Part shown: in pieces, positions 1 through 64,000 of the stretch
Numbering within the stretch: position 1 is the first letter of the stretch
Layout: each line of letters opens with the position of its first letter
Assembly (NCBI GenBank): GCA_012513915.1
Contig: JAAZBG010000139.1
Span: 1-64,000 of the forward strand
Length of the DNA stretch: 64,000 nucleotides
From: Fibrobacter sp.
Lineage (GTDB): Bacteria; Fibrobacterota; Chitinivibrionia; Chitinivibrionales; Chitinispirillaceae
Direction: 5' to 3'
Notes under the pieces: model-generated
Databases searched by the model: none
The model's input: the letters and a program-made list of their open reading frames with translations, nothing else
Told to the model about the DNA's origin: nothing
Program-made: the position numbers and the translations under genes

Positions 1-941
1 CAAGTCCCAACTCAGAAATCTCTGATGAGCTCTCTCTTGCAGCGATACTTCTGTATCATTTAACAAAAACAGAAAGCTACAAAACCGACGCACTCAATTA
101 CCTTAAGGAAAAGTGGGAATCAAATTCAGCACTCGCCTGGGATACAAAAGCCGACATATCCTATTATTATATAGTAAAGGCAGATCCGAATGCAAAAAAC
201 AGCAGCGGCGGTTTTTACAGAAATTTTCTTGCCAAAAATGTAAGTAAAGGAATCGCAGGTGTAGGATCAAATCAGTACGGTTTTCCCTGGGGTTTTTTGA
301 GCAATGCCTGGGGTACCAATAAACTTGCCTGTGGAAGTGCATTTGCAGCTGCGCTCCTTGGAAAACTGCTTGAAGACAAAGTAATCACGTCGGTAGATCC
401 GGCTGTTACAGCAGATCAGGCTTATTCCTATAATGCAAAGATTGTTGACTATATGCTTGGTAACAACGAATTCAAACATCCCTTTCTTCATGGTTACAAA
501 GGAGACATGACCCACAGAGTACACCACCGTAATGCGATGGGACGAGATGATAATCCTCCAACTGCAACCAAAAACTCTGCTCCCTTCATGTTTGCAAGCG
601 GTGCCCTTATCGGCGGACCATCAGCTGCGAATTCATTCCAGAATATTATTGAGGGCGGTAGTGCCTTTATGGAAACAGAAAGCGGATGCGATTATAACGG
701 CCCGTTCATCGGAGCACAGGCAAATATCGTAAGTAAACTTGACCCCAAGACTCCGGTCAGGAAACTTCCACTTAACAAAAATATAAATCCATCATTCAGA
801 AACGCCGCAAAATCGTTTGTTGACATCAGAGGAAGAACAATTCAGGCAACTGGCATACCAGGGACGTCAGGTATTTATTTCGTCAATGAACAGACTGCCT
901 CACATAGCAGACTATCAAAGATTATTTCAACCGGGAAATAA
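1..941 (+). CDS. Glycoside hydrolase family 9 (endoglucanase-like), C-terminal part
   Basis: The reading frame is open from base 3, so the N-terminus lies outside the window. The visible part carries the GH9 hallmarks: SDELSLAAILLY (the DELxWAAxxLY region), HRVHHRNAMG (the catalytic-site His/Arg loop), GALIGGP, and METESGCDYNGPFIGA, where the Glu before the DYN motif corresponds to the GH9 general acid. GH9 enzymes cleave beta-1,4-glucans. After the catalytic fold, the last ~45 residues (SFVDIRGRTI...SGIYFV) resemble the C-terminal sorting-type domains of secreted Fibrobacterota/T9SS-like proteins, which suggests an extracellular enzyme. A strong terminator follows. The family call is firm; substrate preference is not readable. 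Confidence 0.85.
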   Translation, partial: SPNSEISDELSLAAILLYHLTKTESYKTDALNYLKEKWESNSALAWDTKADISYYYIVKADPNAKNSSGGFYRNFLAKNVSKGIAGVGSNQYGFPWGFLSNAWGTNKLACGSAFAAALLGKLLEDKVITSVDPAVTADQAYSYNAKIVDYMLGNNEFKHPFLHGYKGDMTHRVHHRNAMGRDDNPPTATKNSAPFMFASGALIGGPSAANSFQNIIEGGSAFMETESGCDYNGPFIGAQANIVSKLDPKTPVRKLPLNKNINPSFRNAAKSFVDIRGRTIQATGIPGTSGIYFVNEQTASHSRLSKIISTGK

Positions 942-970
942 CAATACTTATTTAACTATCGTGTTTAATG

Positions 971-1004
971 GAGAGACTGGAATACTACCGGTCTCTCTTT
1001 TTTT
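971..1004 (+). terminator. Rho-independent terminator of the GH9 gene
   Basis: A 10-bp stem (971-980 pairs with 988-997, one G-T wobble) closes a 7-nt AATACTA loop and is followed by a run of seven T (998-1004), 30 bases after the GH9 stop. Confidence 0.9.
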
Positions 1005-1162
1005 AACTGGTATTTATCACGTTTCCTATACACCGATTCCGATACAACTCACAATCGATTGGCGTTTTTCCGGTAAAGTTTTTTCCTTCGGAGGTCGATA
1101 ATTCATAATGAAACAAGGATGTGACTCGTTTAACGCAAACCAATAATCCAGGGATGGTGATT

Positions 1163-1351
1163 ATGGAGTACATTAGTGATACCCCGAATATCCGCAAAGG
1201 CCGCTTTTTGTGGATGGACGCTCCCGAACGGGAGCAATTTCTATCAATGTTAAAGCATCGAATCGCAAATGGTTATTACTACACCGATTCAATTTTCGGA
1301 AAAATCGCTGATGAGCTGGCTCCGGTGATGGTGGAAACGGTGGAGGAGTAG
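1163..1351 (+). CDS. Small FlgM-like (anti-sigma-28-type) protein
   Basis: About 62 residues. The C-terminal half (REQFLSMLKHRIANGYYY, then TDSIFGKIADEL) follows the pattern of the FlgM C-terminal helices, where a short helix, an I-x-x-G-x-Y turn and an (I)AD-x-L helix bind sigma-28. Acidic C-terminus. Start choice is open: ATG 1163 has AGGG 9 bases upstream; ATG 1154 and GTG 1121 are in frame but have poor spacing to any Shine-Dalgarno. It stands alone between the GH9 terminator and a repeat, with no flagellar gene near. The relation to FlgM is by pattern only and could be a convergent small helical protein. Confidence 0.5.
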   Translation: MEYISDTPNIRKGRFLWMDAPEREQFLSMLKHRIANGYYYTDSIFGKIADELAPVMVETVEE

Positions 1352-1377
1352 CCTGTACTTTTTGCTTTCGCAATGTG

Positions 1378-1435
1378 GCCTCACCCCCCGGCCCCCTCTC
1401 AATTATGCATGGAGAGGGGGAGGTGGAGATGTTCG
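1378..1435. repeat. G/C-rich palindromic interspersed repeat (copy 1)
   Basis: CCCCCTCTC at 1392-1400 and GGAGAGGGGG at 1411-1420 form a hairpin. The left end 1378-1400 is identical over 23 bases to 62701-62723, where a longer copy sits in the MacB-type operon. This marks a dispersed REP-like family. Confidence 0.75.
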
Positions 1436-1500
1436 CGTTCGCGCACTGCTCTGCAGGGCGCGTTAAGCAGAGATGAGCTGATTAGACGCCAGATACATTG

Positions 1501-1582
1501 CCATTTTACCTAATTTATTACTTAATTAAATGTCATCTTACCTAATTCATTACCTAATTAAATGCCATCTTACCTAATTTAC
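1501..1582. repeat. 32-bp tandem repeat, about 2.5 copies
   Basis: Units at 1501-1532, 1533-1564 and a partial unit at 1565-1582 share the pattern CATYTTACCTAATT...TTAATTAAATG. The last unit runs into the 3' end of the fic gene (stop at 1579). Confidence 0.75.
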
Positions 1583-2634
1583 TGACTATAGTTATCACAC
1601 TTCTTCCAGATTGCTGTTCGACCTCTTGATATACATTCAATATTCCTGTTATCTTTTAATTCCTTAAGTACAAATCTGATCAAATCGATACTAACTCCAG
1701 GGCAAGCAGTTTGAACATCTTTCATCGAAAACTGAGTTGGCAATTTATCAATTACATTTAGAATTAATTGTGACTTTTCTCCTTTTACAGAGCCAATCTG
1801 TTCAATCCGGTCCTCAAATTCCTTATATGCGATTTTAAAAACATATAGAATAAACTGAATGTAAGGCCATGGATCATGTTGACCTTCATGCCAGTTTTTT
1901 GAACTCTGTTCCAAGGTTTCATAGTATCGTTCTTTATTTTCTTCAATTATTCTTTCAAGACTTATATAGCGGCCTACCTCAAAATCACCATGATACGCCT
2001 GAAGTAATAGCAACAATCTGGAAACTCTTCCATTCCCATCCCGAAAAGGATGAATACATAAAAAATCAAGATTGAACGCGGCTAGTAGTACTAAAAAGGG
2101 GATATTTGTATCTATTGACATTGTATACCACAATTCAAGCAGCTGATTCATATAGCCTTGTGTTTGAGCTGCGGCGACAGTCTCAAACCTTACTCTGCTT
2201 GAACCATCTGAATATGTCTCGATTATCGACCCATCCTTTTCTTTATATTTACCGGAATCCCACAATTCTCCTTTGGTATGCCTATGAAAATCAAGGATGT
2301 TGCTTTCATTTACTTTTAGAGATTTCCCACTACTATGTATCAGATTAAGACATTCCCGATACCCACCGATTTCCTCTTCATTTCTATCGCGATACAACGG
2401 TTTACCAAGTATAACAGTATTAATTCTTGATGCATCAATAGTAACGCCTTCAATTCGGTTTGATGAAACCGCACTTTGTATCAGTGCATGTTCTCTGAGT
2501 GCTTTTAACTTTTGAGGCGATTGGTATGAAAAAAGTATCTGTTTTCCTTTTGACTCCATAATTGATGAAATGTACCATGCCGAAATAGATGGAATTAATG
2601 GCAGATTTGCCTGAAACAAAGAAAGAGTTTTCAT
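1579..2634 (-). CDS. Fic-family protein (AMP-transferase type) with N-terminal inhibitory motif
   Basis: 351 residues. The Fic core motif HPFRDGNGR lies at residues 195-203; in this family its His is the catalytic base and the following loop binds ATP phosphates. Fic proteins transfer AMP (or related groups) to hydroxyl side chains of target proteins. Residues 58-63 (SNRIEG) match the inhibitory [S/T]xxxE[G/N] motif, placing it among Fic proteins that carry their own inhibitory helix N-terminal to the core. The C-terminal ~80 residues (QFSMKDVQTACPGVSIDLIRF) look like a winged helix. It lies 78 bases downstream of the AbrB-type gene on the same strand, probably co-transcribed. Target unknown. 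Confidence 0.9.
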   Translation of the reverse strand: MKTLSLFQANLPLIPSISAWYISSIMESKGKQILFSYQSPQKLKALREHALIQSAVSSNRIEGVTIDASRINTVILGKPLYRDRNEEEIGGYRECLNLIHSSGKSLKVNESNILDFHRHTKGELWDSGKYKEKDGSIIETYSDGSSRVRFETVAAAQTQGYMNQLLELWYTMSIDTNIPFLVLLAAFNLDFLCIHPFRDGNGRVSRLLLLLQAYHGDFEVGRYISLERIIEENKERYYETLEQSSKNWHEGQHDPWPYIQFILYVFKIAYKEFEDRIEQIGSVKGEKSQLILNVIDKLPTQFSMKDVQTACPGVSIDLIRFVLKELKDNRNIECISRGRTAIWKKCDNYSQ

Positions 2635-2712
2635 ATTAATAGAATACCTTTAATTTTAAAACTTCAGTTACCGGGTGATATTTTAAATCCACTGCCAGGA
2701 ATTTCGGCTCAC

Positions 2713-2919
2713 TCATTTGGCTAATTTATCCAACGATTTACGATGTTTCTTTGCTATTTTGCTGTATGCATCCATTGCTGAAATTGGTTTGAGAAAAATT
2801 CCACCATCTTTTTGGGTTATTTCAAGCGCAGTATCATCATTAATGTTCAATAGATCAAGAACTGGTTTGTCAATAACAACACCACGACTATTACCGATTT
2901 TCTGAAGATGTTTAATCAT
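2713..2919 (-). CDS. AbrB/MazE/SpoVT-type small DNA-binding protein
   Basis: 68 residues beginning MIKHLQKIGNSRGVVIDKPV, the swapped-hairpin AbrB/MazE fold signature (KxGNSxGxxI), followed by a short basic tail (AKKHRKSLDKLAK). Such proteins dimerise, bind palindromic operators and often serve as antitoxins. GGAGG lies 7 bases before the ATG. A perfect 19-nt palindrome overlaps its own promoter, so autoregulation is likely. The fic gene is directly downstream. Confidence 0.85.
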   Translation of the reverse strand: MIKHLQKIGNSRGVVIDKPVLDLLNINDDTALEITQKDGGIFLKPISAMDAYSKIAKKHRKSLDKLAK

Positions 2920-2934
2920 TGTAATCCTCCATTA

Positions 2935-2953
2935 GTAAGAACGATGTTCTTAC
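2935..2953 (-). promoter_or_regulatory. Perfect palindromic operator GTAAGAAC-GAT-GTTCTTAC
   Basis: Two 8-base arms with a 3-base spacer, between the -10 box (2957-2962) and the Shine-Dalgarno of the AbrB-type gene. It covers the expected transcription start, an ideal place for repression by the gene's own product. Confidence 0.75.
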
Positions 2954-2956
2954 TAT

Positions 2957-2985
2957 AAGATACAACAGGAACTATTTTTTTTCAA
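2957..2985 (-). promoter_or_regulatory. Sigma-70-type promoter of the abrB-fic pair
   Basis: On the minus strand TTGAAA (2980-2985), a 17-base spacer and TATCTT (2957-2962). The palindrome starts 4 bases downstream of the -10 box. Confidence 0.6.
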
Positions 2986-3088
2986 TCTGATTCTTTAAAT
3001 ACGAACCTGATCAGGTTGGAACTGATATGCATTTGGTCGTCGATATGTATAGAAAAACGAAAAAATATACACGTTTTTGTTGTATCAG

Positions 3089-3219
3089 GACCACCCCGTC
3101 AGTCGAAACGCCTGACACCCCTCCACTGGAGGGGAATTTTTAAATTGTGGGCTGTATTTATAAATCACCACGAATCCATTCCCCTCCTCTGGAGGGGTGC
3201 CCGTCTGGGCGGGGTGGTC
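3089..3219. repeat. Inverted-repeat element, two ~45-bp arms in opposite orientation
   Basis: GACCACCCCGTC (3089-3100) is mirrored by GGCGGGGTGGTC (3208-3219). Each arm also holds its own hairpin: CCCCTCC-ACT-GGAGGGG (about 3118-3134) and CCCCTCC-TCT-GGAGGGG (about 3181-3197). Between the arms is ~45 bp of AT-rich DNA. No transposase; it looks like a dispersed non-coding repeat. The remainder of 2986-3470 shows no convincing gene. Confidence 0.7.
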
Positions 3220-3470
3220 TTGATCTGAATTTTTAAATCAACAAAAAATCATCGATCAACGCAATTTACGAAGCAGGAAAATTCTACTTCTCGTATCGTA
3301 ACAATTTGGAGACGGCATCACTGTTTGTCAATAGTAGTATGAAACGGCGGAAGGCTGGGAAGAGGAAGGTTACGGGATAAATGAGTTCATTGTTTTGTAT
3401 GAATTTGTAAATAGTAATAAGCTAAATAACAATCATCCCCGTATCATCAAGAAGAGTGCCCTGCGGGCAC

Positions 3471-3500
3471 AAAAAAAGCGTTCCCATTATGAGAACGCTT
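3471..3500 (-). terminator. Terminator of the pilin gene
   Basis: Stem AAGCGTTC/GAACGCTT (3476-3483 with 3493-3500), followed on the minus strand by a T tract (A run 3471-3477). Confidence 0.85.
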
Positions 3501-3534
3501 TCATAAAACCCTAAAAAAGCCTAAGTAATCCTGA

Positions 3535-3963
3535 TTAGAAATTAGCTAAATATTTACCATCAAAACCACCTAATGCATGAACTGGATTTGATGTAGCATC
3601 TGCAATTGTACTTGTCGCTCCAGCAGTAGCATCATTATACGGCCCGACTATTTTACCAGGTGAAACTGTGGCTGTATAAACACCAGCTGCAGCACCACCA
3701 CCAGTATGTGCATATGCGAACCATTTGCTTGTAGTAGGAGCATCAAATACCAAATCGGCCGTAGTAGTTGCAATAGTACCGGTTTCAGCTATGTGTGCAA
3801 GCATTGCATGATCCCAAGAACCCATAACTGTCGGGATCTCGCTAATTTTCGCCTTCGTAGAAGCATCAGTAAATTTCGGAATTGCAAGCGCAGCAAGAAC
3901 ACCGATAATAACGATAACGACCATAAGTTCGATAAGTGTAAAACCTTTATTTGTACGAATCAT
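3535..3963 (-). CDS. Type IV pilin / pseudopilin-like protein
   Basis: 142 residues from ATG 3963, which has AAGGAGA at good spacing; a longer in-frame start upstream has no such site. The N-terminus MIRTNKGFTLIELMVVIVII is a canonical type III (prepilin) signal: a short basic leader, cleavage after Gly7, N-methylated Phe, Glu5 of the mature chain, then a ~20-residue hydrophobic helix. The C-terminal part is Thr/Ala/Gly-rich and contains a single plausible beta domain without a Cys pair. It stands alone, with its own promoter and terminator and no pilus assembly genes nearby. It could be a major pilin or a secretion pseudopilin. Confidence 0.85.
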   Translation of the reverse strand: MIRTNKGFTLIELMVVIVIIGVLAALAIPKFTDASTKAKISEIPTVMGSWDHAMLAHIAETGTIATTTADLVFDAPTTSKWFAYAHTGGGAAAGVYTATVSPGKIVGPYNDATAGATSTIADATSNPVHALGGFDGKYLANF

Positions 3964-4164
3964 TTTGAATCTCCTTGAATTGTTTTTACTATTCATTACA
4001 TTAATCTTTGTTACTAACTACCCTGTTTCTACTTCTACCTTTTCCTTTACGTTTACTTTGAACTACCTTGTAATCGTAATCTCTGTCAGGTTGCCCCCTC
4101 TCCGAGTACCGAATCATCGTTTCCCTTACCGGTACATCAGGCTTTTAGAAATTGTTATACTCTC

Positions 4165-4193
4165 ATTTTAGCGTATCAAAGCGCTTAAATCAA
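4165..4193 (-). promoter_or_regulatory. Sigma-70-type promoter of the pilin gene
   Basis: Minus strand TTGATT (4188-4193), 17-base spacer, TAAAAT (4165-4170). This predicts a ~195-nt leader before the pilin start. Confidence 0.55.
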
Positions 4194-4380
4194 GTGTTTT
4201 TTACATTTTTTTTACCTATTCGCTCGCCTTTTTTGTAACAGTTTGATTTTTATTGCCAACTATTCCCCCTCTCCGATGATTATTGTGATGTGTTTTTGTG
4301 ATTTCCCGATTTTGCTGTTATTTTATTTACCAACTTCCGATTTCGGTTATGTTGGTATGATATTTTGCTTTTTCAAAGAG

Positions 4381-4694
4381 CCGGGCGATGGGCGGGCTGT
4401 GTATAGGTAGATAGGCGGGCTGTGTATAGGTAGATAGGCGGGCTATGTATATGGTCGATAGGCGGGCGAAAGACGGGCGAAAGATGTTTCGCCCTTACAC
4501 CATCTGCCTTACACCATCTGCCTTACACCATCTGCCTTACACCATCTGCCTTACACCATCTGCCTTACACCATCTGCCATCTGCCATCTGCCATCTGCCA
4601 TCTTGCACTTGCACTTGCACTTGCACTTGCACTTGCACTTGCACTTGCACTTGCACTTGCACTTGCACTTGCCACTTACCACTCACCACTCACG
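4381..4694. repeat. Complex microsatellite/minisatellite block
   Basis: Four nested tandem arrays follow each other. A 23-24-bp unit (GGCGGGCTGTGTATAGGTAG plus ATA) is repeated about three times at ~4382-4452. A 14-bp unit TTACACCATCTGCC occurs six times at 4495-4578. Its 7-bp sub-unit ATCTGCC occurs three times at 4579-4599. A 6-bp unit TGCACT occurs eleven times at 4604-4669. Degenerate CCACTTA/CCACTCA copies trail to ~4694. Each array seems to be seeded by the end of the previous one. No gene is supported here; the rest of 3997-5120 is AT-rich and holds nothing else I can name. Confidence 0.9.
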
Positions 4695-5120
4695 ATATAC
4701 CTGCGGTATCCTGTAGTGCGGTATATGGCCCTATAACCGTATAGTTTGTTTTTCCTTTAGTATTGTACTATTACTGTTCTTAAAATATCAACAAAATAAT
4801 ACCGCGTAAAATCAATGTGTTAGAAAATGTGGGTCTGTGGATTTTCTTTTTTGTGTGTGCAATAGTAAAAAAAATAAACCTGCAACTATTTTTCTTTGGA
4901 AACTCTTTGGTAGGATCTAACTAAACGAAATGATCGCTTATCACCATTGTGACACAAAGAAGTTTTGTCACAATAAAAATAAAATTTATGGAATCTGCGA
5001 TGCGGTATTTACTTAATGGATACTATTTCTATGAGCAACAGGAAAAAGGCCGGGAGATTTTTTACTGACTCGTTATTTTCAGCTTCGGCTTTGCCATTGC
5101 AATCGATAATCCCAACGTAT

Positions 5121-5148
5121 TATAGGGTCGATCGCGACCGACCCTATA
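5121..5148 (-). terminator. Hairpin at the end of the uppS-cdsA-dxr-rseP operon
   Basis: Stem TATAGGGTCG (5121-5130) with CGACCCTATA (5139-5148), immediately after the rseP stop. There is no clear T tract, so it may be a 3'-end stabiliser rather than a full intrinsic terminator. Confidence 0.55.
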
Positions 5149-5151
5149 TTT

Positions 5152-6516
5152 CTATCGGCCGAAAATCCTGAAATACTCCGGAAGCCTGTTTACATCGTTA
5201 AAGGTTACATACAGAAACAGGAACAGGAAAAATGCGATTGCAATTTTATTAAGCAGCATCTGTGTTTTTAATGACAACGGCTTTCTCCGTACTGCTTCAA
5301 AGAGCAGAAACAGTAACATGCCACCATCAGTGATAATTAACGGCATCAGATTTAAAACGGCAAGATTAATGCCAACCAGCCCCATAAAATTCAGTATCGG
5401 TGCCAATCCCTCAAGCATCATGCCCCCTGACATAGGGATAATGCCGACAGGCCCGGCAAGGTGTTTAGGGCTTACCTCCTGAGATACAAGTTTCTTGATA
5501 ATATCAAAAATCATGGTCGTGTACTCCCATGTTTTTTCCATACCTTTGTTAAACGCGACACCAACAGGATATCTGACAATCCTTTTCTTTCCCACATCAA
5601 CGGTAATACCAACTATGAACCGTTTCTCATCCTCGTTATATAAAGGGGTTGCTTCAAGTGAGACCCTTGAACCGCTACGGGCTACAACAAGCGATAGTGG
5701 TGCTTTTGCAACAGTATCGTAATTCATTATCACCTGTAACACCTGATACCAGGAAATGATCTCTTTTCCATTTATTCCGACAATTGTATCACCGCTAAGA
5801 ATTCCCGCTTTCTGTGCCGGCGAACCACCACTGGTTGCCTTGACAATTGCAGGAAGTGGCGGCCTGAGGCCACCGAAGGGATCCTTTGGAATAAGATCAT
5901 CTGATTCATTCATGGTAAAGCTCGCTGAGCCAATCTGCCCGTCACGATAGTATGAAATGGTAAACTTTTTATCCATCAGGGAAAATGATGTCCTAATATC
6001 TTCCCAGTTGCGCATAGCCTTATTGTTAATGGTAAGAATACTATCACCGGCTCTGAGCCCTGCGGCTTCACTTAAAGACATTTCATCAATAGCGCCAATT
6101 ATCGGGTGTTCAAGATACTCGGGTTCCTCAACACCATTGGCAAACATGAACCATAACATCGCAAATGCTGCAATAAAATTTGCAAGAGGTCCGGCGGCTG
6201 CAACAAGCGCGCGCTGCCATACCGGCTTTGATGTAAATTCATCGCTTGCTCCGCTTTTTCCCTCTTCCGGGTTCTCTCCGGCCATCTTGACATAACCACC
6301 AAAGGGAATCGCACTGATTCTGTACTCTGTTCCCTTATAGGTTTTCTTCAGAAGCGGCGTACCGAACCCAAGCGAAAATGCAAGAACACGAATGCCGCAC
6401 CACTTTGCAACAAGAAAATGCCCGAGTTCGTGTATAAACACAAGGACCCCAAGAACAACAATACCAAGTACGACAAGCAGTACTTTATTGAATATCATAG
6501 CAAGAGTAAGTTCCAC
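5152..6516 (-). CDS. rseP: RseP-type site-2 intramembrane zinc metalloprotease
   Basis: 454 residues. The zinc motif HELGH (residues 29-33) sits in the first membrane segment; GYVKMAG follows in the expected loop. Two PDZ domains fill the middle (AGLRAGDSILTINN and AQKAGILSGDTIVGINGKEI). The C-terminal membrane part contains NLMPLIITDGG, a variant of the family NxxPxxxxDG motif that supplies the third zinc ligand. RseP cleaves anti-sigma factors and remnant signal peptides within the inner membrane. Four bases separate it from dxr, the usual genomic order. ATG 6498 (MIFNK) is an alternative start. Confidence 0.93.
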   Translation of the reverse strand: MELTLAMIFNKVLLVVLGIVVLGVLVFIHELGHFLVAKWCGIRVLAFSLGFGTPLLKKTYKGTEYRISAIPFGGYVKMAGENPEEGKSGASDEFTSKPVWQRALVAAAGPLANFIAAFAMLWFMFANGVEEPEYLEHPIIGAIDEMSLSEAAGLRAGDSILTINNKAMRNWEDIRTSFSLMDKKFTISYYRDGQIGSASFTMNESDDLIPKDPFGGLRPPLPAIVKATSGGSPAQKAGILSGDTIVGINGKEIISWYQVLQVIMNYDTVAKAPLSLVVARSGSRVSLEATPLYNEDEKRFIVGITVDVGKKRIVRYPVGVAFNKGMEKTWEYTTMIFDIIKKLVSQEVSPKHLAGPVGIIPMSGGMMLEGLAPILNFMGLVGINLAVLNLMPLIITDGGMLLFLLFEAVRRKPLSLKTQMLLNKIAIAFFLFLFLYVTFNDVNRLPEYFRIFGR

Positions 6517-6520
6517 GTTT

Positions 6521-7681
6521 TTACCTTCTTGACAAATAGTTGTTTAAAACTGACCTGCGTACCTCACTGTCAACCTCGATAATTGTCTCAAGACTGTCAG
6601 CCTTGCGAACGGTATGTCGTTCAAGCGCGAATGACACCATTGCAGGAATATCATTAAAACCGATCTGTTTATTTAGAAATGCCCCAACCGCAATTTCATT
6701 GGCTGCGTTGACAACAACTGGTGCCGTTCCACCTGCAGTTCCTGCTTCAATGCATAATCGTAAACAGGGAAAACGATCAGGATCTGGATCGTAAAAGTCA
6801 AGTTTCTGAATCTGCGGCAGCGAAAGTCGTTTTCCAGGCATCGGAAGACGTTCCGGATATGACAGTGCATACTGAATCGGCAGCTCCATATCAGGGAGTC
6901 CGAGCTGTGCCAGTATGGCGCCATCATGAAATTCAACCAGCGAGTGAATGATTGACTGGGGATGAATCCACACACGTAATTGACTGTACGGCAAACGGAA
7001 CAAGTGGTGAGCCTCAATTATTTCAAAGCCTTTATTCATAAGCGTTGCTGAATCGATGGTGATTTTTTTCCCCATTGACCAGGTCGGATGATTGAGAGCA
7101 TCTTCTGGTGTGATCGATGCAAACTCATGTTGCTGACGGTTTCTGAACGGTCCGCCGGATGCTGTCAGAATCATCGATTCTATCGTGGAATCCTTTACAC
7201 CTGCGAGACATTGCAGAATGGCACTGTGTTCACTGTCGACCGGAATAAGTGACCCGTTTCCACTGTCAAGGAGAGACGTTATATAGTCACCACCGACCAC
7301 AAGCGATTCCTTGTTTGCAAGTGCGACACGTTTTTTCAGTTGTAATGCCGTAACCGTTGACCGCAATCCAACCGCACCGACCAGAGCATTGAGGAGAACA
7401 TCGTAACCGGTATCACGAACCAGCGACTCAAGTCCATCAGGACCAGTCAGAACTGTTACCGTATCACCAAAACGATCCTTTATTTTCTTTACACCATCAG
7501 GATCGCCAATGAAAACCATCTGCGGCCTGAATTCATCAATCTGCTTTATAAGCAATGCCACATTACGGTTTGCGGCCAGCCCCGCGATGGTAAATTTCTC
7601 AGGAAAGCGCCGGACACACTGCAGCGTTGATGTGCCAATAGATCCGGTTGATCCGAGCAGTACTATTTTTTGTAAACTCAT
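6521..7681 (-). CDS. dxr: 1-deoxy-D-xylulose 5-phosphate reductoisomerase
   Basis: 386 residues, normal length. N-terminal NADPH-binding motif GSTGSIGTSTL, then the family signatures ALANKESLVVGG, PVDSEHSAI and a SGGPFR loop; GKKITIDSATLMNKGFE is fully conserved. It converts DXP to MEP, the committed step of the non-mevalonate isoprenoid pathway that feeds UppS. It lies 3 bases from cdsA and 4 from rseP, in one operon. Confidence 0.97.
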   Translation of the reverse strand: MSLQKIVLLGSTGSIGTSTLQCVRRFPEKFTIAGLAANRNVALLIKQIDEFRPQMVFIGDPDGVKKIKDRFGDTVTVLTGPDGLESLVRDTGYDVLLNALVGAVGLRSTVTALQLKKRVALANKESLVVGGDYITSLLDSGNGSLIPVDSEHSAILQCLAGVKDSTIESMILTASGGPFRNRQQHEFASITPEDALNHPTWSMGKKITIDSATLMNKGFEIIEAHHLFRLPYSQLRVWIHPQSIIHSLVEFHDGAILAQLGLPDMELPIQYALSYPERLPMPGKRLSLPQIQKLDFYDPDPDRFPCLRLCIEAGTAGGTAPVVVNAANEIAVGAFLNKQIGFNDIPAMVSFALERHTVRKADSLETIIEVDSEVRRSVLNNYLSRR

Positions 7682-7684
7682 TCG

Positions 7685-8578
7685 TTAATATCCAAATATC
7701 CTGTTGACAAGCCAGGCAAACAGTGACACAACAGGAACCGCAAAGAAAACACTATCAAAACGGTCAAGAATACCACCATGCCCCGGAATGATATCCGATG
7801 CATCTTTGACAGAAAAGTATCTTTTCATAAGCGAAACCAGAAGATCACCGATTTGAGCAAAAATACCGATTAATATTCCAAGAATGATACCAAGCCATTT
7901 AGGGTAGGCCGGATTTCCGATAAAAAACCAGACAACGCCTACAAGTAACGCCGCACTCAAAAAGCCGCCAATACTACCCTCAAGCGTCTTCTTGGGGCTA
8001 ATGCTGCTGAAATGCGTTTTCCCCCACAGATTTCCTACAAAATATGCACCGCTGTCACAAAAAAATACAGCAGCAATAACAGTGCAGATTCCAAGCTGTG
8101 AAAGCATCGGAATGGAGTTCTTTACAAAAAGAGACTGAAACGGATCTTTATAAAAGTTAAGCATTGATATCATCGCAATGTACATAAATACCGTTCCACT
8201 GAAAAGCAGACTGGCACGCATCCAGCGTTTCTGCTGCGAATTTTTGCCCCAGATAAATGTTTCCAGTGCAACAAGCAGTAACAACAGGTAAACACCCAGA
8301 TTTGACGGTATATTGGTATTGTCAAAATAGAAAAAAGCCTGAAGTGCAAGCCATACATATCCTACCCAGAATCCGTTTTTAGGATTAGCAATACCAAGCA
8401 TTTTTTTATATTCGTAGTAGCCAAGAAACGTAAGCAGCAGCATAAGTACCTGGCCAGGATAGATATATGTCCAGGATTTTGGTGTAACGGAAATTGTCGA
8501 ATTTAAAATCCACCACGCCAGAGGAACAGCCCAAAGAACAAAAAACATCCGTTTGGCAAGATCCGCCATTTTAGCCAT
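7685..8578 (-). CDS. cdsA: Phosphatidate cytidylyltransferase (CDP-diglyceride synthase)
   Basis: 297 residues with about eight hydrophobic segments. The C-terminal CdsA signature is intact: SPKKTLEGSIGG, then GDLLVSLMKRYFSVKDAS and IPGHGGILDRFDS, including the Asp residues that bind Mg and CTP. It makes CDP-diacylglycerol for phospholipid synthesis in the inner membrane. Its ATG overlaps the uppS stop by one base (TAATG), implying translational coupling. Confidence 0.95.
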   Translation of the reverse strand: MAKMADLAKRMFFVLWAVPLAWWILNSTISVTPKSWTYIYPGQVLMLLLTFLGYYEYKKMLGIANPKNGFWVGYVWLALQAFFYFDNTNIPSNLGVYLLLLLVALETFIWGKNSQQKRWMRASLLFSGTVFMYIAMISMLNFYKDPFQSLFVKNSIPMLSQLGICTVIAAVFFCDSGAYFVGNLWGKTHFSSISPKKTLEGSIGGFLSAALLVGVVWFFIGNPAYPKWLGIILGILIGIFAQIGDLLVSLMKRYFSVKDASDIIPGHGGILDRFDSVFFAVPVVSLFAWLVNRIFGY

Positions 8579-9288
8579 TACTCTTTCACCTTTCCAAATC
8601 GTCTGTCCCGTTTACTGTAATCCTCAAGAGCAGCAATAAGGCTGTTCTTATTGAAATCGGGCCACAGAACATCGGTAATATAAAGCTCGGCATACGCTGC
8701 CTGCCAGAGCAGGAAATTACTAATACGAATATCACCACCGGTACGTATAATCAGTTCAGGATCCGGTATATCTCTGGTGTACATGAATGAACTAAACACC
8801 TGTTCATCAAGCTTCTCAACCACCGATGGATCGGTAATCGCTTTTTTCGCGAATTCTTTTGCTGCATTAACAATCTCCGCCCGTCCGCCATAACTGATTG
8901 CAAGGATCAGGGTGAGACCGGTATTATCTTTCGTTTCGTCAATGCCCAAAAGTAGTTCGTTGCGTGTTTTAGGCGGTAATTTGGAGAGATCTCCAATTGT
9001 CTGAAGCCGCACATTGTTAGCATGAAGATTCCTGATCTCTTTTCTTGTCATTTCAACAAGCAGATCCATCAGCATGGATACTTCTATAGTGGGCCGTCCC
9101 CAGTTTTCTGCAGAAAACACATAGGTTGTCAAATAAGAAATACCGAGTTCACCACAAGCCCGAACGATCTCCCGCGTAGCATTGGTTCCGGCACGATGCC
9201 CGGCAGTCCGTGGAAGCCCGCGCTGCTTTGCCCATCTGCCATTGCCATCCATTATTATTCCAACATGTGTCGGTATCTTTAGTTTCAT
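8578..9288 (-). CDS. uppS: Undecaprenyl diphosphate synthase (cis-prenyltransferase)
   Basis: 236 residues. The N-terminal HVGIIMDGNGRWAKQRG holds the catalytic Asp and pyrophosphate-binding loop; GHRAG and YAFS-like TTYVFSAENWGRP follow. The C-terminal RTGGDIRISNFLLWQ and AELYITDVLWPDF are the family signatures. It makes the C55 carrier for peptidoglycan and O-antigen. First gene of the uppS-cdsA-dxr-rseP unit; the frr terminator lies upstream. Confidence 0.96.
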   Translation of the reverse strand: MKLKIPTHVGIIMDGNGRWAKQRGLPRTAGHRAGTNATREIVRACGELGISYLTTYVFSAENWGRPTIEVSMLMDLLVEMTRKEIRNLHANNVRLQTIGDLSKLPPKTRNELLLGIDETKDNTGLTLILAISYGGRAEIVNAAKEFAKKAITDPSVVEKLDEQVFSSFMYTRDIPDPELIIRTGGDIRISNFLLWQAAYAELYITDVLWPDFNKNSLIAALEDYSKRDRRFGKVKE

Positions 9289-9473
9289 TACGCTACTCTC
9301 GTTAAATCAGCATCTTACGATGTTAGTACGACTGCATGGTTATCAGTCGGCAGTTTTACCCCTGGTAATTTCTCAAAAACAGGTCGGGGATACTACAATT
9401 ACCTAATAATAATCGTCACATAATTTTAAAAGCAATACTAAACAGAGAAATATACATGATGCCCTGAGGGGAC

Positions 9474-9507
9474 ATAAAAAAAGAGCCCCGAAACCGGAGC
9501 TCTTTTT
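9474..9507 (-). terminator. Terminator after frr
   Basis: AAAAAGAGC (about 9477-9485) pairs with GCTCTTTTT (9499-9507), with an inner CCG/CGG pair, and T-rich flanks on both strands. It separates the rpsB-frr unit from uppS. The rest of 9289-9574 shows no gene. Confidence 0.85.
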
Positions 9508-9574
9508 AAAATTTTCATTGCGTACGTACCAGTCGCGGCATTGTTTTTGACAGTTGCAACTGGCAGCTACGACA

Positions 9575-10138
9575 TTAAACTTCCATAATCTCTTTCTCTT
9601 TTTGAGCAAGAAGCTCATCGACAGTTTTAATAAACCTGTCAGTAATTTTCTGGATCTCATCCTGACCTTTTTTAGCTTCATCCTGCGTGATGAGTTTATC
9701 CTTTTCATCCTTCTTGAGCTTATCATTGGAATCGCGGCGGATATTTCTTATACCCACTTTGCTCTCTTCACCAATTTTTTTACAATTTTTAAAGAGATCT
9801 TTTCTACGTTCCTCTGAAAGTGGTGGAATCGGCAACCTTATAATATTTCCATCATTTTGGGGATTTAATCCAAGATCTGATGTACGGATTGCCCGCTCAA
9901 TTTCCTTAAGCATTGGTTTTTCCCAGGGCTGCACTACCACCATGCGGGCATCAGGTACACTGATGTTTGCAACCTGGTTAATCGGCATTGGTGATCCATA
10001 ATAATCAGCAGTTATTCCGTCAAGCAGCGCCGGTGTAGCACGCCCTGTACGGATTCTGAGAAGGTCTTTTTTCAGACTCTCAATTGCTTTCTGCATACGC
10101 TGATTGGTTTCAGCAATAATTGGTTCCAGTGCACTCAC
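9575..10138 (-). CDS. frr: Ribosome recycling factor
   Basis: 187 residues from GTG 10138, close to the usual 185. GGAGG lies 6 bases upstream, and the GTG overlaps the pyrH stop by four bases (GTGA). The signature LRIRTGRATPALLDGI, DYYGSPMPINQVANI and the basic helix RKDLFKNCKKIGEESKVGIR are typical. RRF dissociates post-termination ribosomes with EF-G. An upstream ATG in this frame would add 17 residues inside pyrH and is unlikely. Confidence 0.96.
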   Translation of the reverse strand: MSALEPIIAETNQRMQKAIESLKKDLLRIRTGRATPALLDGITADYYGSPMPINQVANISVPDARMVVVQPWEKPMLKEIERAIRTSDLGLNPQNDGNIIRLPIPPLSEERRKDLFKNCKKIGEESKVGIRNIRRDSNDKLKKDEKDKLITQDEAKKGQDEIQKITDRFIKTVDELLAQKEKEIMEV

Positions 10139-10854
10139 TGTTTTCCTCCACTTGTTACAGTTGTTCCAACAGGCTGTCCCTGAATACACTTTCTGAGATT
10201 ACCCTTTTCAAGCAGTTTGAAAACGATAATATCAACGCCGTACTCCTGACAGAATGAGAATGCGGTTGCATCCATGACTTTTAATTCACGTGCGAGCGCT
10301 TCAGCATGTGTCAGCATCTCAAAACGCACAGCATTTGGATTTTTTGCAGGATCACTGTCATACACGCCATCAACTTTTGTTGCTTTAAGAACTACATCAG
10401 CGCCTATTTCAGCACTGCGTAGTGCAGCAGCAGTGTCAGTTGTAAAGAATGGATTTCCAGTTCCTCCGGCAATTACAACAACAATTCCCATTTTCATGTA
10501 TTCAATTGCGAGATCCGGTGTAAAGTACTCACCTGCTCTGTCACAATGAACCGCAGTCAGTACTCTTGCAGGAATCTCCCGTGCTTCAAGATACTCTTTA
10601 ATCGCAATGGAATTGATTACCGTTCCGAGCATTCCCATTGTGTCACCTGCCACCCGGGATACACCTTCAGCAGTTGCACCACGGATAAAATTCCCGGCAC
10701 CGATTACAATTGCAATTTCAACACCGTCCTGGTATACTTCTGCGATATCATCAGCAACCTGACCTGTTATTGCAGGATCAATCCCAAAGCCTTTATTTCC
10801 GGCAATTGCCTCACCGGAAAGCTTAAGGAGCACTCTTTTATATTTTGATGCCAT
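10135..10854 (-). CDS. pyrH: UMP kinase
   Basis: 239 residues. KRVLLKLSGEA at the start is the amino-acid-kinase-family phosphate loop; GAGNFIRG and AGGTGNPFFTTD are the nucleotide and Mg sites of bacterial PyrH, followed by KATKVDGVYDSDP. It phosphorylates UMP to UDP. Five bases separate it from tsf upstream; it overlaps frr downstream. Confidence 0.97.
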   Translation of the reverse strand: MASKYKRVLLKLSGEAIAGNKGFGIDPAITGQVADDIAEVYQDGVEIAIVIGAGNFIRGATAEGVSRVAGDTMGMLGTVINSIAIKEYLEAREIPARVLTAVHCDRAGEYFTPDLAIEYMKMGIVVVIAGGTGNPFFTTDTAAALRSAEIGADVVLKATKVDGVYDSDPAKNPNAVRFEMLTHAEALARELKVMDATAFSFCQEYGVDIIVFKLLEKGNLRKCIQGQPVGTTVTSGGKQ

Positions 10855-10859
10855 AATCG

Positions 10860-11732
10860 TTATTCTGCGCCACGTTCCATACGAATAAATGAAAGAACTT
10901 TAATTTTTGAAGTAAGTTCTTTTTCTGTTTCAGCAATTCTCTGTGCAATGCTGATTTCAGGATTTTTTACAAATGGCTGACCGACAAGTGTAACTTCCTG
11001 GAAAAACTTGGCAAGCTTACCCTCAACGATTTTATCCCAGATTTTTTCCGGTTTGCCTGATGTCTGAGCCTGTGTAAAATAGATCTCTTTTTCTTTAGCA
11101 ATAACGTCAGGACTAATAGCATCAGAATCCGTAGACATGGGGTTTGATGCTGCAACCTGCATTGCAAGATCTTTTCCAAGGTCTGCCATTGCTGCAGAAT
11201 CGAGACCAGCAGTTGCACTCAATTTTACAACAACACCGATTTTACCATTACCGTGGTTGTAGGTAAAAAGCTTCTCATTTGTATTTGCTGTATCAACTTT
11301 TGCATATCTGCGGAACATGATATTCTCACCGATTTTTCCAATAAGCTCAGTCACACGAGCTTCAATAGTGATATTTCCCATTGATGGAGCAACAATAGCT
11401 TTTGCAGCGTTGATATCAGCAGGTTTTTTCTCAATAAGAACTTTTCCAAGAGTATCAACAAATGCCACGAAGTCATCGTTGCGGGCAACAAAGTCAGTTT
11501 CTGAGTTTACTTCATAAACACATGCAGTCGTTGCATCAGAAACGATAGTGACTTTACCCTCTTTGGCAGCTTTATCAGCGCGTTTTACCGCTGTAGCCTG
11601 ACCCTGCTTGCGAAGATTTTCAATTGCGACAGTCATATCACCATTAGCATCGATGATTGCCTGTTTGCAGATCATCATTCCAAGGCCGGTTTTGTCGCGA
11701 AGTTCTTTTACTACTGCTGCAGATACTTCCAT
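10860..11732 (-). CDS. tsf: Elongation factor Ts
   Basis: 290 residues. N-terminal UBA-like domain ending in the signature LRDKTGLGMMICKQAI (usually ...GAGMMDCKKAL); TDFVARNDDFVAF is the conserved EF-Tu contact. The C-terminal QPFVKNPEISIAQ is also typical. It is the nucleotide exchange factor for EF-Tu. Cys replaces the more usual Asp in MMxCK, a small departure. A hairpin with T tract separates it from rpsB. Confidence 0.96.
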   Translation of the reverse strand: MEVSAAVVKELRDKTGLGMMICKQAIIDANGDMTVAIENLRKQGQATAVKRADKAAKEGKVTIVSDATTACVYEVNSETDFVARNDDFVAFVDTLGKVLIEKKPADINAAKAIVAPSMGNITIEARVTELIGKIGENIMFRRYAKVDTANTNEKLFTYNHGNGKIGVVVKLSATAGLDSAAMADLGKDLAMQVAASNPMSTDSDAISPDVIAKEKEIYFTQAQTSGKPEKIWDKIVEGKLAKFFQEVTLVGQPFVKNPEISIAQRIAETEKELTSKIKVLSFIRMERGAE

Positions 11733-11768
11733 TTTTTATATACTCCTTTTTATTTCTATTTTTTAATG

Positions 11769-11802
11769 AAAAAAGAATGGGATCTTATCGATCGCCATTC
11801 TT
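11769..11802 (-). terminator. Terminator/attenuator between rpsB and tsf
   Basis: Minus-strand stem AAGAATGG-C-GATC / GATC-CCATTCTT (11773-11802) with a 5-nt loop, followed by a T tract (A run 11769-11774). A second small hairpin (11813-11819 with 11835-11841) lies just upstream. Partial termination would set the S2:EF-Ts ratio. Confidence 0.75.
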
Positions 11803-11844
11803 ATAAAGTAAACCTGAAATCAATTGTGACTGGTTTTCAGGCGA

Positions 11845-12675
11845 TCATTCTTCTTCAGTGAATTTCACAACTTTCTTGTGAACTACACGATGTTTCTTCG
11901 CTGCAGACTTTGAATCATCAGCATCCTCTTCAACTTCATCAAACTTGTTCTGCTTATCCGCTTTCATCTCAGCTGTGATGTCTTCAGGTTTGATTTTGTC
12001 ACTTACTTCAATGATTGCATCAGCAACTGCTCTTGTGATAAGCTGTACTGACTTGATTGCATCATCGTTTCCAGGGATTGGAAAATCGACACAATCAGGA
12101 TCACAGTTTGTGTCAACAATTGCACCGATAGGAATGTGAAGACGACGGCCTTCAGAGATTGCAATATGTTCTTTAATTGTATCAACAACAAAAATAAGTG
12201 ATGGCAGCCTTCTCATGTTTCTGATACCTTCAAGCACCGCAAGAAGTTTCTCTTTACGTTTTGCAAGAAGCATACGTTCCTTTTTAGGAAGCGCATTGAT
12301 TGTACCATCATTTTCCATCGCTTCGATTTTATCGAGCTTTGCGATGCTCTGACGAATTGTCTGGAAGTTTGTGAGCATTCCACCAAGCCAGCGTTCGGTA
12401 ACAAATGGCATATTGCAGCGTATCGCTTCTTCTTTAATGCAATCACGCAGCTGTTTCTTCGTTCCAACAAAAAGAACTTTGCCGCCTTTACCAACTTCTT
12501 TTTTTACTTTACCAATAAGCTTTTCAACATTCTGAAGAGTCTTGTTGAGATCAATAATGTAGATGCCGTTTTTAGGGCAAAGGATAAAACGTTTCATTTT
12601 CGGGTTCCAGCGTTTTGTCTGGTGACCGAAATGAGTTCCTGCCTCGAGAAGATCCTGAAGCGATAATGAAGACAT
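11845..12675 (-). CDS. rpsB: 30S ribosomal protein S2
   Basis: 276 residues from ATG 12675, which follows TAGGAG at correct spacing; the longer in-frame start would add 21 residues over the leader. Signatures: LLEAGTHFGHQTKRWNPKM, ERWLGGMLTNF, PSLIFVVDT and PIPGNDDA. The Lys/Glu/Asp-rich C-terminal extension of about 45 residues is longer than in E. coli. Confidence 0.97.
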   Translation of the reverse strand: MSSLSLQDLLEAGTHFGHQTKRWNPKMKRFILCPKNGIYIIDLNKTLQNVEKLIGKVKKEVGKGGKVLFVGTKKQLRDCIKEEAIRCNMPFVTERWLGGMLTNFQTIRQSIAKLDKIEAMENDGTINALPKKERMLLAKRKEKLLAVLEGIRNMRRLPSLIFVVDTIKEHIAISEGRRLHIPIGAIVDTNCDPDCVDFPIPGNDDAIKSVQLITRAVADAIIEVSDKIKPEDITAEMKADKQNKFDEVEEDADDSKSAAKKHRVVHKKVVKFTEEE

Positions 12676-12722
12676 AGTGACTCCTAACGTGTAAGTTGGG
12701 TTAATCAACCACGAATTATCAT

Positions 12723-12766
12723 AGCGGAAGAATACCATTCCAATGGAACAGCACCCATCTTCCGCT
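12723..12766 (-). ncRNA. Possible rpsB leader hairpin
   Basis: AGCGGAAGA (12723-12731) pairs with TCTTCCGCT (12758-12766), enclosing a near-palindrome TTCCAATGGAA. It lies in the rpsI-rpsB gap 48 bases before the S2 start and lacks a T tract, so it is more like a structured leader or processing site than a terminator. S2 autoregulates through rpsB leaders in other bacteria; the link here is inference. Confidence 0.4.
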
Positions 12767-12801
12767 CAAATCGTGTGATACTAAAAATATATCGGATATA
12801 A

Positions 12802-13191
12802 TTAACGTTTCGAGAACTGGAATCTACGGCGGGCACCGGCCTGACCGTATTTTTTACGTTCTACGACGCGTGAATCTCTGGTGAGAAAACCACTTTTACG
12901 AAGTAACTTGTGGTACTCTTCATTGACCAGTGCGAGTGCACGGGAAATTCCAAGTCTGATAGCACCTGACTGTCCGCTCAAACCACCACCGCGAACACTT
13001 GCGACGATATCGTACGATGATGCAACCTGAAGAAGATTCAGCGGCTGCTCAACATCCATAACAAGCACATCACTCTTCAAATAATCAAGCAGTGGTTTGC
13101 CATTGACTGTGCGCTCACCCTTACCCGGGCGAATGATAACCGTTGCAATCGCGTTTTTTCTTTTACCGGTCGCAGATAATCTGTTGTCCAA
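12802..13191 (-). CDS. rpsI: 30S ribosomal protein S9
   Basis: 129 residues. ATGKRKNAIATVIIRPGKG at the start, GGGLSGQSGAIRLGISRAL in the middle, and the invariant basic tail KKYGQAGARRRFQFSKR that reaches the P-site tRNA. Follows rplM by 26 bases, the usual pair. Confidence 0.97.
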   Translation of the reverse strand: MDNRLSATGKRKNAIATVIIRPGKGERTVNGKPLLDYLKSDVLVMDVEQPLNLLQVASSYDIVASVRGGGLSGQSGAIRLGISRALALVNEEYHKLLRKSGFLTRDSRVVERKKYGQAGARRRFQFSKR

Positions 13192-13217
13192 AATGACCAG
13201 CTCCTTTTCAATAGCTC

Positions 13218-13649
13218 TTAATTAAGGTTTAACTCTTTGGGCTGCTGCGCGGTATGAGGATGACTTGCGCCAGCATATACATGAAGCTTACTCATGATCC
13301 TTCTGCCGCGAGCATTCTTTGAAACCATACCATGAACCGCATGAATGAGAATCTTTGATGGGTCCAGTGCAAGCTGTTCTTTAAATGAACGGAACTTTCC
13401 ACCACCTGGATAGTGTGAATGACGGAAATACTCTTTTGTTTCCGGCTTTGTTCCAGTTAACTTAACTTTTTCTGCATTAACAATCACTACAAAGTCACCA
13501 TGATCCTGATTTGGCGAGTAAGCAACCTTACCCTTTCCGATCAATACCTGTGCAACCTTTGAGGCAATGCGTCCAAGCGAAATGTCTGTTGCATCTACAA
13601 CATACCAGTTACGCTTGATTGACTTTTCGTCTACTACTACTGTTTTCAT
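13218..13649 (-). CDS. rplM: 50S ribosomal protein L13
   Basis: 143 residues from ATG 13649 (MKTVVVDEKSIKRNWYVVDA), preceded by GAGGAT; usual length 142. Signatures LGRIASKVAQVLIGKGK, HGDFVVIVNAEKVKLTG and HAVHGMVSKNARGRRIMSKL. The in-frame ATG 10 codons earlier is in the leader and not needed. Confidence 0.97.
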   Translation of the reverse strand: MKTVVVDEKSIKRNWYVVDATDISLGRIASKVAQVLIGKGKVAYSPNQDHGDFVVIVNAEKVKLTGTKPETKEYFRHSHYPGGGKFRSFKEQLALDPSKILIHAVHGMVSKNARGRRIMSKLHVYAGASHPHTAQQPKELNLN

Positions 13650-13704
13650 GGCTGTACCATCCTCAAATACTGAGTACATTCAGATTTTAAAAATTAGTCT
13701 TGAG

Positions 13705-13733
13705 AATATAAAATAGTGAAATTGAGATGTCAA
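13705..13733 (-). promoter_or_regulatory. Consensus sigma-70 promoter of rplM-rpsI
   Basis: Minus strand TTGACA (13728-13733), 17-base spacer, TATATT (13705-13710), about 55 bases before the L13 start. Confidence 0.8.
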
Positions 13734-13827
13734 CAAAGATTATTGTTTTTTTATTTCTTCCCGATCGCAGACATCACGCTTCAATTTCAAAAACAGAAGA
13801 ATAATAATGAACGGTATGGAATATACA

Positions 13828-14988
13828 CTAAGACTGTGAAGGAAGGAATAGCGCAATTGCATTTTCTGAAATAACTTTAACAAGCCCACCACATTTTCGT
13901 AAGAGAACATACCCCATTGACCCCGCAGCAACCCGGTCAAGCTCAGAACCAAATACACCTTCATGCGGTGCATTCCCATTCTGATTAATTTCAACCAGAA
14001 TTTTTACATAATTACAATCGAGCCTTGGAATATCTTCCGGAACGTTATCAGCATTCGCGATGTTGAATGTAATCGATCCAACATTTCCGACAGATTCGCG
14101 TATCAGAAAAAGTATCGAACGAATAATATGGCGCGCATAGTCAGGATCAATATCAAGCTTTGCAATCTCACCAACCCTAAAATCCATTGCTATATTACGA
14201 CTGACAAACAGCTCCTCGGCTGCTTCCTTGAGTATCATATCAGTATTGGACACTTTTTTCTTCATTGATGATGTCAGCCCGATATTCGCAAGCTGTTTCA
14301 ATACCTCAACAGCACTCTCCACGCACGTTTTAATGGCCTCCATACTTGATTTGAATTCTTTTCCATGTGCCATCTGCATCTCCATAAGCTGAAGATTGCC
14401 ATAGATACCTGTGAAAAGATTACTAAAGGTATGACGCATCGCACTGGAAAGAAGTTCATATGGATTATAATGACGTTTTTTATCTATCAGCGCTAACGCT
14501 TCCTCATCCTGCATACAATCGAATATAATCCCTACAGTTCCCTGAAAATTATGCACGTCCGATGATGTATGCTGACCGGATGCATTTACATTACAAAAAA
14601 CGGGCTGCTTATCACCATTGGAATTCTTTTTACCAAAAAGACGCATCCGTAAATCAGTCGTTCGACGCGGCGGTGCCCGACGTTCATCAAACAGTTTCGG
14701 CGCCCGCTCGTTACCAGTCGAAATACCGGTAAATTTTGGAAGAATATAGTCCCTGCTCACTGACGACAAATCGTCAGGATGTACAATATTACTAAAATGA
14801 AGGCCAATCAACTCCTGTGGGTCGTAACCCAACACATCGGTAACATTTTGACTTATATAGGCAAAATGTCCCCGTTCATCGAGTGCATACACCACCCCGG
14901 GAAGTGTCTCCACCAGTGTTTTGTAATGGAGATCCATATCATTAAAAAGTATCGAATAATCCGACAGAGTAACTTGCTTGTGTTCCAC
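13828..14988 (-). CDS. PAS-domain sensor with degenerate histidine-kinase region
   Basis: 386 residues from GTG 14988 (AGAGG 5 bases upstream). Residues ~20-85 form a PAS fold (LPGVVYALDERGHFAYISQN, then VLGYDPQELIGLHFSNIVHPDD). Around residues 180-200, MRHTFSNLFTGIYGNLQLM matches a histidine-kinase H-box with the phospho-acceptor His. The following ATPase-like region keeps a helix resembling the N-box (RSILFLIRESVGNVGSI) but lacks recognisable DxGxG and GxGxG boxes. No membrane segment; cytoplasmic. No response regulator is adjacent. It may be a phosphotransfer or scaffold protein rather than an active kinase. Confidence 0.7.
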   Translation of the reverse strand: MEHKQVTLSDYSILFNDMDLHYKTLVETLPGVVYALDERGHFAYISQNVTDVLGYDPQELIGLHFSNIVHPDDLSSVSRDYILPKFTGISTGNERAPKLFDERRAPPRRTTDLRMRLFGKKNSNGDKQPVFCNVNASGQHTSSDVHNFQGTVGIIFDCMQDEEALALIDKKRHYNPYELLSSAMRHTFSNLFTGIYGNLQLMEMQMAHGKEFKSSMEAIKTCVESAVEVLKQLANIGLTSSMKKKVSNTDMILKEAAEELFVSRNIAMDFRVGEIAKLDIDPDYARHIIRSILFLIRESVGNVGSITFNIANADNVPEDIPRLDCNYVKILVEINQNGNAPHEGVFGSELDRVAAGSMGYVLLRKCGGLVKVISENAIALFLPSQS

Positions 14989-15331
14989 ATAGGCCTCTGT
15001 TTTTAAATTACCAGTGCTGAACTATCCCGACTTTCAGCAAAAAGCCACACTCCCCCAATTTAACCAAATACCAAATGATTGACTTTTTGTCCTGTCACTA
15101 TTGAGATACTAAATCCTACCACCAACACACTATCTTGTCATTAAAAAAATTAAATTTTTTTAAACTTTATACGAACGTCTATGCAACAAGAGACATTTTT
15201 CTTTTTATGGTACAATTCGCCGAAGAAAAACGCTCTATTTTCAATGTTTTGTGATGAGTTTTAAGCAGAGATGTTTGATATGGAGTATTTATGAGCCAAA
15301 AGATTTACACACAGCGAAAACTACGACAGAT
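14989..15331. other. Intergenic stretch, nothing identified
   Basis: Very AT-rich (for example the T/A runs around 15138-15170) and consistent with promoter DNA of the PAS gene. No ORF or repeat is supported. Confidence 0.5.
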
Positions 15332-15670
15332 TTACCGTAACATTCTAATAAAAAGAGGACCTTTGGCGCTGTTTTCCTGAAGCATCTTATCAAGAGAGTA
15401 AATAGAGTCATTTCTATTAAAAGTAATCTCTTTTACCTTCGCACCTTTGGCATTATAGAGGATCGCTTTTTGAAATCCACGAAGTGAATTGACATCGGGC
15501 CGGCTACCCATTACAGACGTAAACGCGATATCCCTGGTTATTGATTGGCCGGAGACTTTCGTAACTTCCTTTTTGCCCGCAGAACTGGTTTGATCTGCAT
15601 GAACGATGGTCAGATGAACACAGAAAAAACACACATACAAAAGCGCACCCGCAATGATCCTGTTTTTCAT
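15332..15670 (-). CDS. Small secreted protein of unknown function
   Basis: 112 residues from ATG 15670, which has a G-rich site just upstream; an in-frame ATG four codons earlier has none. MKNRIIAGALLYVCFFCVHL is a signal peptide, with likely cleavage after HADQ or close by. The C-terminal half (AILYNAKGAKVKEITF, then GPLFIRML) has the rhythm of sorting-type C-terminal beta domains (vxDxxGrxvxxi...GxYfir), as if only a signal peptide plus such a tail remained. Unknown family. Confidence 0.55.
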   Translation of the reverse strand: MKNRIIAGALLYVCFFCVHLTIVHADQTSSAGKKEVTKVSGQSITRDIAFTSVMGSRPDVNSLRGFQKAILYNAKGAKVKEITFNRNDSIYSLDKMLQENSAKGPLFIRMLR

Positions 15671-15790
15671 TCGCCCCCGCATTGTTTATAACTGACAGAA
15701 ATCCACACGTTTAATATACTACTAAAATGCTGATAATGAATTAAAAAATTATTCATTCACTATCAGCATTGTACGTATTTCAAAAAAAAC

Positions 15791-16642
15791 TTATGTCGAA
15801 CGATATGCAAGCAGCCGTTTACTACGTGAAGAATGCTTTAGACGGCGCAAAGCTTTTTCTTTAATCTGACGAGCCCGTTCCCGTGTAAGATTAAAACGCT
15901 GCCCGATCTCTTCAAGGGTATGTGATGTTTCCTCACCAATACCAAAATACAAACGAACGACCTCTTTTTCCCGTTCGCTGAGCGTATCAAGTGTTTTTGA
16001 GATCTCATCCTGAAGTGATACTTCCATAAGACCGTTGTCCGGCAGCAATTGATCCTCATCCTGAAGAACATCCATAAGCCGGCTATCCTCACCATGCTGC
16101 AGGGGGGCATCAAGTGACATGTGGCTGTTACCGATTTTAATCGTTTCCTGAACTTCAGAAATATCGATCTTGAGTTCTTCAGCCAATTCTTCAACGTTAG
16201 GAAGACGTCTGAACTTTTGCTCCAGTTTACTTTGCATCTTACCGATTTTGTGTATAGTGCCAACTCTGTTCAGAGGCAGCTTAATAATACGTGACTGTTC
16301 GGCAAGGGCCTGAAGAATCGCCTGGCGAATCCACCACACAGCATATGAAATGAATTTAAAATTCTTCTTTTCATCAAATCTTTTTGCAGCCCGTATTAAA
16401 CCAAGATTCCCCTCATTTATCAGGTCACTCAGTGGCAAACCCTGATTCTGATAATTGCGCGCGACACTGACAACGAAACGAAGGTTTGCATTTACAAGCT
16501 TCTCAAGTGCCCTTTTATCACCTTTGCGGATCTTGACTGCAAGCTTGGCTTCATCTTCAAGAGTAAGACTTTTATTCTTTCCAATCTCACGTAAATAAAG
16601 CGCTAACGACCCCTCTTCAGGAAGAAACTGCGTTTTCTCCAT
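15791..16642 (-). CDS. RNA polymerase sigma-70 family factor, RpoD/RpoS type
   Basis: 283 residues with regions 1.2 to 4.2 and no region 1.1: LYLREIGK (1.2), [19 protein letters not shown]-type region 2.1-2.2, [17 protein letters not shown] (2.3-2.4, the -10 binding helix), IIKLPLNR (3.0) and [19 protein letters not shown] (4.2, the -35 helix-turn-helix). The short length is like the primary sigma factors of Bacteroidota/Chlorobiota relatives, so it may be the housekeeping sigma. The consensus TTGACA/TATATT promoters in this window fit such a factor. Confidence 0.93.
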
Positions 16643-16983
16643 ATACCTGCTTTCACCTCAATGTACTTCCAAAATATATCCTGTGATTCCAGGAATAAAG
16701 CTTCTAAATATACCAAAGTTCACATCTATAGTGCAAGACAGCACCGAAATGGTTTGGTTGAAATACAATAATTATACACTAAATAAGCATAAAAATAAAT
16801 TTTTTCAATGCAGAGATTTACCAATTCTGAGCAACAATCCTTCTATCATTTTGAATTTAAAGTAATTTCGACACATAGATTTTTCTTTCATTAAATTAAC
16901 GAGTTTATTTAGCACTTCTTTTTTGACATTGTCCTGAGCGAATTGTATATTAGGCAATTATTTTTTAACTATCTGGAGGAAAT
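16643..16983. other. Divergent promoter region between sigma factor and rpmB
   Basis: 341 bases of AT-rich DNA without a supported ORF. It contains the rpmB promoter (16923-16951); I could not fix a promoter for the sigma gene. Confidence 0.5.
16923..16951 (+). promoter_or_regulatory. Consensus sigma-70 promoter of rpmB
   Basis: TTGACA (16923-16928), 17-base spacer, TATATT (16946-16951); GGAGG follows just before the rpmB ATG. Confidence 0.85.
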
Positions 16984-17169
16984 ATGTCCAAGACTTGTGA
17001 AATATGCGGTAAACACCCACGTTCAGGATGCACCATATCACACGCTCATAACGTGAGCAAACGCATTTTCTATCCGAATCTTCGATCGATTAAAACACTG
17101 GTTAACGGAACTGCCAGGACAATCAAGATTTGTATGAAATGCCTTAAAGCTACTGCAAAAAGCAAATAA
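16984..17169 (+). CDS. rpmB: 50S ribosomal protein L28
   Basis: 61 residues. SKTCEICGK at the start and KICMKCLKA near the end give two CxxC pairs, the zinc-binding (C+) form of L28; SHAHNVSKRIFYPNL is the family core. Monocistronic, with its own promoter and terminator. Confidence 0.95.
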   Translation: MSKTCEICGKHPRSGCTISHAHNVSKRIFYPNLRSIKTLVNGTARTIKICMKCLKATAKSK

Positions 17170-17180
17170 GTAAAAATATT

Positions 17181-17210
17181 AGCCCTTGATTATTTCCGGG
17201 GCTATTTTTT
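17181..17210 (+). terminator. Terminator of rpmB
   Basis: AGCCC (17181-17185) pairs with GGGCT (17199-17203), followed by ATTTTTT. Short stem but well placed. Confidence 0.7.
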
Positions 17211-17307
17211 ACTTTAAAAGCTGTCTGTATTCCGCCATAGTATGGTTTCTATTTCCTGTGATTTTTCAGACCCTTAAACTATTGGCCTGAGTGTAATTTA
17301 TTAGTGT

Positions 17308-17430
17308 TTAGCGCCTGACAATTCCGGCATTTTCAATTCCCGATGTACCTGTGAAGGCGGCAATAAGTTCCTGTGTATTTTCCTTGCCACGTTTTTTGAC
17401 ATGTTTTATTTCGTAGTGTTTTATTTTCAC
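17308..17430 (-). CDS. Candidate 40-residue basic peptide
   Basis: GTG 17430 to TAA 17308. The predicted peptide starts MKIKHYEIKHVKKRGKEN and ends GTSGIENAGIVRR. It fills most of a 290-base gap upstream of the NlpE-like gene. No Shine-Dalgarno is visible and I do not recognise the family, so it may be chance or a gene remnant. Confidence 0.2.
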   Translation of the reverse strand: MKIKHYEIKHVKKRGKENTQELIAAFTGTSGIENAGIVRR

Positions 17431-17463
17431 AACTGGATTAAACCATTTAAAGGAATGATGCGT

Positions 17464-17865
17464 ATGAGTTCAACATTAATGGTATCTGCTATGACACTTT
17501 TATTTGGACTTATTACAGGCTGCACCATGGACAATCTCTCATCACAGCTGATCGGGCACTATAGCGGGATTAATCCCTGTAATGACTGCCCCGGTATTCT
17601 CGTTGACCTCAAGCTAAAAGAAAAATCCCAGTATCATGCAACATTCAAATCAATGGAACAAAACATATCAAATCAGGAAAACGGCATCTGGAAAATTGTC
17701 AACGATGAAGATGCCGCAGGGAAACGGATTCAGGTTCTCAAGCTTGCACCCTTCAAATCGTCATCAAATATACTCTATCTTCTTAAAAACAATACGACAC
17801 TGCAGCTTCTTGATTCCCTGAAGCTACCCATTGAATCATCTACGCTTAAAAAGAATGTTCCCTGA
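17464..17865 (+). CDS. NlpE-like outer-membrane lipoprotein
   Basis: 133 residues from ATG 17464, which lies 9 bases after AGGA. The signal sequence ends in a lipobox LITGC, so Cys is the acylated residue. Then GHYSGINPCNDCPGILVDLKL matches the NlpE N-terminal pattern G-x-Y-x-G-x-x-P-C-x-x-C-x-G-I, including the CxxC. In enterobacteria NlpE senses surface contact and copper and signals to the Cpx system; here only the N-terminal domain is present and no CpxA/R pair is near. Two in-frame ATGs a few codons upstream are possible starts. Confidence 0.75.
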   Translation: MSSTLMVSAMTLLFGLITGCTMDNLSSQLIGHYSGINPCNDCPGILVDLKLKEKSQYHATFKSMEQNISNQENGIWKIVNDEDAAGKRIQVLKLAPFKSSSNILYLLKNNTTLQLLDSLKLPIESSTLKKNVP

Positions 17866-17938
17866 GCGGAGTAATTACCTTTGTGCGTCAATCAAGAGAT
17901 TCTCAGGACCAATCAAAGAAAACAAACAGGAGGTATCA

Positions 17939-18322
17939 ATGTTTAAATATTTTCAATCACTACTACTGATTGCTCTGATCTGCAGTGTAACCAACGCGTC
18001 GGAGAAACTGAAGGAATTCAGTGGTCAATGGTGCGCAAATGATATGGGATTAATCATGATATTTGACTCCAACGATTCAATGCAGGTTAAAAGCACTTCT
18101 GATTCTACATTTCAAGGAAAAGGTACCTACACTAAAACCGACACGACATTTTCAGCTACCATGGAAAATGATAACATCGTCATTAAAATGAACTTCAGGT
18201 ATCGATGGAAAAATGATACAACAATTGAAGCGATGCCGGAGCTTTTTACGGTAAGTGGTGAGCTGGTGGAATCTCCGAAAGAATGGAATATCATGACCCG
18301 GTGCGGACAAAAGAAGCCGTGA
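17939..18322 (+). CDS. Small periplasmic protein, unknown family
   Basis: 127 residues from ATG 17939 with GGAGG 6 bases upstream. MFKYFQSLLLIALICSVTNA is a signal peptide. The mature chain (FSGQWCANDMGLIMIFDSND, then GKGTYTKTDTTFSA) looks like a small lipocalin-like beta barrel of the kind found in extracellular stress or META-type proteins. It follows the NlpE-like gene by 73 bases on the same strand, probably one transcript. Confidence 0.6.
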   Translation: MFKYFQSLLLIALICSVTNASEKLKEFSGQWCANDMGLIMIFDSNDSMQVKSTSDSTFQGKGTYTKTDTTFSATMENDNIVIKMNFRYRWKNDTTIEAMPELFTVSGELVESPKEWNIMTRCGQKKP

Positions 18323-18339
18323 CCAGTAATTCGGGATTC

Positions 18340-18369
18340 GTAATCCGGTGTTAACAAATACCGGATTAC
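18340..18369 (+). terminator. Hairpin after the NlpE-like pair
   Basis: GTAATCCGGT (18340-18349) pairs perfectly with ACCGGATTAC (18360-18369). No T tract, so termination efficiency is uncertain. Confidence 0.45.
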
Positions 18370-18457
18370 GCTAAAGGTAATGGCAAATAGTAGATTTGCA
18401 ATTTAATCGTTTTTATATCAACTTTGAGGTGTATAACTTTTTTACAGAAATCAAACA

Positions 18458-19810
18458 ATGAAAATTACCTTTATTTATCCCAAATTTGACAAATTTCTTG
18501 AAACATATCCCGAGCTTGCAGAAATGCCTGCAATTGCAGCGACATGGGCATACAGGATGCCCCCTGCGATGGGAATTCCCATTCTTATTAATATTACACC
18601 ACCTGATATCCAGTGGCGAATTATTGATCAGAATATTGAACCGATGGATTATAACGATAACGCGGACCTTTTTGCAATCAGTTTTTTCACGCCGCAAGCT
18701 GCATACGCCTATGTAATTGGTGATGAACTTATGAAACGTGGGAAAAAGGTGATTATGGGCGGTATGCATCCAAGCATGATCCCCGAAGATGCATCATTGC
18801 ATTGTTCAAGTATCTGTATCGGTGAGGGTGATACGGTATGGCCGCACATAATCAATGATTTACGAAGTGGTTCGCTTAAAAAAGAGTATCGCGCCGTTGA
18901 ACCTCCAAAACCCGAAGAGATTGTCTCGCCTAAAGCCGGAATATTTGACATTGAGGATAAGTATGACTGGCACGCATCACTTTTGTCAATTACCCGCGGC
19001 TGTCCGTTCGGGTGTGACTGGTGCAATGTACCTATCTACCAAAGTAAAAAAATCAGGTTACGTCCGATAGAGAATGTCGTTGAGGACATTCGAAAGCTTT
19101 CCGGCAAAGAATTTTATATTACTGATGATATGATCATGCTTAACAGACCGAAAATCCAGGCCTACATGATGGACCTGTGTGAGCGAATTAAGGATTTCAA
19201 GGTGAACATGTTTCTGTCGTGTTCACCTGCAATGAACAGTGACCCGGCCTACTTTGATGCAATAGCAAAGGCCGGAGCCAAAAGTATGTACACCGTATTT
19301 GCGAGTGATCCGTTCAGCGCCCGATTCTATGCACGTCATCCCGGAATATGGGATCGCACTGTTGATCTTGTCAAGCAGCTTGAGGATCGGGGAATCAGGT
19401 TCTTTGGATCATTTGGTGTAGGATTTGACACATGCTTTGAGGATCAGTTTGACCTGATTCTTGAATTCTGTCAAAAGGCACAAGTAAAGACTGCGGAGTT
19501 TTTTATTGCAACACCATTCCCCAATACCCCATTCTGGCATCAGATACAGAACGAAAACCGGTTTATTACACGCGACTGGAAAAAATTTAATTGTGCAAAC
19601 GTGGTTTTTCAGCCAAAACATACATCACCGGAAGCGTTGCGTGATGGATTTGTCAGGTTATGGAAAGAGTTTTTCAAGAGTGTAAACCATGAAGTTGCAC
19701 TCAGCTCGTTTCATCAGAAACTTGACAACATTCTGAAATCGCGCGAATTCTCTCAGGACGTAAAGGATGCGGTTGCACGGGGAATGCGCAATGCGGGAAT
19801 CGCGACGTAG
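18458..19810 (+). CDS. Cobalamin-type radical SAM protein (paralogue 1)
   Basis: 450 residues. The N-terminal ~150 residues form a B12-binding-like Rossmann domain (FAISFFTPQAAYAYVIGDEL, then KVIMGGMHPSMIPEDA) without the DxHxxG base-off motif. The radical SAM centre is CPFGCDWC with Cys182, Cys186 and Cys189 (CxxxCxxC) binding the 4Fe-4S cluster. The C-terminal barrel contains EFFIATPFPNTPFW. Members of this class (BchE, hopanoid and ladderane-candidate enzymes) do cyclisations, methylations or desaturations on hydrophobic substrates. It is the first gene of the cluster, 118 bases before fabG, and a clear paralogue of 26423-27706. Substrate unknown; probably the ACP-bound or released acyl chain. 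Confidence 0.85.
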   Translation: MKITFIYPKFDKFLETYPELAEMPAIAATWAYRMPPAMGIPILINITPPDIQWRIIDQNIEPMDYNDNADLFAISFFTPQAAYAYVIGDELMKRGKKVIMGGMHPSMIPEDASLHCSSICIGEGDTVWPHIINDLRSGSLKKEYRAVEPPKPEEIVSPKAGIFDIEDKYDWHASLLSITRGCPFGCDWCNVPIYQSKKIRLRPIENVVEDIRKLSGKEFYITDDMIMLNRPKIQAYMMDLCERIKDFKVNMFLSCSPAMNSDPAYFDAIAKAGAKSMYTVFASDPFSARFYARHPGIWDRTVDLVKQLEDRGIRFFGSFGVGFDTCFEDQFDLILEFCQKAQVKTAEFFIATPFPNTPFWHQIQNENRFITRDWKKFNCANVVFQPKHTSPEALRDGFVRLWKEFFKSVNHEVALSSFHQKLDNILKSREFSQDVKDAVARGMRNAGIAT

Positions 19811-19928
19811 AGCCTGTGGAAAAACCGGTCGCAGATGCATATTGTCGTATTATGTATGTGTATCGCATTATGCACCAGCAACAAATTGAACAAATACTTA
19901 TTTGACTAATTAAAAACGGGAGTACTTT

Positions 19929-20663
19929 GTGAACAGAAAAGCAATTGTAACCGGCGGCTCGAGGGGTATTGGTGCTGCTATAGTTGAGACGCTTGCCAAT
20001 GAAGGCTACGATGTAGCATTTTCTTACGTGTCAAACAAAGATAAAGCAGACGCTATTGTCAGCGCACTATCATCAAAGGGTGTTAAAATAGCAGCCTTTC
20101 AGGCGGACATTGCAAGTTTTGAATCAGCACAAGCATTTATCAACAATGCAAAGGAGTTCCTTGGGGATGTCGATGTACTCGTTAACAATGCAGGAATCAC
20201 CCGCGACAAAACGCTCTTCATGATGCAGCCAGAGGAATGGAATGCAGTTATCAATACAAATCTCACCGGATATTTTAATGTTACACGGAATATTGTTGGC
20301 TATTTTCTGAAAAACAAGCGCGGATGCGTTGTCAACATTACATCGGTAAGCGGTCTTGTCGGGATTGCCGGACAAACCAATTATTGCGCATCAAAGGCAG
20401 GTATCATCGGCTTTACACGTGCGCTTGCAAAAGAGGCTGCCCGTGCGGGAATTCCGGTAAACTGTGTTGCCCCAGGTTTTGTTGATACCGAAATGACCCA
20501 GGCGATCCCGGAAAAGCATCTTGATGAGATCAATAAAATGATCCCGATGCGCAGAATGGGTAAAGCGCAGGAGATTGCCGATCTCGTGTCGTTCCTGGTA
20601 TCAGAAAAGGCGAAATATATCACCGGCCAGGTTTTCACCATCGACGGCGGATTAACAATATAA
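19929..20663 (+). CDS. fabG: 3-oxoacyl-ACP reductase (FabG type)
   Basis: 244 residues from GTG 19929 (GGGAG 6 bases upstream). TGGSRGIG is the NADPH-binding turn, NNAG at 86-89, catalytic Ser139-Tyr152-Lys156 in ITSVSG...NYCASK, and the ending TGQVFTIDGGLTI. It reduces beta-ketoacyl-ACP to the hydroxyacyl stage. Its place between radical SAM, dehydratase and ketosynthase genes suggests a cluster-dedicated copy. It is separated from fabZ by a repeat element. Confidence 0.93.
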   Translation: MNRKAIVTGGSRGIGAAIVETLANEGYDVAFSYVSNKDKADAIVSALSSKGVKIAAFQADIASFESAQAFINNAKEFLGDVDVLVNNAGITRDKTLFMMQPEEWNAVINTNLTGYFNVTRNIVGYFLKNKRGCVVNITSVSGLVGIAGQTNYCASKAGIIGFTRALAKEAARAGIPVNCVAPGFVDTEMTQAIPEKHLDEINKMIPMRRMGKAQEIADLVSFLVSEKAKYITGQVFTIDGGLTI

Positions 20664-20678
20664 TGCGACATACACGAT

Positions 20679-20794
20679 GTACGGGCGAATCATTATGTAC
20701 GGGCGAATCATTATTCGCCCCCACCCCGCACCTCACGGTGCGAATCATTATTCGCCCCCACCCGCCGATGTACGGGCGAATAATGATTCGCCCC
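20679..20794. repeat. GGGCGAATCATTATTCGCCC-type interspersed repeat array
   Basis: TGTACGGGCGAATCATTA occurs at 20679 and again at 20696. A reduced copy (GTGCGAATCATTATTCGCCC) lies near 20738-20757, and an inverted copy GGGCGAATAATGATTCGCCC near 20773-20792. Each unit is itself palindromic. It fills the fabG-fabZ gap. Confidence 0.85.
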
Positions 20795-20819
20795 AACAGA
20801 AAAATTTCAGGAGCATACA

Positions 20820-21257
20820 ATGTTTGACATAAAAGAGATCATGAAAAACGTTCCCCACCGGTTTCCATTTCTGCTTATCGACAGGGTAACAGAGTTCAAA
20901 GAGAATGAATCGGTAACGGTCCTTAAAAATGTTACCATTAACGAAGCACAATTCCAGGGACACTTTCCCGGCAATCCGGTTTTACCCGGAGTATATATAA
21001 TTGAAAATATGGCACAGGCCGCCTGTTTTCTTCTCTCCAAATCAGCAGGAGGCCTTGTTGAAAATGCAGTTTATTACCTTGGAAAAGTTAAAACGATCCA
21101 GTTTATGCATCCGGTGTTCCCGGGAGACCAGATGATCACCACTGTTACTATTGAGAAAAAATTTGGTGACAGTGCCATGGTAAATGCAAAATCGTTTGTT
21201 GATGGGAAGGTTGTCGCGAAGGGTGACCTTATGTTTGGTATGAAACGGGGTGAATAA
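20820..21257 (+). CDS. fabZ: 3-hydroxyacyl-ACP dehydratase (FabZ type)
   Basis: 145 residues, a complete hot-dog fold. HRFPFLLIDRV at the start and GHFPGNPVLPGVYIIENMAQ carrying the catalytic His48 and Glu62. It dehydrates 3-hydroxyacyl-ACP to enoyl-ACP. With FabG and the KS pair but no enoyl reductase in the cluster, iterative cycles would give a polyene chain. That is an inference, since a host enoyl reductase could act in trans. Confidence 0.92.
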   Translation: MFDIKEIMKNVPHRFPFLLIDRVTEFKENESVTVLKNVTINEAQFQGHFPGNPVLPGVYIIENMAQAACFLLSKSAGGLVENAVYYLGKVKTIQFMHPVFPGDQMITTVTIEKKFGDSAMVNAKSFVDGKVVAKGDLMFGMKRGE

Positions 21258-21471
21258 AGTCATATTCATCCCGGGATTTTGTCACCGTAACCCTGAGATT
21301 ATCATTGTCAGGTGATATGCTGTATTGTCCGATAAAGTACCAAAAATCACAAAAATAAAATTTTTTCGTGTCTTTTGAATATTCTGGGTTGGCATTTTTT
21401 GACCTATTAACTATATTAACGTTTCTTATAAAAACTTATCCCTTATTACAGTCAAGGGACTCAATACATCT

Positions 21472-22698
21472 ATGAGTGAAAACAGAGTTGTCATTACAGG
21501 TTTAGGGTTGGTCACTCCTATAGGTACAGGAGTAGAAAAGTTCTGGCAGGCGGCGTTGAAAGGTACGAACGGTGTTCGTCCTCTTCAGATATTTGATCCT
21601 TCAGAGTACAGAACTAAAACCGGCGGCGAGGTACTCGATTTCGTAGCTGAAGAGTATCTCAAAGCGGAAGATATTGCCCGGATGGGCAGGTCGAGTCAGC
21701 TTGCAGTGGCAGCTGCTTCCATGGCGCTTAACGATAGCGGCCTTGATATGTCCAAAGCTGATCCATATCGTCTTGGCGTTAGTATGGGTACAACGATGGG
21801 TGAACCGCAAATCCTTGAAAAAGGTATCAATATCAAGTATAAAACCGGCAATTGTCATGATATTCCTTCCGATCTTCCGCGGCAATATCCATGCGGTTCA
21901 ATTCCTGCAAACATCGCAAGAATTTTTGGTTTTAAGGGACCTCACCTTATTGTGCCAACAGCATGTGCGGCAGGTAACTATGCTATCGGTTATGCCTATG
22001 ACCTGATACGGCTTGGTAAAATTGATGCTGCATTTTGTGGTGGAAGTGATCCATTTTCCGGAATAGCGTTTACCGGTTTTAACCGGCTGCTTGCAACAAC
22101 TCTGGGCATTGTCCGTCCTTTCGATCTCAATAGATCTGGTATGGCAGTTAGTGAGGGGGCAGGGATGCTAATTATTGAGCGACTGGATAAAGCTCTTGCA
22201 CGGGGAGCAAAAATTTATGCAGAGATCATCGGTTATGGCCTTGGGTGTGATGCATTTAAGATGACAATTCCTGATCCAACCGGAAGCGGTGGAATCCTTG
22301 CACTTAATCGTTCTATAAAGAATTCCGGCATTTCTCCTGATGACATAGATTATATCTGTGCACATGGAACAGGTACTGGTGAAAATGATAAGTCAGAAAC
22401 ACTTATTGTTAAAGAAGTTCTTGGCGAAAAAGCCAAAACCACACCGGTTTCATCACTGAAATCAATGCTTGGGCACACAATGGGAGCTGCATCTGCAATT
22501 GAAGCGGCAGCATGTGCATTAATGATTGAACGCCAGGTTGTACTTCCAACAATCAACTACGAAACTCCAGATCCTGAATGCGATCTGGATTATGTACCAA
22601 ACACGCCAAGAGAGATGAAACTTGATGTCGTTATCTCGAACGCATACGCTTTTGCAGGTAATACATCATCCATAGTTCTCAGAAAATACAAAGGATAA
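21472..22698 (+). CDS. Beta-ketoacyl-ACP synthase, catalytically complete (KS-alpha)
   Basis: 408 residues, FabF-like. Catalytic triad intact: Cys165 in VPTACAAGNYAIG, His in CAHGTGTGEND and His in SMLGHTMGAASA. It condenses acyl units with malonyl-ACP. Its stop overlaps the start of the next ketosynthase gene (TAATG), a coupled KS-KS pair as in type II polyketide and aryl-polyene systems. The 214-base gap upstream may hold its promoter. Confidence 0.93.
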   Translation: MSENRVVITGLGLVTPIGTGVEKFWQAALKGTNGVRPLQIFDPSEYRTKTGGEVLDFVAEEYLKAEDIARMGRSSQLAVAAASMALNDSGLDMSKADPYRLGVSMGTTMGEPQILEKGINIKYKTGNCHDIPSDLPRQYPCGSIPANIARIFGFKGPHLIVPTACAAGNYAIGYAYDLIRLGKIDAAFCGGSDPFSGIAFTGFNRLLATTLGIVRPFDLNRSGMAVSEGAGMLIIERLDKALARGAKIYAEIIGYGLGCDAFKMTIPDPTGSGGILALNRSIKNSGISPDDIDYICAHGTGTGENDKSETLIVKEVLGEKAKTTPVSSLKSMLGHTMGAASAIEAAACALMIERQVVLPTINYETPDPECDLDYVPNTPREMKLDVVISNAYAFAGNTSSIVLRKYKG

Positions 22699-23906
22699 TG
22701 TCGAGCATGGCACCCACAAAAATTTTTATTACTGATGTCGGAATTATCAGTGCATTAGGCATGGGTTTTGAAAAAATTTCTGAGGCACTTTCACAGAACC
22801 CGCACGTTGCATCTGTAAAAGATTACGAGTTTCATCAATTTGAAAAAGAAATTCCTGCACACCTCCTTCCTGACTATAATCCGGAAGTGGTTCTTGGTAA
22901 AAAGGGTCTCCGGTTGAAGGATCACTCTACAAAACTGATTCTTGGCACGTTCGAAACCGGTTTTAAAAATATCATGGAAGCATCTGATGAAGCTAACCGC
23001 CCTGGTATATGTATCGGAACAGCTTTTGGCAGCATTCAGAGTATCGGAGATTTCCTTAGCGATTCTATAGTCAACGGTGTCGGAAATGTAAATCCACAGG
23101 CATTTGCAAATACAGTCATTAACGCGCCAACAGGTCAGGCAAATATCCGTTATTGTGTAAAAACTCTCAGTGCTACGATATCAACCGGATTCAACGCCGG
23201 TCTTGATGCACTCATTTACACATTCAATTATCTTAAATGCGGGTACCTGCAATCAGTAGTTGCCGGTGGCCTTGAAGAGGTAAGCTATTACTCTTTACTT
23301 GGATTTATGCGGACTGGTATTCTTGCATCTGAAGCTCCGGCAAAACCATTTAGTGTATCATCCAAAGGTGTTGTAATGGGTGAAGGTTGTGCACTGATGC
23401 TGCTCGAAACTGAAGAATCGGTCAAAACCCGTAATGCAAAAGCAGTCGCAGAGATTGTCGGTACCGGTGCAACATTTGATTCTGATGCAGCACAGAGTAG
23501 TGTATCAAATGGAGATGCGGGTATGCAGGCAATATTAATCGCATGTAAGGAAGCAGGGATCAACCCTGAGCAGATAGATTTCGTGGCATCAGGGGCAAGT
23601 GGAAATCCTGTTGCTGATAGACTTGAAGCAAAAGCAATTGCCCTTGCACTTGGCCCGAACGTTCCGGTTACAGCATATAAACGTTTTACCGGTGAGTGCT
23701 ATGGAGCATCAGGAGCAATTAACACTCTTTGTGCTCTTTCTGATATGAAGAACAACCGTATCAGTGGAATTGGTGAAAATTATACTTCACTTGATGGAAT
23801 CAACGTTGTATTTTCAACAATTCAAAAAAGCAGTACCTATGCGCTTGTGACATCATTTGCATGTGATGGTAACTGTAGTGCACTTATTATTAAAAACGTT
23901 AATTAA
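22698..23906 (+). CDS. Ketosynthase-like partner lacking the active site (chain-length-factor-like)
   Basis: 402 residues with a thiolase/KS fold (MSSMAPTKIFITDVGIISALG at start, GICIGTAFGSIQS, VMGEGCALMLLE). All three catalytic positions are changed relative to the neighbour: the Cys is replaced (ATISTGFNAG, Ile161 at the aligned site), CAHGTG has become VASGASG, and LGHTMG has become TGECYG. This is the pattern of KS-beta/chain-length factors, which dimerise with a live KS and shape the chain tunnel. It overlaps that gene by one base. Function as a partner subunit is inferred from this arrangement. Confidence 0.85.
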   Translation: MSSMAPTKIFITDVGIISALGMGFEKISEALSQNPHVASVKDYEFHQFEKEIPAHLLPDYNPEVVLGKKGLRLKDHSTKLILGTFETGFKNIMEASDEANRPGICIGTAFGSIQSIGDFLSDSIVNGVGNVNPQAFANTVINAPTGQANIRYCVKTLSATISTGFNAGLDALIYTFNYLKCGYLQSVVAGGLEEVSYYSLLGFMRTGILASEAPAKPFSVSSKGVVMGEGCALMLLETEESVKTRNAKAVAEIVGTGATFDSDAAQSSVSNGDAGMQAILIACKEAGINPEQIDFVASGASGNPVADRLEAKAIALALGPNVPVTAYKRFTGECYGASGAINTLCALSDMKNNRISGIGENYTSLDGINVVFSTIQKSSTYALVTSFACDGNCSALIIKNVN

Positions 23907-23936
23907 CACATAATTCGTTATCTATAGGAGTTTTTC

Positions 23937-24197
23937 ATGAACAGTGAAGAGATTAAAGAAACAATTCGTGGATTGATTACAGAAATTGCAGAAGACATGG
24001 ATGTGGAAACTGATTCAATCACCGATGATGCAAGTTTTGTTGAAGATATGGGCCTCGATTCAATGGCACTTCTTGAAGTTCTTGCTACAATGGAGAAGAA
24101 ATTTGGCGTTTCAATTCCTGAATCGGAATTCCCAAATATTACTTCAATCAACAAATGCCATGCAACTGTTGAAAAGTATCTCGCCGCAGAGAAATAA
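23937..24197 (+). CDS. Acyl carrier protein
   Basis: 86 residues, acidic. GLDSMALLEVLATMEKKFG carries Ser42, the phosphopantetheine attachment site. TATAGGAG upstream. It is distinct from a housekeeping AcpP by its DSM motif and its place in the cluster, and is probably the dedicated carrier on which the chain is built. No phosphopantetheinyl transferase gene is in the window. Confidence 0.93.
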   Translation: MNSEEIKETIRGLITEIAEDMDVETDSITDDASFVEDMGLDSMALLEVLATMEKKFGVSIPESEFPNITSINKCHATVEKYLAAEK

Positions 24198-24288
24198 TGC
24201 AAAATGAGAATCGTGAAGTTTGAAAGCGGAGTATGCACTCCATGCTTTAGACTTCAGTTTCTCTTTTAGCACATCCAATTTTCTCATA

Positions 24289-25215
24289 ATGTATTCTATC
24301 TTTCGTTGTTCCATCCCACCTGGCAGTAATGTTTATTTCGTAAATACAGATCCGGCAGTAATTATTGATACAGGCCACCCTGATTCTGTAGAACAAACGC
24401 TTGACATTTTAAAGCGTCATGTACCGTTAGACAATGTCGGCTATATCCTGTGTACACACACTCATGGTGACCATATCGGAGGTGCATCTGCATTTCAGAA
24501 GGCATTCGGTGCAAAAACAATGATATTCATGCCCGAGGTAAACTCAAAACTGACTGATAAACACAGACGTGAGATACGATTGATTCATGAAATGCCAGAA
24601 ATTGATTCCTACCTTGAAGCAGATATGCAGATTACCGTTGGTGATGATTTCATCAGGGTTATTCATACACCGGGTCACGCGGATGATCACTGCTGTTTCT
24701 ATTTTACAAAAAGAAAATACCTGTTCACTGGTGATCTTCTTGCCAATGACGATATCGGGTTTCTTAACATTAACAAACACTACACAACAGCGCTTGATGA
24801 AATAAAGCATTCTATTGAACAGTGTGCAACACTTGAGACAACACGGGTATTTACGGGACATGGTGATACCTACCGCATGGCGCCCTGGAACAAAATTATG
24901 CGTAAATTATCACTATTTGAAAGAAACCCGGCGCTTTTGGTGCCACATACTCTCATTTCACCATTCCTTTTTCATCTCTGGGCTGCCGGGAGGCCGGTAC
25001 CTGTTGAAGAATCTGAAAACTATATTGTCGATCATGCATACCTGTTTGATGGCTTTCTTGAAAACTGTACTCCAGATTTGATTCTTCATGAATTTAGAAG
25101 ACTTGCCACACTGTTAACATTTCGCGGTATCGTGAATGTAGCTGACAACTGCTTCACGCATGCGTTTACTAGTAAACCAACATGGCAATGGTATAAGAGA
25201 AAGATGAAAGAATAG
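24289..25215 (+). CDS. Metallo-beta-lactamase-fold hydrolase
   Basis: 308 residues from ATG 24289. HTHGDH at 57-62 is the metal motif; GHADDHCCFY and FTGDLLANDD supply further ligands, with a late GHGDTYR. The C-terminal ~100 residues extend beyond the core and are helical. In biosynthetic clusters such proteins often act as thioesterase-like or product-release hydrolases. A TTG start at 24220 would add 23 residues but has no ribosome site; the chosen ATG also lacks a clear one. Confidence 0.8.
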   Translation: MYSIFRCSIPPGSNVYFVNTDPAVIIDTGHPDSVEQTLDILKRHVPLDNVGYILCTHTHGDHIGGASAFQKAFGAKTMIFMPEVNSKLTDKHRREIRLIHEMPEIDSYLEADMQITVGDDFIRVIHTPGHADDHCCFYFTKRKYLFTGDLLANDDIGFLNINKHYTTALDEIKHSIEQCATLETTRVFTGHGDTYRMAPWNKIMRKLSLFERNPALLVPHTLISPFLFHLWAAGRPVPVEESENYIVDHAYLFDGFLENCTPDLILHEFRRLATLLTFRGIVNVADNCFTHAFTSKPTWQWYKRKMKE

Positions 25216-25468
25216 TACATGTTCATACTTTTCAAAAAATTGGTCTGCCATTAACAGTTCATTCTTATATGCTTTTATATTTTTCTATGACAAGCTGGTT
25301 TAATACTATTTTTGGCATTCAAAGAGACGGTACTGATAAACGGCACACTCCCGGTCATAACTCTTTTCTCTTCAATTTTTTCCGTTGTCACAGACACTGA
25401 CAAACTACTATTTTCTGGTGTTTATAAATGTACTTTTAAAATCAGCAGTATAAGGATCATTACCGATA

Positions 25469-26356
25469 ATGAGTTTAAGCAGGCACATTCAAACAACTAT
25501 CATTCCTGAAATAAAAGGCTTATCACCATCAGAACTGAAACTGATGGTACTTGAAACAGGTAATGCGTGGTTTGAATCGCATGGTGAAAATATTGAATTG
25601 ATTTACCACAACTTACGGCAGCTTAACCTTGTATCATCTACCGAACTTATTGAAAATATTAAAACCAATATACTTCTTCACTACTATGAAAAACTTCTCC
25701 CGCTGATTCTGACACCACAGGAATTTGCAGCTTTTATCGATGAAAACATCGATCTCTCATCCTGTAATGCAATAATCGGAGAGGTAAAAAAAAGCGGACG
25801 CGGAATGCTTCTGGCTATTGCTCATCTTGGTGCAGTTGAACTTATCGGCCCATCAATCGCACGTCACAACATGCCACTCAATGTTGTACTGAAATTTTCC
25901 ACTGCTGAGTTATCCAGATCAGCACACGATCAGGCTGAAAATTTCTTAAAAAGCGGTTTGTTTAGTCCGATAAAATTTATAGAATTAGGAAAACCGCAGA
26001 CTAACGGGGCACTCGATATGGCTGCTGCACTTCGGAGATCTGAAGCATTATTGGCTGTTTTTGATGAAGCGACCCCATATAACATACCGGTTACTTTATT
26101 CAATAAGACATTCAATGGCGGTTCTGGACTTGACAAACTAATAATGTATACCCGGAGCAGTACTGCGGTGTTTACAGCATTCATGGTCAGATGCGGTAAT
26201 GGCCGTTACAAGCTTGTCCTCGATGAGATTGACAGTTCCGGTAAATTAGCAGTCCAGAGACTTTATGATTCACTTGCGACAATTCTCGCGGATCATCTTG
26301 AGCAGTGGTATTTTCTGCATGAGGAACTGCCACTTATTGAGACGTCGATTTCATAA
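25469..26356 (+). CDS. LpxL/HtrB-like acyltransferase
   Basis: 295 residues. HLGAVE (His119-x4-Glu124) is the HX4E catalytic motif of the lysophospholipid/lipid A acyltransferase family, in the context LLAIAHLGAVELIGPSIA; an Arg-rich stretch AAALRRSEALLAVFDEAT follows, as in LpxL. No clear membrane segment. It is likely to move the finished acyl chain from the ACP to a lipid or glycolipid acceptor. A 250-base gap upstream contains no supported gene. Confidence 0.75.
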   Translation: MSLSRHIQTTIIPEIKGLSPSELKLMVLETGNAWFESHGENIELIYHNLRQLNLVSSTELIENIKTNILLHYYEKLLPLILTPQEFAAFIDENIDLSSCNAIIGEVKKSGRGMLLAIAHLGAVELIGPSIARHNMPLNVVLKFSTAELSRSAHDQAENFLKSGLFSPIKFIELGKPQTNGALDMAAALRRSEALLAVFDEATPYNIPVTLFNKTFNGGSGLDKLIMYTRSSTAVFTAFMVRCGNGRYKLVLDEIDSSGKLAVQRLYDSLATILADHLEQWYFLHEELPLIETSIS

Positions 26357-26422
26357 CCACATTACCATACAATCAACCGGCAACTACGTAAGTTACAGAA
26401 GTAAAAAAATGAAAGGTACTGT

Positions 26423-27706
26423 ATGATACTCAGGTTTATCTATCCCAGATTCAGAAAATTTCTTGAAAGCCACAAGGAGCTGGATAATTTTCTGGGTAAG
26501 TACCTTGTAGGCAACTACACCATGCCACCATCACTTGCGATACCAATTCTTGCAGCACTAACACCGGATGAACATGAGGTAAGGTTGACAGATGACAACT
26601 TTGGCGACCCGATTGATTACGACGAAAAACTTGATGCTGTAATAATCAGCTGTTTTACACCGCAGGCACAACGCGCCTACGAAATTGCTGACGAATACCG
26701 GAAACGCGGTACGACCGTGCTCATGGGCGGCATTCATCCAACAGCACTTCCCGATGAAGCAAAGCTTCATGCTGATTCCGTATGTATTGGTGAAGGAGAA
26801 CCGGTATGGCCCCAGATACTTGCCGACCTTAAAGCAAAATCACTCAAACCCTTCTATAAGGCAACAGCCGTGTATTCCCTGGAGCAGTTTCCAAATCCGA
26901 AACGCAACATTTTTCGTCAGGACATTTACAAATGGAACGCGCATCTTGTTCTGACCACACGCGGATGCCCGGTGCAGTGTGATGGCTGCCCGATACCTGA
27001 TAAAGAAGGTATACAGGTTCGTCTGCGACCAATTGAAAATATTGTTGATGATATCCGGACAATGCCTTATAAACAGTTTTATTTCACGGACGATACGATT
27101 ATGCTTCCGGGGAAAAAATACTCCAAATTTATGCTCAACCTTATGGAACGGACCAAAGAACTTGATGTCAGCATATTTGTTGCATCTACAATGATGATGC
27201 TGCCGGATCCTCAGTTTTATAAAAAGCTTGCCAAAGGTGGTGTTTCATCGATGTACACCGTGTTCGGATTTGACCGCGTATCACAACAACTTTTTGATCG
27301 ATCATGCACAAAAGAACAGTGGCAGGCCGGTATTGATCTTGTAAAAATGAATGAAGATGCCGGAATTCACTTTTTTGCATCAATTGGTATCGGTTTCGAT
27401 AATCAGGACCGATCCGTTGTTGACAGAATTTTAAAATTTTGCCGTGATGCGAATATAGATCTTGCTGAATTTTATATCCCGACACCATTCCCGGGTACAC
27501 CATTCGGGCGGCGTGCTGATGCAGAAGGACGAATTCTCCACAGAAATTATGATGTATGGAACCATGGGAATATCGTTTTTAAACCGCTCAACTTTACAGA
27601 AACAGAATTAATGGATGACTTTTACACGTTATGGAAATGCTTCTATTCCGGCATTGAACCAAGTTCAACACTGAGAACATTTGATATCAGTAAAGCATCT
27701 TCATAA
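26423..27706 (+). CDS. Cobalamin-type radical SAM protein (paralogue 2)
   Basis: 427 residues. It aligns throughout with 18458-19810: FIYPRFRKFLE and MPPSLAIPIL at the start, VIISCFTPQAQRAYEIADEY and MGGIHPTALPDEA in the B12-like domain, CPVQCDGC with Cys182/186/189 at identical positions, and EFYIPTPFPGTPFG near the end. Two such paralogues at opposite ends of one operon suggest successive or heteromeric radical steps on the same product. Specific chemistry unknown. Confidence 0.85.
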   Translation: MILRFIYPRFRKFLESHKELDNFLGKYLVGNYTMPPSLAIPILAALTPDEHEVRLTDDNFGDPIDYDEKLDAVIISCFTPQAQRAYEIADEYRKRGTTVLMGGIHPTALPDEAKLHADSVCIGEGEPVWPQILADLKAKSLKPFYKATAVYSLEQFPNPKRNIFRQDIYKWNAHLVLTTRGCPVQCDGCPIPDKEGIQVRLRPIENIVDDIRTMPYKQFYFTDDTIMLPGKKYSKFMLNLMERTKELDVSIFVASTMMMLPDPQFYKKLAKGGVSSMYTVFGFDRVSQQLFDRSCTKEQWQAGIDLVKMNEDAGIHFFASIGIGFDNQDRSVVDRILKFCRDANIDLAEFYIPTPFPGTPFGRRADAEGRILHRNYDVWNHGNIVFKPLNFTETELMDDFYTLWKCFYSGIEPSSTLRTFDISKASS

Positions 27707-27730
27707 ACTTTTTTTTATAAGGTTTATTGT

Positions 27731-29182
27731 ATGACAAAAAAATGGGATGCAGTTTTTATTGGTTCCGGTCTATCGGCACTGACATGCGGGGCTTTTCTTG
27801 CGAAAAAAGGAATGCGGGTAAAGGTACTGGAAAAACACTACCGGATTGGCGGATATGCACACAGTTTTTCACGAAACCCATATCGTTTTGAATCCGGCAT
27901 TCACTCTGTACCGATGGGCCCCAATGGTTACATATATACACTGCTGCGCGCGCTTGGCATTGAAAACAAAATCGAAACAATTTCTCACAATTGTATGTAC
28001 ACAGCACAATTTGGTGACATACAATACGTAATTCCATCATCGCCGGATGCACTTCGTCCATGGTTTTACGAGCAATTTCCAAATGACCGCAGCGACATTA
28101 ATGCGCTTTTTGATGATATGGCATTTCTTTACAAAGAGATTATCGACCCGCTTTTCCGGTTTGAAAAAAAAGGAAACGAAACAAACCCGCATATACTTGA
28201 CAAATACCAGAAGCAAACCTACAAAACGTATATCGAAAGTTACATTAAAAATCCCGAACTGCAAAATATATTTTTTGCACAATGGCCTTTTGCCGGAGTT
28301 GTCCCGGAGATTGCATCGACAACATTTTTTACGTTACTGTTTTATGTTCATGCAGTCGAAGGCTCTCATTATATCAAGGGCGGATTCGGGATGCTTGCTG
28401 AAGGGCTCGCAGATGTGATACGTGAACATGGCGGAGAGGTAACATGCAGCAGCGAAGTAATATCACTATGTAAAGAAAACGGAAAAATCAAACATGCTGT
28501 ACTTGCAAGCGGCGAGACCATTGAAGCCGATCGGTTTATTTCCAACATAAGTCCAGACACGCTGCTTGAGCAGCTTCTCGACACAGAATCAACAAACAGG
28601 CTGTGGGTACGCCGTTCGAACCAATTGACCAAAGCGTCATCAGCACTTGCAGTCTATCTTGGTTTTGATAACGATATTAACGCGTTACTTCCTGAGAATA
28701 TTCTATTCTGGTATAAAAACTCTGATTTCACGAAAATGAATAAGCGTATTACCAATTGTGACCACACTAGTAATGACCATCTTATCTTTTTAAAGACTCC
28801 TCATCCGGAGCAGAAATCTACGCTTTTTCTGATGAAATTTGCAAATGAATCCGAGACAATCAACTGGGCAACGGAAAAGGATCATATTGCAGATTCCATG
28901 ATCTTAGATGCTGAAAAAATAATTCCCGGATTAAGCAGCCATATAACATGTAAAGTAACTGCATCACCGCAGACATTCAGGCGATACACCGGTAATTCAG
29001 GTGGTTCGCTTTACGGGTATGCAAACCTTGCCGATCGTTATAGTGAAGCACGAATTCCGATGCAGACATTTATTCCAAACCTTTATCAAACAGGCCACTG
29101 GTGCAGAGGCGTTGGTGTCTGGAATGTCATGGAATCCGGACATACTGTTGCACAAAGAATTCTCGCCGAGAATATTATTTAA
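27731..29182 (+). CDS. FAD-dependent oxidoreductase, CrtI/CrtISO-like
   Basis: 483 residues. The dinucleotide motif FIGSGLSALTCGAFLAKKGM binds FAD at the N-terminus, followed by KVLEKHYRIGGYAHSF. The C-terminal signature PNLYQTGHWCRGVGVWNVME lies in the FAD contact region of phytoene desaturases and carotenoid isomerases. It could desaturate or isomerise a polyene chain. It ends the cluster; a strong hairpin follows. Confidence 0.82.
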   Translation: MTKKWDAVFIGSGLSALTCGAFLAKKGMRVKVLEKHYRIGGYAHSFSRNPYRFESGIHSVPMGPNGYIYTLLRALGIENKIETISHNCMYTAQFGDIQYVIPSSPDALRPWFYEQFPNDRSDINALFDDMAFLYKEIIDPLFRFEKKGNETNPHILDKYQKQTYKTYIESYIKNPELQNIFFAQWPFAGVVPEIASTTFFTLLFYVHAVEGSHYIKGGFGMLAEGLADVIREHGGEVTCSSEVISLCKENGKIKHAVLASGETIEADRFISNISPDTLLEQLLDTESTNRLWVRRSNQLTKASSALAVYLGFDNDINALLPENILFWYKNSDFTKMNKRITNCDHTSNDHLIFLKTPHPEQKSTLFLMKFANESETINWATEKDHIADSMILDAEKIIPGLSSHITCKVTASPQTFRRYTGNSGGSLYGYANLADRYSEARIPMQTFIPNLYQTGHWCRGVGVWNVMESGHTVAQRILAENII

Positions 29183-29203
29183 ACCAGATTTGATTAGCAC
29201 AAA

Positions 29204-29242
29204 TAAAAAAGGCACATATAAATGGTTACCACTATATGTGCC
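29204..29242 (-). terminator. Terminator between the biosynthetic cluster and the T6SS locus
   Basis: GGCACATATA (29211-29220) pairs with TATATGTGCC (29233-29242). The minus strand continues into TTTTTTATTT, so it is a good terminator for the T6SS-side gene and may also serve the plus-strand cluster. Confidence 0.85.
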
Positions 29243-29266
29243 TTATAAAAACTTATTTAATATATT

Positions 29267-30166
29267 CTAAAATGCGAAACTGACTCCAAATCCTATTAGT
29301 CCAAGTGCCCCCAGCCCGCCTGCAACAGAGCACCCGATTATTGAATTATTATAATTTCTCTCGGCTTCATGCCACTTCTTAGCCCCATTAGGATCAGAAG
29401 CATTGTTGTTATTTGAATCTTCAGAAATTTCATTCATCTTATCCAAATTCGTTTTTATAGAAACACCATACATCATTGCAGTAACAGCACCAACAGCACC
29501 AACACCCAGACATGTGTATCTGAAAATTTTCAATTTTTTTTCTGAATTTTTTGCAGGAGTACCCTTATCTATCAGTGGTTTAGGTTTAACAACAACATTG
29601 GAGTCCTTAGCAGTAGTAATAGTACTACCCGAAAGAGAATCAGGATAAGAAAACGGCATTCCCTCAACCACCAGCTTGATCTGCTCATTAACGGTGAAAT
29701 TAAATTGTCCATTCTGTTGGAACACGGCATTTTGGATGATAATATTCTGACATTGGGATTTGATTCCGTATACCGAATATTTTAAAGCAAAGTTATTTAA
29801 AAAAGCCCCTTCTGCATCCTTTGATACATAAATTCCATTCCAATCAAACGGATTAGGAAGCTGCTCTGCTCCTGTATTGAATATATTATCATTCAGTGAA
29901 GTAAAAATTACCATTTTTGTATCTGACCCCTGTACCGCAACGCGTCCGGAAACCTGAAAACCGGTAAAAGGATGAAACAAAAAAACTATTCCTTCGGGAA
30001 TACTGACACTTGTACCTTTAGGAACAATAATGTCCTTCTCAACAATATACGGATTTTTTGCTACATCAAAAGTAATTCCGCTGATATTCCCGGAAATCAG
30101 TGTTTCTGCAGATACCGAGCTACATAAAAATGCAAACAGACAAAGTAAAGCGCTAACAAATCTCAT
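29267..30166 (-). CDS. Exported beta-helix-like protein with C-terminal membrane hairpin
   Basis: 299 residues. MRFVSALLCLFAFLCSSVSA is a signal peptide. Residues ~25-170 read like right-handed beta-helix repeats (GTSVSIPEGIVFLFHPF, GRVAVQGSDTKMVIFTS, DWNGIYVSKDAEG). After a Pro/Lys linker come two hydrophobic segments (FRYTCLGVGAVGAVTAMMYG and IIGCSVAGGLGALGLIGFG) joined by a charged, Asn-rich loop. The layout, stalk plus two-helix hairpin, is shared with the PEGA protein at the other end of the T6SS locus. Function unknown; it lies downstream of tssM and could be part of the envelope complex. Confidence 0.6.
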   Translation of the reverse strand: MRFVSALLCLFAFLCSSVSAETLISGNISGITFDVAKNPYIVEKDIIVPKGTSVSIPEGIVFLFHPFTGFQVSGRVAVQGSDTKMVIFTSLNDNIFNTGAEQLPNPFDWNGIYVSKDAEGAFLNNFALKYSVYGIKSQCQNIIIQNAVFQQNGQFNFTVNEQIKLVVEGMPFSYPDSLSGSTITTAKDSNVVVKPKPLIDKGTPAKNSEKKLKIFRYTCLGVGAVGAVTAMMYGVSIKTNLDKMNEISEDSNNNNASDPNGAKKWHEAERNYNNSIIGCSVAGGLGALGLIGFGVSFAF

Positions 30167-30290
30167 AATAAAATCAACCCCTTTGTGATTTTCGATTTAT
30201 TCAAATCGTTAATTTATACTACAATATACAATCCGCAAAATATCATAAAATAGAATTCGTTTCTCATGAATTAATCTGTTTTACAATAGC

Positions 30291-33200
30291 CTACTGTTGC
30301 GGTTTAATAATATCTGTCGGACAGTCAAATCGTGAAAAAATCTTTCCTGCAAATGGATGATCCGGATGTGCAATCTGAACATGACAGCCATACTGAATCA
30401 TAAACATGTTGTTAACACTCCTTTCCCATTTAGCAACAAAGGCTGTTGTATTCATTGTATTGGTCCTTGCGCTCTCAAACAGTCGCATCAATCCCCACCT
30501 GCCGCCAAATTTCATTTCTTCTGTATACTTGGAATTTACAAATATCTTCAATAATACGTCGTCAGTCTGCCCTGGAATTGGCCACTGAACGCGCACACTA
30601 TTCTCATCCGGCAGAATTCTATACTCCTGTGCACCAAAGGTAATTGACCCCTGAAGTTTATTCTGAGGCAACGGGAGCATACGGATCTTATGTATTATCA
30701 GCGTACCATCCAGATTGAAAAATGCCCGTGTAATTTTTTCAGCATTTTTCATCGACCCAAAAAGTTCCGGTTGAAAAAGAATGGTTATATTACCAACCTG
30801 ACGAGTTTTCCATTCATTGCCATCCTTGTAAATGTATGGTTGCAAATTCCTGGTGTAAAAACCCCAGAATGAACCAGTATTCGGCCTGAAGTACTCCATA
30901 ACACCATCAAATGAGCACTCATCATCATTGTGTGAAAATGGATATTTGCCTGCAAAACCATTTGTAAAGACCGCTGCAACATCATTCTGCCATTTCTGAT
31001 TTAATTCTTTTGATATAAGTGCAGACATGACATTTCCCGTATAGTCAACAGAGTTCAACAGAATCGGTGTCAGAGCCATTTTAATCTGATCCGGCATTCC
31101 GATCAGGACTTTCTGTGTATAGTTGTATGAGCTGAGCAGTGGATCCTGGTCAGTACCATTGAACGTCGTCAGTAAATTTCCCTGTTTTGAACACCGCAGC
31201 AGAGCCTCCGCCAGAGTACTCATCCTGTTACGATACTCAGCCATTGTCGCCGTTGATCCTTCGGATTTATGAAATGATGACAATGGAGAAAATGCATTTT
31301 TTACCGCTTCCTGCGGTGATGTTCCCGGTGGCATCAGTGCCTTTAATGGAGAAGCTTTCTTTTCTATTTTCTTTATTTTCTTTGCAAATACTTTTTTAGC
31401 GACCTCTGCAACCTGTTCCTCTTTTGCTTTGATCTCAATGTTTGACATCGTTAGCACTTTTTGCAGCACGAGATCCATCTCTGATCCTGTAACTGCAAGC
31501 TTCTGAAGTACTGTTCCTGCGCGGATAATATCGCCAAAAGGTTCTACACTGATTGAACCAAGAAACTCAATCCACTTTACAAAAACATCACTATAATACT
31601 CCGCAATCAGTTCTTCCCGGAGTTCACTCTTGTTCATAAGTCCATCAGTAATTTTTTCCTTCGAAGCTCCCAGTACCCAGTCTACCTTAAACGGATCTTT
31701 TATGACATTTTCAAGCTCATCAGCGACAAAACGGTTCCATCCCTCTTGTGTGTAAAGCAAGCTGATACTGCTTGGACTTTTGAGAACCGGGTCAGCATTC
31801 CCAGCAAGTAAATCAGTCAATGTCATCTGTGGTGCAATCGAGAGTAACCTGTCCCGCATTGATTCATAAAGCACCTGAGCATCAGGCAGTTTCGACAACC
31901 GTTGACGGGCAATGGCTACCATGTCCTGTTTTTCCTGGATCAGCTGCATTTCATTGGATTTCAGATAGGAACAATAAAGTCTGATACTGTTTCTAACAAT
32001 TATTTCAACGTTTTCAGGCAATCGCCCTGCGCTACTCCCTTTTGTAAACTGATACACTATCGCTGCTTCAATATTTTCTCTAATAGTAACAGTGTCAATA
32101 CGGTCTTTATTCTGTGCTATTGCTTCAGACATTGACAAATACGTCTTTAACTGCCTGTAAAGCTGCGTATACTCTTCCCCGTTCAATGGTTTAAAGCTGG
32201 CATTCGCATCATGAATATTACTTTCAAGATATGAAACTGTTGGTACAACAATAAAATTCCATAAACGATTAATGTATACTTTTTTCAGTGCTGCATAAAT
32301 CTCTTTTGACTTTACAAGCCCTATACCATATTTGGGAGGCATACCCTTTTCGTAAAATTTTTTATACTGTTCAAGCAGATCGCCAAGACGTCCTAACTGT
32401 TCATAGGCATCAGTAACCGATTGAGGTGCTGACAGTGCAGCGTCCATTTCAGCTTTTGTTGTATTGTACAGTTTATTTACCTGTGAATTTGCAAACACCA
32501 TGTACAATCCGATCGACAAAAATACCACTGCAAATAAACCGGTCAGAAGCCAATATCGTATCCGTTCTTTGCGTGAAAACTTCTGCGTTTTCTGAAGCAA
32601 CTGTGTGCCACCAGGGAAAATCTGGCTGAACAACCTTTTTGTAAAGAATGACTTTACCTGTTTTTTTGCAACATTTATTGCGACTGGGGTTACCGACGTC
32701 CTTGACATTCTGTGAGGGTTAAGCGGGTGATTCAATACCGTATTACTTAGATCGGATGGTCCTGCTGATTGGGCAGCATAATCAATTGCTGTATTTGATG
32801 ACACTTCAAATGATTTACAACTACCGAAATAAAAACCCCTGAATACAGGTTTACCCTCATATTTACTGTCCTTGAACAGTTCTGCAAAAAAATCTCCGGC
32901 TCTTGTCTGCAGACCTTCAAATTCAATCGTAAAGCGACAAATTGCTCTTCGGACTGTTTCTTTTCTTTCTTTTGACAATCGTTTCAAACGAAGCACTTTC
33001 AGTGATCCACACAATTCCTCATGCTCCTGCACAAACACTTTCCGCGCGGGAGCCATCTGCTGATCTGTTGAAAAAGTTGCTCCCAATAACTGATCAGGCC
33101 ATTCCACTGATGCATCATTGAAAAATTCATAGAAACCGCTAATCGTATCTGCTTTTGTAATAATGCAAAAGACAGGAAGTTCAATGCCCCAAAACGCAAT

Positions 33201-33728
33201 AAGTTCATCAATTTTTAACCGAAGATTTGCTGCAATACTCTTAATAGTTTCACTATCGCTTTTCAAAAGATCTTCACAACTGATGGTACAAACGATTCCG
33301 TCGACCGGACGCTCATTACGACATTCAACCAGCCCCTGATAAACAGATCTGAATGTTTCAAGACCTTCCGGCTGAAGCAATTTTCCTGGAATATCAATCC
33401 AGACTGCTTCATTTGAAAATCGCCACTCGACGCCACTTGCGGTCGCACCATCTTTGTCTTCCGGATAGATAAGCGGAAAATGTACATCAGAGCCGTTAAG
33501 AACAGTGGTCTTTCCTGACTTTTCCGGCCCTATAAGCATAAACCAGGGATTACCGTAAATAGCGCTGTTCTTGAAAAGGTTGCTCCGCTTTACAGAATCA
33601 ACATATCTGTGTGTCGCAGTCTTAAGCTCCCTAAGAATTTTCGATGATACCTCATTATTGCCCATGAGCTTTGCTGATTTTGAACTACGCTTATCTTTCC
33701 GATTAAACAATTTCATTGATACAACCAC
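30291..33728 (-). CDS. tssM: T6SS membrane-complex protein TssM (IcmF)
   Basis: 1145 residues. An N-terminal GTPase-like domain has Walker A GPEKSGKT (67-74), DIPG (112-115) and TKAD (191-194). A single membrane segment lies at ~393-413 (WLLTGLFAVVFLSIGLYMVF), then a ~730-residue periplasmic part ending in the IcmF C-terminal beta region (LLPLPQNKLQGSITFGAQEY...FGGRWGLMRL). TssM with TssL and TssJ forms the trans-envelope complex. The two N-terminal membrane helices that normally precede the GTPase domain are absent. ATG 33716 (MKLFNRK) is an alternative start. Confidence 0.93.
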   Translation of the reverse strand: MVVSMKLFNRKDKRSSKSAKLMGNNEVSSKILRELKTATHRYVDSVKRSNLFKNSAIYGNPWFMLIGPEKSGKTTVLNGSDVHFPLIYPEDKDGATASGVEWRFSNEAVWIDIPGKLLQPEGLETFRSVYQGLVECRNERPVDGIVCTISCEDLLKSDSETIKSIAANLRLKIDELIAFWGIELPVFCIITKADTISGFYEFFNDASVEWPDQLLGATFSTDQQMAPARKVFVQEHEELCGSLKVLRLKRLSKERKETVRRAICRFTIEFEGLQTRAGDFFAELFKDSKYEGKPVFRGFYFGSCKSFEVSSNTAIDYAAQSAGPSDLSNTVLNHPLNPHRMSRTSVTPVAINVAKKQVKSFFTKRLFSQIFPGGTQLLQKTQKFSRKERIRYWLLTGLFAVVFLSIGLYMVFANSQVNKLYNTTKAEMDAALSAPQSVTDAYEQLGRLGDLLEQYKKFYEKGMPPKYGIGLVKSKEIYAALKKVYINRLWNFIVVPTVSYLESNIHDANASFKPLNGEEYTQLYRQLKTYLSMSEAIAQNKDRIDTVTIRENIEAAIVYQFTKGSSAGRLPENVEIIVRNSIRLYCSYLKSNEMQLIQEKQDMVAIARQRLSKLPDAQVLYESMRDRLLSIAPQMTLTDLLAGNADPVLKSPSSISLLYTQEGWNRFVADELENVIKDPFKVDWVLGASKEKITDGLMNKSELREELIAEYYSDVFVKWIEFLGSISVEPFGDIIRAGTVLQKLAVTGSEMDLVLQKVLTMSNIEIKAKEEQVAEVAKKVFAKKIKKIEKKASPLKALMPPGTSPQEAVKNAFSPLSSFHKSEGSTATMAEYRNRMSTLAEALLRCSKQGNLLTTFNGTDQDPLLSSYNYTQKVLIGMPDQIKMALTPILLNSVDYTGNVMSALISKELNQKWQNDVAAVFTNGFAGKYPFSHNDDECSFDGVMEYFRPNTGSFWGFYTRNLQPYIYKDGNEWKTRQVGNITILFQPELFGSMKNAEKITRAFFNLDGTLIIHKIRMLPLPQNKLQGSITFGAQEYRILPDENSVRVQWPIPGQTDDVLLKIFVNSKYTEEMKFGGRWGLMRLFESARTNTMNTTAFVAKWERSVNNMFMIQYGCHVQIAHPDHPFAGKIFSRFDCPTDIIKPQQ

Positions 33729-33753
33729 TCGTTCTCAATTTGTATTTAAGAAA

Positions 33754-33787
33754 TCAGCACGACAGTAAACATATACTGTCGTGCTGA
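33754..33787 (-). terminator. 14-bp perfect hairpin between clpV and tssM
   Basis: TCAGCACGACAGTA (33754-33767) pairs with 33774-33787 around a 6-nt loop. On the minus strand only TTTCTT follows, so it may attenuate rather than stop transcription from tssH into tssM. Confidence 0.6.
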
Positions 33788-33809
33788 TAAAATTTACTTA
33801 TGCGACAAA

Positions 33810-36452
33810 TTATACTGTCACAGTATCTTTTACTTCAAAGGTGATCGCAAATTCACCAGTTTCGTCTACATCGATCTTTACACATTTTTCCTGTTCCTGA
33901 TTATCGGTACCCACATTTGCGAGCAGATAATTTGAAATCGCAGGAAGAAGACTGTTGTTGATAATCATGTCAATGTTGCGGGCTCCGGCTTCCGCAGCAC
34001 TACAACGTTCAGCAATTGCGCTAACAACAGTATCACTATACACACAGCCAGCCTCATGAGCATCCTGTAGCCGTTTTTCCACCTTGTTAAGCTTCAGTCG
34101 TATTACCGATTCGATAACATCACGTGTAAGCGGTAGAAATGGAACTACAGTACAGCGGGCAAGCAGTGCAGCCTGAAAATGTTCTGTCAATTCAGGCCTG
34201 ATATATTCAATAATAGCTTTGGGATCTGTGATGTCCTGTGCCTGCGCCTGCATAATCGTGTCTGCACCAAGATTTGACGTCATAAGAATTACTGTATTTC
34301 TGAAATTAATATCACGCCCCTCACCATCACGCATCATACCCTTGTCAAACACCTGATAAAACATATTCAGAACATCACGATGAGCTTTTTCAACTTCGTC
34401 GAGAATGACAATTGAATACGGTTTCTGACGAACAGCTTCTGTCAGGATACCGCCTTCACCATACCCGACATATCCCGGAGGCGAACCTTTAAGCTGCGAC
34501 ACTGTATGTTTTTCCTGATATTCCGACATATTGATAACCGTTGAGAATTTCTCTCCACCAAAAAGAAGATCTGCAAGCGCCATTGCCAGTTCTGTTTTAC
34601 CGACACCTGATGGTCCGGTGCAGAGAAATACACCCATTGGTGCCTCCGGATTTGTCATACCGGTTTTTGCAGAGCGGATAGCTGCAGATATTTCAGCGAT
34701 TGCAGCAGCCTGCCCCTTAACTCTTTCGGATAGTTTATTTTCAAGCTCCAGAAGAGTCTGTGCCTCATCTTTAACCATTGACCCAACAGGAATTCCCGTC
34801 CAGTCAGCAATAACCTGCGCACAAATCTCTCCGCTTACATGAGGATACACCATCGCGGTTTCCCCGGCTATTGCAGCAAGCTCGGCATTCTTCTGATCAA
34901 GCTCTGATTTCAGCTTCGTTACCATATCGGTGTCAGAATCACTCTTACTGTTAACCTCAACAAGCTGCTCCTGAAGTTTTACTATAACCTCAACAAGCGC
35001 TTTCTCCTTCTCCCACTTTGCAGTAAGCTCCGCAACTTCCACCTCTGCTTTCGCCTTGATATCTTCATACTTGATAATTGCCTTTTCGTCATAGGCAATA
35101 CCCGCAGCTTTGTCTTTATTAAGAGTTTTAAGTGCACGGTTTGCATCTGCGAGAAGTTTCTTGCGGTACTCGATTGATGGCGGTGTTGTTGTACGGCTCA
35201 TCTTGACACGTGTACAGGCGGTATCGAGGACATCGACAGCTTTATCCGGAAGTTGACGTCCTGATATAAAACGGTTTGAATATGATACAGATGCCTGAAT
35301 GCCATCTTCGGTAATATGCACCCCATGATGCCGTTCATAGCTTTCGGCAATACCGCGAAGCATTGCACAGGCTTTTTCCTCATCAGGTTCATCAACCTTG
35401 ACAAGTTGAAAACGCCGGGTCATTGCCGGATCCTTCTCGAAATACTTGCGGTATTCAAGCCAGGTTGTAGCGGCGCAGGTGCGGAGCTCACCGCGCGCAA
35501 GAGCTGGTTTAAGAAGGTTTGCTGCATCACCGGTTCCGGCAGCACCACCAGCTCCGATAAGTGTATGCGCTTCGTCAATGAAAAGAATGATTCTTCCGCC
35601 ACTTTTCTTAGCAATGTCAATAACACTCTTCAATCTCTTTTCAAATTCGCCTTTGACACTTGCACCAGCCTGAAGTAATCCCAGATCAAGCTCCCACAAT
35701 TCGACATCCTTCAATGATACCGGCACACTACCTGCTGCAATCTGTTGTGCAAGGCCCTCCATAATCGCTGTTTTTCCCACACCTGCTTCACCAACAAGAA
35801 TAGGATTGTTTTTCCTGCGACGACTGAGAATGTCTATTACCTGGAAAATTTCACTATCACGTCCAAGAATCGGATCAGTTTTCCCAGCCTTTGCATCGGC
35901 AGTCAAATTTTTACAATACTTCTCAAGTTCTGTTTTGTTAAAAGCCGGGTCACCACTTTCACGTGCTACCTTATCGTCATTCTCAGATGACCTGGCGAGA
36001 ATATTGAGCAGTTCCTTTTTCAGCATTTCGTCATCAATATGACGCAATTCTGCAGCATACTGCGCGAAAGAACGTTTCATTTCGTCAAAGGCTGCTGCAA
36101 ACAAAACGCCCGAACGAATCTGTGTCATTCCATACCGCAGAGAACCAAGCCCCCATGCAGATTCCAGAAGAGCAATCAATGACGGAGAAAATGATGGTTT
36201 TGCAGTATTTCCTCTTGGAAACCCTTCGATTTCACTTGTCAACGACTTTTTTATACGCGCGCTATCAATACCGAAATGTCGTAATATCTGCGCAATATCT
36301 CCGTCAGTTTCATCAATCAGTGTTGCGAACAGATGTTCCCATGTAAGTTCATAATTGGTATTGCTTACACAAACACCTACTGATGCCTGGAATGATTTTT
36401 GGCAAATACCATTCAGTTTGTCAAGAAGCGTACGAATATCGGTCACTACCAT
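33810..36452 (-). CDS. tssH: T6SS sheath-disassembly AAA+ ATPase TssH (ClpV)
   Basis: 880 residues, ClpB-type: an N-terminal double repeat domain, AAA-1 with GEAGVGKT near residue 225, a coiled-coil middle region (residues ~430-520) and AAA-2 with GPSGVGKT near residue 615 followed by a Walker B (IVILDEVEKAH). TssH unfolds contracted TssBC sheath. Gene context (tssG upstream, tssM downstream) separates it from housekeeping ClpB. Confidence 0.95.
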   Translation of the reverse strand: MVVTDIRTLLDKLNGICQKSFQASVGVCVSNTNYELTWEHLFATLIDETDGDIAQILRHFGIDSARIKKSLTSEIEGFPRGNTAKPSFSPSLIALLESAWGLGSLRYGMTQIRSGVLFAAAFDEMKRSFAQYAAELRHIDDEMLKKELLNILARSSENDDKVARESGDPAFNKTELEKYCKNLTADAKAGKTDPILGRDSEIFQVIDILSRRRKNNPILVGEAGVGKTAIMEGLAQQIAAGSVPVSLKDVELWELDLGLLQAGASVKGEFEKRLKSVIDIAKKSGGRIILFIDEAHTLIGAGGAAGTGDAANLLKPALARGELRTCAATTWLEYRKYFEKDPAMTRRFQLVKVDEPDEEKACAMLRGIAESYERHHGVHITEDGIQASVSYSNRFISGRQLPDKAVDVLDTACTRVKMSRTTTPPSIEYRKKLLADANRALKTLNKDKAAGIAYDEKAIIKYEDIKAKAEVEVAELTAKWEKEKALVEVIVKLQEQLVEVNSKSDSDTDMVTKLKSELDQKNAELAAIAGETAMVYPHVSGEICAQVIADWTGIPVGSMVKDEAQTLLELENKLSERVKGQAAAIAEISAAIRSAKTGMTNPEAPMGVFLCTGPSGVGKTELAMALADLLFGGEKFSTVINMSEYQEKHTVSQLKGSPPGYVGYGEGGILTEAVRQKPYSIVILDEVEKAHRDVLNMFYQVFDKGMMRDGEGRDINFRNTVILMTSNLGADTIMQAQAQDITDPKAIIEYIRPELTEHFQAALLARCTVVPFLPLTRDVIESVIRLKLNKVEKRLQDAHEAGCVYSDTVVSAIAERCSAAEAGARNIDMIINNSLLPAISNYLLANVGTDNQEQEKCVKIDVDETGEFAITFEVKDTVTV

Positions 36453-36507
36453 AGTATCAAGACCTCATGTTAGGAGTTAAACGATTGTTCCCGTGTGGCA
36501 AGTTCAT

Positions 36508-37464
36508 TTATTCCCGCCCCGGGATGGTGATGGAATACCCGAGACTGCTTCCTGACGCATCACCGCATCCGGAGGAAATACCCAGGGGTGCAGTATCACT
36601 TCCAAGCACAACAGGAATAAGATCTGTCGGTTTGAAACGTACTTCTATATCAAACGCCAGCGGTTGCGGCGCAAAGATCTTCACAATTTCTTTAACCTGT
36701 TCGATATTTTCAGACCCCGGAAGATACTTATCGAACATCGTTTTGTCTGTCAATTCAAGAACAATATTGATTTTCCCGCTTCTGTCGTAAATTCTGTCAC
36801 CAAGCATTGATTCATTGCCAAGCTGAAAATCAGATCCGATTTTTTTCAGCGTTTCAACTTTTGCCCAGCGCTCAGCCCACTGGACGACATCAACCCTGAC
36901 ACCTTTAAAACAGTCGGTCAGAATTTCTTCAAGTCCGGCAGCATTATGTGTTACTCCCGAAAGCAACCCAGCATATGTTTTAAGATAGTCTGATTTTGAT
37001 TTTTGTGTAGTCTTTACAAAACCAGACAAGTAGCCAATTCTGTTATACAGATCAAAATTATCAGCCTGAGAAAAAGTCGGAATATTACGGTATTTTTTCC
37101 AGGCACGATAAAAGAGGCTATACATGCGGTGATCAAAAACATTTAAAAAGTCAATTAACGCGGTCGCTTCTTTAGCATGCACTGCGGCATATGCTGTAAA
37201 ATAATGAGGCAATGGGGAACTGATTCCGAGTAGTCCCATAAAGGAAAGAAATAGTTCAACACCGGAATTACCGTGACTTTTTGCATCATGAATATCACTT
37301 GCCGGAAAAGTAATACCGGTATCAGCAGAAAACCGCACATTGCCTTTTGCAATAGCTTCCTTATCACTGCCATCACAGCCAAAATACTCCTCAAGCAGCG
37401 ATACAGCCTGAAAGAACTCGAACTCATAACAACGTTCGGTTAATGCTTTTATCAGATCAGACAC
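36508..37464 (-). CDS. tssG: T6SS baseplate protein TssG
   Basis: 318 residues of the TssG (VasB/ImpH) family: EFFQAVSLLEEYFG at the start, then FPASDIHDAKSHG and ELFLSFMGLLGISSPLPHYF, the family core. It overlaps the end of tssF by 13 bases. TssF-TssG-TssE-TssK make the baseplate wedge. Confidence 0.92.
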   Translation of the reverse strand: MSDLIKALTERCYEFEFFQAVSLLEEYFGCDGSDKEAIAKGNVRFSADTGITFPASDIHDAKSHGNSGVELFLSFMGLLGISSPLPHYFTAYAAVHAKEATALIDFLNVFDHRMYSLFYRAWKKYRNIPTFSQADNFDLYNRIGYLSGFVKTTQKSKSDYLKTYAGLLSGVTHNAAGLEEILTDCFKGVRVDVVQWAERWAKVETLKKIGSDFQLGNESMLGDRIYDRSGKINIVLELTDKTMFDKYLPGSENIEQVKEIVKIFAPQPLAFDIEVRFKPTDLIPVVLGSDTAPLGISSGCGDASGSSLGYSITIPGRE

Positions 37465-39200
37465 CGTTTACCCTCAATCTGACTCCATGTCAGCACTTTC
37501 CCTGATGGTTTCAGGATCACCTTTAACTCACAAAATGAATTAATCGCCGTATAATGACTGAGGAATTTTGAGAGCACAAGCCCAAAAAGATGTACATCAC
37601 CGGTGTCCCGAAACGCCTGTTCCTCAAGGGTGATACTAAAACGAACCCCTCTGATAATACTCCCTTTATAAAGATGCTCCATCGGTTCACTTGACACATC
37701 AACAATTGCTTCAATTCTTCGTGCACGTCCCTCCTGCCCCGACCAGTTATACAACTGTAAAAATTTCCTGAGTACATCCCTGTTTGCCATACTTCCCTGC
37801 GTAGCCACAAGATGAGCCTGGAAAATCCATAACAGTTCTTCATCTTCCGGTGGCAGAAATGGCAGCGTCGGACGGGTGATATTGCTGATTTTGATAAAAT
37901 CAGGAAAATCCTTTCCCGGAGCACTTATCTGCCCCTCGACAAGGGAATCCCGGGGAACATCTCCATTGGTGCACCATGCCTCAATTACCAGACTTTCCTC
38001 ACCAATTTCTTTATTTTTCAGCTGCGCACCGCCGAGCATAAGATTCATTTCACGCGCACCGGCAGGTGTTTTTACAAAACGGGTAGAATACGTTTTGCGC
38101 TGTTTGTTACCAAGATTATTAAAGGTATAGGCAGGTTCGTAATTGTACCGTTCACCGGTGATTCTATCCACGCCAACAACCGACCGGACACTATGTACAC
38201 GCATTTCTTTACGAAATGTCGCATTTGCGACAACACGATATTCAGATTGAAGCCCGGTTTTTAGAACCGGTTCTGTATTACTAATGAATGCATTGACAAC
38301 TGGACAGCAGTTCATTCTGAACATTGAGAGAGAGAACTTTTTGTCTGCCGGCAACGATTCACCAATTGTAAAACGCAGGGTAATCGACTCAGGCGTTTCT
38401 GAAGGTTCCGGTATTTTGTCAATACCATTTATGTCAAAAAACAGGAACTTTTCTGGATAGATAAAATATTCACGCAGCAGATTATACCCCCAGAAACTTC
38501 TGCGCATTTCGGGCATCAGCGATTCTTCAGGACTAAGCCCTCCGGGTGTAATTGTACACAATGGATCAAGTTCATGCCTGACTTCACCATTATCAAACTC
38601 AAGCTCAGCGCGCTTGACATTTGTTGTAAAAGCCCTGTGAAGCATCAGCGATGTCGGCATTTCGGCGAAAAGAAAGAGACGAAGCTGCTTAAAATTATAC
38701 TTGTTCCACTGTACCGTTTTATCAAGAATGAATTTAAACGTAAAAATATCGTTATTCATGCTGTCGGTAACACGGTTAACCGATGTAAGGGTAATCGGAT
38801 TCATCATGACCGGTGCAGCAGTTGTAAACTTGCAGACAAGCGCCTGGTTCCCTATCGCCTGCGACAATACCTCGGAACGTACCGGAATCAATTTAGCTTC
38901 CTGCAATGAACCCGGCCGGGCATCAAACTGAACAATTGATAACGCCGGAACCTCAAGAAGATACTGAGGCCACAAAAGGTTGGTTAACCCTTCAGTCAAC
39001 TGAGGAAAGGTGTCATCAAGTTTTTCCCTGATTCTTCCGGCAAGAAAAGCAAATCCTTCAAACAGCCGTTCAACATAGGGATCCCGATCACCAACAGAAT
39101 CAATATTGAGATAGTTTGCCCTGTCAGGATGCGCTTTCGCAAATTCACACCCGGATTCGTACAAATACCTCAATTCATCTTCAAAATATTTTTCTATCAT
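37452..39200 (-). CDS. tssF: T6SS baseplate protein TssF
   Basis: 582 residues of the TssF (VasA/ImpG) family: YFEDELRYLYESGCEFAKAH at the start, DPYVERLFEGFAFLAGRIREK and QYLLEVPALSIVQF are classic. C-terminal ALPKFLSHYT-like LSKFLSHYTAINSF. Eleven bases separate it from tssE. Confidence 0.94.
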   Translation of the reverse strand: MIEKYFEDELRYLYESGCEFAKAHPDRANYLNIDSVGDRDPYVERLFEGFAFLAGRIREKLDDTFPQLTEGLTNLLWPQYLLEVPALSIVQFDARPGSLQEAKLIPVRSEVLSQAIGNQALVCKFTTAAPVMMNPITLTSVNRVTDSMNNDIFTFKFILDKTVQWNKYNFKQLRLFLFAEMPTSLMLHRAFTTNVKRAELEFDNGEVRHELDPLCTITPGGLSPEESLMPEMRRSFWGYNLLREYFIYPEKFLFFDINGIDKIPEPSETPESITLRFTIGESLPADKKFSLSMFRMNCCPVVNAFISNTEPVLKTGLQSEYRVVANATFRKEMRVHSVRSVVGVDRITGERYNYEPAYTFNNLGNKQRKTYSTRFVKTPAGAREMNLMLGGAQLKNKEIGEESLVIEAWCTNGDVPRDSLVEGQISAPGKDFPDFIKISNITRPTLPFLPPEDEELLWIFQAHLVATQGSMANRDVLRKFLQLYNWSGQEGRARRIEAIVDVSSEPMEHLYKGSIIRGVRFSITLEEQAFRDTGDVHLFGLVLSKFLSHYTAINSFCELKVILKPSGKVLTWSQIEGKRCLI

Positions 39201-39210
39201 GTATCATTCA

Positions 39211-39630
39211 CTACTGTGGTTTTTTCCACGGAATTATTGTTGACGGCTCATGGGTTGAAAACGTTGTCTGAAATTTGACCTGCCCGCCACTTTTTAGTTC
39301 TGCTGACAAAATGAATACTAATTGCGATCCCTTGATTTCAGAATCCCTTGGTACAACCTTGACATTTTTTAATCGCGGTTCATACTTTTCCACCGATGTC
39401 CTGATAGCCTGCTGAAGCTCATCAAGACCATCAGGCATGCGGCGATATAATTCTGAAATGTCAGGTAGGCCATAGTCCGGCAGATGTGACAGACAACCGC
39501 TGCGGGTATTAAATAAACGACTCAGGTGATCAATAATGGAAACCATCGGCCTGCGCGATTCAGGAACACTATCAATCGGTGTTCCATCAAGAAACGCACC
39601 TGTCAGACTTTCAAACAATCCCTGTTTCAT
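39211..39630 (-). CDS. tssE: T6SS baseplate protein TssE (gp25-like)
   Basis: 139 residues with the GPW/gp25 fold: LSRLFNTRSGCLSHLPDYGL and PDGLDELQQAIRTSVEKYEPRL are diagnostic. It starts the tssE-F-G-H unit downstream of the tssC terminator; I could not assign its promoter in 39631-39780. Confidence 0.92.
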   Translation of the reverse strand: MKQGLFESLTGAFLDGTPIDSVPESRRPMVSIIDHLSRLFNTRSGCLSHLPDYGLPDISELYRRMPDGLDELQQAIRTSVEKYEPRLKNVKVVPRDSEIKGSQLVFILSAELKSGGQVKFQTTFSTHEPSTIIPWKKPQ

Positions 39631-39783
39631 AGAAACAACCCGATCCGGTAAAACAAACTACGTAAAAGAGATTACCATTAACCACAAATCACGGCATAAC
39701 CGGAAACCCCATAACACACGTGCACACAGAGATCTTACATTATCCAGATCCCGGTATTATTGTGGTAAATCCTATTTCAGGAT

Positions 39784-39815
39784 AAAAGCAGCTCTTCGCA
39801 TTTGCAAAGAGCTGC
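39784..39815 (-). terminator. Terminator after tssC
   Basis: GCAGCTCTT (39788-39796) pairs with AAGAGCTGC (39807-39815), followed on the minus strand by TTTTATC. It separates tssA-B-C from tssE-F-G-H. Confidence 0.8.
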
Positions 39816-39901
39816 CTGTTTTATTAAATACGCATAAATCAACGTATCCGTAACGCATGCGCTTACGCACACTGCATTACAAAACAGATACTTCAGGGTA
39901 T

Positions 39902-41416
39902 TTATTTACCTTTGGGCATCTGTGATACAAGCGACAGATTGATATCAATACCTTCAATCTGGAAGTGCGGCATTACCGCAAGCGAAACACTGAAAAAACC
40001 GGGATTGTCCGGAATTTCACGTACTTCAACCTGAGCTGCCTTGAGAGGACGTGATGCAATGAGATCCGGACCAGGATTCGGCATCTCGGTAACCAGTCCT
40101 TTTATCCATTTATTAAGTTCGTCCTGAAGCACTTCCTTACTCTTTGTTGTGCCGATATTCTCACGCTGAATAACTTTCAGGTAATGAGCAATACGTGACA
40201 CAAGGAGAATATATGGAAGACGTGAGTTCACTCTCATGTTTGCAGTTACCGTAGGATCATCATATTCCTGAGGTTTCTGCGATGAGTTTGCAGAGAAGAA
40301 ACACGCATAGTTACGGTTCTTATAGAACGATAATGGAATGAACCCTTCATTTGCAAATTCAAATTCACGTGTTTCAGGAATAAGAATTTCTGTCGGGATT
40401 TTGACCTGTGTGCCTTTTCCGACATCAAAAAAGTGTACTGGCAAATCCTCAACCTTGCCACCTGATTCCGGACCGCGCACCTGTACACACCATCCGTTGT
40501 CAACGAAGGAACGAACCATGTTTGACGCAAACGCAAATGACGCATTACCCCAGAGATACTTCTCATGATCTTTACCGGTAATATTTTCCGTATAGTTGAA
40601 ATCTTTCACAGGAATTGTATCAGGACCATATGGAAGACGCAATGCAAAACGGGGAAGTGTCAATCCGACATAACGGGAATCCTCCGTCTGACGAAATGAA
40701 TTCCAGCGCATAAACTCAGAGCGATCCATATAGGTATGAAGATCATCAATTTTTGGCAGATCGTGAATGTCATCCTTGCCGAAAAATTTTGGATTTGCAG
40801 AACCAATAAACGGACAATGACATGCAGCTGCTACTTTTGAAAGATTCTGAAGCAGACCGATATCCTCAGGACCTGCGTTAAAATCAAAATTCGAAATCAT
40901 AGCACCATAAGGTTCGCCACCCGGAGTGTCATATTCATCAGTGTAGATCTGCTTGTAAAGACCAGACTGAATAAGTTCTGCTGAATCCTCAAAATCCTCG
41001 ATAATATCATTTTTACTGATATCAAAAAGATCAATCTTGACATTTTTTTTGAAATCTGTTTTATCCACAAGAAATTTCAGTGATCTCCATGATGATTCCA
41101 TTTTCTGGAAATCCGGGTGATGCATAATTTCGTCAAGCTGCATTGATATTCTTTTGTCGATATCTGCAACGATACTGTCAACAACATTCTTATCTATTTT
41201 GTCAACAGATACACCACTCTGAATCACACTTTCAAGAAAAAAGGAAAGTGCAGCACCAATACGTTCGTTTGACTTACTGTCTGCAAGAGTCTTTGCATCA
41301 GCAAACGCCATAACATCTACGGGCTGCTGTGGAACGGTAAGATCCATTGCCTCGTATATATAATCAAGTCCATGCTCAGCGGCCGGTGCGCCGCCTTCTT
41401 TTAATTCTTCTGCCAT
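39902..41416 (-). CDS. tssC: T6SS sheath protein TssC (VipB)
   Basis: 504 residues from ATG 41416, which follows AAGGAG at 6 bases; a longer in-frame start would add nine residues across that site. Family core: DEIMHHPDFQKMESSWRSLKFLVD, AMISNFDFNAGPEDIGLL, FGKDDIHDLPKID, and the C-terminal PGFFSVSLAVMPHFQIEGID. It forms the contractile sheath with TssB. Confidence 0.96.
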   Translation of the reverse strand: MAEELKEGGAPAAEHGLDYIYEAMDLTVPQQPVDVMAFADAKTLADSKSNERIGAALSFFLESVIQSGVSVDKIDKNVVDSIVADIDKRISMQLDEIMHHPDFQKMESSWRSLKFLVDKTDFKKNVKIDLFDISKNDIIEDFEDSAELIQSGLYKQIYTDEYDTPGGEPYGAMISNFDFNAGPEDIGLLQNLSKVAAACHCPFIGSANPKFFGKDDIHDLPKIDDLHTYMDRSEFMRWNSFRQTEDSRYVGLTLPRFALRLPYGPDTIPVKDFNYTENITGKDHEKYLWGNASFAFASNMVRSFVDNGWCVQVRGPESGGKVEDLPVHFFDVGKGTQVKIPTEILIPETREFEFANEGFIPLSFYKNRNYACFFSANSSQKPQEYDDPTVTANMRVNSRLPYILLVSRIAHYLKVIQRENIGTTKSKEVLQDELNKWIKGLVTEMPNPGPDLIASRPLKAAQVEVREIPDNPGFFSVSLAVMPHFQIEGIDINLSLVSQMPKGK

Positions 41417-41549
41417 GAATAACTCCTTCTTGACGCAGAACACAGTTATTTTTCAGTTATACTATGATAGTGATCATTAATCACTACCGCCTGACATTGT
41501 TCTCAGGAATTGCTCCTGGAAACAACGCCGGAAATAGTCCCGGTCAAAC

Positions 41550-42068
41550 TTATGCTTTTGGTTCTTCCGCTGTTTTGTCGGGTACAATTGCTTTGAGCTG
41601 ATCAAGCAAAGCCTGTGACGCCGCACCATCTTTAAGTACTTCCTCAAGACGCTTACGAAATTCACGATTATCAAGTAGATTTGATTTGAGATCCTTCACA
41701 AGATTTCTTGCAGCAAGCAGCCTGCTGATAGATGGAATATTTTTTGCCACATTTTCAGGGCTGAATGATTTCAAATTCTTGATTTTGAGGTTTACAGGAA
41801 GCGCCTTATCCGGCTGACCGGACAACTTGTCATCAACAACATAGTTCAGGTTCAAATCCATAGATTCCATCACCTGATCAAGATTGTTTTTGTTAAGACT
41901 GATCTTCTCGCGGTCAGCAATTCTCTGATCACTCTTTTTACCTGAAAAATCACCCATAACAGCGAGTTTTAGCGGTAATTCAACCTTTTTCTGTGCATTA
42001 CCCTTATCTACTGCCAGTTGAAGATTTATTCGGGCTTTTGGTATTTCGTTCTGATAACTTCCAGCCAT
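41550..42068 (-). CDS. tssB: T6SS sheath protein TssB (VipA)
   Basis: 172 residues. KARINLQLAVDKGNAQKKVE and LPLKLAVMGDFSGKK at the start are standard, as is KIKNLKSFSPENVAKNIPSI. A 133-base gap follows before tssC, and 33 bases precede it after tssA. Confidence 0.95.
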   Translation of the reverse strand: MAGSYQNEIPKARINLQLAVDKGNAQKKVELPLKLAVMGDFSGKKSDQRIADREKISLNKNNLDQVMESMDLNLNYVVDDKLSGQPDKALPVNLKIKNLKSFSPENVAKNIPSISRLLAARNLVKDLKSNLLDNREFRKRLEEVLKDGAASQALLDQLKAIVPDKTAEEPKA

Positions 42069-42101
42069 AAGAACCCACCTTTCTATTGATGAGGTTTATT
42101 G

Positions 42102-43715
42102 TTAATTAGAAAATGCTATTTTCGGATCTGCAAATGATAACCGTTTCATTGCGGCATCGCGTTTCTCAATAATCCTGTTGAGATTAACCGCTGAATCTTT
42201 CTCTGTATCTTTATCCTTACCGGATGTTAAGAGCATAGTGTAGGCACGGACAAGGTAATTCAGTGCTTCTGCTGCCAGTGATGGTTCCCAGTTCACCAGA
42301 TTATTTCTATCAATAATTTCAACAAGGTTCTCTAATATATAAATTGCAATATCCGGACGCTTGGAAGAAATCATTATTGACGCAATAACGACCCTTCTGC
42401 GGAAGTTATCCCGCTCACTTCCGGACTCATTGATTTTTGACATAAGTAAATCAACTGCATCATCAACCTTATTCCCTGATGCCAAATCATTTGCAGCCCG
42501 TCTGTCAGCTTCTACGACATCATTAACATTCCCGCCACCCCCGCCTTTACCGGATGACAGCATCGCAGCAACATCTGAGTTAATCCAGTCAAGTGTCGCC
42601 GGATCACAAAAAGGTGTTCCATCACTATATGCAAGTGTACAAATTTTAGGAACACGCTTAACAAAAATCGCTGTTTCAAGCAGAATCGCATTGCGAACAG
42701 CATCATAGGATGGTCCCAGCTGTTTTGCCGCAGTGGCTGCTATTCTTTGTAAATCAAGCCAGTACAGCGTAACACCGGAACTAAATGCTTTTTCTACAGT
42801 TTCAAAAGCGACCTTAAAATCTCCCTTGCCAAGCAAACCCTGCAAAAAATTTCTTCGTTCCTCTGGAAGAGGATCAAGTCGTGTAAGATTTCCCTCTGTT
42901 ACAACAGGTGCATTCTCGATTGAATCCCAGCGGACGGAACGCATTAACCGGTAACCGGCAGGTTTCAAGGGTTCTTTTTCAATAAGAAAGATTGCCGCTT
43001 TTCTGACAAGCTCAAGGGCATCTTTGACATTTTCCATTGGTCCCGCAGACGCAGATACACCCGCTCCAGCAGATCCACCTGCAGAAGATGTTGCCACCGG
43101 TGCAGCCTGAGACGACGGCGTACTCTGCGTTTGTGGCCCGGTTGTTTGCTGTTGTACCGGAGGTGGTGGCGGTGCCTCCTTTTTAGGCTCTGTTGCTTTC
43201 ACCCATTTCTGCGCTGCCTGATATAAACGAGCTGGAAATGGAGACCCGTTTGGAAACTCAACATCAAGTTTCACCTTAAGTTTTCCAAGACAGTCAACAA
43301 GCCGTTTGTAACTTTCATGCGCATCCGGTGATGCAACCGATTTGTCTATCAGATCAAGAAACCTGTCCTCACCAAGCCATCCAAATGCAAGCTGTTTTGC
43401 ACGTGGCCGCTGAGGGAAAATAGCATTGTAATCTTTTTCAACAAGCTGCCCGAGTGCATCAAAACAATCACAGAACGAGTCCCACTCGTTCTTTCGCATA
43501 TAGCACATACTAAGAAAAAGAAACAGTCGGATATCTTTCGATTTTTCGGACAGCAACTCCAGTGACTTTTGCTCAATAAGCTCGTAATCAAGTCCGCCAA
43601 GTTTTAGAATCTCCGCCTTGATTAATTCAAACCCCGGATCATAATTGATGTCCTCACCAAATGACGTACCGCCATTAAAAAGCGTTACCAGTGCTGAAAG
43701 GTGCTCGGAAGAAAT
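42102..43715 (-). CDS. tssA: T6SS cap/baseplate-associated protein TssA, probable AUU start
   Basis: 537 residues if read from ATT 43715. The ImpA_N core is upstream of any ordinary start: GTSFGEDINYDPGFELIKAE and LLSEKSKDIRLFLFLSMCYM. The frame back to its stop at 43785 has no ATG, GTG or TTG until TTG 43556, which lies inside the conserved domain and has no ribosome site. AAAAGGAG sits 7 bases before ATT 43715, so an AUU start is the best reading. A Pro/Gln/Ser/Ala linker lies in the middle (QQQTTGPQTQSTPSSQAAP), then the C-terminal domain (LYWLDLQRIAATAAKQLG). TssA primes and caps sheath assembly. Confidence 0.88.
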   Translation of the reverse strand: MSSEHLSALVTLFNGGTSFGEDINYDPGFELIKAEILKLGGLDYELIEQKSLELLSEKSKDIRLFLFLSMCYMRKNEWDSFCDCFDALGQLVEKDYNAIFPQRPRAKQLAFGWLGEDRFLDLIDKSVASPDAHESYKRLVDCLGKLKVKLDVEFPNGSPFPARLYQAAQKWVKATEPKKEAPPPPPVQQQTTGPQTQSTPSSQAAPVATSSAGGSAGAGVSASAGPMENVKDALELVRKAAIFLIEKEPLKPAGYRLMRSVRWDSIENAPVVTEGNLTRLDPLPEERRNFLQGLLGKGDFKVAFETVEKAFSSGVTLYWLDLQRIAATAAKQLGPSYDAVRNAILLETAIFVKRVPKICTLAYSDGTPFCDPATLDWINSDVAAMLSSGKGGGGGNVNDVVEADRRAANDLASGNKVDDAVDLLMSKINESGSERDNFRRRVVIASIMISSKRPDIAIYILENLVEIIDRNNLVNWEPSLAAEALNYLVRAYTMLLTSGKDKDTEKDSAVNLNRIIEKRDAAMKRLSFADPKIAFSN

Positions 43716-43842
43716 AAAGCGACTCCTTTTAAGTGTTCTTAAGCGAATTATTGTATCAACAGAAAATGATCCTATAAACCGTAGTTACCTACAGATTTAT
43801 AAAAGCCAATATTCCACTAACCAATTCGGATGATACTTTATA

Positions 43843-43872
43843 TATATAATTTTTGAGATTATAACAGGTCAA
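43843..43872 (-). promoter_or_regulatory. Sigma-70-type promoter of tssA-B-C
   Basis: Minus strand TTGACC (43867-43872), 18-base spacer, TATATA (43843-43848), ~130 bases before the proposed start. Confidence 0.5.
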
Positions 43873-43923
43873 ACAAAAAATCACATTATTTTGGTTTATT
43901 TTCTTATCAAAACCGTTAGAAAA

Positions 43924-43963
43924 AGTAAAAAAAGGCGATTCCCTGTTTATACAAAGAACCGCC
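43924..43963 (-). terminator. Terminator of hcp
   Basis: GGCGATTC (43934-43941) pairs, with one mismatch, with GAACCGCC (about 43956-43963), and the minus strand continues as a T tract. It isolates hcp from tssA. Confidence 0.8.
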
Positions 43964-43996
43964 TTGTTATGTAACATACTATCTCAAAGGATCTGA

Positions 43997-44479
43997 TTAA
44001 CGACCAGCATTCCATGAATCTGTATGAATGAGACCACCATCAGTATATTCCCATGTAATTTCAGCATAACGGAAGCTTACTTTTTCCATATGAACATACT
44101 TTTCAAACTCTTTAGCCTTTACATTGTACATAAGAGGCTCAACTGCGGACACTTTTACATCCTTGAGCTGATGAGTAAAATAAAGAACCTCATCACCCTT
44201 TTCGTCAATTCTATACCAGTCAAGCTTCAGTGACGGGAACGATTCGCCATTACATACTGCTTTGTAAAGAAGTGGTGATGACTGATCAAACGCCTTTACA
44301 ATCTGAAAAGCTTCGTGTTTTCTAACGCCTGTAAGAGCCCCTGTATCAGGATCTGTTGGCATACGAACTTCATGATGAAATTCGATTACTTCAATACTAC
44401 CTTCACGACCTGCAACAACTGATCCGCCAGTGATTTTTCCACCTTGACCTTCAAGCCACATATATGCTGGAATTGGCAT
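43997..44479 (-). CDS. hcp: T6SS tube protein Hcp (TssD)
   Basis: 160 residues, the usual length. MPIPAYMWLEGQGGKITGGS, then EFHHEVRMPTDPDTGALTG and KHEAFQIVKAFDQSSPLLYK are family signatures. AAAGGAG precedes the ATG. It is monocistronic: own sigma-54-type promoter and own terminator, as expected for the most abundant secreted component. Confidence 0.96.
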   Translation of the reverse strand: MPIPAYMWLEGQGGKITGGSVVAGREGSIEVIEFHHEVRMPTDPDTGALTGVRKHEAFQIVKAFDQSSPLLYKAVCNGESFPSLKLDWYRIDEKGDEVLYFTHQLKDVKVSAVEPLMYNVKAKEFEKYVHMEKVSFRYAEITWEYTDGGLIHTDSWNAGR

Positions 44480-45095
44480 AGCAATACTCCTTTAATGAAA
44501 CGATTTGTACGTTGCACACATGCTATGTGTGATTATTTTTTTCCCAAACGACTTGCCATCACGTTCAAAACTGCGGAGTCACAAACCACCTCTCTCGCTT
44601 CAAAGAACTGCCTTGTCTACTCACTCCAGCTTTTTATTTGCTGACCATTAACACAAAAGCAACTTCTGTGCCAATGTATACGACTAAACGATTACAATCA
44701 AACCGGATAGTACAACCACGCTATCTTTGTTTACATCTACGACTTTAATATCCGTAATATCAAATTGGTACAAATAAAAATCTACAAGACTGACTATTTG
44801 AATGATAATCACATTCCGGTTATAATAATCATAAAAAAACACGATCCTCCATTTTGCAATTCAAAGTTCAATCCGGAATTCCTAATTTTAAAAACTGGAA
44901 ATTCTCAAAATGGGAAAAAAAATCCTATAAACGAAACCAATTCACGACACTCCTTTCGTTATTCTGATTTATGATAATTCGACAATCGTATATGGATAGT
45001 ATTATTTTCCAGATTATAGCGATATTTGAAATTTGTAACGGCTTTCTTTCAGCTGCCTAATCAAACCTATAAACAAGACGTGGCACTATTATACT
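44480..45095. other. Divergent regulatory region hcp / FHA-SLT
   Basis: 616 bases with no supported gene. It contains the hcp sigma-54 element and a ~170-nt hcp leader. I found no convincing enhancer-binding-protein site or promoter for the plus-strand gene. Confidence 0.5.
44658..44673 (-). promoter_or_regulatory. Sigma-54 (RpoN) promoter upstream of hcp
   Basis: Minus strand TGGCAC (44668-44673), 5 bases, TTGCT (44658-44662): a full match to the -24/-12 consensus TGGCAC-N5-TTGCW. It points to hcp and lies 180 bases before its start. Confidence 0.75.
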
Positions 45096-46763
45096 ATGGC
45101 ATATTACTACCTTGAAATAATCCGCGGCCAGGAAATTGGAAGACGACACCTTCTTAAAGAGGGCGCAATTACTGTCGGACGAAGCAGTAAAAACATGATT
45201 TGCATCAATTCTGTTGAAAGAACCGTCTCGAACCATCATGCGATTATTTACAAATATGGCGATAGTATCAGCATTCAGGATATTGGCAGCACCAACGGAA
45301 CCTACAAAAATGGCACCAGACTATCAGAGGAAGCAGAATCTCTGGGACACAATGATGAGATCAGTTTTGGTGAAAAGGGCCCAAAAATAAAACTGATCAT
45401 CTCGCAAACTGAACTCAGCACTACCCCGCGGTTAAAACCCGGTGAATCACAAACATCTCCCGGTCGTTTAGTGTCCAAGAATGATGAAACCGAGCGATCG
45501 TTTCGTACTGGCCTTGAATATGATCAGAATGAAAATTCTGATGCACTGTTCCCGACAAGAAACCGCCACTCCAGAAAATCCGAATGTGATTTTGGTTATC
45601 ATACAATGGAACTTGAAAACAAGATCCTCAACAAACGGCTCAGTGCGGACGAAATGAATAAACTGATGAAACAAGGGGACCGTGTTGACAAAATCATTCA
45701 AAAGGGAAACCTCAGTGAGACGCAGGTTCACTTTCTCCATACATCCTATAATGCACAAAAAAAACTCAAAACAAAATCCGCTACCATTCTCTGTATTGTT
45801 GCCCTTGTATCATTGACGCTTATAACATTCTTTACAGTCCGCATGTTCCAGTACAAGGCAATAGTCAATGATGCTGTCTCAAGTGAAAAAAATCTCGACA
45901 AATACGAAACAGACATTTCCAATGCAAAAAAACGGGGTGCCAGCGAAGCAACTCTTGAAGAACTCGTTGCAAAATTCGAAGAGGAGCGGGATCGTTTCAA
46001 TAGCCTTAAAAGCAATCTTCGTGATAAAGATGTAAAGCGTTTCTACGAAGACACCGTCGAGTTTTACATTGCAGAAATTATGGGACGCCTCGGTGAAACC
46101 GACTATCATATTCCTAAAGAGATGGTCTTACGGGTAAAGCACCACATAGGTGTTTACACCGGTTCACTAAAACCGGTTATTGCCCGTTATCTTGAACGAA
46201 AAAAACTCTATTTTCCAATGATTTTAAGGATCTTTAAAGATAAAAAAGTACCTCTGGAACTTGCATATGTGGCAATGCTTGAAAGCGGCTTTAATCCAAA
46301 TGCGTTAAGCCATGCAGGTGCACGGGGCTTATGGCAGTTTATGCCTAAAACCGGACGATCATATAATCTTCGCGTTGACGAAGTGATGGATGAACGTACC
46401 AATCCTGAAAAAGCCACCTATGCTGCAGCAGAATACTTTCTTGACCTTATCGGAATATTCGGTGGACAGAGCAGTATGATGCTTGCGATGGCTGCCTATA
46501 ATGCTGGTGAGGGACGTGTTATGGGTGCTTTACGAAAAATAGAAGATCCTGTAAAAAACAGGGATTTCTGGTATATTTACAATATGGGCTACCTCGCAGA
46601 AGAAACCAACGAGTACATTCCGCGTGTTCTTGCAATGATGATTATTGATCAGCACGCAGAGCAATACGGGTTTAAAGCCCAGCTTCCACTGGATCGTAAC
46701 GACCGTGATAACTTGACAAAAGAAAACGATTTTATTCCCGTACCGGTCCATAAGGCAGAATGA
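45096..46763 (+). CDS. FHA domain - membrane helix - lytic transglycosylase fusion
   Basis: 555 residues. N-terminal FHA domain (residues ~10-100) with GRS at 28-30, SNHH at 45-48 and STNGTYKNGT at 65-74, the phosphothreonine-binding loops. A polar linker leads to one membrane segment at ~229-249 (ATILCIVALVSLTLITFF), then a coiled coil (~260-310). The C-terminal part (~365-500) is an SLT family-23 transglycosylase: AMLESGFNP with catalytic Glu396, SHAGARGLWQFMP, and MAAYNAGEGRV. This joins the cytoplasmic Thr-kinase readout of T6SS (Fha) to a periplasmic peptidoglycan-cutting domain in a single chain. It is opposite hcp and next to vgrG and the kinase. Confidence 0.88.
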   Translation: MAYYYLEIIRGQEIGRRHLLKEGAITVGRSSKNMICINSVERTVSNHHAIIYKYGDSISIQDIGSTNGTYKNGTRLSEEAESLGHNDEISFGEKGPKIKLIISQTELSTTPRLKPGESQTSPGRLVSKNDETERSFRTGLEYDQNENSDALFPTRNRHSRKSECDFGYHTMELENKILNKRLSADEMNKLMKQGDRVDKIIQKGNLSETQVHFLHTSYNAQKKLKTKSATILCIVALVSLTLITFFTVRMFQYKAIVNDAVSSEKNLDKYETDISNAKKRGASEATLEELVAKFEEERDRFNSLKSNLRDKDVKRFYEDTVEFYIAEIMGRLGETDYHIPKEMVLRVKHHIGVYTGSLKPVIARYLERKKLYFPMILRIFKDKKVPLELAYVAMLESGFNPNALSHAGARGLWQFMPKTGRSYNLRVDEVMDERTNPEKATYAAAEYFLDLIGIFGGQSSMMLAMAAYNAGEGRVMGALRKIEDPVKNRDFWYIYNMGYLAEETNEYIPRVLAMMIIDQHAEQYGFKAQLPLDRNDRDNLTKENDFIPVPVHKAE

Positions 46764-46879
46764 ATTGGGATGTAAGGAATAATTCTTTTTTCTGATTTAA
46801 CCAGAGAAGAGTCGTAAGCAGATTACGGGCTCAGGAAACTTCCCGCAATAAGGATTTCCAATAGCGACCAGGCAGATTC

Positions 46880-46913
46880 ATGTACCAGGGTGACAATTAT
46901 CACCCTGGTACAT
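46880..46913. terminator. 14-bp perfect hairpin between convergent genes
   Basis: ATGTACCAGGGTGA (46880-46893) pairs with 46900-46913 around loop CAATTA. It lies between the convergent ends of the FHA-SLT gene and vgrG and can serve both, although no T tract follows. Confidence 0.6.
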
Positions 46914-46922
46914 AGTTATACA

Positions 46923-49091
46923 TCAGTTGATTTTCACTAAACCGCCACTAATTGTGGCCATAGCCCCACCCGATAGTTTCGCCATAGCACTTGATGAAAA
47001 CTCGGCACTTACGTTTGCTGTTGCCTTCATGGTTGTCTTGGCTGTAAGATCTACGGTTGTTGCCTCTACTTTATAGCCCACCTTACCCTTGACACTTACA
47101 TTCAGTGCATCAATGGTGGTGTCGGTAGTTGACTTAAGGTTAATGGTTCCCTGTGACGATGCCACCTTGACATTTGCGCCTTTGATCTCGACATCCTGTT
47201 GTGCAGTAATTGCGATTTTTCCCTGCGATTCCATAGCTATTCCCTTATTTCCATCCAGGGTAACCGTATTTTTCCCTGCACAATCTTTCATGACAATCGT
47301 CTTTCCTTCATCATCCATCTGAATTATATGCCCGGCAGCAGTCTGTAAGGTCATTACCTTATTGGCATCATCAATCCTGATAATATGTCCCTTTGCGCTG
47401 GTGATCGTAATATGCTCCTCACCATCCTTATAGGACATCATCATGTTATGATTTTTCGATGTAAGCGTTGTACTTGTGTTCTTATCGTCAATGAGCAGCT
47501 TGTTACCATCAGTCGTCTGTACCAGAATGAATTTATTCTCATCATCATACACCATCTTATTTTTCGCTGCGGTTCTGATACTGACTTTCTGTTTATCAAT
47601 TGTATCATCGAAAATCATCTCGTTATCACCGGCAGTCCGGATTACACTTTGCTCCTTGTTTGCTCCAACAACGGGGGATTTTGTATCTGCATTTGGAACA
47701 GTTCCTATACCAAGCGGTTTGTCAACATCGCCATCAATGCATGCAAGCACCATCTCCGCACCCTCATGTGACGGAAAATGAATGCCATAATTGGCTCCGC
47801 TGTAGGGCTGTGCGAGACGAATATACTTGGAAGCATCATAATTAGCCGTATCGGAAACATCAAACGGCATTCTCACTTTGTATCTTCCGAATTCATCGAG
47901 GCTTGCATAATCCGCACCGTTTGCTTCAATCGGTGCAGTCGTTATTCCGTAAAGTGGTGTCGGCTTATGTTTTTTTTGTGGCGCGAATGAGACAATTTTC
48001 GCTGATGGCAGCAACTGTGAATGATTCTGATATGTTGCCCTGTCATGAAATCCTGCAATACTTGTATGAGCACCGGTCTGCGTTACTGACAAAATAAGGA
48101 ACGTATCGTTACATTCTTTACGCTGATGATCACTGATAGTAAAACGCATACCAGCCCTGAAACGTCTGCAGTCGGACACCACATTAACATTTACAAATTC
48201 AACAGTATGCTGTTTAGCCAGCAGGAGTGCTGATTTTTGCGCGGACTCGGTATCTCTGAATTTCCCGCCATACTCATAATCCAATCCGGTAAGACCATCC
48301 TCAACATTCTTTTTAACATACGGGCTTACGTCAGGAGTACGGTAGTTATAGTTTTTGACAGCAACATCTGCTGTGATAACCTTTCGTTCAAATGTTAATC
48401 TGCTGCAGCATTCCCGCTCATCTTTAGTATGACTTTGTACCATACCGGATTTGGTCCGGAACTGCACAGTTGTTTCACCGGTAATCGGAATAAACGAATC
48501 AGGCTTATCTGAAATAATCAGTTTCTCGTTACTCACATTTTCAAGACTATCCCCGGATACCGGGTTTTCCTTAAAGAAAAACCAGATACCAACCTCTTCC
48601 AGGAGCCTGCAAATGAAGTTGTAATCAGACTCTTTATGTTGAACGATATACTCACGCTGCGGGTAGGAATTCTGAAGATCAAACTGATAATAGTTTGCCA
48701 GTCCGTTTTCATCAAGGACTTTCTGAACGACCTCATTTACACTGAGCTTCTGAAACACTCTTGACTGATGTGTAAGATTGGTAATCCAGAGTCTTGGTAC
48801 AACATGCGCCTCGTAGGTAGAGAAATCTGTTGATGTTTCTACATAGTTAAAACTGCTGATAATTCCTGAGTAGGGAAAAAACTGTTCATCACGGTAGATA
48901 AAAAGGCTTGCCGGTTTGTTAAGCAGCGATACAGCATCAATATCATGATCCTGAGATCTTAGCGTAATTTTAAAATCATAGCAATCAGAGATGGTGTCAT
49001 CACCGCAGAAATCGATAACATTAAATGTATCAACGGGTAATGTACCACACATGAAAACAAATTGAGCCTGATTAGCTTTCGTAGTCCTCAT
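46923..49091 (-). CDS. vgrG: T6SS spike protein VgrG (TssI)
   Basis: 722 residues. gp27-like N-terminal part (FNYVETSTDFSTYEAHVVPR, LCRLLEE-type ICRLLEEVGIWFFF), gp5 OB-fold with GRYKVRMPFDVSD, and HFPSHEGAEMVLACIDGDVDKP. It ends in a repetitive beta-prism (KSTTDTTIDALNVSVKGKVG, VSAEFSSSAMAKLSGGAM) with no extra effector domain, so cargo is probably bound non-covalently. 21 bases downstream of the kinase gene. Confidence 0.95.
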   Translation of the reverse strand: MRTTKANQAQFVFMCGTLPVDTFNVIDFCGDDTISDCYDFKITLRSQDHDIDAVSLLNKPASLFIYRDEQFFPYSGIISSFNYVETSTDFSTYEAHVVPRLWITNLTHQSRVFQKLSVNEVVQKVLDENGLANYYQFDLQNSYPQREYIVQHKESDYNFICRLLEEVGIWFFFKENPVSGDSLENVSNEKLIISDKPDSFIPITGETTVQFRTKSGMVQSHTKDERECCSRLTFERKVITADVAVKNYNYRTPDVSPYVKKNVEDGLTGLDYEYGGKFRDTESAQKSALLLAKQHTVEFVNVNVVSDCRRFRAGMRFTISDHQRKECNDTFLILSVTQTGAHTSIAGFHDRATYQNHSQLLPSAKIVSFAPQKKHKPTPLYGITTAPIEANGADYASLDEFGRYKVRMPFDVSDTANYDASKYIRLAQPYSGANYGIHFPSHEGAEMVLACIDGDVDKPLGIGTVPNADTKSPVVGANKEQSVIRTAGDNEMIFDDTIDKQKVSIRTAAKNKMVYDDENKFILVQTTDGNKLLIDDKNTSTTLTSKNHNMMMSYKDGEEHITITSAKGHIIRIDDANKVMTLQTAAGHIIQMDDEGKTIVMKDCAGKNTVTLDGNKGIAMESQGKIAITAQQDVEIKGANVKVASSQGTINLKSTTDTTIDALNVSVKGKVGYKVEATTVDLTAKTTMKATANVSAEFSSSAMAKLSGGAMATISGGLVKIN

Positions 49092-49112
49092 TTACATTTC
49101 CTTTCTGTGGCG

Positions 49113-51137
49113 TCAGAAAGAAGCGAGTTTCTGATTCGCCAATTTGAAACGTGGGTGATTGGGTTGAGATATATAAACTCTTTTCAGTGTATTCCAAGCC
49201 ATCATCGCCCGCTGACGGGCCTCAGGTGATAGTGTTGCATTATAACGATTGTCATAAGAAAGTGCCGCATAGTAAAGCGCATCATTTCTTACAAGCTGTG
49301 TATTACGGAAATTACTTGGACGGGTAAGTGCCACCTCGAATTTATCATGTGCAAGTTTGTCTTTCCCCTGCATAAAAGCGACACGTCCCTCAAGCAGCAC
49401 ATAGAAAGCATCATCCGTAGTAAACGATCCAAGAATCTGCGCTGCTTTAGCGGTATTTCCCAACTCCACATATGCAAGTGTCAATAAGACATTACCTTTT
49501 GTCTTTTTGGGGCTGTCAGACGGTACATTTTCAATAGCAGTGATTACATCATTCCAGGCACTGTTTCGGGCGGCTGCATCAGCTATGTCTACAAAATCAG
49601 TCTCATTATACTTTCGGATAAGAATATCAGCCGGAGATTCTTTTACTGTTACCGGTGGTGACGGTTTTTTAGGCGATACCGTCTTTGGTGTGGGAGACTT
49701 TTTAACATTAGATACAACCGGAGGAGGATTTTTCACCGTTGGTGCAGGAATTGTTTCCACGGGTGGAAGTACAGCCGTAACCTGTGTGTCGGGTGCTTTT
49801 ACAAGTTTCGATGTGTCGATAGTAACCGGTATCGAATCAGGTGGTGTGACCGTTGTCAAATTCTCTTTTATTGGCGGAAATGCAATCAAAAGCGCGGCAA
49901 CTGCTCCGATCAGCGTGACAGCTCCGATACCTATAAAAACCGGAATCAGTTTTCCAATTTTCAGTTTCTTTTTTCCCGGCTTAAGCACAAAGCTGTTTGG
50001 ATTTTCAACATACTGCTGAAGTACTGTATCGATTGACTCATTTGTCATATGTCCGAACACTGTTTTCAGCGTATCTTCAAGCTCTTTAGAGGTTGCAAAA
50101 CGCTCGTTTTTATCCTGACTCAGGCATTTTTCAACCGCTTTTGCAAGGTGAGGATGAACATCAATTGACAATGCATCAAATTTGCGATATGAATTGAGAA
50201 TTTTCATCCGCATCAGATTTGTTACCGTCTGCTGCGGAAATGTTTTCTCTCCGGTCAACGCCTCGTACATAATCGTGCCAAGAGAATAAATATCACTGCG
50301 CTGATCTATTTCGCTTTCATCAAGCTGCTCTGGTGAAAGGTATGGCAGTGTACCAACGATATTGCCTGCAACGGTATGCAACCCGACCTCTGATGGCCGT
50401 GCGATACCGAAATCCATCAGTTTTACGACACCATTTCTTCCGATCATAATATTGGCAGGTTTCAGATCGCGATGAATAATGCCATTGTATGTTTTTCCAT
50501 AGAGCAGAAACTTCTCTGTATGCGCATATGCAAGAGCACTTGCGACCTGAATGACGATAGCAGCACAAACAATTGGTGGCATTTTGCCGTAATCTTTTAT
50601 AAGCGAATCAAGCGAAACCCCCTCAACCAGTTCCATCTCAATATAAGGAAGTCCGTTCCAATCGCCAACGGCATAGGTTTCAACAATGTTAGGGTGACGC
50701 AATTTAGCTGAAATTTTGATTTCAGTTTCGAAACGTTCCATTAATTCAGGTCGTTCTGTCGGAAGCAATACTTTGACAGCCCGATACATTTCGAATTTTT
50801 CATTCCAGACTCTGTACACCCGGGCCATACCACCTTCACCAAGCGTACCGGCAATTATACCGGAACCCAGTGGAATTGCCTGGTTTCCATCTGGAAGTCT
50901 TGCCGCATGCGTAAGCGTAGTAAGGGGTGTGGCTTTTCCACCAGTCTGAGTATATGGATTCACTATCCCGGACTGGGAATAAGTATCGTTCCTTAAAGGG
51001 AGTTTTTGGGGCTGCTGCGTATAATAATTACCATCAGCCTGTGTCTGACCCGATGCAGGAAATGAATGACCGAGACTGCCCTCAGAAATGGTCTTGTCAA
51101 ATTCGTCCTGTCCGCCTCTGAAATTATCCTGATTCAT
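49113..51137 (-). CDS. Membrane Ser/Thr protein kinase (PpkA-type) of the T6SS locus
   Basis: 674 residues. A ~90-residue Gln/Thr-rich leader precedes a complete kinase domain: GTLGEGGMARVY, Lys in AVKVLL, HRDLKPAN (222-229), DFG (242-244), and GTLPYLSPEQL. One membrane segment at ~397-420. The outside part has a Thr/Pro/Lys-rich stretch and TPR-like repeats (LAYVELGNTAKAAQIL). Its natural partner is the FHA domain of 45096-46763. No matching PppA phosphatase is seen. It lies between vgrG and the PEGA protein, all on the minus strand. Confidence 0.92.
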   Translation of the reverse strand: MNQDNFRGGQDEFDKTISEGSLGHSFPASGQTQADGNYYTQQPQKLPLRNDTYSQSGIVNPYTQTGGKATPLTTLTHAARLPDGNQAIPLGSGIIAGTLGEGGMARVYRVWNEKFEMYRAVKVLLPTERPELMERFETEIKISAKLRHPNIVETYAVGDWNGLPYIEMELVEGVSLDSLIKDYGKMPPIVCAAIVIQVASALAYAHTEKFLLYGKTYNGIIHRDLKPANIMIGRNGVVKLMDFGIARPSEVGLHTVAGNIVGTLPYLSPEQLDESEIDQRSDIYSLGTIMYEALTGEKTFPQQTVTNLMRMKILNSYRKFDALSIDVHPHLAKAVEKCLSQDKNERFATSKELEDTLKTVFGHMTNESIDTVLQQYVENPNSFVLKPGKKKLKIGKLIPVFIGIGAVTLIGAVAALLIAFPPIKENLTTVTPPDSIPVTIDTSKLVKAPDTQVTAVLPPVETIPAPTVKNPPPVVSNVKKSPTPKTVSPKKPSPPVTVKESPADILIRKYNETDFVDIADAAARNSAWNDVITAIENVPSDSPKKTKGNVLLTLAYVELGNTAKAAQILGSFTTDDAFYVLLEGRVAFMQGKDKLAHDKFEVALTRPSNFRNTQLVRNDALYYAALSYDNRYNATLSPEARQRAMMAWNTLKRVYISQPNHPRFKLANQKLASF

Positions 51138-51160
51138 ATATCCAAACTACCCGATAACTA

Positions 51161-51886
51161 TTAGAAGAAAGCTATTATCTCGAAACCAACAATGCTTAAA
51201 GCACCAACTGTTATACCAATTACCTCCTGAGTACGTGCTCTGCCGGCTTCACTACCTGAATTGCCGTCCCACAAATGCATCTGCTTGTCTCTTTCTCTAA
51301 TAATTGCAAACGTAAAGCCTGCAGCTGCAAGTCCGCCTAAAGCGAGTCGGGCAATAACTTTTTTGTGATTTGGTTTTGGTTTATCCACCTGTATCATCTC
51401 AAGTGTATCAAGCACGGTTTGAACAGCACCCTCCGTAACTGTAACATTCTCTGAAGAAGATTTGTACAGTTTATTTGGATGACGTATTTCAAGAATATAT
51501 TTCCCCGGATTGATAAATTCATTGACAAGTGGTGTCTTTCCCAATGGCATGGTCATATATACCTCTGCATCCTCGGGAACACTGTTAATCCGAAGCGTAC
51601 CAAATTTCGGTTTTAATTTCTTCTCAATCACCACGGTTGCATTTGCAGTGATCATAACCTGTTCTGTCTGACTTATCCGCATCACCGGATCAATCAGCTT
51701 AACGGTATAACGCCCGACTGGCACCTTTTTACCAATAACTGGAGAGTTACCTATATAATTGTCTCCAAGCCAGATTTCAACGCCATCAGGATCTGTTGTT
51801 ACGGTCAACATACCCTCTTCAGCTGCCATAGTAGAAGTAAGTACAGCACAAACACCCAGAAACATCAGCGCAAAACGTTTTAACAT
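51161..51886 (-). CDS. PEGA-repeat exported protein with C-terminal membrane hairpin
   Basis: 241 residues. Signal peptide (LKRFALMFLGVCAVLTSTMA). Two PEGA-type repeats follow: TVTTDPDGVEIWLGDNYIGN and RINSVPEDAEVYMTMPLGKT, each with the PVxxGxYxxxl motif. The C-terminus has two hydrophobic segments (ARLALGGLAAAGFTFAII, VIGITVGALSIVGFEIIAFF) around a charged loop. First gene of the PEGA-kinase-vgrG unit. PEGA proteins often bind surface polysaccharide; here a role at the envelope complex is possible. Confidence 0.8.
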   Translation of the reverse strand: MLKRFALMFLGVCAVLTSTMAAEEGMLTVTTDPDGVEIWLGDNYIGNSPVIGKKVPVGRYTVKLIDPVMRISQTEQVMITANATVVIEKKLKPKFGTLRINSVPEDAEVYMTMPLGKTPLVNEFINPGKYILEIRHPNKLYKSSSENVTVTEGAVQTVLDTLEMIQVDKPKPNHKKVIARLALGGLAAAGFTFAIIRERDKQMHLWDGNSGSEAGRARTQEVIGITVGALSIVGFEIIAFF

Positions 51887-52178
51887 ACAATCTACTCCGG
51901 AAAATTGTCAACTGCATATAATGAACCTGCTCAATATGCATGATGATAGTAAACTCTTTAAAAAACAATTACTTTAAAAAAATACAACTGCAATTAAAAT
52001 GTTGCTTTTGTTTAAAAACGCACACTGTATATTCTAATGGACTTGTTACTGAGTAAAAATTTTCAGAATACTATGGTCCAATTTTAGAAGTATAGGCTAT
52101 CGCGTTTCAACAAATACGGTTTATTAATATAGATTATCACATCATCCAACAGGAATTTTTTTTGAGGAGAATTAAGCT
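51887..52178. other. Divergent promoter region PEGA / tssK
   Basis: 292 bases, AT-rich. GAGGAG lies before tssK. A GG-N10-GC pair on the minus strand near 51915 is too weak for a sigma-54 call. Confidence 0.4.
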
Positions 52179-53531
52179 ATGTTAGGAAATGATAAAGTTA
52201 TCTGGAAAGAGGGTCTTTTTCTACAGCCTCAACACTTTCAACAGACCGAACGGTACATTTTCAGTTCTGTGCAGGGCCGCTTTGCAGCATCACACCCCTA
52301 CTATTTTGGGTTTATTCATTACGAAATCAGTCAGGATGCGCTTGCAAACAATACCTTCACCCTGACAAATGCCAAGGGGATTTTTCCCGACGGAACCTAC
52401 TTTTCAATTCCTGAAACAGGCCCTTTACCTCAGGCACGCACCTTTTCAGATCATTTTACTCACGATCAGATGGAACTTGATGTATACCTTGCACTCCCTC
52501 AGATTAATGAAGGTCGCCCGACTGTCGCCGAAGCCAACATTACCGCAACCGGCGCCAGGTACAAAAGCAAAAAAGATACTGTAACCGATGAGGTTTTCGG
52601 TCAGATAAAAAAGGAGATTGAAGTCGGCAAGGCTAATTACACGATTCTCTTTGGCGATGAATCACGGGATAATTTCAGTTCAATCAAAGTGGCATGCCTT
52701 AAACGATCACCAACAGGGCAGATTATCATTGATACGAATTTTATCGCACCATCACTGAGAATCAGCAGTTCATCGGTGCTTATCAACCTGTTACGTTCAT
52801 TGCTTGAACTCCTTCTTTCAAAATGTGTCAGCCTGTCGCAGGGAAGAAAACAGCTTAAAGGTGGATTTGCCGAGTTTGCACCGGATGAGATAACACCGCT
52901 CACACTGTTACTCACCCTTAATACATACACACCGCTCTTAAATCAATTTTACACAGCAATGAATATCCACCCATTCGATCTCTACCAAACCATGCTTCAG
53001 TTTACAGGTGCCCTGTGCACGTTTTCTGCGAAGGTAACAACATCCGCTCTGCCAGGTTATGACCATACATCACCGGCACGCTCATTTAACGAGTTGAATC
53101 ATATCATTCGCGATATTCTTGGTGCTGATATCTCTGCTGGCTGTATTCCAATACCACTTAAAGAGGTCAGTCCGGCAACCTACGTTGCCCAGGTCACCGA
53201 TACAAAACTTTTCGAAACAGCAACATTCTTTCTTGGAATTTCTGCGGATGTTTCATCAGAGAAAGAACTCGTTATCGGGTCCCTTACACGAATCAAGATG
53301 AGTTCCCGCAACAAACTTGACACATTAATACAATCAGCCATGCCCGGCCTGCCGCTTGTACATGTTGCAACGCCACCGCAGAGCCTGTCGACAAAACCGG
53401 GATACATCTATTTCTCTCTCAGTCAACGTCATATGCTCTGGGACACAATAAAGGCAACTGCAACCATTGCGATGTATTTCCCAAACAATTTTCCCAACCT
53501 GAAACTTGAACTGCTGGCAGTCATCTCGTAA
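52179..53531 (+). CDS. tssK: T6SS baseplate adaptor TssK
   Basis: 450 residues. KVIWKEGLFLQPQHFQQTER at the start is the family hallmark; LPQINEGRPTVAEANI and the C-terminal YFSLSQRHMLWDTIKATATI also fit. TssK links the baseplate to the TssL/TssM complex. Twelve bases separate it from tssL, which it contacts. Confidence 0.95.
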   Translation: MLGNDKVIWKEGLFLQPQHFQQTERYIFSSVQGRFAASHPYYFGFIHYEISQDALANNTFTLTNAKGIFPDGTYFSIPETGPLPQARTFSDHFTHDQMELDVYLALPQINEGRPTVAEANITATGARYKSKKDTVTDEVFGQIKKEIEVGKANYTILFGDESRDNFSSIKVACLKRSPTGQIIIDTNFIAPSLRISSSSVLINLLRSLLELLLSKCVSLSQGRKQLKGGFAEFAPDEITPLTLLLTLNTYTPLLNQFYTAMNIHPFDLYQTMLQFTGALCTFSAKVTTSALPGYDHTSPARSFNELNHIIRDILGADISAGCIPIPLKEVSPATYVAQVTDTKLFETATFFLGISADVSSEKELVIGSLTRIKMSSRNKLDTLIQSAMPGLPLVHVATPPQSLSTKPGYIYFSLSQRHMLWDTIKATATIAMYFPNNFPNLKLELLAVIS

Positions 53532-53543
53532 AGGATCGGTACT

Positions 53544-54299
53544 ATGGCAAACGATACATTTGCAAAAACAATTATTTCGCAAACAATGGATATCAATCTA
53601 TCCAGGGCTACGGGTGCAGCGCAACAAAAGGAGACGCTTTCAACGCTCTGCACTGACATTCTTCTGATCGTTATAAAAATGCGTGATGCCGAGGATCTGG
53701 GTGATACAGCACCATTACGAAAACTTATTCAGTATTATATCAGGCAATTTGAAAAAAACTGTGCTGTAATCGGAGTTAAACCGGAAACAGTCAATGCAGT
53801 AAAATACGCGCTTGTCGCTATTCTTGACGAAACGGTATTGTCTAACAGGGGACCGGCCCGTGAGTTCTGGATCACCAACCCAATGCAGCTTGAACTCTAT
53901 GGTGATAATATTGCCGGTGAAGCTTTCTACAACAAGCTTGACATGATGCTTCGGGAACCGGAAAAACACATCGATGCACTTGAAGTATACTATATCTGCC
54001 TGTGCCTCGGTTTTCAGGGAAAATACATTCTCGGAAACGCCGAAGAACGTGAATCAACTATTACAAAACTTGCGCGCACCCTTGTCAGAACGGGTAATCT
54101 TGATATCGACACGCTTTCTCCGCATGCAATTCGCAGAACTGTACTTAAAAAAAAAGTAAGCGGCGTGAAAAAAACCGTACGAATACCTCTCTGGCTTACA
54201 GCCTCGCTGCTTGCAGCAAGTCTTGTTTTCGGCTGGATCTGGATTAGTTATGAGGCGTCAAATAAAGCATCATCGATTACAGGACTGGTCGAACAGTAG
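53544..54299 (+). CDS. tssL: T6SS membrane protein TssL (DotU family)
   Basis: 251 residues. Cytoplasmic DotU domain with KYALVAILDETVLSNRG and YICLCLGFQGKY, then one C-terminal membrane anchor (LWLTASLLAASLVFGWIWI) and only ~18 residues outside, with no peptidoglycan-binding extension. Thus peptidoglycan attachment or remodelling would fall to other proteins such as the FHA-SLT fusion. Confidence 0.94.
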   Translation: MANDTFAKTIISQTMDINLSRATGAAQQKETLSTLCTDILLIVIKMRDAEDLGDTAPLRKLIQYYIRQFEKNCAVIGVKPETVNAVKYALVAILDETVLSNRGPAREFWITNPMQLELYGDNIAGEAFYNKLDMMLREPEKHIDALEVYYICLCLGFQGKYILGNAEERESTITKLARTLVRTGNLDIDTLSPHAIRRTVLKKKVSGVKKTVRIPLWLTASLLAASLVFGWIWISYEASNKASSITGLVEQ

Positions 54300-54340
54300 C
54301 CATCAGGAGCATACAGACTTCAACACATGATAACGGCCAA

Positions 54341-54706
54341 CTACCTGTGGTCGCGCTTACTGCGTTTCTTTTTCTTATGCTTTTTGTGAGCGGGCTTTTT
54401 ATCATGATGATCATGATCATCATGTTTCTTTCTTTTTGACTTATAGGTAACAATCTTATTGTCACTGAACAGATTCAGCGTTTCATGTCCAAAGACAAAC
54501 GTCAATTTCCCGTGATGTGTTGTCTCGGTGTGCTTTGTAATCGGTGTCTTGCATCCGCAGTCACACACTTTAACATACGATTTTTCTTTCCGCATCCCGC
54601 AATCAACACATATTCCATCTTTCCAGACATGCTTACCCGGTTCCGGCAGCTCATTTGAAAAAAGTGACATCTGAAATGGCTTATGACAGGGAAGCGTTGC
54701 TTTCAT
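54341..54706 (-). CDS. Cys- and His/Lys-rich small protein of unknown family
   Basis: 121 residues. The middle holds CVDCG and VCDCGC, a possible zinc site; the last ~35 residues are a His/Asp/Lys-rich tail (HDDHDHHDKK, KKHKKKKRSKRDHR). No signal peptide. It converges on tssL with a 41-base gap. I do not recognise the family; metal or nucleic-acid binding is a guess. Confidence 0.5.
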   Translation of the reverse strand: MKATLPCHKPFQMSLFSNELPEPGKHVWKDGICVDCGMRKEKSYVKVCDCGCKTPITKHTETTHHGKLTFVFGHETLNLFSDNKIVTYKSKRKKHDDHDHHDKKPAHKKHKKKKRSKRDHR

Positions 54707-54793
54707 CAGGCTGATTCAATTCTCTATATCGTAGGTTTACACAGAATATATACAATGAAATATTCTAAAATCGATAGGTTAATATATTATTCA

Positions 54794-54925
54794 CTAACTG
54801 ATTAGGCAAGACAGTTCATTCCATTTTAAACGTTCATTTGTGATAACTGCATGCCGATGTGCGGATTGTATACATTTATCAATAAATGTCATACAAACCC
54901 GGCTGTCAACCAGCACCGTTGCCAA
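54794..54925 (-). pseudogene. Possible remnant of a PIN-domain (VapC-like) gene
   Basis: A 43-codon frame (TTG 54925 to TAG 54794) starts with TVLVDSRVCMTFIDKC, like the VLVDTSVWIDFL start of PIN toxins, and continues AHRHAVITNERL, like the PIN C-terminal strand. The catalytic middle is missing. It may be decayed or coincidental. Confidence 0.25.
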
Positions 54926-54941
54926 TTATCACTGGTAAAAT

Positions 54942-55169
54942 TTACTTCTGTTCACTCTTGAAATAGATATACAAATCTTCCACTTTTTTCCTGGCCCATG
55001 GAGTTGTTCGCAAAAACTTCAGGCTCGATTTGATACTCGGATCACATAAAAAACACTGGATCCGGATCATACTGCCAAGCTCCTCCCAGCCGTAATGCTC
55101 TACAAGTTCAGTAAGAAGTTTTTCCAGAGTGACACCATGAAGCGGATCTTTTGGATGTTGGTTAGTCAT
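54942..55169 (-). CDS. VF530/DUF2132-family protein
   Basis: 75 residues, full length. [45 protein letters not shown] and VEDLYI follow the family almost word for word. VF530 proteins are small, helical and reported to bind DNA; the cellular role is not established. Confidence 0.9.
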
Positions 55170-55380
55170 AGTGCTGCCTGCATTCTTGTTATAGAGAAAT
55201 GATTTATTACAATATACAAAAAATTGCCATTTATATGGAGATAAGAAATAATTCAGCTACAGGACACACAGATCGCTGAAACCTTTTTTTTTACTGTTTT
55301 TATCCTCTCCTTAACAATCGGGGCTCCGATTATCATTTTTTTTCATCATTCCGAGACCTGACCGTAAAGGAGGGCTTTGA

Positions 55381-57015
55381 TTAATTTACACAATCAAGCA
55401 CACGAAACAGTTCCGGCAACAGCTGCTTTTTTCGTGACAATACGCCTGGGAGGAAATAGCAGGAATTATCTTTCTGTTCATAAACAAAATGCGATTCATA
55501 CACACTGTTTCCGTTTGTAATAAGCAGACTTTCCTGTCGCATTACGTCAGTTACCAGGAGTAAGGTCCATTCAAGTTTACGCTCCGCTGCAATATGCGAT
55601 AATGCCATCCTGAATGATTCCAGCATTGCCGGAATATCCTCAAGAGTCACAAGTTCCACCTGCCCTATCCCGATCATTACCCTGTTCTGCTCGTATACTT
55701 TAAAATCAGACAGAACGACTTCCGATGGATCCCGGTGACGAATCGCTTCGATCTGCGCGAACATAAAATCTGCATGTTTTTGTGGATCAACACCAGCAAT
55801 TTTCGATACATCACCAAGCGCACGATGATCATCATCAGTCGTGGTTGGCGAACGAAGGAAAACGGTATCAGAAATAATCCCTGATAACAAAAGCAGTGCA
55901 ACATGTTTTGGAATTTCCTGTTTGTAATATTGATACTGTTGATAGATCAGCGTACAGGTACTTCCGACAGGTCTTGCATACAGGGTGATCGGTTTTTGTG
56001 TCTTTGATGCAGCAAGCCTGTGATGATCCACAATTTCGACTATCTCGGCGTCAATGGCACCCTCAACACTCTGCTCCACTTCATTATGATCAACCAGTAT
56101 CAGTTTTTTCTTTGGCGGATCGATAAAGCAGCGTCTTGTAACAATTCCGGCAAACCTGCCATTATCAAATACCGGAAACCCTCTGAAATGTGATTGCACA
56201 AGTTTTCTCTTTCCTTCGTCAATAGAGAGTTTTGAATCAAGGCGGGGTACCGTTTTGTCCATAATACGTTCCACGTACGTTGACAGTCGCAGAAGACGGA
56301 TTGATTCTGCAGTATCGATCTCTGAGAGGAAAATACTCCCCTTAAATGTTGAATAATCGACATCCAGCGGTTCATCCTTTGACAAGCCGGTTACTACAAT
56401 TGCAGGTATCTGTTCATGAACTGCAAGTTCAAGTATTTTCGGGCGGTTTCCAACGACAAGGACAGGTTTTTGTGTCAGTTTTTTTAGCCGTTCTTCGAAA
56501 ACCCTGTGTGGCATTGCACCGGTCATTATCGGGGCATCAAATTCCACTGGTTCTCCCTGCATCAACAGTTTTCCGGGAATTACTCTATGAAAATTGTCAA
56601 CCGAGAATGAATACACCGGACGTTCGGGACCAAGCTGGGATAATACGTAGCTCGAAATTTCGTTAACGCTCACAGCTCCGGCATACACTCCGTTAGTATC
56701 CAGAACAGGGATCATACTTATGTTTTCATCTTTTATAAGCGTGATTGCGTCAAGGATACTGTCACGTGTTGAAAGGATAAATTCGGGTGGACGCATTATA
56801 TCACTGATAGTCTGATGCATCGTTGCAACCAGAAGCGGAGGTTCCACCCCTGCCGCACGGAAAACCTCCCTGCCAAGTGTGGAAAGTGCCCCGGGAAGAA
56901 TCGGGACATAGTTTCGTGATGGATCAATTTTTTGTTTCAGTTCAGCATATGCATACGCTGAACACATACTATCGATATCCGGATTTTTATGTCCTGTAAT
57001 TAATATCGTTTCCAA
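55381..57015 (-). CDS. Manganese-dependent inorganic pyrophosphatase with CBS and DRTGG domains
   Basis: 544 residues from TTG 57015 (GGGGGA 4 bases upstream). DHH-family core in two parts: GHKNPDIDSMCSAYAY at the start and EIVDHHRLAAS near 340. Inserted between them are two CBS motifs (MRPPEFILSTRDSILDAITL; IMDKTVPRLDSKLSIDEG) flanking a DRTGG-like domain (VLVVGNRPKILELAVHEQI). Family II PPases hydrolyse PPi; the CBS pair binds adenine nucleotides and regulates activity. Monocistronic. Confidence 0.92.
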   Translation of the reverse strand: METILITGHKNPDIDSMCSAYAYAELKQKIDPSRNYVPILPGALSTLGREVFRAAGVEPPLLVATMHQTISDIMRPPEFILSTRDSILDAITLIKDENISMIPVLDTNGVYAGAVSVNEISSYVLSQLGPERPVYSFSVDNFHRVIPGKLLMQGEPVEFDAPIMTGAMPHRVFEERLKKLTQKPVLVVGNRPKILELAVHEQIPAIVVTGLSKDEPLDVDYSTFKGSIFLSEIDTAESIRLLRLSTYVERIMDKTVPRLDSKLSIDEGKRKLVQSHFRGFPVFDNGRFAGIVTRRCFIDPPKKKLILVDHNEVEQSVEGAIDAEIVEIVDHHRLAASKTQKPITLYARPVGSTCTLIYQQYQYYKQEIPKHVALLLLSGIISDTVFLRSPTTTDDDHRALGDVSKIAGVDPQKHADFMFAQIEAIRHRDPSEVVLSDFKVYEQNRVMIGIGQVELVTLEDIPAMLESFRMALSHIAAERKLEWTLLLVTDVMRQESLLITNGNSVYESHFVYEQKDNSCYFLPGVLSRKKQLLPELFRVLDCVN

Positions 57016-57133
57016 ATAATCCCCCAGATGTTAAACCATGTGTTGTGTAATCCTGATTACAGCTGAAAAATAAACCAATCAACCTGCTGATTGCCAGATA
57101 TATTTATGTAACGGGTATGTTTGAAGCAGAAAG

Positions 57134-58783
57134 TTATTTTATGTTCAAAAGCTCGTTTCGAGAAAAAGTACCAGCTTTAAATTTCAAAATATATGCCCCC
57201 TTCGCCAGACGTCCCATAGGAATACTATATCTGCCGGCACTCTGTTTCCGACTCATTATATTCCGGACAACACGTCCTTCCAGATCAAACAGACTGATAT
57301 TTACATAACAATCCACAGGCAAGGCATACCTTAAAGAGCTATTATTCGAAGAGCATCCAAAAGAGTGAATTTCATAGTTTTCGGGTTTACAAATAACACT
57401 AACCGGTAAATCGACATGAAATACACGGGTTTGACTAAAAGTACCCCATCCCGTAGCATTGCAGGCTCTGACCCGCCACCAGTATCTGGAATTGTTTTTC
57501 AGTTGATTGAATACTTTCATTGTATCTATTGTTGAATCAACGATTGCATTTGTCATATTTGAATCGGTTGACAGCTCAATCCAATATTTGGTGACATTTT
57601 CTGATCCTTTATTCCATACAAGTGCTATATCGTTCATACGAATGGTATCACCATCAAGAGGTTTTATTAATTGTACCGGATCAGGCATATCTGCAATTGT
57701 AGTAAACGTCCATATCGGTGACTGGGCGATATCATCAGAATTCGTTACCCTGACAACCCAGAAATATTGTGTGTTGTCAGATAACGATGTTGCCTGGTAT
57801 GAGTTTGAGATGAGACCCTTTTCGTCAATTACAAGAGTTGAAAAGTCAGGTGAATCAGATACCAGTAAATTGTACGATGATGCACCATCGAGAGATTCCC
57901 AGTACAATGTTGTTGGAACTGCAACATTTGCTGCATTATTTGAAGGACTTAAAAGAGTTGGTGGATTAAGTAGCCTATAGTGTTTAATAAGATTAGTCTC
58001 AATACGTATGCTTGACATCATAGAGTGACGTTCAGCGAAAAAGAGATCGAAACTGTATTCCTTATTAGTTAGCAATTTGCTTGGGACAATGAAACTACCT
58101 TCTGTAGGTTCATGTATTCCACCAAGGTCCATTACAAGAGAATCATCAATAAATGCCCACACATCATCATCACCCCTGAACCTGAATGTTTGAGCTTCCT
58201 CAGTTTTAGTAAACGTGAAATGGAGGTGCATTGTAAATGCGTAATTGTGTTGTTGAGGAGTACGATCATTCTCTACTCCAAACGAAACGGGGGGAGCGTA
58301 TTTATCTAAAGGGAAAAAATTAATATTATCGTAACCATATATATTGGTTCCCTGGACACGAGTAAACATCAGACTGTCTTTTATGACTATATTTTTAAAA
58401 GCGGTATCAGTAGCAACAGTCTTCGTACCGGTTTGTCTACCTGTAACCGGATTATAAGTCGGAACGGTAAAATCACCTTGTGCACTGTCCTCAAAAGGAC
58501 GAAACCAGTACTTCATATATGAATTCATACGTATTTTAGCCGTATCACTTGCAGGTACTGGCTTGCCATCTTTATCCAGAAATGGTTCTACCATTCCTTT
58601 GGTCACACCGGAGGGGTGATCCTGTTCAAACTCTGGATTACTACCATCAGAATGAAAATCGTAATAGGTAACAGGTATCCAGATTGTATCATCCAGGACA
58701 ACCCCCTGGGAGAAAACGTTTGACGTCAGCAGCAATGTCAGACCACATATCCAACCAATGATTGATACTTTGGTAATCATCAT
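57134..58783 (-). CDS. Secreted fibro-slime-domain protein with Fn3-like repeats and C-terminal sorting domain
   Basis: 549 residues from ATG 58783 (AGAGG 7 bases upstream). Signal peptide ending LLLTSNVFSQ. Fibro-slime/PA14-like domain over ~residues 20-270: WIPVTYYDFHSDGSNPEFEQ, FRFRGDDDVWAFIDDSLVMD, LGGIHEPTEGSF, YSFDLFFAERHSMMSSIRIE, with the DDD calcium/carbohydrate-type loop. Two fibronectin-III-like domains follow (TLYWESLDGASSYNLLVSDS; LVWNKGSENVTKYWIELSTD). The last ~65 residues (ISLFDLEGRVVRNIMS...GAYILKFKAG) form a Por-secretion-tail-like domain. Likely a surface adhesin for plant polymers or cells, the main marker for Fibrobacterota here. Confidence 0.85.
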   Translation of the reverse strand: MMITKVSIIGWICGLTLLLTSNVFSQGVVLDDTIWIPVTYYDFHSDGSNPEFEQDHPSGVTKGMVEPFLDKDGKPVPASDTAKIRMNSYMKYWFRPFEDSAQGDFTVPTYNPVTGRQTGTKTVATDTAFKNIVIKDSLMFTRVQGTNIYGYDNINFFPLDKYAPPVSFGVENDRTPQQHNYAFTMHLHFTFTKTEEAQTFRFRGDDDVWAFIDDSLVMDLGGIHEPTEGSFIVPSKLLTNKEYSFDLFFAERHSMMSSIRIETNLIKHYRLLNPPTLLSPSNNAANVAVPTTLYWESLDGASSYNLLVSDSPDFSTLVIDEKGLISNSYQATSLSDNTQYFWVVRVTNSDDIAQSPIWTFTTIADMPDPVQLIKPLDGDTIRMNDIALVWNKGSENVTKYWIELSTDSNMTNAIVDSTIDTMKVFNQLKNNSRYWWRVRACNATGWGTFSQTRVFHVDLPVSVICKPENYEIHSFGCSSNNSSLRYALPVDCYVNISLFDLEGRVVRNIMSRKQSAGRYSIPMGRLAKGAYILKFKAGTFSRNELLNIK

Positions 58784-59376
58784 AGTAAGGCCTCTATATA
58801 TTAAACCGATTAAACAATGAATATAAATCAATCGTTACTTAATATCTCCTACAAAATCTACATTATAATTTAAAATAATTCTATCCGAACTGTTTTTTTG
58901 CTTCTTCCCCATTCTTTAACTCTACCAGCCGAATTAAGTTTCAGTCAATATTATAACCGTTTTTTGTTTTCTTTTTATTCGAGTATTACCCCGGTTATCT
59001 GAAACAAGCAATCTTTCGAAAAACTATGAGTTTGTCTGGGTAGGTGTCAAGAGAATAAGATTGTTTTCATTAAACGTTGATAATAGATACTCTCTTTAAC
59101 GTACTATTTTTTCTGTATCCTGAAGTGCCCCCTAAAGTACTGGTAGTTCTGTTTCAACAAACACTATATTATTTGTAAAATATTTGTAAGGTAATGAATT
59201 GATACAATGTCTGTATTAGTTGCGAAACATTGCGGGGATAAAAGAAACAGGATTTATTTTGTAACGAATGATGTTTTTATTTATCTAACCGTATTATGAT
59301 TCAGAAACATAAAACATTGAACCATTTCACAGGGTAACAGTACGTCAGTTTCTTATCAGGAAAGATTTGGTACTAC
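58784..59376. other. Intergenic region before the export operon
   Basis: 593 AT-rich bases between divergent genes. I see no supported ORF, repeat or RNA gene. It must hold promoters for both sides, but none is clear enough to place. Confidence 0.5.
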
Positions 59377-60678
59377 ATGAATGTAAAAATTTTCTCTGTA
59401 ATAATGCTCATGGGCGGATATGTCTTTTCGCAGGACAATATCCTGACACTATCGGATGCAATAAAATATACCGTCACTCAAAATACATCCACGCAGTTAT
59501 CTATTAACCAGATTGATCAAAGGGATATCGCACTTAAATCTGAAAAATACGGTAGACTTCCGGATGCCAATGCATCACTATCGTCATCGATGGGCGGAAA
59601 ACTTGACAATAAAGATAAATGGAATAGTTCCACTGATGGTTCAATTAGTGCATCATACACGTATACGCCATCAACAGGTGCAACGATAAAATCGCTCAAA
59701 GCGCAATCGGATGCATCACGATATTCATACAAGCAAACAGTCAACGATTTAACTGCATCTGCGGTGAGTGCATATATCAAGGCCGCCTATGCCAGGAAAA
59801 CTATTGCGATTGCCAAAAACGACCTTGATTATCAAAAGGCAAAACTGACGCAGATAGAAGAGTTTAAGAACGCCGGTAAAAAATCAATCTCAGATGTCTT
59901 ACAGCAGCAAACAGCTGTTGCAGAAAGTGAAGCATCACTGCTTACTGCAGAGCAAAATTATAGTAAGGCAATGCTGTCGCTCTACAACATCGCCGGTATC
60001 GATATCCATAGCACCATGTCAATCGATACCAACGAAATAGCGGTCCTGCAGTCCCGGTTCAACCAGCAAAACAGTGATGATTTAAAAGAATTACTAATTG
60101 ACTCAATACCACAGATCCAGTCGCAGCAGCAATCGGTGCATTCTTCTCAATTCAGAATCAAGAGTATGCGCCTGGCTTATGTTCCATCAATAAGAGGAAC
60201 TGCAAGCACCAGTGTTGGTTATGGAGGACTTGTAGGTGAAGAGCACGATGTAAGTGATCCGACCGGACGTTTATCCCTAAGCCTTTCGTACCCGCTTTTT
60301 GATCAGTACAAACGCAAGCTAAACGTGAGCAGAGAAAAACTGTCATTACAAAGCGCACAGTTGCAGTTGACAGAGCTGGAACGCAAAGTAGTACTTCAAT
60401 ATGAGCAATACAACTATGATCTTCAATTTGCACGCAAACAGCTTACTGTGGCACAAATACGCTTGACCGCAGCAAAACAGTCTCTTGACGCAATCAATGA
60501 GCGCTACAACGCAGGTGCATCAACACTTGTCGAAGTAGCGATGGTCAATACAAGTTATCTTGGCGCCGTGAATTCACAACTATCCGCAGAGTCATCACTG
60601 CTTTCTGCTTATGTAAACTTACTGCAGGTACGCGGTGATGCAGCATCATTTTTTAACAGCCCGACAGGCACACGTTAG
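59377..60678 (+). CDS. TolC-type outer-membrane efflux protein
   Basis: 433 residues. Signal peptide (KIFSVIMLMGGYVFSQ). The helical repeat pattern is typical: DAIKYTVTQNTSTQLSINQI near the start, and VLQQQTAVAESEASLLTAEQ and YNAGASTLVEVAMVNTSYL for the coiled-coil helices. It would form the outer-membrane channel of the exporter. First gene of the operon; 8 bases before the next. Confidence 0.9.
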   Translation: MNVKIFSVIMLMGGYVFSQDNILTLSDAIKYTVTQNTSTQLSINQIDQRDIALKSEKYGRLPDANASLSSSMGGKLDNKDKWNSSTDGSISASYTYTPSTGATIKSLKAQSDASRYSYKQTVNDLTASAVSAYIKAAYARKTIAIAKNDLDYQKAKLTQIEEFKNAGKKSISDVLQQQTAVAESEASLLTAEQNYSKAMLSLYNIAGIDIHSTMSIDTNEIAVLQSRFNQQNSDDLKELLIDSIPQIQSQQQSVHSSQFRIKSMRLAYVPSIRGTASTSVGYGGLVGEEHDVSDPTGRLSLSLSYPLFDQYKRKLNVSREKLSLQSAQLQLTELERKVVLQYEQYNYDLQFARKQLTVAQIRLTAAKQSLDAINERYNAGASTLVEVAMVNTSYLGAVNSQLSAESSLLSAYVNLLQVRGDAASFFNSPTGTR

Positions 60679-60686
60679 GAAACGGT

Positions 60687-62012
60687 ATGAACGCAAAATT
60701 AATTTGGGGTACAGGTATTACAGTTGTCATTGCAGCCGCAGCCCTGTATTATCTTACTTCTGACAAGTCGAATGGAAAAGTAACCTATAAGACATCGGAA
60801 ATAACCATTGGCAGTATTCAGAATACTATTTCAAGTACCGGCACATTAAATCCTGTAAGTACCATTGAAATCGGAACTCAGGTCAGCGGTACCATTGAAA
60901 AAGTCTACATCGACTATAATGACATTGTCAAAAAGGGACAAGTCATCGCCGAAATTGACAGACAGCCGCTGCTCAGTAAACTTGCACAATCTAAAGCATC
61001 TCATCTACGAAATGAAGCACTTTACGAGCAGGCAAAAGCGACATACGATCGTAATACAATACTTCACAATAAGGAACTGATCTCCGATGAGGAGTTTCTT
61101 TCATCAAAGTCATCATACCTTGCACAAAAGGCATCACTTGAGGTATCAAAGGCAGATGTTGCCAATGCGCAGCTTAACCTGACCTATGCAACGATAAAGT
61201 CACCTGTCAACGGTACCGTTATCAAGAAAAACATTGAGGTAGGCCAGACAGTAGCCGCGAGCTTAAGCTCTCCAACACTCTTTATTATTGCTGAAGATCT
61301 TAGCAATATGCAGATAATTGCCGACGTAGATGAGAGTGATATCGGCAGAATCAGGAATGATCAGGATGTAACATTCAGTGTACCCGCCTATCCTGACAAG
61401 ATGTTCAGCGGTAAAGTAAGCCAGATCCGTTTACAACCTGAAACAGTTTCGAATGTTGTAACGTACAATGTTGTTATAAAGACTTCAAACAATGATGGTA
61501 TTCTGCTGCCTGGAATGACTGCCAACATTGATTTTGTTGCCGAGAAGGCTGATAGTGTTCTTATGATACCCGCAACAGCATTGCGTTTTAAGCCCTCTGA
61601 TAACGAAATGGCAAAGGCCCGTGCAAAACGTGAAAACGAGATGAAAGCTGATAAAAACGGTGTTGACAGTAATTTTCCACGTCGTCAGGGCGGTGGTCAG
61701 TTTGCAGGTGTTCCCGGTGGCAACAATAAAAACAACTCCGAAAACCGTGGTACAATCTGGATACTCACCGACAGTAATGAACTGAGTCCTGAGTTTGTAC
61801 GCCTGGGCATCAGTGACGGAACCAATACAGAAGTAAAAGGCCGTCAGATTGCAAACGGTATGAAGGTTGTAACCGGAACCGTAAACATTAAAAAGGAAAC
61901 AAAACAATCAAAGTCACTCTTTGGTCCTCAGAGACCAACCAACAACAGGTCATCATCACAATCAGGCAGAAACACTACTAACATGCCATCTCCGCCACCG
62001 GGAAGGTTTTAA
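60687..62012 (+). CDS. MacA-type periplasmic adaptor (membrane fusion protein)
   Basis: 441 residues. N-terminal membrane anchor (IWGTGITVVIAAAALYYL). A lipoyl/barrel-sandwich half-motif GTLNPVSTIEIGTQVSGTIE, a long coiled coil (~105-165), and the second half TIKSPVNGTVIKKNIEVGQT. The C-terminal part is long and Gly/Asn/Arg-rich (GGGQFAGVPGGNNKNNSENR region), an insert not usual for MacA. It bridges the TolC channel and the MacB transporter. Its stop overlaps the next ATG (TAATG). Confidence 0.92.
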   Translation: MNAKLIWGTGITVVIAAAALYYLTSDKSNGKVTYKTSEITIGSIQNTISSTGTLNPVSTIEIGTQVSGTIEKVYIDYNDIVKKGQVIAEIDRQPLLSKLAQSKASHLRNEALYEQAKATYDRNTILHNKELISDEEFLSSKSSYLAQKASLEVSKADVANAQLNLTYATIKSPVNGTVIKKNIEVGQTVAASLSSPTLFIIAEDLSNMQIIADVDESDIGRIRNDQDVTFSVPAYPDKMFSGKVSQIRLQPETVSNVVTYNVVIKTSNNDGILLPGMTANIDFVAEKADSVLMIPATALRFKPSDNEMAKARAKRENEMKADKNGVDSNFPRRQGGGQFAGVPGGNNKNNSENRGTIWILTDSNELSPEFVRLGISDGTNTEVKGRQIANGMKVVTGTVNIKKETKQSKSLFGPQRPTNNRSSSQSGRNTTNMPSPPPGRF

Positions 62013-62746
62013 TGAAAGCACTGATTTCAATCAGCAAATTAACGAAAGTATATCAAATGGGTGATGTCTTAGTAAATGCGCTGCGAGGCGTTGATCTGAC
62101 TATTGAGCAGGGTGAATTTGTTGCGATCATGGGGATGAGCGGCTCAGGCAAATCTACTTTAATGAACATTATCGGATGTCTTGATATACCGACAGGCGGG
62201 AGTTATTCGCTGCTTGACAAAAACATCGGTTCACTATCACGACGCGAACTTGCAGATATCAGAAATGAACATATCGGATTCGTTTTCCAGAATTTCAGTC
62301 TGCTTGCACGAACTACTGCAATAGAGAACGTTGAACTTCCCATGCAGTATCACCACTCAGCATCAAAAGTTGATACAAAGGAACTTGCTAAAAAGGCACT
62401 TACACAGGTAGGCCTGGGTGACAGGATACATCATTTACCAAACCAGCTTTCCGGCGGACAGCAGCAGCGTGTTGCAATAGCACGTGCAATTGTAAACAAT
62501 CCACCGCTTATCCTTGCGGATGAGCCAACCGGTGCTCTTGACACCAAAACGTCGTATGAAGTAATGGACCTGTTTACATCACTTAACAAAGAGGGTAAGA
62601 CGGTGATCCTCGTTACTCATGAGCACGAAATTGCACAATATGCAAACAGGTTAATCATGATGCGTGACGGGCATATTGTCAGTGATGAGATTATTAAGAA
62701 GCCTCACCCCCCGGCCCCCTCTCCGCAAGCGGTAGAGGGGGAGTAG
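62012..62746 (+). CDS. MacB-type ABC transporter ATPase
   Basis: 244 residues. Walker [11 protein letters not shown]-loop FVFQNFSLL, signature [15 protein letters not shown], Walker [16 protein letters not shown], and H-loop VILVTHEHE. FtsE/LolD/MacB class. The last ~14 residues ([14 protein letters not shown]) are read from the palindromic repeat at 62701-62828, which also supplies the stop codon; normal relatives end soon after the DGHI segment. Confidence 0.94.
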
Positions 62747-62828
62747 GAAATTCTCAGGTTTCCCCTCTGCCGCTTGCGGACGACGCATCGAAGTGGTCGA
62801 AGGACCAGAGGGGGTTAGGGGGTGAGGC
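62701..62828. repeat. Palindromic interspersed repeat (copy 2)
   Basis: GCCTCACCCCCCGGCCCCCT (from 62701) is mirrored by the stretch ending GGGGGTGAGGC at 62828. An inner inverted pair, CGCAAGCGGTAGAGGGG (62724-62740) and CCCCTCTGCCGCTTGCG (62762-62778), gives a cruciform-capable structure. Its first 23 bases equal 1378-1400. Confidence 0.85.
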
Positions 62829-62851
62829 ATTTTCAAATGGAGCAAATATAA

Positions 62852-64000
62852 ATGCGTTTGTCAAAATTACTACTTACATCAAGTAAAAGCATCCTTAGAA
62901 ATCGGGTGAGATCATTTCTTACCACACTTGGTATTATTATCGGTGTTGCATCGGTGATTATCATGGTCGCAATCGGTAAAGGTGCTCAGCAGGACATCAA
63001 GGATCAGATTCAATCCATGGGCACTAATATTATTATGATCATGCCGGGCTCATCAAGTTCAAGAGGACTATCGCAAGGTTCCGGAAGCCGTCAGTCGCTA
63101 ACGCTCAAGGATGCAGACAAACTTAGAACCATCGAATCACTTATTGCAGTATCACCATTATCAAGGATCAATTCACAGGTGATTGGTGGGAGCGGTAACT
63201 GGCAGACACAGATCTATGGAGTAGATCCGGATTACCTGGCAATTCGCGAATGGGATGTGATAAGTGGCGACATGTTTACAAAGAAAGACATCGCGACATC
63301 ATCGAAGGTAGTTGTCATCGGTAAAACCATTGCAGACCAGCTTTTCGCGGATCAGGATCCGATTGGTCAATCTATCCGTATCGGTAAAGTTCCCATGAAA
63401 ATCGTCGGCGTTCTTGACGAAAAAGGTCAGAATGCAATGGGTCAGGATCAGGATGATATTATCCTTGCACCAGTAAGCACGGTTCTTAACAGAATGAGCA
63501 GACAGCGTCATATCAACCAGATCATGGCAAGTGCAAGCTCTATGGATGTTATCACTGATGCATCAGCGGAAATTGAGATGATTCTCAGAGCAGCACACCG
63601 CATCTCTGATGGTGATGACGCCGATTTTCAAATACGAACACAGGCCGATATCATGGACCGCGCAACATCTACTGCGCGTACGATGACAATCCTGCTCGGA
63701 GCGATCGCGGGGGTTTCTCTTTTTGTCGGAGGTATAGGAATTATGAATATCATGCTGGTATCGGTAACTGAACGTACAAGAGAGATTGGTATTCGTATGG
63801 CAATCGGTGCCCGGGAATCAGATATTTTACTTCAATTCCTCATCGAATCAATTGTCTTAAGCAGCATGGGCGGTATTATCGGCATTCTTATTGCCCTGGG
63901 AGCAATATGGGGTGTAACTAATATTATCGGCTTTAATACATCAATTGACATCGCAACAATGTTCCTTGCATTTATCTTTTCAGGAGCAGTTGGGGTGTTC
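62852..64000 (+). CDS. MacB-type ABC transporter permease (truncated by window end)
   Basis: ATG 62852; the frame stays open to the last base (383 codons). N-terminal RNRVRSFLTTLGIIIGVASV is the first MacB membrane helix; then a periplasmic domain (MGTNIIMIMPGSSSS, VVVIGKTIADQLFADQDPIG). The FtsX-type core follows: LLGAIAGVSLFVGGIGIMNI, VSVTERTREIGIRMAIGARE. The ATPase is a separate gene, unlike fused MacB. C-terminus outside the window. Confidence 0.93.
   Translation, partial: MRLSKLLLTSSKSILRNRVRSFLTTLGIIIGVASVIIMVAIGKGAQQDIKDQIQSMGTNIIMIMPGSSSSRGLSQGSGSRQSLTLKDADKLRTIESLIAVSPLSRINSQVIGGSGNWQTQIYGVDPDYLAIREWDVISGDMFTKKDIATSSKVVVIGKTIADQLFADQDPIGQSIRIGKVPMKIVGVLDEKGQNAMGQDQDDIILAPVSTVLNRMSRQRHINQIMASASSMDVITDASAEIEMILRAAHRISDGDDADFQIRTQADIMDRATSTARTMTILLGAIAGVSLFVGGIGIMNIMLVSVTERTREIGIRMAIGARESDILLQFLIESIVLSSMGGIIGILIALGAIWGVTNIIGFNTSIDIATMFLAFIFSGAVGVF

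Follow-up and report, generated by a model that had tools for sequence, protein, structure and literature searches.

A gene in the window (the whole stretch of 64,000 nucleotides that we analysed, from an uncultured Fibrobacterota bacterium whose genome is rated 8% contaminated) encodes an FHA domain, a membrane helix and an SLT lytic transglycosylase domain in one chain, and it lies inside a T6SS locus. Judging from the sequence, we see about an even chance that the product, FHA-SLT, is a phospho-recruited lytic transglycosylase doubling as the Fha protein of this T6SS. The gene and its parts are as follows.

45096..46763, plus strand: FHA - membrane helix - SLT (MltD-like) transglycosylase gene, ATG start, 555 aa (ORF, Pfam, AlphaFold2, Foldseek)
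45168..45371, plus strand: FHA domain, residues 25-92 (Pfam E-value 6e-16)
45603..45605, plus strand: Thr170 in T-M-E-L, candidate phosphosite or FHA docking site
45717..46013, plus strand: continuous helix 208-279 through the membrane and return helix 284-306, a predicted periplasmic hairpin stalk (AlphaFold2)
46251..46538, plus strand: SLT domain, residues 386-481 (Pfam E-value 1e-26), with catalytic Glu396 at 46281-46283

The AlphaFold2 model, built on a 21-sequence alignment (mean pLDDT 78, pTM 0.47), starts with the FHA fold; residues 113-167 form a disordered linker, and three juxtamembrane helices (166-203), helix 208-279 and return helix 284-306 lead up to the SLT fold. Together with the open reading frame, the Pfam matches and the single strong hydrophobic segment (residues 230-248, the membrane helix), it bears out the fusion of FHA, one membrane helix and SLT that a preliminary description of this DNA had proposed; the ‘coiled coil’ placed there after the membrane helix corresponds to the helical hairpin of the model. 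Foldseek matched the two halves to Pseudomonas aeruginosa MltD and to phosphothreonine-binding FHA domains. In most members of the long class of relatives the membrane helix and the catalytic Glu are 147-149 residues apart, and the linker from the FHA domain to the membrane varies in length. These data are best read as a bitopic inner-membrane protein, with a cytoplasmic FHA domain joined to a periplasmic, wall-cutting SLT domain.

Full-length relatives were found throughout Fibrobacterota, so the fusion is not a product of chance. Glu396, the E of the ES motif, was intact as first described; it is invariant in 36/36 Fibrobacterota relatives, as is most of the GLWQFMP and AYNAGE regions, and the loss of this residue in relatives, which the preliminary description had named as an outcome speaking against its proposal, was not seen. 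The phosphothreonine-pocket residues R29, S45, H48 and N67, plus N72, are invariant in 35/35 sequences (those of the 36 that include the FHA domain). Such conservation bears on the possibility that the protein is an Fha-like scaffold whose SLT domain is a passenger serving mainly as an anchor to peptidoglycan. Scaffolding by Fha is documented (PMC12607579), and wall anchors of the TagL type exist; however, binding alone would hardly be expected to keep the catalytic Glu and the core SLT motifs invariant in all 36 relatives, and we regard a passenger SLT as improbable.

The surrounding locus consists of the following genes.

30291..33728, minus strand: TssM
33810..36452, minus strand: TssH (ClpV-type ATPase)
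36508..39630, minus strand: TssG, TssF, TssE
39902-41443, minus strand: TssC
41550-42068, minus strand: TssB
42102..43556, minus strand: TssA
43997..44479, minus strand: Hcp
46923..49091, minus strand: VgrG
49113..51137, minus strand: Ser/Thr kinase that retains its AVK, HRDLKPAN and DFG motifs and has a membrane helix near residue 400
51161..51886, minus strand: PEGA-domain protein, adjoining the kinase and TssK in related loci
52179..53531, plus strand: TssK
53544..54299, plus strand: TssL (DotU), with N-terminal T14-M-D-I at 53583-53585

The FHA-SLT gene is thus flanked on the left by the minus-strand genes from TssM to Hcp and on the right by VgrG, the kinase and the PEGA protein, also on the minus strand, and then by TssK and TssL on the plus strand; these core tss genes, and the kinase with its intact motifs, confirm the earlier placement of the gene within a T6SS locus with a kinase. 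It is the sole FHA gene of the locus. Four FHA matches were found in the window genome: two FHA-SLTs, namely the gene described here and another copy on contig C222, and two further genes. The second copy sits between a kinase gene and a TssM gene, and contig C91 carries core genes of a second T6SS; each of the two T6SSs therefore appears to own an FHA-SLT. Neither T6SS locus of this genome yielded a soluble Fha gene.

Some further features of these loci deserve mention. The small PEGA-domain protein recurs beside TssK (window 51161-51886; L113, L130, L135, L146, L148); the window proteins that were scanned included no recognisable TssJ, and the PEGA protein might replace an outer-membrane part of the T6SS. 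In genome G004 (L113:8421-9488) a 355-aa DUF2169 protein lies between the kinase and FHA-SLT, and G014 has a gene of similar size; the window has no DUF2169 protein, and VgrG occupies that place. Elsewhere in the window, B12-binding radical SAM enzymes, ketoacyl synthases, a short-chain dehydrogenase and an amine oxidase cluster at 18458-29179, a possible lipid or polyene pathway, and the Por secretion tail of a PA14/fibronectin protein at 57134-58831 suggests a type IX secretion substrate.

Like the Fha/TagH proteins (P. aeruginosa Fha1, Agrobacterium tumefaciens Fha), FHA-SLT has an FHA domain with an intact phosphothreonine pocket and belongs to a T6SS locus that also encodes a PpkA-like Ser/Thr kinase and has no second FHA gene; unlike them, it spans the membrane and is fused to a transglycosylase. 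It scores 36.9 bits against the curated TagH model TIGR03354, below the cut-off of 120.25. The SLT domain, with its catalytic Glu and conserved motifs, belongs with the family 1 (MltD-like) lytic transglycosylases, while the score against the NCBIfam MltD equivalog NF008050 is 113 bits (cut-off 508). P. aeruginosa MltD (8rhf), the best PDB match by both sequence and structure, shares the fold and motifs of the SLT domain; in FHA-SLT, for which Pfam gave no LysM match, an inner-membrane helix and an FHA domain take the place of the LysM repeats. Local wall opening for a T6SS is also the role proposed for MltE of enteroaggregative Escherichia coli (EAEC) and TagX of Acinetobacter (PMC10433429), which are separate proteins, whereas FHA-SLT is a fusion. 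In EAEC, T6SS assembly requires MltE, a housekeeping enzyme that TssM recruits and stimulates (reviewed in PMC10433429). The models of two other proteins with an FHA-like domain, the YscD-type inner-ring protein of T3SS and the gliding protein GltG, match FHA-SLT weakly. We know of no wall-cutting domain in either.

To see how closely the family follows the T6SS we scored 168 Fibrobacterota genomes for FHA-SLT and TssF (most genomes named in this comparison are MAGs). FHA-SLT was present in 39 and TssF in 42; 37 genomes had both, two FHA-SLT only, five TssF only and 124 neither (Fisher test 3e-29, without correction for the tree). The two genomes with FHA-SLT only were G014, with TssK and TssL near the gene, and G035, which is 79% complete. 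Among the five with TssF only, G166 and G167 had weaker TssF scores and the remaining three were weak matches. G026 (83% complete), in which TssF was not found, has fragments of FHA-SLT and of a kinase next to each other at the end of a contig. Furthermore, two genera each hold one genome with both FHA-SLT and T6SS and one with neither (pairs G013/G005 and G012/G003).

T6SS loci contain the gene in the window clade, in G032 and in some short-class genomes (G012, G018, G021), and members of the second-T6SS clade have it next to TssM. As these T6SS-linked genes occupy separate places on the SLT tree, the gene has entered T6SS loci several times separately. The co-occurrence, the joint absence within genera and the separate entries all support recruitment of FHA-SLT to the T6SS. 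So do the copy for each of two T6SSs and the proximity of kinases: a kinase was found within 10 kb of 21 of 47 Fibrobacterota FHA-SLT genes versus 0 of 77 SLT genes without FHA, a control biased by the use of an HMM built from FHA-linked kinases and by control loci mostly from other phyla. On the other side, many main-class genes are far from core tss genes, which weakens the case; most of them come after a CHASE2-Ser/Thr kinase gene and a FecR-domain gene.

A protein of ∼550 aa is often encoded upstream of FHA-SLT in the CHASE2-kinase operons (L116:4083-5768, L120:9079-10677). It gave weak TssB or TssC matches, above Pfam cut-offs in two cases, and is a possible degenerate sheath fusion. We considered whether the ∼1100-aa protein encoded next to the f11 copies might be TssM and rejected this; the sampled neighbours were a TPR protein or transglycosylase-domain (PF00912) proteins.

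Outside the phylum the picture is different. A peptide-pattern scan of 84,980 genomes gave full-length matches in Fibrobacterota only, a result of its low sensitivity, as a later profile search found the fusion also in Myxococcota (a phylum name taken from the label of L043 in the tree) and Acidobacteriota; one clade of the SLT tree spans the three phyla. Of 195 Myxococcota genomes 75 have TssF; of the 13 FHA-SLT carriers identified there, only 2 do (carrier counts beyond Fibrobacterota are lower bounds, with few candidates scored per genome). With 11/13 carriers lacking TssF, we rejected a T6SS-only family: the architecture accompanies TssF in 37/39 Fibrobacterota carriers but, contrary to what a dedicated T6SS component would show, is not confined to T6SS genomes. 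Wide occurrence without T6SS, which the preliminary description had said would tell against its proposal, is thus seen in part, in Myxococcota and not in Fibrobacterota. BLAST found no T6SS genes near the Myxococcota and Acidobacteriota FHA-SLT loci, and in some loci outside Fibrobacterota the kinase directly adjoins the gene; hence the link of the module to kinases is primary and that to the T6SS secondary. The fusion is a wall enzyme of general use, linked to kinases, which Fibrobacterota have tied to the T6SS; it is not a T6SS invention.

One could go further and take FHA-SLT, even in Fibrobacterota, for a general kinase-controlled wall-remodelling enzyme, acting in envelope stress or growth and merely co-inherited with the T6SS. 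Its presence in Myxococcota and Acidobacteriota, mostly without TssF in the former, the CHASE2 sensor kinase as an operon partner and the single SLT clade over three phyla agree with such an enzyme, and the Myxococcota carriers weaken our main reading; however, mere co-inheritance fits poorly with the repeated, separate entry into T6SS loci, with the copy that each T6SS of the window genome has to itself, with the way both traits are missing together within genera and with the TssL motif match described below. We consider it rather doubtful.

Related gene arrangements were seen as well. In a Myxococcota protein (L214:4594-6537) a Ser/Thr kinase domain and an SLT domain share one chain, and a second SLT frame lies next to it. 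A 1596-aa open frame (L206:5797-10584) has FHA and SLT at its C-terminal end, preceded by ∼1090 residues without a Pfam match, and may be a frame read-through. Thiofilum flexile (L069:9674-11376) has the two parts unfused, as an SLT gene with a gene for a soluble FHA protein immediately downstream; the ORFs listed there included no apparent T6SS genes.

What the FHA domain might read is suggested by a shared threonine motif. Thr170 is the only linker residue invariant in all long-class Fibrobacterota FHA-SLTs, where T-x-x-hydrophobic stands 58-60 residues before the membrane (30/30); the motif is found 24-29 residues before it in Myxococcota (16/17) and 21 residues before it in Acidobacteriota (3/3). 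The TssL N-terminus of Chitinispirillales has T-x-x-[LI] at one place in 24/24 sequences (22 and two from the second T6SS, read by eye), with Thr14 in the window. In the short class the motif is absent from both proteins, with none at a fixed place in the FHA-SLT linker and none at the TssL N-terminus, and this parallel supports the main reading; the reading is weakened by genes that keep the FHA domain without the Thr motif, as in the short class and among the second copies in f11. The TssL of f14 also has no N-terminal motif, and f11 TssL N-termini (L245-L250) carry a repeated QT[ML]FG reminiscent of QTMF in Myxococcota FHA-SLT linkers. We had expected the TssL motif in those Myxococcota that carry FHA-SLT, but their TssL lacks it. 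The confinement of the TssL motif to Chitinispirillales also speaks against the main reading and leaves one clade with two paralogue groups, not many independent tests.

In A. tumefaciens PpkA is needed for phosphorylation of TssL Thr14, Fha binds phospho-Thr14, and an Fha R30/S46 double mutant loses phosphothreonine binding and secretion (PMC3953482). R29 and S45 of FHA-SLT correspond by position to R30 and S46. This precedent, like the need for MltE in EAEC, favours the main reading, as an analogy and not a homology, since the surroundings of the Agrobacterium site (DLPpTVVEI) are unlike those in the window TssL. FHA ligands are usually bound in extended form, whereas Thr170 falls inside a short predicted helix, which again weakens the reading; alternatively, Thr170 and TssL Thr14 may both be structural.

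The FHA domain might also bind its own phospho-Thr170 and gate the enzyme without TssL contact. In GarA/OdhI and DgcB, the FHA domain binds a phosphothreonine of its own chain; these proteins, unlike FHA-SLT, have no membrane helix and no wall enzyme. They are among the nearest FHA structures (6hc1 is the DgcB FHA domain bound to its own phosphorylated N-terminal peptide), and the motif persists in Myxococcota and Acidobacteriota, most of the former T6SS-less. A self-phosphorylation switch alone leaves aside the same motif on Chitinispirillales TssL, and we find it the least probable of the alternatives.

From the architecture, the conserved pocket and active site, the co-occurrence, linkage and motif conservation, we infer the following course of phosphorylation, binding, enzyme activity and order of events for a phospho-recruited transglycosylase. 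FHA-SLT would take the Fha position of the window T6SS as a bitopic inner-membrane enzyme. The membrane Ser/Thr kinase would phosphorylate Thr-x-x-hydrophobic sites, most likely TssL Thr14 and FHA-SLT Thr170; the FHA domain would bind phospho-TssL, fixing the enzyme at the TssL/TssM complex, and the periplasmic hairpin would set the height of the SLT domain near the growing membrane complex. Glycan strands would then be cut only at the docking site so that TssM can pass the wall, a step modelled on the stimulation of MltE by TssM in EAEC. Binding of phospho-Thr170 by the FHA domain, in cis or in a partner molecule, may compete with the docked state or stabilise it.

The preliminary description proposed that the site of wall opening for the T6SS could be set by phosphorylation; the same Thr motif in TssL and FHA-SLT makes this idea more specific. 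Tentatively, and with rather less confidence than in the main reading, we propose that one kinase may mark T-x-x-hydrophobic on both TssL and the transglycosylase and that the FHA domain may read the mark, coupling membrane-complex assembly to wall opening, with the kinase-FHA-SLT module serving other purposes in T6SS-less Myxococcota.

How the wall is safely opened at the site of T6SS assembly is still poorly understood, and EAEC borrows a housekeeping enzyme. We found no published account of a kinase-linked FHA-SLT family in the open-access papers searched; the present analysis exposes one in at least three phyla. As FHA-SLT unites sensor, membrane crossing and cutter and offers candidates for both the phosphosite and the docking peptide, the question of wall opening can be tested directly using peptides and point mutants.
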